A stretch of 32,668 bases of DNA from a virus: the IMG/VR virus record IMGVR_UViG_3300010354_000325, positions 1 through 32,668 of that record, one strand, 5' to 3'. Positions 1 through 32,668 of the stretch are shown one piece after another. The notes under the pieces were generated by a model. The model was given only the letters and a program-made list of their open reading frames with translations, was not told the DNA's origin and did not search any database. Within the stretch, counting starts at the first letter, position 1; the number at the start of each line of letters is the position of its first letter. Both the position numbers and the translations under genes were made by a program.

Positions 1-1505
1 CTCAGTATTAATCTGTTTCGTTCCCCACGGGATAGATTGTCGAAATCTAGGTCTCTACCTAACTCAGTGATTTCTACGGAGAGATCATTTTTGAAAGATA
101 CTTGGTGCGGCAGCCCAATCTTCTCCAAATAATAACTGAGTCTTGTATTTAAGTAATTCAAGTTCTGATCTATGATTTTCTTACGAATAAAGCTATCTTT
201 ATTGGTTAACAACTTTAACAGGAACTCTTCATGTTCACGATAGCGTACTAGCTCGTTTATTTTATCGTAGGTTATTTCTACTAGAGCTGTACTACGCATT
301 TCTTCTATTTGTTCTTGATAAGGATCGGTTTCTGCTGCTTTATTGGTAATTTGCTGCTGTAACCCGGCTAAGGTGGCACGATGTTCAATAGCATCACTTT
401 CTCTATCATAGAACACAACGGGTCTAGTGCCTAGGGCACCTAGTTCGGTTAAGTGAGTTTGTAATTGAACTAACTCTGCTTCTGATATTGTAATTAGTCG
501 TTCACTTTCTACACGATCCTGTCGACGCTCTGCCAATGTCTGTGCCTGTTTGGAATCATGGAAATCTTGCCCGCAGGCATGGCACTTATGATCTTCTAAG
601 GCTGTGATTTCGCGATTTAGTCTAGCTAAAGTTTTATGTTCGCGAGCGATTTCTGTTTCAATTCTGCGTATATCGGTTGTTGTGGCAGCAATATGTTGTT
701 GACGTTGACTATATTCAGTCAATGCACGATGTGCCGCGATTTCGGCGTCAATATCAATTTGATTTAACTGATCATATGCCAAACGTAGTTCTTCTAGGTC
801 TGTAGTGTGTTTTTGACGCCATAGTGTTTGCCTACGTTCTAGTGCACCAATTTGCTCTTCTATTCTTTTGTTAGCATCAATTTGTGCACGTATGTCTGCT
901 TCGGCCTGTGTGATAGCTTCTTTGCTAGTACGAATACGTTCTTTTAAAGTATCGGCTTTTTCCGATAACAATGTAATTCCTAACAACTGTTCAATGATTT
1001 CACGCTGCTCGTTAGCACGTAAACTAAGGAATGGTAAAGTATATGTGTTTAGTGCCACTATGTGCTGAAACATAGTATGGCTCATGTTTAATAACTTTTC
1101 GATGGCAGTTTGTGTTTCCCTACTATCACCTTGACTTTCGTCAGTGGCACGTTGTTCTTGTCCACCCACATAGAACTTCAATATATTAGGACGACGTCCA
1201 CGCTCAATTCTATACTGTACACTATCTTTTTCGAACTCAACGGTGACTAACATGTTCTTATCATTTGTACGATTGATAAGATTATCTTTTTTAATATTAG
1301 TCAGTGCTGATCCGTATAGAGCATAACTGACAATGTTGAGTAATGCTGATTTGCCAGTGCCATTGCGAGCACCTGCATCATCACCACCTAGGTCTAAGTT
1401 TTCACCTAAGATAAGTGTAAGATCTGATCTATCTAGATTAATGCTTTGTGTTACATTGCCCACACTGAGAAAATTACGTGCTGTGACTGATTTTATATTA
1501 ATCAT
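1..1505 (-). CDS. gp46: Recombination endonuclease subunit gp46 (SbcC/Rad50-like ATPase), 3' end cut by window edge
   Basis: ATPase subunit of the T4-type gp46/gp47 nuclease, which processes DNA ends for recombination-dependent replication. My reading of the minus strand gives 501 residues before the window edge (T4 gp46 is about 560). Visible are a Walker A motif ending NGTGKS (K52), long charged stretches typical of the coiled-coil arms, a zinc-hook CHAC pair (C308 and C311) at the middle of the arms, and the ABC signature LSRGE close to the edge. Walker B and the D-loop lie outside the window. The ATG at 1505-1503 shares its A with the TAA stop of gp47 (TAATG), so the two subunits are probably translationally coupled. 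The P-loop is unusually long: about ten residues (LDLGGDDAGAR) separate GEN from NGTGKS, where T4 has GKNGGGKS. Identification is firm from motif order and the gp47 neighbour. Confidence 0.93.
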   Translation of the reverse strand, partial: MINIKSVTARNFLSVGNVTQSINLDRSDLTLILGENLDLGGDDAGARNGTGKSALLNIVSYALYGSALTNIKKDNLINRTNDKNMLVTVEFEKDSVQYRIERGRRPNILKFYVGGQEQRATDESQGDSRETQTAIEKLLNMSHTMFQHIVALNTYTLPFLSLRANEQREIIEQLLGITLLSEKADTLKERIRTSKEAITQAEADIRAQIDANKRIEEQIGALERRQTLWRQKHTTDLEELRLAYDQLNQIDIDAEIAAHRALTEYSQRQQHIAATTTDIRRIETEIAREHKTLARLNREITALEDHKCHACGQDFHDSKQAQTLAERRQDRVESERLITISEAELVQLQTHLTELGALGTRPVVFYDRESDAIEHRATLAGLQQQITNKAAETDPYQEQIEEMRSTALVEITYDKINELVRYREHEEFLLKLLTNKDSFIRKKIIDQNLNYLNTRLSYYLEKIGLPHQVSFKNDLSVEITELGRDLDFDNLSRGERNRLIL

Positions 1506-2521
1506 TAAAGAGTTCTATAAATTTCTAGTAATAAGTTGTTATTATATTGGTGGCTTTCTATAGCAGTCAACGATGAATTAACTATTTGATCCACGCTTTG
1601 AAATGTGATATTCCCTAATGTAATTTGTGCTTCTAAGTCTGCTTGAGTATTGGGTATCAATTTAATTTCTCTACACCCGTAATCATTCATAAAGGTATCA
1701 CGCAAAAACCCGGCTTCTTCATATGAAATATCGATATTTAAGTTTATTCTAGCATGAGTGTTCTTTTTAAGTAAACCAGCCGGGTCATCTAGTACTTGAC
1801 TAAGTTCATAAACACGGTATACTGGTTGGTCTGGCCAAGCATGGTATTCGGGTTCTCGACCCCATTCTAGGATCATTAGGCCACGACTATCATCACCAGC
1901 ATCGGCATAATTGTGCGGAAAACAGTTGCCAATGTATGTAATGTTTTTTTGGGTTTGGCGTTTGTGAAAATGCCCAGTAAACACATGATCAAAGCCGGTA
2001 AAATGTTCTCTACGTACTTCACCGTGATCGGGCATGGCTACCATGGCATTCATCAAGTAACCGGGAAGTTCAAAATGTCCAAAACAGTATTTGGCAGATA
2101 ACTTTGGGATACGTTGATAATCGTCGCTTACTAACCAAGGAGCTATGACAACATCGTCTTGCTCAAACCAGTCATTGACTATTTTAACATTCGGAAGATG
2201 TCTCGCCCACTCCACGGACTGGATATCTCTGCGATCACGATAATAAAGATCATGATTTCCAGGAATAAAATAAACTTGATCAAAATTGGCATTGAGGTGT
2301 TCCAGTGCTCGTAAGCTGTAGTTCAGCGTCACGATATTTATACTGGCTCTATTGTTGTGCCAATCGCCCAAGAACATGGCTGTTTCACAACCATGTGCTT
2401 GAGCAGTCTCGGTAGCCCATTTAACAAAATTTAGGCAATCATCATTATGAATCTGACTGTTTGACTTGAGACCAAAGTGTATGTCTGTAAAAATTGCTGC
2501 TTTTCTAAATAAGTTTGACAT
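1505..2521 (-). CDS. gp47: Recombination endonuclease subunit gp47 (SbcD/Mre11-like phosphoesterase)
   Basis: Nuclease subunit partner of gp46. It has 338 residues, almost exactly the length of T4 gp47 (339). The metallophosphoesterase motifs appear in order: DIH (D13, H15), GDWHNN (D53), GNHD (N89, H90, D91), an isolated GHFE histidine (H149), and GHFH (H184, H186). These are the two-metal ligands of the Mre11/SbcD family, so the enzyme looks catalytically intact. The C-terminal 120 residues would be the capping and gp46-binding part. The gene begins directly after the stop of the upstream methyltransferase-like gene (TAA immediately followed by ATG) and overlaps gp46 by one base, which points to one polycistronic message. 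No strong Shine-Dalgarno site precedes it, consistent with translational coupling. Confidence 0.95.
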   Translation of the reverse strand: MSNLFRKAAIFTDIHFGLKSNSQIHNDDCLNFVKWATETAQAHGCETAMFLGDWHNNRASINIVTLNYSLRALEHLNANFDQVYFIPGNHDLYYRDRRDIQSVEWARHLPNVKIVNDWFEQDDVVIAPWLVSDDYQRIPKLSAKYCFGHFELPGYLMNAMVAMPDHGEVRREHFTGFDHVFTGHFHKRQTQKNITYIGNCFPHNYADAGDDSRGLMILEWGREPEYHAWPDQPVYRVYELSQVLDDPAGLLKKNTHARINLNIDISYEEAGFLRDTFMNDYGCREIKLIPNTQADLEAQITLGNITFQSVDQIVNSSLTAIESHQYNNNLLLEIYRTL

Positions 2522-3091
2522 TTAATTTTTAGGAAATAAAACTAGTACACCTTCAAAAACTGGAATAATTGTATAGTCGTGAGTTGTAGAAAAAATGTCA
2601 GTTAACTCATTAACAGTCTTGTTTATTCGGTAATAAGGAGGTAGTCCCGGGTTGTATTTGGGGTTGTTATCGGGTTTGAGTACATGTACATCATCAAACA
2701 TAATAACATCATGTTGGTATGAGGGTTTGAGACTTTTAATTAGTTCCAGTTCTTCAGCCAATGGAAACAAGGTTCTTTCGGTATCAGGAAGTCCGTAATG
2801 CCCAGGAAAATGAGCGTCTAACCAAAACACTGTGCGTTCTGTAATTGTTGGCAAAATATTTTCTAAGAAAGTAATACTATCACTGTGATGGATAACGGCC
2901 TCTGGGACTAGTGCTTGTGATTTAGCGACACAATCTAGATTAATATCGCAGCTATACATTTTAGTAAAACCTAAATCACGCACATATGACAAACTATTTC
3001 CCACCCAGCAACCAGTTTCTACAAATGTAGTGGCATTATATTTTGTTCGAAAATAGTCTAGATTTATACCATCACAATACAATTCGGTCAT
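2522..3091 (-). CDS. Class I SAM-dependent methyltransferase-like protein
   Basis: A 189-residue protein with the look of a Rossmann-fold methyltransferase. A glycine-containing motif I, FVETGCWVGNSL (residues 23-34), is followed by an acidic residue at the end of the second strand (CDIN, D49), an SDS segment (70-72), and WLDAHFPG (90-97), which resembles the Asp-His segment of small phage and sugar-type methyltransferases. A later FDD motif could bind metal. The substrate cannot be told from sequence: nucleic acid, a sugar or a protein are all possible. It sits between gp55 and gp47 with no gap to gp47, so it is co-transcribed with replication and late-regulation genes. It has its own good Shine-Dalgarno site (AAAGGA, five bases before ATG). 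Not a T4 core gene, so probably accessory. I am fairly sure of the fold and unsure of the activity. Confidence 0.65.
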   Translation of the reverse strand: MTELYCDGINLDYFRTKYNATTFVETGCWVGNSLSYVRDLGFTKMYSCDINLDCVAKSQALVPEAVIHHSDSITFLENILPTITERTVFWLDAHFPGHYGLPDTERTLFPLAEELELIKSLKPSYQHDVIMFDDVHVLKPDNNPKYNPGLPPYYRINKTVNELTDIFSTTHDYTIIPVFEGVLVLFPKN

Positions 3092-3096
3092 TTTTG

Positions 3097-3102
3097 TCCT
3101 TT
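3097..3102 (-). promoter_or_regulatory. Shine-Dalgarno site of the methyltransferase-like gene
   Basis: On the minus strand AAAGGA stands five bases before the ATG at 3091-3089, giving the gene its own ribosome site instead of relying on gp55 translation. Confidence 0.6.
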
Positions 3103-3115
3103 AAAATACCACTTG

Positions 3116-3124
3116 ATTTTAGCA
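3116..3124 (-). promoter_or_regulatory. Possible extended -10 promoter before the methyltransferase-like gene
   Basis: The minus strand reads TGCTAAAAT in the 50-base gap between gp55 and the methyltransferase-like gene, one mismatch from the extended -10 form TGnTATAAT. No convincing -35 box is visible. If real, it would let the methyltransferase-gp47-gp46 set be expressed apart from gp55. The motif is short and the DNA is AT-rich, so chance is a real possibility. Confidence 0.25.
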
Positions 3125-3141
3125 TATGCATTAAAATTTGT

Positions 3142-4005
3142 CTAGTCATGATCATCATGTATATGCCCACCTGATAACATACCTTGCCTAGTGTAGCTAG
3201 GAGCAAAGTTATTCATTTCTAAAATATCGTCACGTAGATTTTGATTGCGTTTTTCTATATTAAGTACACGAGTAAAACTATTAGTGATAGCAGCAGTATA
3301 GTAGGCAAAGGGGTTCGAGCTTTTTGATTCATCAAATTGTAGTCCGATTTGGCTTAATTGCAGTAATGCTTGGCTACGCATTTCGTCATTGTACGTATAT
3401 CCACGCCAATTGCTACGAGTAGCATAACGTTCACATAGTTTCATAAACATATGTGCTAGAGTACGAGTCATAGTACCGTGTTCTTTTGAATATACTCCGG
3501 TTTCTAAATCTCCCTGCCAGTGACTCTTGCCCACACAGTAAGGTTTGTTACGAAGCCCGATTTTATAGTGCTGAAATGGGGGAAAGTTGCATTTAACATA
3601 TTTTACAGGACTGGTAACAACTTCGTCGTCATATTCGGTATGAACAGGATCGTCCTCTACTTCAATTAGTAATGCACGACGTTGTGGAGCAGGAGCAGTG
3701 GGAATATGATCCCAAGTCATTACTCGTATTACAATGTCATTTTTCTTAATTTGAGTTAATGGAATTTCGAACTCATCTAATTTACGTTTTTCGCCTCGTG
3801 ATTGACTTTCTTCCCAAGCTAACTTAGATAATCTTTCGGCACGATTTTGTCTTGCTTGCTCAATTACAGCAGTGTTTATACTTTTTACACCGTGAACTAT
3901 GATGTCGTAATCGGCTAGATCTGGGGTCAAATAGCTGCAATATGTATTTTTGCTTTTGTGGATTTCTTTCAGTATGTCTTTATTGTTAAGATAATTGCTT
4001 TTAAT
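3142..4005 (-). CDS. gp55: Late-transcription sigma factor gp55, probable ATT start
   Basis: Sigma-like factor that directs host RNA polymerase to phage late promoters. The C-terminal third carries the recognisable core of aquatic T4-type gp55: a sigma region 2-like helix set (GYTYNDEMRSQAL, then NPFAYYTAAITNSFTRVL), then EKRNQNLRDD and SYTRQ near the end. The N-terminus SNYLNNKDILKEI matches the YVNNKELL start of T4 gp55. An ATG reading begins 20 codons upstream at 4065, but those residues (hydrophobic, tyrosine-rich) do not fit the family and have no ribosome site. An AAGGAG lies seven bases before an in-frame ATT at 4005-4003, so I place the start there (287 residues; T4 is 185). The middle, about residues 60-170, is longer than in T4. 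The C-terminus ends in GGHIHDDHD and lacks the hydrophobic clamp-binding tail of T4 gp55. Function is confident, exact start less so. Confidence 0.85.
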   Translation of the reverse strand: MKSNYLNNKDILKEIHKSKNTYCSYLTPDLADYDIIVHGVKSINTAVIEQARQNRAERLSKLAWEESQSRGEKRKLDEFEIPLTQIKKNDIVIRVMTWDHIPTAPAPQRRALLIEVEDDPVHTEYDDEVVTSPVKYVKCNFPPFQHYKIGLRNKPYCVGKSHWQGDLETGVYSKEHGTMTRTLAHMFMKLCERYATRSNWRGYTYNDEMRSQALLQLSQIGLQFDESKSSNPFAYYTAAITNSFTRVLNIEKRNQNLRDDILEMNNFAPSYTRQGMLSGGHIHDDHD

Positions 4006-4012
4006 TTTTGTT

Positions 4013-4018
4013 CTCCTT
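4013..4018 (-). promoter_or_regulatory. Strong Shine-Dalgarno site that fixes the gp55 start
   Basis: The minus strand reads AAGGAG, then seven bases, then ATT at 4005-4003 in the gp55 frame. It is the best ribosome site in the divergent region and no ATG, GTG or TTG lies at the right distance in frame. This is the reason for choosing the ATT start of gp55. Confidence 0.6.
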
Positions 4019-4073
4019 AACGCTTTATAATAAAAATAACATAGTTTGCCATAAATTGCAACCATTTTTTACA

Positions 4074-4081
4074 GGTAAATA
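4074..4081 (+). promoter_or_regulatory. Candidate late promoter upstream of gp48
   Basis: GGTAAATA resembles the T4 late element TATAAATA (two mismatches). Its end lies 21 bases before the gp48 ATG, almost the same geometry as the candidate before gp6. It lies in the divergent gap facing the late baseplate block, where a late promoter is expected. A TATAAT at 4087-4092 is an alternative but would leave almost no leader. A GAGG ribosome site follows at 4093-4096. Confidence 0.4.
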
Positions 4082-4101
4082 CTGCATATAATGAGGTACC
4101 T

Positions 4102-4983
4102 ATGAGTTTATTTGAGCAAATAGTACAAACTGTAGCAGCACCGGCCTTGGTAGGCACCAGAATGCTAACCAAAGCCATTGCTCCTGTACTAGATCCCGTG
4201 GTAGGCAGGTTACAGTCATCTGGGCTGCTTGGTATAAATGGACTTGGGTTGGGCAATGGTATTAAAAAACCTTTCAATGTTCAGTTCAACAGTGGGTCAG
4301 ATGCAAGTGACTGGAAAGTTCGTATACGCATAGGCGATACTAGTAGAATTTTGTACAAAAGCGGACTGGGTGGCGTTTTGAATCCGTTGACACAGACTGG
4401 TGGAGTTGTTTTCCCCTATACTCCAAACATCACAGTTGCTTACCAAGGTAATTATTCTCCACAAAGATTTACTCACAGCAACTATGCTCACTATAGTTAC
4501 GATAATTCCGAAGTGCAAACTATACAGATTCAAGCAGATTTTACTGCACAAAATCAAGAAGAAGCAGACTATGTATTGGCTTGTATTTATTTCTTTAGGG
4601 CTACAACCAAGATGTTCTTTGGGCAAGGTGAATTCGCCGGATACCCGCCACCCTTAGTGTTTTTGAGTGGGTATGGAAAACATTATTTCCCTGATGTGCC
4701 TTGTATAGTACTGTCGTTCAGCCATACCATGCCTAGCGAAGTTGATTATATCGAAACCAGTGGTGCCAACGGTGGCGTCAATTTTCAACCCAATACCGGT
4801 GCTGGTGAGTTTGGCGAAGAACCTAGAATTGGCGGCAGTGGAGGTGGAGGTGGACGAACTAGGATACCGACCATGAGCACATTTAGTATAGGTCTGCAAC
4901 CAGTATACAGTAAAGAATCTTTGACCAAGTTCGATTTGAATGAATTTGCACAAGGTAAATTAGTTGAAGGTAGGTTCATATAA
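4102..4983 (+). CDS. gp48: Baseplate tail-tube junction protein gp48
   Basis: Protein that caps the baseplate hub and primes tail-tube polymerisation. It has 293 residues (T4 gp48 has 364). The middle has a conserved pattern I recognise from aquatic T4-type gp48: DWKVRIRIG, GGVVFPYTPNI, THSNYAHYSY, a tube-like strand IQADFTAQNQEEADYVLA, and FFRATTKMFFGQ followed by PPPLVFLSGYG. The N-terminal 55 residues are Ala/Leu/Gly-rich. A Gly-rich loop (about residues 230-255) precedes a conserved C-terminal tail. The start is supported by GAGG five bases upstream. It is the first gene of the plus-strand late block and its TAA overlaps the gp53 ATG by one base. Confidence 0.9.
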   Translation: MSLFEQIVQTVAAPALVGTRMLTKAIAPVLDPVVGRLQSSGLLGINGLGLGNGIKKPFNVQFNSGSDASDWKVRIRIGDTSRILYKSGLGGVLNPLTQTGGVVFPYTPNITVAYQGNYSPQRFTHSNYAHYSYDNSEVQTIQIQADFTAQNQEEADYVLACIYFFRATTKMFFGQGEFAGYPPPLVFLSGYGKHYFPDVPCIVLSFSHTMPSEVDYIETSGANGGVNFQPNTGAGEFGEEPRIGGSGGGGGRTRIPTMSTFSIGLQPVYSKESLTKFDLNEFAQGKLVEGRFI

Positions 4984-5282
4984 TGGCCGCTGAATATACA
5001 AAATTTAGTCCATATTTTACAACAGAAAGATTTGGTAGATTTCTTGACATTCTAAATTACAGATCTATACCACGCAGTAACCAAGACATTCTATTTAAAA
5101 TCAACAAAGTTTATGAATATAGACCTGATCTGTTGGCCAACGACGTCTATAACAATCCTGACCTATGGTGGGTATTTGCAGCTAGGAATCCCAATACCAT
5201 CAAGGATCCCGTATTTGATTTTTATTTAGGACAAAAGATTTTTATTCCTGATTCTAACACATTGATGTCTGCCCTGGGGTAA
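4983..5282 (+). CDS. gp53: Baseplate wedge protein gp53 (short form)
   Basis: Wedge component that helps join the wedges to the hub. It has 99 residues, about half of T4 gp53 (196) and in line with the short gp53 of aquatic T4-like phages. Recognisable are the N-terminal YFTTERFG region and the C-terminal block NNPDLWWVFAARNPN, then DPVFDFYLGQKIFIPD, which has the LysM-like ending of the family. Its ATG overlaps the gp48 stop (TAATG), with a purine-rich GAAGGTAGG stretch inside the end of gp48, so the two are translated together. Confidence 0.88.
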   Translation: MAAEYTKFSPYFTTERFGRFLDILNYRSIPRSNQDILFKINKVYEYRPDLLANDVYNNPDLWWVFAARNPNTIKDPVFDFYLGQKIFIPDSNTLMSALG

Positions 5283-5285
5283 CGC

Positions 5286-7853
5286 ATGGTAGGTTTTACT
5301 ATTGTTAGGAGAATCAATGATGGTGCACTCAAGGCCGCAGATGAAACAGCCACAGCTAGATCTGAGACCTTAGAACAACCAAGTCCCATCAATGCACAAG
5401 AGCAATTCAACTTAGAGCTTCCTGACAGCACCGGTGAGGAGGATGGTCTAGCTGACCTACCTGTAGGCGATGACTATTCGGGTGTTGACTTTTCAGAAAA
5501 CAGCGGACCCGGTGATCCCAGTGTAGCCGGCATTGATTATGCACCCGACAGTCTAGGGGATTCGGGCGGGTCAATGGATGATGCTTTCCTTGAAGACGAA
5601 TATGGGCAAGGTGGCGAAGATATAACATTAGATTCTGGATTTACTGGTCAAACCGAAGGTGTTAAAAAACCTAAACCAAACCCACTAAACAAATATCCTA
5701 CTTATACATATGGTATTAGTTTAGCATATATGACCTTAAAAGAATATAACTCGGTTGTGGCTAGAGGTAGTCCCTGGAGTCCTAGCAACGGACAAGTGCT
5801 GATAGCCAGTGGCGGTAGGCGTGGCACTAACTTCAGTAGAAATCAATACTTTGAGCTAGACATGTACATAACCGAGCTCAAGATGAAAACTGTTATCGGG
5901 CTAAACTCTCAAAATAAAGGTACCAATGCTATTGAAGTAGAATTCACTATACACGAACCTCTTGGTGCAAGTTTCTTAGAAAATCTAGTTTCTGTGGCAC
6001 GCGACGCCGGGATTAAGATGTGGGATCAAATGCCGTTAGTTCTGCAAATAGATTTTTTTGCTGTTGAACCAGATGGGTCATATGCTCCTAATCCTATACC
6101 AAGCATAACCAAATACATTTGTGTAAAAATAATAGACATTAAAATTGCAATCACACAAAAAGGTGCCGAGTACAAAATGCGAGCAGTGCCGCAGAGTCAT
6201 GCAGCACTACAATCAAAAACAGTTACAGTGCCGGTAAACTTTGAAGTAACTGCTAAAAGTGTACAAGAATTTTTTAAGAGCACAGGTAGTTCGGATTTAA
6301 GATTTGATTTACCACCATATGATAATCAGCCTAAAACTGCAAACAATGCCACTAGGGATGAAAACAAAACCGAAGGTGATACTAGACGATTGGGTAATAC
6401 AGCCAGTCCTAAGCCCAAGTCATATGGTACACTTAGTCTAGCAGATGCTTTGAACGAATATCAAAAAGAATTGGCTAAAAAGGGCTATCAAGGAGTAGCA
6501 GATGAATACGTATTTGTGATCGATCCTGAAATAGAACGTGCCAACATCTTTGTTAAAGACTTTCATAATCTTACGCAAGCTCCTGCACAAAACGATAAGA
6601 CCAAAAAAGAGGAGCTAGATAAAGCCTCTGGTGTAATTCCTATCAATGCTGGTTCAAACTTGGTCGAAGTCATTAACAACATCATACGTAGTAGTGATTA
6701 TTATAGATCAAAAATACAAGCACCTAGCAATGAAATGGAAGCTCAGGCTGAACAAAACACCAAAAGTCAGCCTTTGGCCTTGCATAAAGTAGTAACCACA
6801 GTAGAGTACTTAGACCAGTGGGATAACAAGCGTAAGGTATACAAAAAGAAAATTACCTACAACATAACTAAATTTACCTATCATAATCAACAATATCCCA
6901 ATGCCAAAAAGTCTATTCCCACAGTCATGGACAAGGAATACAACTACATATTCATGGGTAAGAATACCGAAGTCATTGATATGAAAATTGAATTTAATAC
7001 ACTATTTTTTCAATCTTTGACTGCATTTGAAACAAAAACTGCTCAAGATAATTTAGATACATCCACTGAATATGCGTTTGCAGAAGGCATAGATCCCAGT
7101 GCTGTACGTGCTGCGGCAGTGGGTGGCAATCAAGCTGCCTCGGGCACTGGTGGGTTACAGACACTACGAATTGAAACATCGCCCATTAATAAATCACACA
7201 ATCAGCTTAATGACGGTAGTAAGAAATCTGTTCAAGCAGTTGATTTATATAATAGCGTATTCAACAAACGCGGCGGCGACATGATTTCTATTGATTTAGA
7301 AATAGCTGGAGATCCTGATTTAATCAAGCAGGATGATGTGTGGCTTCCCCCTGGAGCCACTAGAGATTCCAGCAGTTTATTAATGGATAAGAAACAATTA
7401 TTCATGCGACTAAATTTTAAGATTCCTAGAGATATAGACTTATCTAGCGGCATGTATGAGTTTGAATCTAGGAACAGTGCGTTTTCGGGCATATATACTA
7501 TTATCAGTGTTGAAAATACTTTTAGCAATGGGCTTTTCAAACAAAAATTAAAATGTGCTAGATTATTTGATCAACCAGCCGATAATCAAAATCAACGAGT
7601 TTCGCGTGAAGAAAGCAATCCAAATCGTTCGGTAGCTATGCCATCGCTAGGTTCAGAAGATCGTGAAATAGGTATCATGGGTAATCGTAACGGAATAAAC
7701 GATGATGACGATGGTGATGAAACTACCACTAGATCAAATCAACGTGATGCTGCTGGATCACGAGAAGATGATACACCACAAACTGATTTTGAGTTAGCCA
7801 ACTACCAGCAATGGCCCGAGGAATTCGCCGTAAATGAAACTGATCTACCCTAG
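5286..7853 (+). CDS. Large structural protein, probable baseplate hub subunit (gp27/gpD-type role)
   Basis: 855 residues, lying between gp53 and the gp5 spike, where a hub subunit would be expected. Residues about 30-120 are strongly acidic, Gly/Asp-rich and probably disordered. A structured part begins near KYPTYTYGISLAYMTL (about residue 135). Near the C-terminus the pattern GDPDLIKQDDVW (about 674-685), then SGIYTIISVENTFSNG and FKQKLKCARL (about 734-760), resembles the last domain of gpD/gp44-type hub proteins, where GDP...L and a Y.V..V.H.F..G pattern close a barrel. The tail ends in another acidic low-complexity stretch (DDDDGDE). T4 gp27 has 391 residues, so this is more than twice as long. 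No clear overall family is recognised; the hub role rests on position and this C-terminal pattern. The upstream ribosome site is weak. Confidence 0.5.
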   Translation: MVGFTIVRRINDGALKAADETATARSETLEQPSPINAQEQFNLELPDSTGEEDGLADLPVGDDYSGVDFSENSGPGDPSVAGIDYAPDSLGDSGGSMDDAFLEDEYGQGGEDITLDSGFTGQTEGVKKPKPNPLNKYPTYTYGISLAYMTLKEYNSVVARGSPWSPSNGQVLIASGGRRGTNFSRNQYFELDMYITELKMKTVIGLNSQNKGTNAIEVEFTIHEPLGASFLENLVSVARDAGIKMWDQMPLVLQIDFFAVEPDGSYAPNPIPSITKYICVKIIDIKIAITQKGAEYKMRAVPQSHAALQSKTVTVPVNFEVTAKSVQEFFKSTGSSDLRFDLPPYDNQPKTANNATRDENKTEGDTRRLGNTASPKPKSYGTLSLADALNEYQKELAKKGYQGVADEYVFVIDPEIERANIFVKDFHNLTQAPAQNDKTKKEELDKASGVIPINAGSNLVEVINNIIRSSDYYRSKIQAPSNEMEAQAEQNTKSQPLALHKVVTTVEYLDQWDNKRKVYKKKITYNITKFTYHNQQYPNAKKSIPTVMDKEYNYIFMGKNTEVIDMKIEFNTLFFQSLTAFETKTAQDNLDTSTEYAFAEGIDPSAVRAAAVGGNQAASGTGGLQTLRIETSPINKSHNQLNDGSKKSVQAVDLYNSVFNKRGGDMISIDLEIAGDPDLIKQDDVWLPPGATRDSSSLLMDKKQLFMRLNFKIPRDIDLSSGMYEFESRNSAFSGIYTIISVENTFSNGLFKQKLKCARLFDQPADNQNQRVSREESNPNRSVAMPSLGSEDREIGIMGNRNGINDDDDGDETTTRSNQRDAAGSREDDTPQTDFELANYQQWPEEFAVNETDLP

Positions 7854-7862
7854 GAATTATAG

Positions 7863-10070
7863 ATGTCTACGTCAAATTATGTAACACGTCAAACAGGTGA
7901 ATTTGTACAACGAGAATCTACAGAAGGTGCAAGATATGATGCCGGTCCATATATTGGCATTGTCAAGGAAAATCGCGATCCTTTAATGACCGGGCGTTTA
8001 CAAATTTGGATCCCAGAGTTTGGCGGCATAGAAACTGACCCAAAATATTGGCGTACTGTAAATTATGCGAGCCCATTTCTAGGGGCCACTTATCAAGATC
8101 CTTTCGCTCAAGAAGCTCCTAGTGCCACTGCCACAGACAAAAATAGTTTTAAGACAGTTAGGCATACTTATGGAATGTGGTATAATGTGCCTGACTTAGA
8201 AAACTGGGTGCTTTGTACCTTTGTTGGTGGTGATCCTGCACGTGGGTATTGGTTTGCATGTATTCCTAATCAAGTTGGGCATTTCATGGTACCAGGTATC
8301 GCTGCCACAGATAAACTTGCCGAAGTAGAAGATCCTCAACTTAAGAAAATTGTTGAACCTGGCCAACCCTATCCAGTGGTTGAATTTAATGAATACAATA
8401 AATCGGTCAACTGGAGTGACATTGAAACTAATAAAAAACCTGTTCATGAACAACAGTTAAAGATTTTAGTAGAGCAAGGTCTTGATCGTAAACGTTTGAC
8501 TGGAACACGTGGTATAATTACCAGCAGTAGTCAACGTGAAACTCCGGCTGGTGTATTTGGTGTTAGTACTCCTGGAAGGCCAGTTGGTTCATATCCTGAT
8601 CAAAATGCTCCTAGTCTCCAACGTAGAGTTAAAACTAGAAAAGGTGGACATACCTTTGTCATGGATGATGGAGACAAGGATGGTAAAGATAATCTAACTC
8701 GTTGGCGTTCGGCCGGTGGCCATCAAATTCTAATGGATGATAGTGAAAACATCCTCTACATAATTAATGCATCTGGCACAACATATATTGAAATGAGTAA
8801 AGCCGGGCACCTAAATGTTTATTCTAGCAACAGTATAAATTTTAGAACCAAAGCCGAATTCAATATTCATGCCGACAGTAACATGAACATCAATGTAGGT
8901 GGTACATTCAATCTCAATGTAAAAGGGGCTATGAATCTGCAGGCAAGTTCTATAACTGCCAAGGGTGTAAAAGATGTTACTATATACGGCGGTAGTTTAA
9001 AATTAGGCAGCGACGGTAGACTTGATTTATACACATCAGGTGGAGGTAGTTTTACTGCCAGTGGCGGATTAATGATGACTGGTAAAACCATAGGACTAAA
9101 TTCCGGTGCAGGACCAACGGTATCAAAGCCAAGAGATATTTCATTAAAATCTTCAGCTGATACTAAGAAAGAGTCTTCGGGCCAATGGGTAGTTGAAGAA
9201 GGCAAACTCAAGAGCGTGGCCACAATTGTGCCCACACATGAACCCTGGAATAGAAAAGCAGGAACTGCTAGTTCTGCTAGTAATGCAGTTCAAGATACCA
9301 CAAATGACGGTGCAGACTTAGAAAATGATCAAGCACCTGATGCTAGCGAGTACACAGACGCTCCCGAAACCAGCAGCGAAGTTACAAATGAAGATACCGG
9401 GGTAACTACCACAGCCGAAGGTGAACCAACCGTAGAGGGCGATCGTGATCCCGGGCTAGAATCAGCAGCTAAAGAAACAGTTGATGAAAATGATGTAGTT
9501 ACTGAAACTGACATGGTTTCTGATGATGCACCTACTGTGACCGAAAGCATCGGGCGTTTAGAAGCCGACGAAGTCAAGGCTGTTAGTATGCAAATAAGCA
9601 AGACTTATAGTAACTTGAATTTTAATCAAGATGATTTAGTCAAAGGTTCTTTGGGAGCATATGCAGCCGATGCTACTAAACTTGTTGATGCTGGATATCT
9701 AAGTCGCAGCTCTATAGAACAATATGCCAATAACCCTGCTTCGGCCCTGCGTGATTTATCTAGTTGGACTGGTAAAGATGGCATTAAAGGGGCTGCTGAC
9801 TTTTTGTCTAACCCTACTATTCAGACAAATGCAGTTCTTACTAACCTAAACCAAACATACAAAGAGTTAGTGGTCAACGGTGGACTACGTGTTACTGATA
9901 GTCGTTCTACTGTGGGCGGCATGCTGTCGGCTGGGTATGGGCTAGGGGCTGATGTCGCTAAAGCGGCGAGATTAACTGGCAGTGCCGCTACTGATGCTTT
10001 TGGTAATAGTTTTAACAAGTTATATAATACCGGTGCAAGTGCTGTAAAACGTCTGGGTCGTGGTCCATAA
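7863..10070 (+). CDS. gp5: Baseplate central spike protein gp5, without a lysozyme domain
   Basis: Needle-like protein at the tip of the tail tube. It has 735 residues. Residues 20-150 form the gp5/VgrG-type OB-fold domain (GPYIGIVKENRDPLMTGRLQIWIPEFG, then WVLCTFVGGDPARGYWF). Residues about 260-420 are the triple beta-helix needle, seen as GGHTFVMDDG, HQILMDD and short periodic strands (INFRTKAEFNIHAD, MNINVGGTFNLNVKG). T4 gp5 has a muramidase between these parts; here only about 110 residues intervene and no lysozyme motif is present. After the needle come an acidic Asp/Glu/Thr linker (about 470-560) and a helical C-terminal domain (567-735). That domain has GSLGAYAADATKLVDAGYL, DFLSNPTIQTNAVL and GGMLSAGYGLGADVAK, the layout of a tail-associated peptidoglycan hydrolase domain, but no obvious catalytic glutamate. 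OB and needle assignments are firm; the C-terminal call is inference. Confidence 0.85.
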   Translation: MSTSNYVTRQTGEFVQRESTEGARYDAGPYIGIVKENRDPLMTGRLQIWIPEFGGIETDPKYWRTVNYASPFLGATYQDPFAQEAPSATATDKNSFKTVRHTYGMWYNVPDLENWVLCTFVGGDPARGYWFACIPNQVGHFMVPGIAATDKLAEVEDPQLKKIVEPGQPYPVVEFNEYNKSVNWSDIETNKKPVHEQQLKILVEQGLDRKRLTGTRGIITSSSQRETPAGVFGVSTPGRPVGSYPDQNAPSLQRRVKTRKGGHTFVMDDGDKDGKDNLTRWRSAGGHQILMDDSENILYIINASGTTYIEMSKAGHLNVYSSNSINFRTKAEFNIHADSNMNINVGGTFNLNVKGAMNLQASSITAKGVKDVTIYGGSLKLGSDGRLDLYTSGGGSFTASGGLMMTGKTIGLNSGAGPTVSKPRDISLKSSADTKKESSGQWVVEEGKLKSVATIVPTHEPWNRKAGTASSASNAVQDTTNDGADLENDQAPDASEYTDAPETSSEVTNEDTGVTTTAEGEPTVEGDRDPGLESAAKETVDENDVVTETDMVSDDAPTVTESIGRLEADEVKAVSMQISKTYSNLNFNQDDLVKGSLGAYAADATKLVDAGYLSRSSIEQYANNPASALRDLSSWTGKDGIKGAADFLSNPTIQTNAVLTNLNQTYKELVVNGGLRVTDSRSTVGGMLSAGYGLGADVAKAARLTGSAATDAFGNSFNKLYNTGASAVKRLGRGP

Positions 10071-10073
10071 ATA
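10066..10073 (+). promoter_or_regulatory. Late-promoter-like element before gp25 (weak)
   Basis: CATAAATA overlaps the gp5 stop and differs from T4 TATAAATA at one base. It ends only eight bases before the gp25 ATG, so a transcript from it would have almost no leader. That makes it weaker than the elements before gp48 and gp6. Confidence 0.25.
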
Positions 10074-10080
10074 ATATATT

Positions 10081-10473
10081 ATGACAGTCTACCGCGGTCA
10101 CAGCACATATAATCGTGCAAAAAAGTATAAACTAACTGATTTTGAGTTAGCCAAACAGGATCTGTTTAACCATTTTCACATACGTAAAGGTGAAAAGTTA
10201 ATGAATCCAAAATTTGGTACCATAATCTGGGACCTTATATTTGAACCATTTACATTGAATATTAAAGATGCCATATCAGCAGACATCAAAACTATTGTCA
10301 GTTATGATCCTAGATTAGTAGCACAAAATGTCAATATAAGTGATTATGGTGAAGGTATCATGGTAGAAATTGAAGTTGTTTATGTGCCAACTAATCAAGT
10401 GGCCAGTTTGAGTATGAAGTTTGATAGAGAATCTGCACAACGCTCGGGCAACAGAAGTGGCATGGTTTTCTAG
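10081..10473 (+). CDS. gp25: Baseplate wedge protein gp25 (GPW/gp25 family)
   Basis: Small conserved wedge subunit that contacts the sheath start in contractile machines, from T4 to type VI secretion systems. It has 130 residues, matching T4 gp25 (132). Hallmarks are KQDLFNHFHIRKGEKLMNPKFGT followed directly by IIWDLIFEPF (the fold's conserved GT.lw..lFEP segment), then an alpha-beta half with ADIKTIVSYDPR and a closing strand VEIEVVYVPTNQVASLSM. It sits just after gp5 and before gp6, the usual wedge order. No Shine-Dalgarno site is visible. Confidence 0.93.
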   Translation: MTVYRGHSTYNRAKKYKLTDFELAKQDLFNHFHIRKGEKLMNPKFGTIIWDLIFEPFTLNIKDAISADIKTIVSYDPRLVAQNVNISDYGEGIMVEIEVVYVPTNQVASLSMKFDRESAQRSGNRSGMVF

Positions 10474-10474
10474 C

Positions 10475-10482
10475 GATAAATA
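10475..10482 (+). promoter_or_regulatory. Candidate late promoter upstream of gp6
   Basis: GATAAATA, one mismatch from T4 TATAAATA, lies just downstream of the gp25 stop. Its end is 20 bases before the gp6 ATG, nearly the same spacing as the candidate before gp48. The best late-promoter candidate in the window, though AT-rich DNA makes chance hits common. Confidence 0.4.
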
Positions 10483-10501
10483 ATTTAATAGCCAATAAAA
10501 C

Positions 10502-13500
10502 ATGCCAATCACTAGTCGTCAAACTGGATCATTAATAGCAGAAAACTGGACTAAGGTCTATCAGACTTTTAGAGACGCCGACTTCACCTCGTACGATTTC
10601 GAAAGTCTACGCAAGACCATGATTGATTATATCAAGGTCAATTATGCTGAAGAATATAATGATTTTACAGAAAGTTCAGAATTTATTGCATTGGTAGACT
10701 TAATTGCTTACCTAGGGCAAAGTTTAGCTTTCAGAACCGATCTTAATGCTAGAGAAAACTTTATTGACACTGCTGAACGCCGTGATAGCATTTTAAAATT
10801 AGCAAGACTTATTAGTTATAACCCTAAGCGAAATATTCCTGCCTCGGGTTATTTGAAGATTGACAGCATAAGTACCACCGAAACAATATTTGACAGTGAC
10901 GGACTTGACCTAAGTAATCGTATTATAATTTGGAATGACCTTAGCAATACTAATTGGTTTGAGCAATTTGTCAGTGTAGTAAATGCAAGTCTGCTGCAAT
11001 ATCAAACATTTGGTCGTCCGTCTAATGCACAGACTGTTAATAATGTAAGAACAGAAGAATACGGAATTAACTTAATCAACAATATTTTACCTATCTACAG
11101 ATTTGAAGCTTCGGTTAATGGGCTTACCACAAGTTTCGAAGTAGTCAGTGCTACTAGTATAGGTAAGAACTATGTTTATGAACAAAAACCAAACATTAAT
11201 CAACCATTTAATATCTTATATAGAAATGACAGTAATGGCAATGACAGCAATAACACAGGGTTTTTTCTTTACTTTAAACAAGGCGAACTTAATAACTTAG
11301 ACTTTACTATTGATACCGGTGTTCCCAACAAAATAGTTAATATTGATGTAGACAATATCAACAACAGTGACTTATGGTTATACAGTTTAGATCCCTCGGG
11401 ATTTACTGATGAGTTATGGGAGCAGGTAGTAAGCACCAATGTTATCTATAATACAAGCTCATCAAAAAACATTTATCAGGTAAACAGTAGAACAAATGAC
11501 CAAATCAGTCTAGTATTTGGCGACGGGGCTTTTTCTAAAATTCCGCAAGGTAAATTTAGATTATATCATAGAATCAGTAATGGCAATACTTACAAAATCA
11601 CACCAGACGAAATTCGCGGAGTGCAAATAAGTTTTGACTATATCAGTAGAAACAATCGAGTTGAAACAATTACATTTCGTGCCAGTCTCAGATACACAGT
11701 GGCTAATGCCAAAGCAAGAGAGTCAGCTGACGAAATCAAACAACGTGCACCACAGCAATATTATACACAAAATCGCATGATAACCGGGGAGGATTATAAC
11801 ATTCTCCCCTATACAACATTTTCTGATATTAAAAAAGTCAAATCAATCAATAGAATAAGTTCAGGCCTAAGTAGGTATCTTGATACTCTTGATGTCACTG
11901 GCAAATATTCTAGCACCAATATATTTGGCGAGGATGGCGTCTTATACTCTGAGCAATCTCTAGACACCATAGAGTTTAGTTACACTTCACGATTAGAAGT
12001 GCAAAAGTTTATACGTAATGTATTCATTCCTGATGTGATAGATAATAAAGATGTCATGCATTATTATCATGACATAGTTGCCCCACAGGTGCTAATAGAT
12101 TTAACTGTTACAGAAGAGAATATCTTAAAAGATGAGTTATATGAGATTACCGCAGTAGGTAATACAGATTTTATCAAATACGGAGCAGAAACAAACGCAG
12201 TTGGTCACGTGTTTAGAGCTAACAAAGATTCAAAACGCAACATCGAATATACTTTAACCACCAGCGGCAATAATCATGTATTATTAAACGGTCCACTTAC
12301 CAGCTACAATCCTGTTACCGGTCCTTGTAACGGTAACTTTGGATATAGCACTAGTTTTTCTATCAAACAAGGTACCAGTCTTGATTTTACTATTTTCAAT
12401 GCACCGCCTGGAGCTCTGTTTACGATTACTAGAAAATACACCGGTGCCGGTCCCGATCCATGGTCTCCCAACCCTAGTACCACTTCTAATAATATCATAG
12501 GCATAGATGGTAGATATTCAGCTGGCTTAAATTTGTTTACAGCTTCGGGTACCTATGTTTATGAAATAAATTTTATTTCGTACAATGGAAATATATTAGA
12601 TGGTCCTAGAAGAGTATATACACTAACAGTAGAACCAGCTTCATTAACGGAAACTTATACTAACTTTGGTTTAGGTTACGTTGAGCAAGTTACACAGTCG
12701 GGATCTATGCCAAATCCTGACATTAGAGTACGTGCTGGTGAGATCGTATATATTAAAAACCTAAGTTCGCAGCCCATCCATATTAAAACCAGTCCTGTAG
12801 GTGGTTTTTTAAGTAACGTTATAACTGGATCTGTAACCAATAACGGCACTAATTTTGGTACTATAAGTTGGGATACCACAGGTGTAACTCCTGGTGTTTA
12901 TTATTATGTCTCAAGAGACTATACCGGTAAGCCATATACCATTGAAGATTTTGTTACAGAAAGTCGTGGGTCATATTCAGCAGCGGTATATAGAGAACGT
13001 GCTTTAAAAATATTACCTTTATATACCAGTAATAATGAATTCATTTTGCCTAATGGTGATTTACGTTATGGATTTTATCGTAATCCTGATAGGGGCGGTC
13101 TAGCTTATTGGACCACAAACAGTCTTATCAACAATCACAACGTCGAAACATCGGAATTTTATAGAATATTTTTTACAGCAGCAGATGCAGCAGAAACAAC
13201 CTTTAGACATCTTACAAAAAACAAACAATTCTTATCTGGCAATGGTGGTGGATTTTTCTATGATAGACCGACAACTTGGCCAACCAATCATTTGGCTGGT
13301 AATATCATAGTTGAAAGTTTTGGAACCGGCACAGCAACATCTAACTATAAGTGGCATCTCAGTTCAACTGAGACTGGTGTTTCTACTGGTTTTTTCTCAT
13401 ACAATGGCAAACCGGTTTCAATTGGACCAACTGTGCAATCGGATCGCAAAGTTTTAAGTACAGGTGCCTTAGTCAAATTCATACCAGATTATGGTTATCA

Positions 13501-15295
13501 TTTCAACAGCAACTTTAATATGGTACGTGGACCAGTACAAAAATCTGGTGACATCATGGCCAAGTTTGCAGCCATTACTCAGATATTTGGAGATGGCACT
13601 AATAACGGACAAGGTGACTTCTCAAATGGTACCGGGCCGGTTAGAATAAATTTACCTATACCTACAGGGTCTGTAGTTGAATCAATTATTCCGGTATTTA
13701 AGAATAATATTCGTACATTTATTATAGATCAAATAGTTGATAAAATTATGGCCAATGAAAACTTTGGCTTAATCTATAGTTCTAGTGCGATGAACTGGGT
13801 TTTAGTCAATAGTAATTCGTTATCTATTCCAACATCGTGGTGGGTAAAATTTGAATACAATTCTGTACAGAAAAAATATGTGGTTGCTTATAGAAATTTG
13901 AAATATACATTTCATTCACCAAAAGAAACAAACTTTTTCTTCAACCCAGCACTACAAATTTATGACTCGGTCAATAATGAAATTATCAATGACAAAATTA
14001 GAATATTAGATTCTAATGAAAGTTTAGACGACGATTACACTTGGTTTATTGAACGTGAAATCAAACGCATGGATGGTTATGTTGAAAATAAAAGCATCAA
14101 CTTAACCTATGCAGATTCTAATCAAGATGGAGTGCCAGACGTTTATAATTTATTTGAAAAAGTTGTATCATCTACTCCATTTAGGACTTCTTATAACAGC
14201 TTAGGTGCACAACGTGCCGCAGCTAGAGTAAACTATATTTTTAGAAAGAATGTAGGAAGATATCCTAGTCAAGCAGAACTAGATGACTACATAGGTAAAA
14301 TTGTAGCCAAGACTATAACTATTCGAGATGTTGATAATATCAGTATTGCTTTACCAGAAGCAGTCATGTTTAGAGAAGGCAAAATCACAAATCGAGAACT
14401 TGTGTATTTTGAGCTTGTAAAAAATTCAACAACAGGATATGACAGTTATGAATGGTTAGATAACAATCGTGTGATTGATTCTTATCTTACTAGATCAGCT
14501 ATTTTAGTTGACATTAAAAATTATCTAGTCGGGCAAATATTTTTTGCACGTTCCGACAAACAATTTTATCGTTGTATATTAGATGAATTTGGTTCTAAAA
14601 CGGTGACCATGGGTATAAACAGTACTTCGCCCTCGGTCATGCCTAAATATAGATATTTTGTAGGTCGCCAACAGTTAAGATATCAATATAGACATAATAG
14701 TCCTAATACTAATAGAATAGATCCCAACATTAGCAACATTGTTGATATCTATGTTTTAACTGCTGAGTATGAAACTAATTATCGTTTATGGTTAGAAGAT
14801 ACAACAGGTAAAGTTGCTAAACCTGCTGCTTTAACCGATCTAGAACTACAAAACAAGTATGGGTCATTAAATAATTTCAAGGCCATGAGTGACACCATAG
14901 TGATTCAAAGTGCACAATATAAACCCTTGTTTGGCAGCAAAGCCGAAGTTAAATTTCAATCTATCTTCAAAGTTGTTAAAAATCCCGGTGCTAATGTCAC
15001 TGATGCAGAAATTAAAACGTCGGTTATTGCCGCAGTGAATGAATTTTTCTCTACTGAGAATTGGGATTTTGGCGAAACCTTTTATTTTAGTGAGTTAGCA
15101 GCCTATCTACATAAGACGCTAATACCCAATATTGCAGCAGTCATAATTACTAGTAAGAATCTCAATATGACATTTGGCAATCTTTATCAAATCAACAGTG
15201 AGCCCTATGAGTTGTTAATTAGTGCTGCCACAGTTGATGACGTAGAAATTGTAAGTTCGATTACAGCGTTAGAATTACAACCTGCCTCAGTGTAA
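10502..15295 (+). CDS. gp6: Baseplate wedge protein gp6, greatly enlarged by inserted domains
   Basis: Wedge subunit forming the inner baseplate ring. It has 1597 residues against 660 in T4. The N-terminus (YDFESLRKTMIDYIKVNY, then FTESSEFIALVDLIAYLG and DLNARENFIDTAERRDSILKLAR) and the C-terminus (AAVNEFFSTENWDFGETFYFSELAAYLHK) are classic gp6/baseplate-J-like segments. Between them lie extra modules: an Ig-like beta domain (about 615-715); a cupredoxin-like barrel (about 720-820, with VRAGEIVYIKNLSS and VTNNGT) that lacks Cys/His/Met copper ligands; a DUF4214-like segment (about 850-907, YGFYRNPDRGGLAYW); a calcium-loop-like DSNQDGVPD (about 1203-1212); and a second DUF4214-like segment (about 1234-1290, VNYIFRKNVGRYPSQAEL). 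These could project outward as decoration. gp6 identity is strong; the domain names for the inserts are by eye. Confidence 0.9.
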   Translation: MPITSRQTGSLIAENWTKVYQTFRDADFTSYDFESLRKTMIDYIKVNYAEEYNDFTESSEFIALVDLIAYLGQSLAFRTDLNARENFIDTAERRDSILKLARLISYNPKRNIPASGYLKIDSISTTETIFDSDGLDLSNRIIIWNDLSNTNWFEQFVSVVNASLLQYQTFGRPSNAQTVNNVRTEEYGINLINNILPIYRFEASVNGLTTSFEVVSATSIGKNYVYEQKPNINQPFNILYRNDSNGNDSNNTGFFLYFKQGELNNLDFTIDTGVPNKIVNIDVDNINNSDLWLYSLDPSGFTDELWEQVVSTNVIYNTSSSKNIYQVNSRTNDQISLVFGDGAFSKIPQGKFRLYHRISNGNTYKITPDEIRGVQISFDYISRNNRVETITFRASLRYTVANAKARESADEIKQRAPQQYYTQNRMITGEDYNILPYTTFSDIKKVKSINRISSGLSRYLDTLDVTGKYSSTNIFGEDGVLYSEQSLDTIEFSYTSRLEVQKFIRNVFIPDVIDNKDVMHYYHDIVAPQVLIDLTVTEENILKDELYEITAVGNTDFIKYGAETNAVGHVFRANKDSKRNIEYTLTTSGNNHVLLNGPLTSYNPVTGPCNGNFGYSTSFSIKQGTSLDFTIFNAPPGALFTITRKYTGAGPDPWSPNPSTTSNNIIGIDGRYSAGLNLFTASGTYVYEINFISYNGNILDGPRRVYTLTVEPASLTETYTNFGLGYVEQVTQSGSMPNPDIRVRAGEIVYIKNLSSQPIHIKTSPVGGFLSNVITGSVTNNGTNFGTISWDTTGVTPGVYYYVSRDYTGKPYTIEDFVTESRGSYSAAVYRERALKILPLYTSNNEFILPNGDLRYGFYRNPDRGGLAYWTTNSLINNHNVETSEFYRIFFTAADAAETTFRHLTKNKQFLSGNGGGFFYDRPTTWPTNHLAGNIIVESFGTGTATSNYKWHLSSTETGVSTGFFSYNGKPVSIGPTVQSDRKVLSTGALVKFIPDYGYHFNSNFNMVRGPVQKSGDIMAKFAAITQIFGDGTNNGQGDFSNGTGPVRINLPIPTGSVVESIIPVFKNNIRTFIIDQIVDKIMANENFGLIYSSSAMNWVLVNSNSLSIPTSWWVKFEYNSVQKKYVVAYRNLKYTFHSPKETNFFFNPALQIYDSVNNEIINDKIRILDSNESLDDDYTWFIEREIKRMDGYVENKSINLTYADSNQDGVPDVYNLFEKVVSSTPFRTSYNSLGAQRAAARVNYIFRKNVGRYPSQAELDDYIGKIVAKTITIRDVDNISIALPEAVMFREGKITNRELVYFELVKNSTTGYDSYEWLDNNRVIDSYLTRSAILVDIKNYLVGQIFFARSDKQFYRCILDEFGSKTVTMGINSTSPSVMPKYRYFVGRQQLRYQYRHNSPNTNRIDPNISNIVDIYVLTAEYETNYRLWLEDTTGKVAKPAALTDLELQNKYGSLNNFKAMSDTIVIQSAQYKPLFGSKAEVKFQSIFKVVKNPGANVTDAEIKTSVIAAVNEFFSTENWDFGETFYFSELAAYLHKTLIPNIAAVIITSKNLNMTFGNLYQINSEPYELLISAATVDDVEIVSSITALELQPASV

Positions 15296-15305
15296 TGGAT
15301 AGATA

Positions 15306-18300
15306 ATGGCCGTTAGTAGAAAAACTTTAAAATTATTACCTGGCATTTTTCAAACAGATGCGAATCGTAAGTTCCTAGGCAGTACATTAGATCAACTTAT
15401 AAGCGAACCTAATTTTCGTCGCATAAACGGCTATGTCGGAAAAACAATTGGTCCAGGATTTCAAACCACAGATGGTTATGTAGTTGAAAATTCTGCTAGT
15501 AGGCAAAATTATCAATTAGAAGTTGGTCTTGTTGCACGTAACGCTAATGGTCGAGTTGAAAACTTTGCCAATTACCAAGACTTACTAAATCAATTATCCT
15601 ATTATGGTGCAATAACCAATAATCACGATCGCCTCTTTAATAATCAAAGTTATGCTTTTACTCCACCTATAGATCTAGACAAGCTGGTAAATTATAAAAA
15701 CTATTATTGGTTACCAGCTGGGCCAGAAGAAATCCGTATAGGTACGCTACAAGTTTTTCCGGGCACTACTTACAATTTTATAGATCAAACCACTCATTTT
15801 TCAGTTGATGTTGCCGGTACTCAACCGACTCCTCGTTTGATTTTACAACGTGGTGTTACTTATACTTTTAACGCATCGTGTTTTGGTGGAAATTTATTTA
15901 TACAATCTGAGCCAGGTAAATCTGGTACAAAAAAGTATGCTCCTAATGTTTCATCGAGACAAGTTGCCGGAGTCACAAACAATGGCTCAAGTACAATAAC
16001 ATTTACTCCACCTTTAGAAGGTTCACAAGATTTATTACTAAGATACCCTTTAGTTGACCAAGTAGAATATGCATTAGGCACAGGGCAAAGTTTAACAACA
16101 TTAGACAACGCGGTGTGGACATTTGGTATTGGTATGAATAGTAACCTTAATGGTGACCAGTTCTATCCTGATAATACTGAAGTGGTTTTTGTAGCTACCA
16201 ATAATGCCACTAACACCGACTGGGTTGACAGGAATGGACAAGTTATTCCTGTAGATCGCAGAACCGGTGTATTCAAAATGTCGGTGATTAAGTATTCCGG
16301 GCAACCTGCCAGAGTACAATTAGATTTTGTAAGAGCCATATCTAATAATACTCGATTACGTGTTAATCAAGGTGTCAATAAAGGTAAAGAATTTTACAAT
16401 AATGCTGGTTCATATGCTGAATTTAATGGCATAACCGGTGAATCATCCATTTTATTTTATCAGCATAGTGGTAAAAATATCACTGGCGAAATACATATTA
16501 TCGATCGTGCATATCCAACTATTGACGTTAATGCTATACTTGGAGCAGTGACTTATACGACTCCAGATGGTATAACATTTTCAAATGGTATGAAGGTAAC
16601 ATTTGATGATACAATCAATCCTGTACAGTATCGTAATCGAACATTCATTGTAGAGGGTGTTGGTACAGCTATAAAGTTAGTGGAATTATCTACTTTACTT
16701 GCACCAGAGATAACAGAAAACCTAGTACAAACTGCGTTTGAAGTAAAACAATTTGACGTTGGTAAGTACGACGAAACATTTTATGGTTCACGCATACCGG
16801 ATTATATTGTAACAAACAGAGCCAGTTTGGATAAAAACGCTTGGAGTCGTATTAACAGATGGTTTCATAAAGATGTTATTACAGAATCACTGCGTAGAAA
16901 TGGTTATCAAGAAGATCTCAGTGGTTTTGCTAATGCACAGCGTCCCATTATTGAGTTTGATGCAGATTTACAACTATACAAGTCAGGTCGCATATTTGCA
17001 GGATTTGTAAATCATTTTTTTGACTCGTCTAACACCTATGTTGCTCGTGGGCAACAAAGGGTATTTGATGATGCATTAGGAATATTGAATAATTTAAAAT
17101 TTGCCGATTTGTCTGCCTATAACTTGGATCTGAAGCCAGGTGAAACAGCAGTGTTTGGTAATGATAAATCTGTAGCTGTAAGGAAAAAAGTATACTCAAT
17201 CAACCAATTAGATCAAGTTGCTTCAGTTGTTTTTGATGGATTGATAACTGGCACTGTAACAATTGTTGGCAATAAAATTACTGGCACTGGTACAAATTTT
17301 GTAACACAACTTGCCATTGGTACCGATGTATATGCAGCAGATAATGCATATCTAGGACGCATAAGTGAAATAAAAGGTATAAACGAGGCTTTGTTACAAA
17401 ATCCTATTAATTTTGCCTTTGCTAATCGAACAGGTCTTAAGTTTAATCAAGCTAGAATAGTGCTTGCAGCACAAAAAGATTTAACAGATTACGACATAGT
17501 AGTAGGATTTGATGGCACCAATACCGGCAACAGTTTTTACTTGATAGGTAATACTTGGTATCAAGCACAAAGAAAACTTGGTATAAACCAGCCGCCCTTG
17601 TTTGATATTGTAAATGATCGTGGTATAAGTCTAGACACAGCGTACACTGAAAGTTCATTTGCCGGATCTTACATTTTTGGATATAAGCAAACTACAGGAA
17701 TACCAGATCCAGTATTGGGTTTTGCCTTAGACTATTCTGATCCTACAGAACTGTCAGGCGATATCTTATTTAAAAATTACTATGATTCGGATACCTTTGA
17801 ATATAGACCCCAACTGGTATTAGAAAATAGAGTAAAACTTAGTACTAATCTTGGTTTCATTAAAAAAATTACCGGTAGATTTAGCTTTGTTCGAAGCAAT
17901 TGTTATACGCCTGTTGGCGAATTCTCTAGGCAATACCAGCACATTAGAGCCCAGTATGATGCCGTAACAAATTATTTTGAGATAGGTCGTCAACCTCGTG
18001 CCGAAGTAGGCAAAAGACCAACTGTAAAAGTTTTTGTTAATAACAATCAATTACAATTAACATCGTCTACGGTGCCAGAATATCGAACTGAACTAGTTGG
18101 TAATCGTGTAGCATTGGTAATTGATTACAACCTCTTGACCAAGGGCGATAAGATAGACATATTCATCTATGCCGATGGTGCCAGCAGTCTTGGTTATTAT
18201 GAAATCCCGACAAATTTAGAAATTAATCCATTCAATATTGGTGTACAAGAAATTAGTTTTGGACAATACAGAAGTAACCTAAAGAAAATTGGTGAAAATA

Positions 18301-21300
18301 ATAGATTTTTAGTTGGAAATATTTTTCAATCAAATAACATAAGAGACCTCAACACTAAAAACGTTCCTGGTACTATTTTACAGCATAGCGGATCTTTAGT
18401 TCCTGCTATGGCTTTTTTGACCAATAATCAAATTAATTTTATAAATGCCTGTGATTTTGCAGCCAAAGAATACACAAGATTTAAAAACAAATTCTTAGAT
18501 GCAGCAAATAATTATTTAGACCGTGATATAACCCAAGTACCCGTCATAGTAGACGAAATTCTTCAAAGATTAACCGAAGTTAAAAATGAAAAGTTTGCTT
18601 GGCATTACTCGGACATGGTACCATTTGGTGGCAAAAATCAGATTACTAATCGTAGAGTAACTGCCGGTGTACAAAGAATTTACAATTTAACTGGAACGTA
18701 CCTAGACCAGCCCAGCAATGTTGCAATGTTGGTTTATATCAATAATAAAATTTTAAGTCGTGATCGTGACTATACACTGCAAGATAAGTTACTAACTATC
18801 TCTAATAGTGTATTATTAAAGGAAGGTGACGTACTCACCATAAAAGAATACTATGACACTGACGGATGTTACGTACCCGAAACACCAACTAAGCTAGGTA
18901 TGTATCCTAAGTTTATACCTGAAAAACTGTTCGATGAAAGTTTTTCTAGTCCGATGTACGTTATACAAGGGCATGATGGCAGCTTACTTCCGGCCTTTAA
19001 TGATATACGTGATAGTATTGTTTTAGAATTAGAAACAAGAATTTACAATAATATCAAAGTTGGTTATACAGAAACCCTTTTCAATCGTCGTAGGTATAGC
19101 CCGGGTCGATATAGAAGCACTGAGTACACAAGATCTGAATTTAATTCGGTATTAAGCCTTGAGTTTTTAAAATGGGTAGGAGAAAATAGCTTAGATTATA
19201 CTACCAATAGTTTCTTTGATTCAAACGATGAATGGTCGTGGAATTATAATCAAGCTAAAGATTTAGATGGTATGCGAGTTCCTGGCTATTGGCGTGGAAT
19301 CTATCGTTATTTTTATGATACTGATAGGCCACATACTCATCCCTGGGAAATGCTTGGTTACTCAATCAAGCCCACCTGGTGGTCTACTTACTATTCATGG
19401 ACTGATCCCGAAAAACGTAGAGCATTAATTTCGGCCATAGAAACAGGTAGAACACTAAGCCCTGGCGTTAATAATTTTCTCACCAACATTAATTCAAGTT
19501 ATGCTAGACCGGGATTCGCAACAGTAAATCCTGTAGATAATAATGGACAATTGATTCCGCCGCAGCAGGTAATGATTTCAGGCTTTGACAGCGAGCGGTT
19601 ATCGGGTAATTTTACAATAGGTGATTTTGGCCCAGTTGAATCAGCATGGACCAAAACTAGTGAATATGCTTTTGCCGAGCAACGTGCGTTTGCCTTATTG
19701 AAGCCTGCACAATTTTTTGCTCTTTACATTGATACGCATAAGAATTTATTTAATGCCGCTATAAATCAATATGTGGTAAGAAGCACCACTGCTAGGTATG
19801 ATTTCAAACAACTTACAATTAATGGCGAATTTAGAAATAATCAAATTCAACGTAGCTCTAGTTATGTAAATTGGATACATGGTTATCTTACCGGTATTGG
19901 TATAGATGCTGCCCCCCGTATCCGCACCTTGGTAGATTCTGCCTCATTGAATTTATCTTACAAATTTGGTGGATTTACTAACAAAAACTATATTAATGTT
20001 TTAGCTAACCAAATTAGTTTAACAAGTAAGAGTCAAAGTTTGGTCATACCAGAAGAAAGTTACACAATACATTTGCACAAAAGTTTGCCAATTGAAAGTG
20101 TTGCATACAGTGCAGTGATAATCGAAAGAACCAGTCGTGGATTCAGTGTAAATGGGTATGATCAAAAGTTTCCATACTTTACTATAATTCCAAGTCAAAC
20201 AACAGGAACCAGTAATCAAGTAACTATTTTAGGCGAAACTGTGATATTGTTTGAAAAGTTTCTGCCGCAGAAAATTAAAATACCATATGGGTTTGAATTT
20301 ACATCATTGCAACAGGTCAGCGACTTTTTAATAAGTTATCAACGATATCTTTCGGCTCAGGGTATTATATTTGATACATATGATGCAGGATTAGGTACTG
20401 TAAGGAACTTTACACTCAGTGTACAAGAGTTTATTACTTGGGCTAAACAAGGTTGGAAATCCGGCAATATATTAGTATTGAGTCCAATTGTTGATACCAT
20501 AAGTATATTCTCACAAAACTTTGTAGTTGATCATATAGACAATTATGTATATGGATCACAAATTGTTGGCACTAACTATAACATAATTAGAAATAATGAT
20601 TTTACAGTATTAAGAGACAATAAACGCACAACCATTACCACCATTAGTGGACAAACTATTGCTTTGATTAGATTGAATCTAATTCAATATGAACATGTTC
20701 TACTACTAGATAATATCAGTATTTTCAATGATATAATTTATAAAGCCGAAGTTGGTAATAGACAACAAAGAATTAAACTGCTAGGGTCAGTTACAGATTC
20801 ATGGGATGGAGAATTAACGCCACCGGGTTTTGTATATTCTGATGGCAAAGTAGATAAATGGCAAGCCAATTTTGATTATAAGAAAGGCGAGATAGTTGAG
20901 TACAAATCAAGATTCTTTAGTGCTTTGCAGGATATTGAAGGCTCTGACAGTTTTAATTTTAATTATTGGACAAGATTAGATTCTTCTTTTAGAGAAGGAT
21001 TGTTACCTAACTTCAGTCAAAATGCTGCTAAGTTTACAGACATTTATGATGTAGACACGCTACCTTACGATGAAAATTTAACACAATACAGTAATAGTTT
21101 AATCGGATATCGTACAAGGTCATATTTAGATAACCTAGGGTTAGATCCAGTATCTCAAATCAAATTTTACCAAGGCTATATAAAAGATAAAGGTACCATG
21201 AATGCTGTTACAGCATTTGAGCGTGGTGTTTTTAATAATGTAGAAAACGCTATTGAAATATATGAAGAATGGGGTGCTAGGCTTGGTGTATATGGAGCCA

Positions 21301-24300
21301 TTGATAATAACCCAGAGTATAGTTTTATATTACAAAATAGCAAGATAGATGACAATCCCATGTTGTATCAAATGGTTGATGCAAATCAATCTGCCGACAA
21401 CCATTTGTTCAACACAATAAAACCAAGAGATTTACAAATATATCCCGATAATTATTCGCCGCATATTTTTAAAAATCGCAATAAATTTGAAAGTCGGATA
21501 TGGAACATCGAAATGTTTGGCGATGGCACCATGAACGGGAAACTGGTTGAAAAAGATAGATATGCTATCGACGTTATTAAACGTCGTGGATATAGTATAG
21601 ATATTCAACAAACAGGTGCATATTCCTTGATGGTGACCGGTCCTTTTGATCAAGAATTTGCAAAAACAGTGGGTCCTCAAGGCACCTTCCAAATTTATTT
21701 TACCAGTGCATATCCAAATGAACAACTGTTCATGACTATAGAAACACCCACAGCCTCTGATGTTGAACTAAGTCGTTCTCAAGGCGACGAGCAAGTATAT
21801 ACATCTACTGATGTTGTTTATGCTAATTCTGATGTATGGGCAGCGTTTACTACAAATGACTACTTTGAGCGTGTTTATGTAACTTTAGAGCCTGCTCTGT
21901 ATCCAGATGCACCTAGAACAATGACTCAGCAAGGATCGGCGTTTTATCCTGATGAAGTCAAGATGGGCGAAAATATTTTCTTAGAAGTTACATCATTATT
22001 TGAACAAGAAGAAGTATATTGGAGTTTCGAAGAAGTCAGCGATCAAGAAGTACCTGGAGATTTTACCGAGGGACTGGGCGACCAAATTAATACTTCTAAT
22101 GATAAAACACAGGGTCGAGTTGGTCAAACACCTGACTTTATGTTGTTTAATGCTTTAGAAAAAGACTTTGAAGTATCTGTAACATCCAAAGCTGCCGAAG
22201 TTTCTACTACTAAAATGTTATTAGATGGCACTGACGGTGTAAACAAAGTATGGCCTGACAGTGTCGAAGCTGACATTGTTATCATCAATCACGGATTTAA
22301 TGATGCCAAGATGGGCGTTCCGGTTGAAACATATAGACAAAATCTAGTAACACTAAGACAACGTCTTCCTAAAAATAAGGTAGTTGTTTGGCAAACTCCC
22401 TTACGCATAGACAAAAGTAATCCCTATACAAACTTTGCTCCAGTGGGCACAAATGATCTCACAGCATACGCTGCGGCCATGATAACTGTAGCCAATGACT
22501 TTGGTGATTATGTTGCAGATGTTTTTAACAATGAAGAATTAAGAAATCATTTGGCAATTGACGGCATACACCCAACACAAGAAGGTTATAGAATAATTGT
22601 AGAAGATATTCTACAACCGGTGGTACGTCAGGCTATCGGTGATCAAATTCGTGGACAATACAAGTATTACGAAGATGATATCAAAACTGCCGGTTATGTA
22701 ATGTTGGACGAAGTTGATAGTCTTGTATTTGATATAAGAAACTATAGAGAATTTGATTCTAACTTATTGGCAAATCTAACTCGAGGTTATAAAATTTGGG
22801 TAGCCAAAGACTTTGATAATGATTGGCAAGTTTATCGTGCTTATATTTCACCTGTACAGATTACCGCAGCGAGAGCAGATTTAGATAATAAATTAGTGTT
22901 TACCTGTACAGCACCGCATAGATTACATATAGCTGACATGGTAGCTGTGCGTGGGGTCAGCAATTTAGTAGATGGTTTTTATCAGGTGTTTACTGTCACA
23001 GACGTTGAGTTTGTTGTAATCAAAACTGGTCTAGCAAATGATTTTTCAATAACAGGTAGTAGAGCTAACTTAATTGATTTAGAAAAATTGAGATTCCGTA
23101 ACCATGCTGAATTAGCAGCATATACTCCTAAGTATGGATGGATCGCTGATAATAAATTTGATCTACCAAGGGCAGAATCTAAGGACATTATCTATATAGA
23201 TGAAACCGGATTACCTAACTCTTGGGCAGTTTATAGACCTGCTATATCTGATTTCACATACAATAATATCTTCTTCAGTAATGTTATAGTTTCTAATGTG
23301 TACAGTATTGTGGGAATAAATTGCGAAGTTGCAAATTCTTTAGTGACCGCAGCCGAATACAGTGACGTAATTAATTTCTGTGTGTTTGGTATTGAAGATG
23401 GTGAAGAACTATACTATACCATTGAAGATGCCACAGAAGATGACATCGACCGTGACGCTGTAATAGGTGGAGAAACAGTAACCGTCAAAGAAAACGCAGT
23501 CAGTATTGAAAATATACAATATGATTATGTAAAACTGCGTTCGGCAGACAATATAGTTGATATTGAAAGCATTAATAATATCTATCTTTATAACAATAAG
23601 AACAAACAAATATTGAGTCGCGTTGACCTATTTGATCCAGCCAAGGGAAGAATTCTCGGACAAGCAAGAGCCGATATTGATATTATATCAAATCGCGATC
23701 CTGCTGCTTATCGTGTCACTGATGCCAGCACAGACTTTTACTTTAGTGAAGAAGTTTTTTGGGGTCAGGATCAAGTAGGCACTTATTGGTGGAATACTGA
23801 TAACTCGCGTTACATTGATTATGAACTAGGTGATTTGAAATATAGAACAGACAACTGGGGTAGACTATTTCCAGGAAGCACTATCGAAGTTTATGAATGG
23901 TTTGCAAGTGATGTATTACCGTCTGTTCATGTAGCACAGGGTTTGGAGGGCACGCCCTTATTTGCCAACGACGAATATTATTCTGATACTGTATATTTGG
24001 ACAAGGAGACTGGTAGTTTTAGAACCAAGTATTATTTCTGGGTAAAATCACGTACTAACAAATCTAACCAAAGTAAAAATAACAGTACTGCTTCGCTAGA
24101 GGCCATGATACGTGATCCGCTAATACAGGGTTATCCCTATCTAGCTGCATTACGTGATGATGCTGTGGCTGTGTATAATGCAGGAACTTATCTCAATAAC
24201 GATGAAACAATTTTATATATTTCTAGTAAACGTCTTGTAACCGACCAAATTATTCATAGTGACTTTGTTTTATTGCAAGATGGAAACCCTGCTGTGCGTT

Positions 24301-27300
24301 TTCCAGAGGCACTTGAAAACAAATTAATAGACAGTTTGGTGGGATCAGACACTACAAATAATCTTGTACCTAATCCTTTACTGATTGAGCAGAAAAAATT
24401 AGGGTTAGGGGTAAGACCACAGCAGACATTAATTGCCGATAAGCGTCGTGCCAGAAGCAACATTATAAAATATATAAACGATATATTAATTCAATACCCT
24501 GTTGTCAGTAAAATCGTCAACAATAAAGGAATTTTTTCTGATAATTTTTTTGCCAGCGAAGCGGAACCTGCAGGCAATACTTATACTGCGGCAGTAGAGA
24601 CTAAAGATCAAATTTACGATCCTGAACAAACTGTGCCCACCATGTTGATTTTGGTAAAGAGTGATGTAACTCTCGGTGGGCTATGGGCTTTATATTCTAG
24701 AACCGGAACAGTTGGAGAATATCCAGCCGCCTACAATACTCAAATACGTTTAGTTAAAAAACAAAGTTTTGACGTAACTACTTTATGGAAATTCCATGAT
24801 TGGTATTTACCCGGTTATACTAAAAACACACAGCCTGATGTCATAGTAGAGGAGTTCAAAGATGTATACAAACTTGATTTAGTACACGGCATCATAGTCA
24901 AAGTCAAAAACAATACAAACTCAATATTGCCATATGGTAATATTATAAACGATTACGAGGAAACTCAAGGCGATTGGGAGTTATATAGATTTGATGCTAT
25001 ACCGGGTGGTAGATTTAATCCTGTGTTGATAGGTCTCGCTAATAAAACACTGCAAATTTCAGATACTGTAAGTGATTTTGAAGGGTTCGATGCTTTTGAT
25101 TTTGATGTTGATGTGTATGATAATCGCAAGGACATAGAATTAAGATATATTCTTGCAGGGCTAAAGTCAGAAATTTTTGTCAATGAACTAAAAGACGAAT
25201 ATACCAAGATGTTGTTTACCATGGTAGATTACATATTGGCTGAGCAAAAATATATTGATTGGTTCTTCAAGACCAGTTTTATTTCTGTCAAACATTCCAC
25301 TCGCGAGTTAACAAGATTAACATCAACCGTTAGTAATTATCAAAAAAATGTAGAAGACTATGTAAGCGAAATCAAACCATATAGAACAAAGATAAGAGAA
25401 TTTATTTCATCTTATGACAACGTGGAAAATTATGTTAGTAATGTGACCGATTTTGACGTACCTGCTTACTATGATAAGGAACTAAAAGTATTTAGAAGTC
25501 CAGATGGTACATATTTTGAACGCGATATATTAAGGCTTGCTAGACCTGAATATCAAGCATGGAATCAAAATTATCGATATACCATAGATGAACTAGCGAT
25601 ATCTAGACCTGGCTATGGTTTTCAGAACTTTGATACTGGTGCAGCTATAACTCCGGCTATTGAAATACTACGTACCGATAACAGTCCGGGATTAGAGGCC
25701 AATGCCGAAGTTAAGATAGATAATATTAATTACGGTATAAACAAAGTATACATGGTGAGTACAGGGGAGAATTACACATCGACTCCTGTTGTAAAAATAA
25801 TAGGTACCGGTAGTTCTAGGCCCAGTGATGATGACAAGTATGTGTTTACTGTGGTATCACAAGGCTATAGTTATTACACATTAAATCTAGACAAAAAGTT
25901 AAGTTTTGGGCTATATGGTAATTTCAATGCAGATACATTAACAAAAAATTATGCTAGATCACTAGTATCACCAATTGCATGGACCACTGGCACAGGATCA
26001 ACTGGCAATTTTATCAAGCATGGACTTGACTCAGAAAATCATCGTAAAAGAGATCTTGATCCTTGGATGATGGAAAACCTAGTTTGGGAAACAAGACCTG
26101 CAGGTGATGGCAATAACGATGGTGGATATACCACTAACTTTTTTACAATAGACCCAACCAAGACCTATCGTAGTGTGGTATGGATGCGTAGAAATTCTTC
26201 GGCCAATGGTGGAACATTCAATCATGGTGTTTATACAGATGGTACATGGCCTACGTCGGGTGCTGGCACAGGTAGTATACGTAGATTGGTAGATGGAGTG
26301 GGTGTAAGTGATGCTGTTTGGTCAGGACGTAATGTAGCAGATTATTACATGGGCGAATGGTATCTACACGTAGGGCACATATTCCCTAGCAGTCACACTG
26401 GCACTACTGCTCACCCTGATAGCGGCATTTACACTCGTACAGGTGGGCGTGTTTATACCAATAATGGCAGTATCGATGACGGAAAGTTTCCTCCAAACGC
26501 CGCTCAAGCCATGCAGCGTGTGCATCATAGTTTTTGTTCAGACACCGATACTAGGGCTCAGTTTGTTTATCCTAGATTTGAAGTAGTCGATGGTACTGAA
26601 CCTAGTGTATATCATTTATTGCGTTTTGGTCCTTATGCCGATGTAAAACACAGTGTGGCCAACCGCGGGTATCACATGCATAGGATACGTCGTGCTGATG
26701 GTTATGTGGCTTTTTCAAGAATATATGACATTTACCTAGAGTCAAACGCAGGGTATACAGGTTATACTACCAAAGATCTTGTAATAGATCTTAATGCTAC
26801 AACAGATGACTATGTAGTAGTTGTTCATACCTACGACGAACCTAGCCGCAATAGATTGAATAATAACTTACATTTGGCCATGCAAAGATGCGGTGCCAGT
26901 GTTGAAATGTTTGGCAAACCGGGAACTCCGGCACCAAACTTCCGTTTCAGAGGCAGTTATATACTTGTTGGTGTGCCTGGCTGTGGTGCTGGTCGTGGTA
27001 TAGAGCATTATGCAGGATCAGTAGACAATGCCGATGATGCTTATTGTAGTGTTACATTCAAGATTGAACGTGGCTACATGGCAGCATTATCTTCTAATCC
27101 TAGACATTACAAGTTCAACTATCCATTCCAGTTACCGGCTCTTCCCAATACCGGACAAAGTTACACATATGGTGAGCGTATATATGTGTACGATGGATTT
27201 ACCTGGCGTGGCACAAAAGTAATTACTCCATCTTTGCCAAATAGTCGTATGCCGGCATCGACAGTATTAACACCACGCCTTACAAATCGTACAGTAAGAA

Positions 27301-29723
27301 AAGTCAAAACTACATTACGTTTTGATCGTGTGCAATACACCACAGTGTTTAGAGAATGGGCTCCGCAAACTGCCTATGTTGCAGGGGAATATGTAAGTTA
27401 TCTAGGACAAGGTTACACAGTCAAATCTGATTTTTTCTCCAGTGCTAATTTTAATACTGTGTTTTTGACTCCGGTTGCTGCTGGTAGTTTTGATAATGCT
27501 AATGATAGAACCATGGGTTTCTACATTCAGACCCCGACCAACTCAGTACCCAAAGTACTTTATCAACTTATTCCTGGTATAAGTTCTTTGAATCCTGTAG
27601 CAGTAGGAAATATTCGACAAACAAATGATACAATATTATTCGGTGATACATTTGGATCGTCGGCTGGTTTATCTGCTGGAAATATCAAAGTAGCTGGTGG
27701 TAAATTTGTTGATAGAATATTCTCTCATTCACCAGAAGAATTATTGCCGGGATCAATATATGATAGTCTATCTATCAGAGTAGCAGAATTAACAGTTGCA
27801 GCCAGTTCTACTACTACAACCACTGCTCCTCCTGCCGGACCTAATGAATTGCACTTAGTTGGCGATAGCGAGTCAACCATAGAAGTGCCCTATATTGAGC
27901 GTCCGGTTGAAACCAGTGACAGTTTTGCTGTGGGCATACGCGGGGACGACAGCATAGGCGGTTTAAGTCCTATTGAAATTGAAGTTATAGAAAAACCGCC
28001 AAATAGTTCGGTAACTATATATCCGCAGAACTTTAGTTTGTTAACTGGGCAACAGAAACAAGTTTTCTTCCGTACTCAAAATGTCATGTTAGATGGTAAT
28101 GTCTGGTATGACCTTACTACTAATCATAATGATTTCAAGTTACTTGATAACAGTCCGGTTTGGAATGAACAAGTACGAGGAAACTTCAAGTTTAATGTTT
28201 CTGGCAATATTTTAGATCGTGCAAGTTCTATAGCACCTGCTATGACTGGAATCAATACAAGTCCTGGTGGTTACAATACTGTATGTATGTGGATGCGTTG
28301 GACCGGAGAACCCAACGGATTCCCAATGGAATGGAAAACTGGTTACAGATTATGGATGCCTGGTGGTGCACTAGGATTTAACAACGGATCTGGTGACCTA
28401 TATGGAGTAACCAGTAGCCAGTTCGCAATGTTTAAGAATTCTTGGGTATTTGTTACAGCAGTGTTCCATAATACAATTGGTGGAAGTACCTATGTCGGAT
28501 ATAACAAATTATATATAAACGATCGACAATTTACACTAACACAGGTAAATGGACCGGCTACTTCGGGCACAGCTGGAATCGGAATTACTATTGCTAACAT
28601 TACTAATCCTTCTGTGTCTCCGGATGACTACGAATTTGATGGAGACGTGTCTGAAGTGTTTGTCTATAACAGAGAATTAGATGCCGGCGAAGTTGAAGGA
28701 TTGTATTTCGCTACTAAACCGAGATATCCAGCACCACCGACTACAACTACAACATCAACAACAACTTCGACGTCGACTACAACCACTACTATAGCACCTC
28801 CTCCTCCATTGCCACCAGGTATTTCTGCCACTAATGCTGCTTGGGGTGGAAATGGCTTTGGGGGTACTGTAAATTATCGTGGAGGATATAGTGCAGCGAA
28901 AAGTCATATGGGTAATGGCGGCGGCGGATCGGCTAGTCCACTTGGTGGTGAAGGTGGATCTTGGGTTAGTCCTATAGGTGGTGAAGGTGATCATGGAACC
29001 GGTGCTTCGGGTGGTGGTTATACAACTGCTGGAATAGCAGGCACAGGGGCAAATCCTGGATATAGTGCCAGTGCTGTGCAAGCTACTGGTGTTGGTAATG
29101 GTGGCGGTGGAGTAGAAACAGATGGTGCTAACAGTGGCACAGCTCCAATCAATGGTGGTGATGGCACAGGTGGTTTGGTGCGAATAACAATTGCCGCAGG
29201 TACGTATACATTTACTACAGCTGATGTTACTGCATTTGGTGCTACAAGATTAGTTGCCAGTGGTCAAGGCATTGAGTGGGATAACAGTGCCAATACAAAT
29301 AAGAAAAATACTGCAAATGTTTATCAACACGCACTGGTAGGTAATTTCACAGTGCCTGTGGGAGTAACTGCTATTACTGTTGGCGTAATCGCCGGTGGAG
29401 GTGGCGGTGCTACTGGTCCTTGTGTTAATGCCGGCGGGGGCGGAGGTGGTGCATCTTTACTACAAAATTATGCAGTTGTGGCAGGACAGAATTTTGTAGT
29501 TAAAGCAGGTGCCGGTGGACAAGGTGGAAGACAACCTACAGATAGAGGATCAGCAGGAGGACCACCTTATGGAGTAAGTGATGCACCTTGGCGTGGTGGT
29601 TGGTCAAGTTTCTGCTCTTTTAATGGTACTGAAATTTTTTACGCCACTGGTGGAAACACAAGACCTGATAATTGTGCCAATGTACAAAACGCTGATTCGG
29701 CTTCGGCGAATACAAGAGATTAG
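15306..29723 (+). CDS. Giant modular baseplate/adhesin protein (4805 residues; T4 gene 7 position)
   Basis: One uninterrupted frame of 14.4 kb following gp6, where T4 has the 1032-residue gp7. The N-terminal part (LLPGIFQTDANRKFLGSTL, TNNHDRLF, LVNYKNYYWLP) and later blocks (YWRGIYRYFYDTDRPHTHPW) belong to a family I associate with aquatic T4-like phages, probably wedge or peripheral baseplate. Modules, by residue: cupredoxin-like 170-250; beta-barrel repeat GTVTIVGNKITGTGTNF 643-690; carbohydrate-binding CBM5/12-like 1850-1896; SGNH-hydrolase-like about 2245-2445 (GFND 2330-2333, DGIH 2419-2422, serine missing); beta-sandwich 3560-3780; ILEI/PANDER-like 3785-3925; second CBM5/12-like 4015-4058; Thr/Pro linker 4169-4178; LamG/lectin-like 4266-4470; Thr/Pro linker 4479-4507; Gly-rich 4508-4805. 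The C-terminal modules are adhesin-type, so host contact is likely. It ends in adjacent in-frame stops TAG TGA. Baseplate role fairly sure; gp7 homology is a guess from position. Confidence 0.7.
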   Translation: MAVSRKTLKLLPGIFQTDANRKFLGSTLDQLISEPNFRRINGYVGKTIGPGFQTTDGYVVENSASRQNYQLEVGLVARNANGRVENFANYQDLLNQLSYYGAITNNHDRLFNNQSYAFTPPIDLDKLVNYKNYYWLPAGPEEIRIGTLQVFPGTTYNFIDQTTHFSVDVAGTQPTPRLILQRGVTYTFNASCFGGNLFIQSEPGKSGTKKYAPNVSSRQVAGVTNNGSSTITFTPPLEGSQDLLLRYPLVDQVEYALGTGQSLTTLDNAVWTFGIGMNSNLNGDQFYPDNTEVVFVATNNATNTDWVDRNGQVIPVDRRTGVFKMSVIKYSGQPARVQLDFVRAISNNTRLRVNQGVNKGKEFYNNAGSYAEFNGITGESSILFYQHSGKNITGEIHIIDRAYPTIDVNAILGAVTYTTPDGITFSNGMKVTFDDTINPVQYRNRTFIVEGVGTAIKLVELSTLLAPEITENLVQTAFEVKQFDVGKYDETFYGSRIPDYIVTNRASLDKNAWSRINRWFHKDVITESLRRNGYQEDLSGFANAQRPIIEFDADLQLYKSGRIFAGFVNHFFDSSNTYVARGQQRVFDDALGILNNLKFADLSAYNLDLKPGETAVFGNDKSVAVRKKVYSINQLDQVASVVFDGLITGTVTIVGNKITGTGTNFVTQLAIGTDVYAADNAYLGRISEIKGINEALLQNPINFAFANRTGLKFNQARIVLAAQKDLTDYDIVVGFDGTNTGNSFYLIGNTWYQAQRKLGINQPPLFDIVNDRGISLDTAYTESSFAGSYIFGYKQTTGIPDPVLGFALDYSDPTELSGDILFKNYYDSDTFEYRPQLVLENRVKLSTNLGFIKKITGRFSFVRSNCYTPVGEFSRQYQHIRAQYDAVTNYFEIGRQPRAEVGKRPTVKVFVNNNQLQLTSSTVPEYRTELVGNRVALVIDYNLLTKGDKIDIFIYADGASSLGYYEIPTNLEINPFNIGVQEISFGQYRSNLKKIGENNRFLVGNIFQSNNIRDLNTKNVPGTILQHSGSLVPAMAFLTNNQINFINACDFAAKEYTRFKNKFLDAANNYLDRDITQVPVIVDEILQRLTEVKNEKFAWHYSDMVPFGGKNQITNRRVTAGVQRIYNLTGTYLDQPSNVAMLVYINNKILSRDRDYTLQDKLLTISNSVLLKEGDVLTIKEYYDTDGCYVPETPTKLGMYPKFIPEKLFDESFSSPMYVIQGHDGSLLPAFNDIRDSIVLELETRIYNNIKVGYTETLFNRRRYSPGRYRSTEYTRSEFNSVLSLEFLKWVGENSLDYTTNSFFDSNDEWSWNYNQAKDLDGMRVPGYWRGIYRYFYDTDRPHTHPWEMLGYSIKPTWWSTYYSWTDPEKRRALISAIETGRTLSPGVNNFLTNINSSYARPGFATVNPVDNNGQLIPPQQVMISGFDSERLSGNFTIGDFGPVESAWTKTSEYAFAEQRAFALLKPAQFFALYIDTHKNLFNAAINQYVVRSTTARYDFKQLTINGEFRNNQIQRSSSYVNWIHGYLTGIGIDAAPRIRTLVDSASLNLSYKFGGFTNKNYINVLANQISLTSKSQSLVIPEESYTIHLHKSLPIESVAYSAVIIERTSRGFSVNGYDQKFPYFTIIPSQTTGTSNQVTILGETVILFEKFLPQKIKIPYGFEFTSLQQVSDFLISYQRYLSAQGIIFDTYDAGLGTVRNFTLSVQEFITWAKQGWKSGNILVLSPIVDTISIFSQNFVVDHIDNYVYGSQIVGTNYNIIRNNDFTVLRDNKRTTITTISGQTIALIRLNLIQYEHVLLLDNISIFNDIIYKAEVGNRQQRIKLLGSVTDSWDGELTPPGFVYSDGKVDKWQANFDYKKGEIVEYKSRFFSALQDIEGSDSFNFNYWTRLDSSFREGLLPNFSQNAAKFTDIYDVDTLPYDENLTQYSNSLIGYRTRSYLDNLGLDPVSQIKFYQGYIKDKGTMNAVTAFERGVFNNVENAIEIYEEWGARLGVYGAIDNNPEYSFILQNSKIDDNPMLYQMVDANQSADNHLFNTIKPRDLQIYPDNYSPHIFKNRNKFESRIWNIEMFGDGTMNGKLVEKDRYAIDVIKRRGYSIDIQQTGAYSLMVTGPFDQEFAKTVGPQGTFQIYFTSAYPNEQLFMTIETPTASDVELSRSQGDEQVYTSTDVVYANSDVWAAFTTNDYFERVYVTLEPALYPDAPRTMTQQGSAFYPDEVKMGENIFLEVTSLFEQEEVYWSFEEVSDQEVPGDFTEGLGDQINTSNDKTQGRVGQTPDFMLFNALEKDFEVSVTSKAAEVSTTKMLLDGTDGVNKVWPDSVEADIVIINHGFNDAKMGVPVETYRQNLVTLRQRLPKNKVVVWQTPLRIDKSNPYTNFAPVGTNDLTAYAAAMITVANDFGDYVADVFNNEELRNHLAIDGIHPTQEGYRIIVEDILQPVVRQAIGDQIRGQYKYYEDDIKTAGYVMLDEVDSLVFDIRNYREFDSNLLANLTRGYKIWVAKDFDNDWQVYRAYISPVQITAARADLDNKLVFTCTAPHRLHIADMVAVRGVSNLVDGFYQVFTVTDVEFVVIKTGLANDFSITGSRANLIDLEKLRFRNHAELAAYTPKYGWIADNKFDLPRAESKDIIYIDETGLPNSWAVYRPAISDFTYNNIFFSNVIVSNVYSIVGINCEVANSLVTAAEYSDVINFCVFGIEDGEELYYTIEDATEDDIDRDAVIGGETVTVKENAVSIENIQYDYVKLRSADNIVDIESINNIYLYNNKNKQILSRVDLFDPAKGRILGQARADIDIISNRDPAAYRVTDASTDFYFSEEVFWGQDQVGTYWWNTDNSRYIDYELGDLKYRTDNWGRLFPGSTIEVYEWFASDVLPSVHVAQGLEGTPLFANDEYYSDTVYLDKETGSFRTKYYFWVKSRTNKSNQSKNNSTASLEAMIRDPLIQGYPYLAALRDDAVAVYNAGTYLNNDETILYISSKRLVTDQIIHSDFVLLQDGNPAVRFPEALENKLIDSLVGSDTTNNLVPNPLLIEQKKLGLGVRPQQTLIADKRRARSNIIKYINDILIQYPVVSKIVNNKGIFSDNFFASEAEPAGNTYTAAVETKDQIYDPEQTVPTMLILVKSDVTLGGLWALYSRTGTVGEYPAAYNTQIRLVKKQSFDVTTLWKFHDWYLPGYTKNTQPDVIVEEFKDVYKLDLVHGIIVKVKNNTNSILPYGNIINDYEETQGDWELYRFDAIPGGRFNPVLIGLANKTLQISDTVSDFEGFDAFDFDVDVYDNRKDIELRYILAGLKSEIFVNELKDEYTKMLFTMVDYILAEQKYIDWFFKTSFISVKHSTRELTRLTSTVSNYQKNVEDYVSEIKPYRTKIREFISSYDNVENYVSNVTDFDVPAYYDKELKVFRSPDGTYFERDILRLARPEYQAWNQNYRYTIDELAISRPGYGFQNFDTGAAITPAIEILRTDNSPGLEANAEVKIDNINYGINKVYMVSTGENYTSTPVVKIIGTGSSRPSDDDKYVFTVVSQGYSYYTLNLDKKLSFGLYGNFNADTLTKNYARSLVSPIAWTTGTGSTGNFIKHGLDSENHRKRDLDPWMMENLVWETRPAGDGNNDGGYTTNFFTIDPTKTYRSVVWMRRNSSANGGTFNHGVYTDGTWPTSGAGTGSIRRLVDGVGVSDAVWSGRNVADYYMGEWYLHVGHIFPSSHTGTTAHPDSGIYTRTGGRVYTNNGSIDDGKFPPNAAQAMQRVHHSFCSDTDTRAQFVYPRFEVVDGTEPSVYHLLRFGPYADVKHSVANRGYHMHRIRRADGYVAFSRIYDIYLESNAGYTGYTTKDLVIDLNATTDDYVVVVHTYDEPSRNRLNNNLHLAMQRCGASVEMFGKPGTPAPNFRFRGSYILVGVPGCGAGRGIEHYAGSVDNADDAYCSVTFKIERGYMAALSSNPRHYKFNYPFQLPALPNTGQSYTYGERIYVYDGFTWRGTKVITPSLPNSRMPASTVLTPRLTNRTVRKVKTTLRFDRVQYTTVFREWAPQTAYVAGEYVSYLGQGYTVKSDFFSSANFNTVFLTPVAAGSFDNANDRTMGFYIQTPTNSVPKVLYQLIPGISSLNPVAVGNIRQTNDTILFGDTFGSSAGLSAGNIKVAGGKFVDRIFSHSPEELLPGSIYDSLSIRVAELTVAASSTTTTTAPPAGPNELHLVGDSESTIEVPYIERPVETSDSFAVGIRGDDSIGGLSPIEIEVIEKPPNSSVTIYPQNFSLLTGQQKQVFFRTQNVMLDGNVWYDLTTNHNDFKLLDNSPVWNEQVRGNFKFNVSGNILDRASSIAPAMTGINTSPGGYNTVCMWMRWTGEPNGFPMEWKTGYRLWMPGGALGFNNGSGDLYGVTSSQFAMFKNSWVFVTAVFHNTIGGSTYVGYNKLYINDRQFTLTQVNGPATSGTAGIGITIANITNPSVSPDDYEFDGDVSEVFVYNRELDAGEVEGLYFATKPRYPAPPTTTTTSTTTSTSTTTTTIAPPPPLPPGISATNAAWGGNGFGGTVNYRGGYSAAKSHMGNGGGGSASPLGGEGGSWVSPIGGEGDHGTGASGGGYTTAGIAGTGANPGYSASAVQATGVGNGGGGVETDGANSGTAPINGGDGTGGLVRITIAAGTYTFTTADVTAFGATRLVASGQGIEWDNSANTNKKNTANVYQHALVGNFTVPVGVTAITVGVIAGGGGGATGPCVNAGGGGGGASLLQNYAVVAGQNFVVKAGAGGQGGRQPTDRGSAGGPPYGVSDAPWRGGWSSFCSFNGTEIFYATGGNTRPDNCANVQNADSASANTRD
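27810..27824 (+). repeat. Thr-codon linker repeat 1 (giant protein)
   Basis: A run of ACT/ACA/ACC codons encoding TTTTT, followed by Ala/Pro. It separates the CBM-like region from a beta domain leading to the LamG-like module. Its 12-mer at 27813-27824 is identical to one at 28776-28787. Confidence 0.7.
28740..28790 (+). repeat. Thr/Ser-codon linker repeat 2 (giant protein)
   Basis: A 17-codon run of Thr with a few Ser codons, followed by a Pro-rich stretch (APPPPLPPG). It joins the LamG-like domain to the Gly-rich C-terminus. Base composition is low complexity (ACN repeats), while the frame stays open. Confidence 0.75.
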
Positions 29724-29738
29724 TGAAAGCTCAATAAA

Positions 29739-32668
29739 ATGGCAATTTTTTTTAATGAAGGTCAATCTGGAGCAGGTTCGAACTTAAGTAAATGGAATCG
29801 TAACGACACCTATACAATGTCGTCGATTTCTGGTATAACTGGACCTGTTGTTTGTCATGGACCATCACCTGGGCAGTATACTCTTACAATTAATAATATA
29901 CCCGCACACGCTAGATTACGTTATTCGGTTTACTGGCATTTTGTTGACAGTTTAGATAACGAGCTTAGTTATATCATGATTGATGGTGTAATATGGGCGG
30001 AGTTTAGAAAATCTGGCTTTGGTGGTATTAGCCCTCCAACATACACCATTAATAAATTCACGTCATCTACCTGGAATCCTGCAAATTATAGTTACGCACC
30101 GTGGGGATCAAATAATACATTAAATGGTTATGTTGCATTTGATACTGGTTGGTTTGATCATACTTCTAGCACGCTGTTCGTAGATCACATTTTAGGACAT
30201 GATCAAAGCCAGCCCGACGAAGCCATGTACCTAAGTCATGTCATGTTAGAATACTATTCAGAGGTGGCAAATTTACCAACTTCGGGATTAATTTTGCGAT
30301 TAGATGCTGGTATTGTTGATTCTTTTCCTGGTAAACAAAAATTTGTATTTAGAGCTAAAAGAACAGGCACTACAGAATCCGTTATATTTACACACTATCA
30401 TCGAGCTAACTCTCTGCCAGTAACAACATCTACATCGGGATTTTTTACTCCGCCTGCTCCTAGGATACGTGCAACTACCACCACGACCACAAGTACTACA
30501 AGTACCACAACTGAACCACCTACTCCGATTACAATAAATATTTCTTCAAATTTACCAAATCCAATTTTAGCACATCAGAAACCGCAAATTACTTTTACGT
30601 TTAACTTACCGGTCGTTGTTTTTGAATCTGCTAATGTTGTAGCACAAGGTTCGGGTATTCTTGACAATTTTAATTACGTGGCCGGATCAACTACAGGGTA
30701 TGCTAGTTTTACCCCAACACCTGACGTTTTAGGGTCCTATACTATTTTTATACCTGTGCCAAATATTACAGGTACTAATGGTGCTGTTAATCAATTTAGT
30801 AATATTCTTACGTTGAATGTGAATTCTGTTAGACCAGAAATGCTTATAACTACGTCAGATGCTTTATTGATTGCCGGTGAAGTTGCTAATCTTACATTCA
30901 CCAGTAGTAATAACACTTCAAACTTTTCAAGCACAGATATTAATCTAGTTGGACCCGGTACCTTTGATTCTTTCACTGCTGTAAGTGGTACCGTTTATCA
31001 TGCCAATGTATATCCGCGTGCTAGTTGGGTTGGCGAAATAGAAGTTAATGTTGCTGCAAGATCCTTTACTAATGTAGTTGGCAATTTCAATAAGCCTAGC
31101 AACGTATTAAAAATTCCAATCGATACTAGAATACCCTCTATGGTAATTACCACAGACGATTCGTTCCTTACCTATAACCAAACCGCAACATTGACTTTCA
31201 CCAGTAACCTAGCCACTACAAACTTCGTACGTGGTGATGTAACAACAGTTGGTAAAGGGGTTTTAGGGGCATTATCGGGATCAGATGCTGTTTATACTTC
31301 AGTCTACACTCCGCAGGCAGATGAAATTGCGATTTCGGCAAGCAATTATAATCAACCCAGCGGCGAGTGGTCTTCATTTATTGAATTAAATGGTACCGTA
31401 GTTACTACTGTGGGTCGTGGGCACATGGCTGCTGTGTTTGATACCAGTCAAGGTAATATACGATTCGTTTCGTCAACTACCAAAGATACGTATGGCACAC
31501 CATCAGATATAACAGATTTGATAGCTTATTTGTCCGCAGTGCCGGCCGGAAATCTCCTAGTAATGACTTCTTTTGATGCCACGACAGTAGATACAGCGTT
31601 GAGAACTACATTAAACTCTGACTTTGGCGGTGTTCGTTCGGAAACATGGTCGGCAATTCGTTATAGCCATGTATTTGTTGGTTACAAGAGTTTAGCGGGC
31701 AGAACTGCTTATGAAGACATAATCTTTACGGGCACAGAAGGGACATTGTTAGCTAATGTTTATGGAATAGCTGGATCTTTCATGGCCAATGTTATGGCTG
31801 CAACATACACTAGCGCTAATGGTAACCCAAATACTTCTTCTAATGATTTGAGTTTGACCTACGATACTGAACGTCCCAACATGTCAATTTATTCTAATGA
31901 CCAATACTTGACATATGGAGAAACAAGCGTTGTGTATTTCGTAGCTACACAACCCACAACTGACTTTGCATTTGGTGACATTGTTGTTTCCGGCGATGGT
32001 GCATTATCTGGGTTCACTGCTGTTTCGAATATGGTATATACAGCGACCTTAACGCCTACTACAAATACAACGGGTGCAATTTATATCTCCGTACCAGATT
32101 CATCGTTTACTAACTCAGTAGGTAATCCTAACCTTGCCAGCCGTATAGTGAAGATAGAAGTTATGACTGTTACAACAAGTACTTCTACCTCAACCACTAC
32201 TACAGAAGCTCCTGGTATATCAACGACTACTACAACAGCATCTGGATCTGGAACTACTACAACTACCACAGACTCGGGATCTGGAACTACTACAACTACC
32301 ACAGACTCAGGAGCTGGAACTACAACTACTACAACAGCATCTGGAGCTGGAGCTGGAACTACTACAACTACAACAGCATCTGGAGCTGGAACTACTACAA
32401 CTACAACTACCGCAGTATGTGATTCGAGTGTAATGGTTTATTCTAATGGTATTGACTTTACAATATGTCCATCATGCGATTACAATTTAGGAGCAGGCAC
32501 TCGGGGTGTATACACAGCAACAAACTTCTCTGGTGCAACAAGTTATTCTATATCAACCATTGCTGCTACCTCAGCAGCCGCTTCACAAGCCGGACCTTTT
32601 GCTACTGGTCTGACTACCTTTACAAGAACTACCTTAGCTGATAATACCTATTATGTAACTGTAAGAGA
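29739..32668 (+). CDS. Modular tail-fibre/adhesin-like protein, 3' end cut by window edge
   Basis: Open frame from ATG 29739 to the window end (976 codons seen), in the same frame as the giant protein upstream. Modules, by residue: N-terminal beta-sandwich about 20-175 with RYSVYWHFVDSLDNE and DTGWFDHTSS, seen in aquatic phage virion proteins; Thr/Ser linker 246-258; Ig-like repeats 264-365, 365-463 and 711-810 of the Big_12 type (e.g. GDGALSGFTAVSNMVYTATL, SFTNSVGNPN); a further repeat starting at 461 that is interrupted by an ILEI/PANDER-like domain at about 559-663 (RGHMAAVFD, TSFDATTVDTALRTTL, YSHVFVGYKSLAGR) and resumes at TYTSANGNPN; a Thr-rich tandem-repeat linker to about 892; then a Cys-containing domain (CDSS, ICPSC). 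This layout suits a fibre or peripheral baseplate adhesin. No Shine-Dalgarno site precedes the ATG. The T4 counterpart is unclear. Confidence 0.75.
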   Translation, partial: MAIFFNEGQSGAGSNLSKWNRNDTYTMSSISGITGPVVCHGPSPGQYTLTINNIPAHARLRYSVYWHFVDSLDNELSYIMIDGVIWAEFRKSGFGGISPPTYTINKFTSSTWNPANYSYAPWGSNNTLNGYVAFDTGWFDHTSSTLFVDHILGHDQSQPDEAMYLSHVMLEYYSEVANLPTSGLILRLDAGIVDSFPGKQKFVFRAKRTGTTESVIFTHYHRANSLPVTTSTSGFFTPPAPRIRATTTTTTSTTSTTTEPPTPITINISSNLPNPILAHQKPQITFTFNLPVVVFESANVVAQGSGILDNFNYVAGSTTGYASFTPTPDVLGSYTIFIPVPNITGTNGAVNQFSNILTLNVNSVRPEMLITTSDALLIAGEVANLTFTSSNNTSNFSSTDINLVGPGTFDSFTAVSGTVYHANVYPRASWVGEIEVNVAARSFTNVVGNFNKPSNVLKIPIDTRIPSMVITTDDSFLTYNQTATLTFTSNLATTNFVRGDVTTVGKGVLGALSGSDAVYTSVYTPQADEIAISASNYNQPSGEWSSFIELNGTVVTTVGRGHMAAVFDTSQGNIRFVSSTTKDTYGTPSDITDLIAYLSAVPAGNLLVMTSFDATTVDTALRTTLNSDFGGVRSETWSAIRYSHVFVGYKSLAGRTAYEDIIFTGTEGTLLANVYGIAGSFMANVMAATYTSANGNPNTSSNDLSLTYDTERPNMSIYSNDQYLTYGETSVVYFVATQPTTDFAFGDIVVSGDGALSGFTAVSNMVYTATLTPTTNTTGAIYISVPDSSFTNSVGNPNLASRIVKIEVMTVTTSTSTSTTTTEAPGISTTTTTASGSGTTTTTTDSGSGTTTTTTDSGAGTTTTTTASGAGAGTTTTTTASGAGTTTTTTTAVCDSSVMVYSNGIDFTICPSCDYNLGAGTRGVYTATNFSGATSYSISTIAATSAAASQAGPFATGLTTFTRTTLADNTYYVTVR
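30474..30512 (+). repeat. Thr/Ser-codon linker repeat 3 (fibre gene)
   Basis: Encodes TTTTTTSTTSTTT followed by EPP. It links the N-terminal beta-sandwich to the Ig-like repeats, with the same codon style as the linkers in the gene upstream. Confidence 0.7.
32244..32414 (+). repeat. 33-base tandem repeat encoding a Gly-x-Gly-Thr6 linker
   Basis: Five consecutive in-frame units. Units 1, 2, 3 and 5 are 33 bases (11 codons) and unit 4 is 39 bases, with two extra codons (Gly-Ala). They encode GSGTTTTTTDS twice, then GAGTTTTTTAS, GAGAGTTTTTTAS and GAGTTTTTTTA. Units 1 and 2 differ at a single base (TCG versus TCA in the last codon), suggesting recent duplication by slippage. The length differences are whole codons, so the frame is kept. 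Confidence 0.85.

Follow-up and report, generated by a model that had tools for sequence, protein, structure and literature searches.

The window analysed here, 32,668 bases long, is the record of a virus, an uncultured jumbo phage, and encodes a giant baseplate protein in which an SGNH domain is split by three inserted repeats and carries glycine (Gly2074) at the position of the nucleophile serine. We consider this split domain to be probably a non-hydrolytic virion module, for which glycan binding would be the most likely role.

The protein that harbours it has 4805 residues (15306..29723, + strand) and lies directly 3' of two baseplate wedge genes. It matches phrog_10938, a virion structural protein, with 1040 bits. 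Ten gene products of the window were scanned against PHROGs; among them, all on the + strand, are three wedge subunits of the baseplate, one at 4983-5282, a small one at 10081-10473, which is placed as GAP32 has its gp25-like gene, and a large one at 10502-15295, as well as a hub/tail-lysozyme protein (7863-10070). Going by the gene order of T4, we take the place of the giant protein to be that of gp7. Its residues 1901-2900 matched 58 phage records in a tblastn search; among the 40 listed, nearly all are jumbo phages, including PA5oct, SCTP-2, GAP32, PBECO4 and RaK2. A near-DNA search of phage records with the window sequence returned no match. In PA5oct, too, the orthologue comes after two baseplate wedge genes; it is annotated with an ESI-MS/MS note, which we take to mean that the protein was detected by mass spectrometry.

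Towards its C-terminus (26664-29720), the giant protein has an ILEI match (3787-3892), a CBM_5_12 match (4017-4040), a glycine-rich stretch (4679-4783) and Thr/Ser-rich linkers; the first three are further candidate receptor-binding parts. The ORF that comes after it (29739-32666), open at the window end, has Big_12 Ig-like stretches at four places, together with a match to ILEI that falls slightly below the cut-off. A 189-residue ORF on the other strand (2522-3091, -) matched nothing in the PHROGs and Pfam scans.

Blocks II-V of the SGNH domain occupy residues 2267-2446 (22104..22643, + strand) and are matched by Pfam GDSL_2 / Lipase_GDSL. PF13472 matches the full-length protein with an E-value of 1.7e-13 and the excised region with 4.5e-15, well above the cut-off. 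Two features of active SGNH enzymes are present: the block III asparagine (N2332, in GFND, residues 2330-2333, 22293..22304) and the DxxH of block V (D2419 and H2422, in DGIHPTQEGY, 22560..22589). The block I serine of the GDS motif, in turn, is absent: the sequence reads GDG at 2072-2074. The Pfam match starts only at profile position 14-21, so that block I falls outside it, and in the unsplit homologues L018 and L048 it runs from profile position 1. A match that omits block I yet looks normal calls for caution when esterases are annotated from Pfam matches. Other searches added little: NCBIfam gave no useful family, the SGNH region found only distant SGNH proteins in the named phages, and the window domain alone retrieved no relative from viral contigs. 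A search of genome contigs returned 12 bacterial loci (L056-L067) with partial matches.

The block II region reads AAEVSTT (residues 2296-2302, 22191..22211), where relatives have SVGNSTS, SVENSKS or SVEGSTT; relatives carry G, N or E at the block II glycine, according to which column is taken for it. We did not accept the loss of this glycine as separate evidence that the domain is inactive: the position varies among relatives, and the SGNH enzyme SrL is reported to keep its activity with Gly54Ala (PMC10779480).

The true block I (residues 2066-2078, WNIEMFGDGTMNG, 21501..21539) comprises the first β-strand and the nucleophile loop, and its core F-G-D-G2074-T-M-N-G (residues 2071-2078) is encoded at 21516-21539. 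It lies about 180 residues upstream of GDFTEG (22056..22073), which an earlier note on this DNA had taken for a block I with one serine codon deleted. The positions given there for GDFTEG (2251-2256), AAEVSTT, GFND and the block V motif all proved correct, and the SGNH fold and the missing serine were rightly recognised; the location and the cause of the loss were not, as block I lies outside the interval considered, across a repeat array that had been missed. Aligning the window with two close relatives, L007 and L008 (69% and 61% identity over the downstream query), makes this plain. At block I the window reads IEMFGDGTMNG, L007 reads IELFGDSTMCG and L008 VELFGDSVICG, so that GDS is indeed found in relatives, at the upstream site; in the columns of GDFTEG, they have GVVTLG and DTATEG, respectively.

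A position matrix built from the block I of nine unsplit homologues was then slid along all 4805 residues. Site 2066-2079 came first in the whole protein with 20.8 bits (runner-up, -0.5), and GDFTEG scored -11.7 bits, rank 119 of 4792 positions. With the serine column masked, the block I site still scored 22.6 bits, whereas the highest score in 200 shuffled proteins was 15.6. Searched locally by HMMER with a profile made from six unsplit homologues, the protein gave blocks II-V (2263-2462, 6.8e-55), with no separate match for block I. GDFTEG is thus ruled out as block I by the columns of the relatives, by its rank in the matrix scan and by its position straddling the end of the third inserted repeat. 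The aligned codons show a Ser/Gly difference at 2074 and no codon deletion: the window has GGC (21525..21527), and L007 and L008 have AGC and AGT, both for serine.

Between block I and block II lies an insert of 188 residues (2079-2266, 21540..22103, + strand), in the same place as the accessory region of an Ape-like split domain. It contains three repeats of about 48 residues, which split the SGNH domain: residues 2108-2159 (21627..21782), 2157-2208 (21774..21929) and 2204-2255 (21915..22070), with i-Evalues of 3.6e-17, 9.4e-16 and 4.7e-19 in hmmsearch with the repeat profile. A fourth copy lies downstream of the domain (residues 2680-2720, 23343..23465; 5.9e-07). In unsplit homologues, block I is joined directly to the RV..PP segment, and the distance from the block I GD to the RV motif is 26-28 residues in the close ones and 15 in the distant L022. 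Split baseplate copies have 79 (L033), 133 (L035) or, for the others, 194-219 residues; in L014, L038 and the window itself, our script did not pick up the RV motif.

In this place there is no repeat in L039, a single one in L033, two in L035 and three in most others; L042 has only two repeat matches in an insert of three-repeat length. In L040, there is no insert after block I, and about 90 residues containing a repeat stand directly before an intact block V. The L040 repeat match (ORF residues 1521-1571) is thus in a different SGNH loop, in a copy that reads GDG and GLMD.

As to the nature of the repeats, the window insert has no match in Pfam, Ig families included, and matched no PDB sequence up to E=1. 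Modelled alone, the insert shows β-strands only, at a low mean pLDDT of 62. With this model and these searches giving nothing useful, we rejected the names Ig-like and CBM for the repeats. A tandem repeat finder found none in the window DNA.

The structure of the domain was modelled with AlphaFold2 on 13 aligned sequences. Block I is modelled with a pLDDT of about 87 and blocks II-V with values mostly of 75-97; that of the insert is low. The earlier suggestion to compare a predicted structure with SGNH esterases was borne out: in VIA-align 2, the best match of the model is 1yzf (Z 21.8, 182 aligned residues, rmsd 2.3, model residues 9..389), with the first aligned residue, 9, inside the block I strand. 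By an ungapped count from that residue, which is not a residue-level alignment, G2074 falls on residue 10 of 1yzf and, by the same count, on the mutated residue given in the entry titles of 5b5l (S10A) and 4jko (Axe2_S15A). Since unsplit homologues were among the aligned sequences, the model and the alignment are not independent. When a profile of unsplit homologues was aligned to 1yzf, block I fell on KIVLFGDSITAG, in a weak first segment (4.2 bits) next to the main match. Altogether, the region is predicted to adopt the fold of the SGNH/GDSL superfamily, with block I on its first strand.

Of 28 distinct copies of the domain, 25 have a pair of cysteines, placed within block I (GDxxxCG) and ahead of the RV motif; three copies (the window, L022 and L055) have neither, and none has a single one. 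A natural reading is that the pair forms a disulphide stapling the loop, which in split copies would sit at the base of the insert. In the window, the sites of the lost pair are 21516-21539 and about 22095-22106: one loss is a two-base codon difference, the other comes with four residues missing in frame.

The 28 copies are what remained of 33 rows once near-duplicates (L016, L034, L041, L044 and L047) were removed, 20 in the baseplate protein and eight in other proteins. The serine is absent from 10 of the 20 baseplate copies (nine Gly, one Asn), against none of the eight others, all of which are intact. Block III asparagine is replaced in 11 baseplate copies and block V histidine in six; only L007, L008 and L012 keep serine, asparagine and histidine together. 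In five copies (L013, L014, L031, L037 and L038), the asparagine has become arginine, which might still serve the oxyanion hole, so these are perhaps not dead. The block V aspartate and the block I GD are kept in all 20. The replacements differ by lineage: Ser by Gly or Asn; Asn by R, M, E or Y; His by Y, F or I. In related phages, this active site has been broken by changes of several kinds. In the cultured relatives in the alignment (PA5oct, SCTP-2, GAP32, XaC1 and PBECO4), there is no SGNH domain at that place.

An error of sequencing or assembly in the codon for the nucleophile would need only one base (AGC to GGC) in what is a virus contig. It is nonetheless extremely improbable, since the same copy also lacks both cysteines and has SKA for a conserved TRS, and since GDG recurs in eight other distinct baseplate copies.

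We built a tree from the baseplate sequence flanking the domain only. It groups the window with L007 and L008 (100/100) and then with L011 and L012 (100/100). As all four relatives have the serine, its loss lies on the window's own branch. Minimum changes over this tree are five for the serine states (four as present/absent), four for the asparagine and one for the histidine; without the long-branched L040, serine changes number four. A tree of the domain itself, with 27 of the 28 copies (L055 left out), also puts the serine loss on the window's branch. It pairs the window with L007 (97/87), while the flank tree pairs L007 with L008 (99/99), a conflict that may stem from recombination of the domain or from uneven rates.

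A loss on a terminal branch is what one would expect of a useful esterase only just inactivated, with the rest of the site to follow. Consistent with such decay, the window differs from its relatives close to the first two blocks (S to G, C to N, TRS to SKA), with both cysteines lost; its retained Asn, Asp and His also fit a recent loss and no new role. We nevertheless hold decay to be quite unlikely. The reading frame is open over all 4805 codons, and old serine-less clades (L015/L042/L045/L051/L053 and L033/L035) retain the domain, with low dN/dS wherever it is measurable.

For blocks II-V, we estimated dN/dS in catalytically altered pairs chosen for unsaturated synonymous sites, and found 0.075 (L045/L053), 0.150 (L045/L051) and 0.032 (L014/L038); the intact pair L018/L019 gave 0.085. 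These low values show that the domain is maintained by purifying selection after its catalytic residues have changed. The window's own comparison suffers from saturation at synonymous sites: the core compared with L007 gives 0.11 at a dS of 2.59. An excess of unique changes in the window core is weak (p=0.049, uncorrected, with five lineages tested), and we do not take it as proof of faster evolution.

Could the maintained fold and its repeats be no more than baseplate scaffold or bulk, a spacer that has no ligand? Catalytic residues would then drift freely, and indeed different ones are broken in different lineages; the domain is also absent from the cultured relatives examined and so dispensable in general. 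A mere spacer is an unlikely explanation nonetheless, as purifying selection is as strong as in the intact pair, the invariant block V Asp and block I GD show no such drift, and three baseplate copies are fully intact.

We return to the non-hydrolytic module. SGNH serine esterases proceed through an acyl-enzyme on the serine, with the DxxH motif as the base, and hydrolysis needs the serine of block I. With Gly2074 at the nucleophile position, the ordinary serine-esterase reaction is impossible. In SrL, Ser10Ala, Asn82Ala and His216Ala each are reported to lose all activity with a nearly unchanged CD spectrum (PMC10779480). The earlier note had also envisaged the use of another serine, a suggestion that found no support: among the relatives compared, no conserved Ser or Thr stands out as a substitute, and at T2075, which adjoins Gly2074, they show I, V, L, S or T. 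It is accordingly very unlikely that the domain is still an esterase, through another nucleophile or a serine-independent mechanism, even if Asn2332, Asp2419 and His2422 remain and unusual SGNH active sites have been described (PMC9487903, PMC12313940); those sites, as far as these reports describe them, keep the serine, whose change to alanine abolishes the activity of SrL (PMC10779480).

In the non-hydrolytic module that we favour, block I (2066-2078) and blocks II-V (2267-2446) would meet in the fold and the three repeats would loop out. The domain would be kept with Asn2332, Asp2419 and His2422, and its old acetyl or sugar pocket, with the repeats beside it, would most likely bind a host surface polysaccharide reversibly during adsorption. 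Of the non-catalytic glycan-binding module put forward in the earlier note, the first part is the likeliest state of the domain, and the second would be its likeliest role.

A broader possibility, which we rate as appreciably less probable, is that the baseplate SGNH domain has come to serve, across this group of jumbo phages, as a display scaffold, in which repeats invade the loops of the active site, catalytic residues are lost repeatedly, and the domain binds and does not cut. The repeats are inserted after block I in 18 of the 20 baseplate copies and before block V in L040. Growing by whole units (0, 1, 2 or 3), they could provide an evolvable receptor-binding array.

Phages commonly carry SGNH esterases as enzymes of host recognition. 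Those of phage tails (G7C gp63.1, Moo19 gp82, B2 gp48/gp49 and Klebsiella prophage receptor-binding proteins) are virion esterases and in this respect alike. Moo19 Gp82 (9d81) matches our model with Z 18.6 and B2 Gp48/49 (9d84) with Z 17.8. Phage tail SGNH proteins have been demonstrated to be esterases, with surface polysaccharide as their presumed target (PMC11654681, PMC13123978). As presented there, they are active and sit on tailspikes or fibres, unlike the window copy, which is split, lacks the serine and belongs to a giant baseplate protein.

Domain insertion into SGNH is already known from Ape and CE20 enzymes. In Neisseria Ape, a peptidoglycan O-acetylesterase (4k3u; Z 17.7 to the model), a CBM35-like domain at residues 104-221 lies between Ser80 and Gly236, and so between blocks I and II as in the window (PMC6174289). 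Ape is an active serine esterase with one CBM35-like domain, in contrast to the array of roughly 48-residue repeats found here; it is also a periplasmic enzyme, whereas ours is part of a virion protein. The CE20 esterases XacXaeA and Fl8CE20_II are described with a discontinuous SGNH domain and an inserted β-sandwich adjoining the active site (PMC12313940). They differ from the window in being active and in having the insert after block II, judging by the residue numbers Gly199, Tyr334 (ancillary) and His515 given in that report. The insert of L040 likewise comes late in the domain.

In the literature that we searched, with subscription papers mostly outside it, no account of a dead or split SGNH domain in a phage or a baseplate came up. 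The novel features are the array of repeats with its variable copy number, the second insertion site, the baseplate setting and the repeated loss of catalytic residues. One baseplate lineage contains intact and variously broken domains in the same place, unsplit and split, with 0 to 3 repeats. Such copies form a natural series for how a receptor-modifying enzyme may turn into a receptor-binding module.

The closest unsplit relatives outside the baseplate protein are, by sequence, L017, L018, L019, L046 and L048, from uncultured phages. They share with the baseplate copies a GDSIMCG-type block I, the cysteine pair and the RV..PP segment; they differ in being separate large ORFs, unsplit, with Ser, Asn, Asp and His intact in all five. 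In L017, L018 and L048, the intact SGNH domain is N-terminal in a large ORF, and in L018 it is followed by ILEI and Laminin_G lectin domains.

Follow-up and report, generated by a model that had tools for sequence, protein, structure and literature searches.

How a phage fibre can carry a binding part without placing it at its tip or adding it to the end of its shaft is the question raised by the fibre gene at the end of the DNA analysed here, a stretch of 32,668 nucleotides of an uncultured virus (hereafter the window). The third Ig-like repeat of this fibre (Ig3) contains a segment resembling ILEI/PANDER domains, and it has to be decided whether this segment is nested within the repeat or merely follows a part of it, and which role it might have there. 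Our analysis makes it likely that the gene encodes an adhesin-type fibre of a T4-like phage, in which Ig3 hosts a domain similar to FAM3 and the stem of POMGnT1, a probable sugar binder that is varied by recombination and by further nesting.

Organization of the fibre gene and its surroundings

The fibre gene starts at position 29739 on the plus strand and comprises 976 codons within the window, with the reading frame still open at its end. The encoded protein consists of, in this order, an N-terminal module, a Thr-rich linker, the Ig-like repeats Ig1 and Ig2, Ig3 split by the ILEI domain, Ig4, another Thr-rich linker and the beginning of a C-terminal domain (Table 1). Gene, reading frame and peptides named in an earlier, sequence-only reading of this DNA were all recovered in the ORF list and the translation, and both families which that reading had expected in the fibre, PF15711 and Big_12 (PF19078), were identified by Pfam. 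Big_12 matched the whole fibre protein with an E value of 2e-33 in four stretches and was covered over its full length in Ig4. Ig3 extends from 31122 to 31868 and comprises 249 residues, compared to about 102 in its sister repeats.

Table 1. Features of the fibre gene, and the second ILEI domain of the window
Feature	Position	Strand	Basis
Fibre gene	29739..32668	+	ORF list and translation, Pfam
N-terminal 'HFVDS' module, ~170 residues, undescribed	29748..30266	+	alignment of 13 copies, tree
Ig-like repeat 1, uninterrupted	30519..30827	+	repeat alignment, 12-repeat profile
Ig-like repeat 2 (Big_12), uninterrupted	30822..31127	+	Pfam, 12-repeat profile
Ig-like repeat 3, N part, 67 residues	31122..31322	+	profile positions 1-68, 49 bits; pLDDT mostly 80-96
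Nested ILEI/GG/PANDER domain, 150 residues	31323..31772	+	PF15711, POMGnT1 stem profile match, Foldseek
Arg560, equivalent of POMGnT1 Arg129 (sugar contact there)	31416..31418	+	profile alignment, 13 copies, PMC9802357
Asp613, equivalent of POMGnT1 Asp179 (sugar contact there)	31575..31577	+	profile alignment, 13 copies, PMC9802357
Arg641, equivalent of POMGnT1 Arg207 (sugar contact there)	31659..31661	+	profile alignment, 13 copies, PMC9802357
ILEI loop SLAGRT; ~175 extra residues (module) here in L003 and L004	31689..31706	+	sequence comparison
Ig-like repeat 3, C part, 32 residues	31773..31868	+	profile positions 71-102, 19 bits; pLDDT about 90
Ig-like repeat 4, uninterrupted	31863..32168	+	Pfam, 12-repeat profile
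Second ILEI domain, in 4805-residue tail protein	26616..27020	+	profile search; present too in three relatives

The neighbouring genes are T4-like and encode SbcC/SbcD-type nuclease subunits, a late sigma factor, and baseplate wedge and hub proteins. Just upstream of the fibre gene, positions 15306-29723 are occupied by a single tail protein of 4805 residues, in which a GDSL-type hydrolase domain (2278-2435) is accompanied by a CBM5/12 match (4017-4040), a Gly-rich domain and a separate ILEI domain. This second ILEI domain is also found in L003, L004 and L005, the three uncultured virus contigs that were identified as relatives of the window.

The inserted domain carries a putative sugar pocket

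Judged by its sequence, the insert in Ig3 is a complete GG/PANDER/ILEI domain. PF15711 matches fibre residues 560-650 with 26.1 bits in the whole protein, 28.5 bits in the segment and 30.8 bits in a six-frame translation, at a curated cut-off of 27, and reaches 39.7 bits in the relative L005. A search of the PDB with a profile of seven phage ILEI copies led to the POMGnT1 stem with an E value of 9e-9.

For structural modeling of the Ig3-ILEI unit by AlphaFold2, an alignment of three sequences yielded a poor prediction (pLDDT 50), and Ig repeats and further ILEI copies were therefore added. The resulting alignment of 22 sequences, in which the four nested units were combined with 12 sister repeats and six additional ILEI copies, gave a mean pLDDT of 82.8 and a pTM of 0.67, with values of mostly 80-96 in the Ig N part, about 90 in the Ig C part and 61-94 in the insert, where they are modest (61-65) towards the C-terminal end of the ILEI domain. 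Among solved structures, Foldseek matched this model to the POMGnT1 stem (5ggl/5ggn; E 1.5e-5, TM by target 0.69-0.73) and to FAM3B, FAM3C, FAM3A and TMEM2. The matches to the POMGnT1 stem and FAM3A/B/C range from 1.5e-5 to 1.9e-4 in E value, each at a Foldseek probability of 1.00, and their aligned length about equals that of the insert. Among viral models, the search returned phage ILEI proteins, a Bacillus phage receptor-binding protein and T4-type gp35 hinge connectors.

POMGnT1 contacts beta-linked GlcNAc through Arg129, Asp179 and Arg207, and FAM3C and a nematode FAM3-like domain bind GlcNAc as well (PMC9802357). Arg560, Asp613 and Arg641 of the fibre align with these ligand residues of POMGnT1, which are spaced there by 50 and then by 28 positions, and their columns are three of the six that are invariant in 13 phage copies, those of dairy phages included. 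With L005 as tblastn query, copies of the domain were detected in a receptor-binding protein of a Lactococcus phage and in Tal, the host-specificity protein of Streptococcus phage TP-778L. The copy in Tal had earlier been named CBM_1 because it has the fold of the POMGnT1 stem and shares the pocket Arg and Asp (PMC9437275). Neither the ILEI nor the Ig alignment retrieved relatives when bacterial and archaeal genomes were scanned.

As the pocket residues are invariant and the dairy-phage copies reside in receptor-binding and host-specificity proteins, the ILEI domain most likely binds a host glycan during adsorption, and it is plausible that the fibre shaft presents it as a binding module. We propose that, in an adhesin-type fibre of a T4-like phage, the ILEI domain would sit in the turn between two beta-strands of Ig3, and that the Ig domain would fold around it, so that the two ends of the ILEI domain would be anchored close together. 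The domain could thereby stand off the shaft without lengthening it. Its Arg-Asp-Arg pocket would most likely bind a sugar of the host envelope, be it lipopolysaccharide, capsule or another glycan, and related phages may diversify the binder in two ways, through recombination where the Ig and ILEI domains meet and through insertion of a further module into an ILEI loop.

We consider it rather unlikely that the nested ILEI domain instead has a structural role, bending or stiffening the fibre as a spacer or hinge in the manner of the gp35 connector of T4-type long tail fibres. Such a role would be in line with the appearance of gp35 hinge connectors in both Foldseek and PHROGs and with the GG domain described in phage gp35 (PMC10276149), but a domain nested in a loop is not in line with the shaft, the three residues equivalent to sugar contacts are invariant, and the dairy-phage relatives occur in proteins annotated for receptor binding and host specificity.

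The ILEI domain is nested within Ig3

To determine how the insert relates to its flanks, an Ig profile was built from 12 unsplit repeats, that is, Ig1, Ig2 and Ig4 of the window fibre and of the three related fibres. The N part of Ig3 matches positions 1-68 of this profile with 49 bits and the C part positions 71-102 with 19 bits, whereas about 200 shuffled C parts peak at 8.7. When the flanks are joined without the insert, they match positions 1-102 with 68 bits; the 150-residue insert itself gives no match to the profile. Since both flanks match one continuous profile which leaves the insert unmatched, they constitute one Ig-like repeat, split after residue 67 in the turn between YTPQAD and GSFMANV. 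The insertion point is identical in all three relatives. No fibre with an uninterrupted third repeat occurred among the relatives found, and the sister repeats Ig1, Ig2 and Ig4 served as the uninterrupted reference.

In the AlphaFold2 model, confident Ig strands precede the insert (residues 57-63 of the unit) and follow it (217-224 and 243-248), so that Ig strands flank an ILEI fold rather than two complete domains standing in series; the model is, however, not independent of its input alignment, in which the Ig halves were already set on either side of the insert. The sequence-only reading had proposed that a whole ILEI/PANDER-like domain of 110-150 residues was inserted into a loop and not added end to end. 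The split profile, the predicted strands, the insert-length fold matches and the agreement of four contigs all argue for this arrangement, the measured 150 residues fall at the top of the proposed range, and the PF15711 match together with the POMGnT1 stem and FAM3 fold matches upholds the family.

It is very improbable that the region consists of a partial Ig domain followed in series by the ILEI domain and then by an unrelated additional strand. When Ig3 is searched alone, HMMER does place Big_12 on no more than the N part (profile positions 1-69 of 102, ending at the insert), but the C part supplies just that final third of the Ig profile which the N part lacks, with a score more than twice that of any shuffled counterpart, its strands are modeled with high confidence, and four contigs agree. 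That the insertion results from an assembly or sequencing error can practically be dismissed, for although the window and its three closest relatives all stem from uncultured viruses, the reading frame is unbroken throughout, and the insertion sits at the identical residue in three further public contigs, which at only 57-62% protein identity to the window are not copies of one error.

A recurring module is nested within the ILEI domain of two relatives

In L003 and L004, the ILEI loop following YSHVFIGYK carries about 175 further residues. These represent a copy of the ~170-residue module that forms the N-terminus of all four fibres and in which His, Asp, Glu and aromatic positions do not vary (WHFVDSLDNE); 13 copies of it were aligned. 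Copies were identified in the window (29748-30266), in L003 (6907-7422) and L004 (7138-7653), and in L015, L016, L017, L018, L019, L020 and L010. Searches of Pfam and the PDB returned no match for the module, and a good PHROG match was obtained for only one of the 13 copies. In other phage tail proteins, the module occurs in company of Gly-rich and laminin-G-type domains (L015, L019) and, at residues 990-1163 of the L020 protein, within an array of RCC1 repeats. The latter tail protein (L020:5028-9482) consists of RCC1-type repeats, as identified by Pfam, between which a laminin-G-type domain (581-734) and the ~170-residue module are set; from this domain order, it is another repeat scaffold hosting inserted, putatively lectin-like parts. 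A distant copy of the N-terminal module is present in a virion structural protein of cyanophage P-RSM6 (L010:5938-7197), the gene of which adjoins tail-fibre and 2OG-Fe(II) oxygenase genes.

The nested copies cluster with the C-terminal copy of phage contig L017 (support 97/95). An origin by internal duplication of the fibre N-terminus was rejected, as a single clade with the N-terminal copies is incompatible with the data (AU p 3.6e-5); the nested module seems to derive from a different phage gene. For the relative with two levels of nesting, a joint alignment misplaced the Ig halves and ILEI rows and was discarded.

Recombination at the border of the nest

Comparison of L003 and L004 reveals a sharp change within Ig3. 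From the N-terminal module through Ig1 and Ig2 into the beginning of Ig3, identical codons are found at 41-42% of the shared residues, whereas nucleotide identity is 97% from the first ILEI residues on. The best single changepoint follows L003 residue 534, at YTATYTPPEG|KIEVQASNYN, which is the nest junction; nucleotide identity rises there from 58% to 97% (likelihood ratio 129). High identity persists across the Ig3 C part and all of Ig4 as far as the Thr-rich linker; the exchanged unit therefore reaches from the ILEI domain through the end of Ig4, and an exchange of the ILEI domain alone was ruled out. The recombined block corresponds to L003:6520-7896 and the matching stretch of L004, comprising the ILEI domain, the nested module, the Ig3 C part and Ig4. 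As judged from the position of the changepoint, half of an Ig domain is joined to the half of the other lineage at the ILEI site. Identity is lower where the ILEI domain ends and over a large part of the nested module (L003 residues about 623-770), a pattern suggestive of a mosaic or of faster evolution of that module.

It might be speculated, if with considerable reserve, that the Ig3 loop is a standing site at which this phage group swaps binding modules by recombination inside the Ig fold, and that the ILEI domain provides a second-level site. If so, receptor range would be set by nested cassettes and not only by the fibre tip.

Relation to known systems

Sequence comparison establishes the nest and the family of the inserted domain, the conservation of its pocket residues, the insertion at the second level and the recombination junction; the three-dimensional arrangement of Ig3 and the ILEI domain is predicted. 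Descriptions of receptor-binding parts in phages usually concern fibre tips or modules added end to end. Both ILEI-type domains in phage tails and binding modules in loops of phage structural domains, as in evolved Dits (PMC7291167), are already known; the Ig-like host domain and the second-level nest are new here, and a search of the open-access literature turned up neither an Ig-like repeat hosting an ILEI domain nor a further domain within such an ILEI domain. The four related fibres provide a natural comparison, having the same Ig host and ILEI domain with or without an inner domain, to which the recombination junction at a domain border inside a fold is added. They allow testing whether nested modules can be swapped without breaking the shaft, a question that bears on the evolution and modularity of phage adhesins.

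With the stem of human POMGnT1 and with FAM3A/B/C (PANDER), the domain shares the fold and the ligand residues; these are, in contrast, animal proteins with about 20% identity, in which the domain is free-standing or N-terminal to an enzyme. T4-type gp35 is not known to have a Big_12 array. This hinge connector is similar in that a GG/ILEI domain resides in a long-tail-fibre protein of T4-like phages (PMC10276149), but the match is confined to the ILEI stretch (phrog_1154 positions 30-126 of 520, E 4e-4) and does not amount to full-length homology, and gp35 is annotated as a connector and not as a receptor binder.

Evolved Dits of dairy phages similarly have carbohydrate-binding modules inserted in loops of structural domains; in the descriptions consulted, the host is the Dit galectin domain, the modules are often of the BppA type, and second-level nesting does not feature (PMC7291167). 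The Pfam and PHROG matches of the window fibre include no Dit family. The CBM_1 domain in Tal of the Streptococcus thermophilus phage TP-778L (PMC9437275) likewise belongs to the ILEI family, has the pocket Arg and Asp as well as the second Arg, and sits in a host-recognition protein. TP-778L is, however, a siphophage and the window derives from a T4-like myophage, and CBM_1 is arranged in series among collagen-like linkers and binding modules, whereas the domain of the window fibre is nested in an Ig-like repeat.
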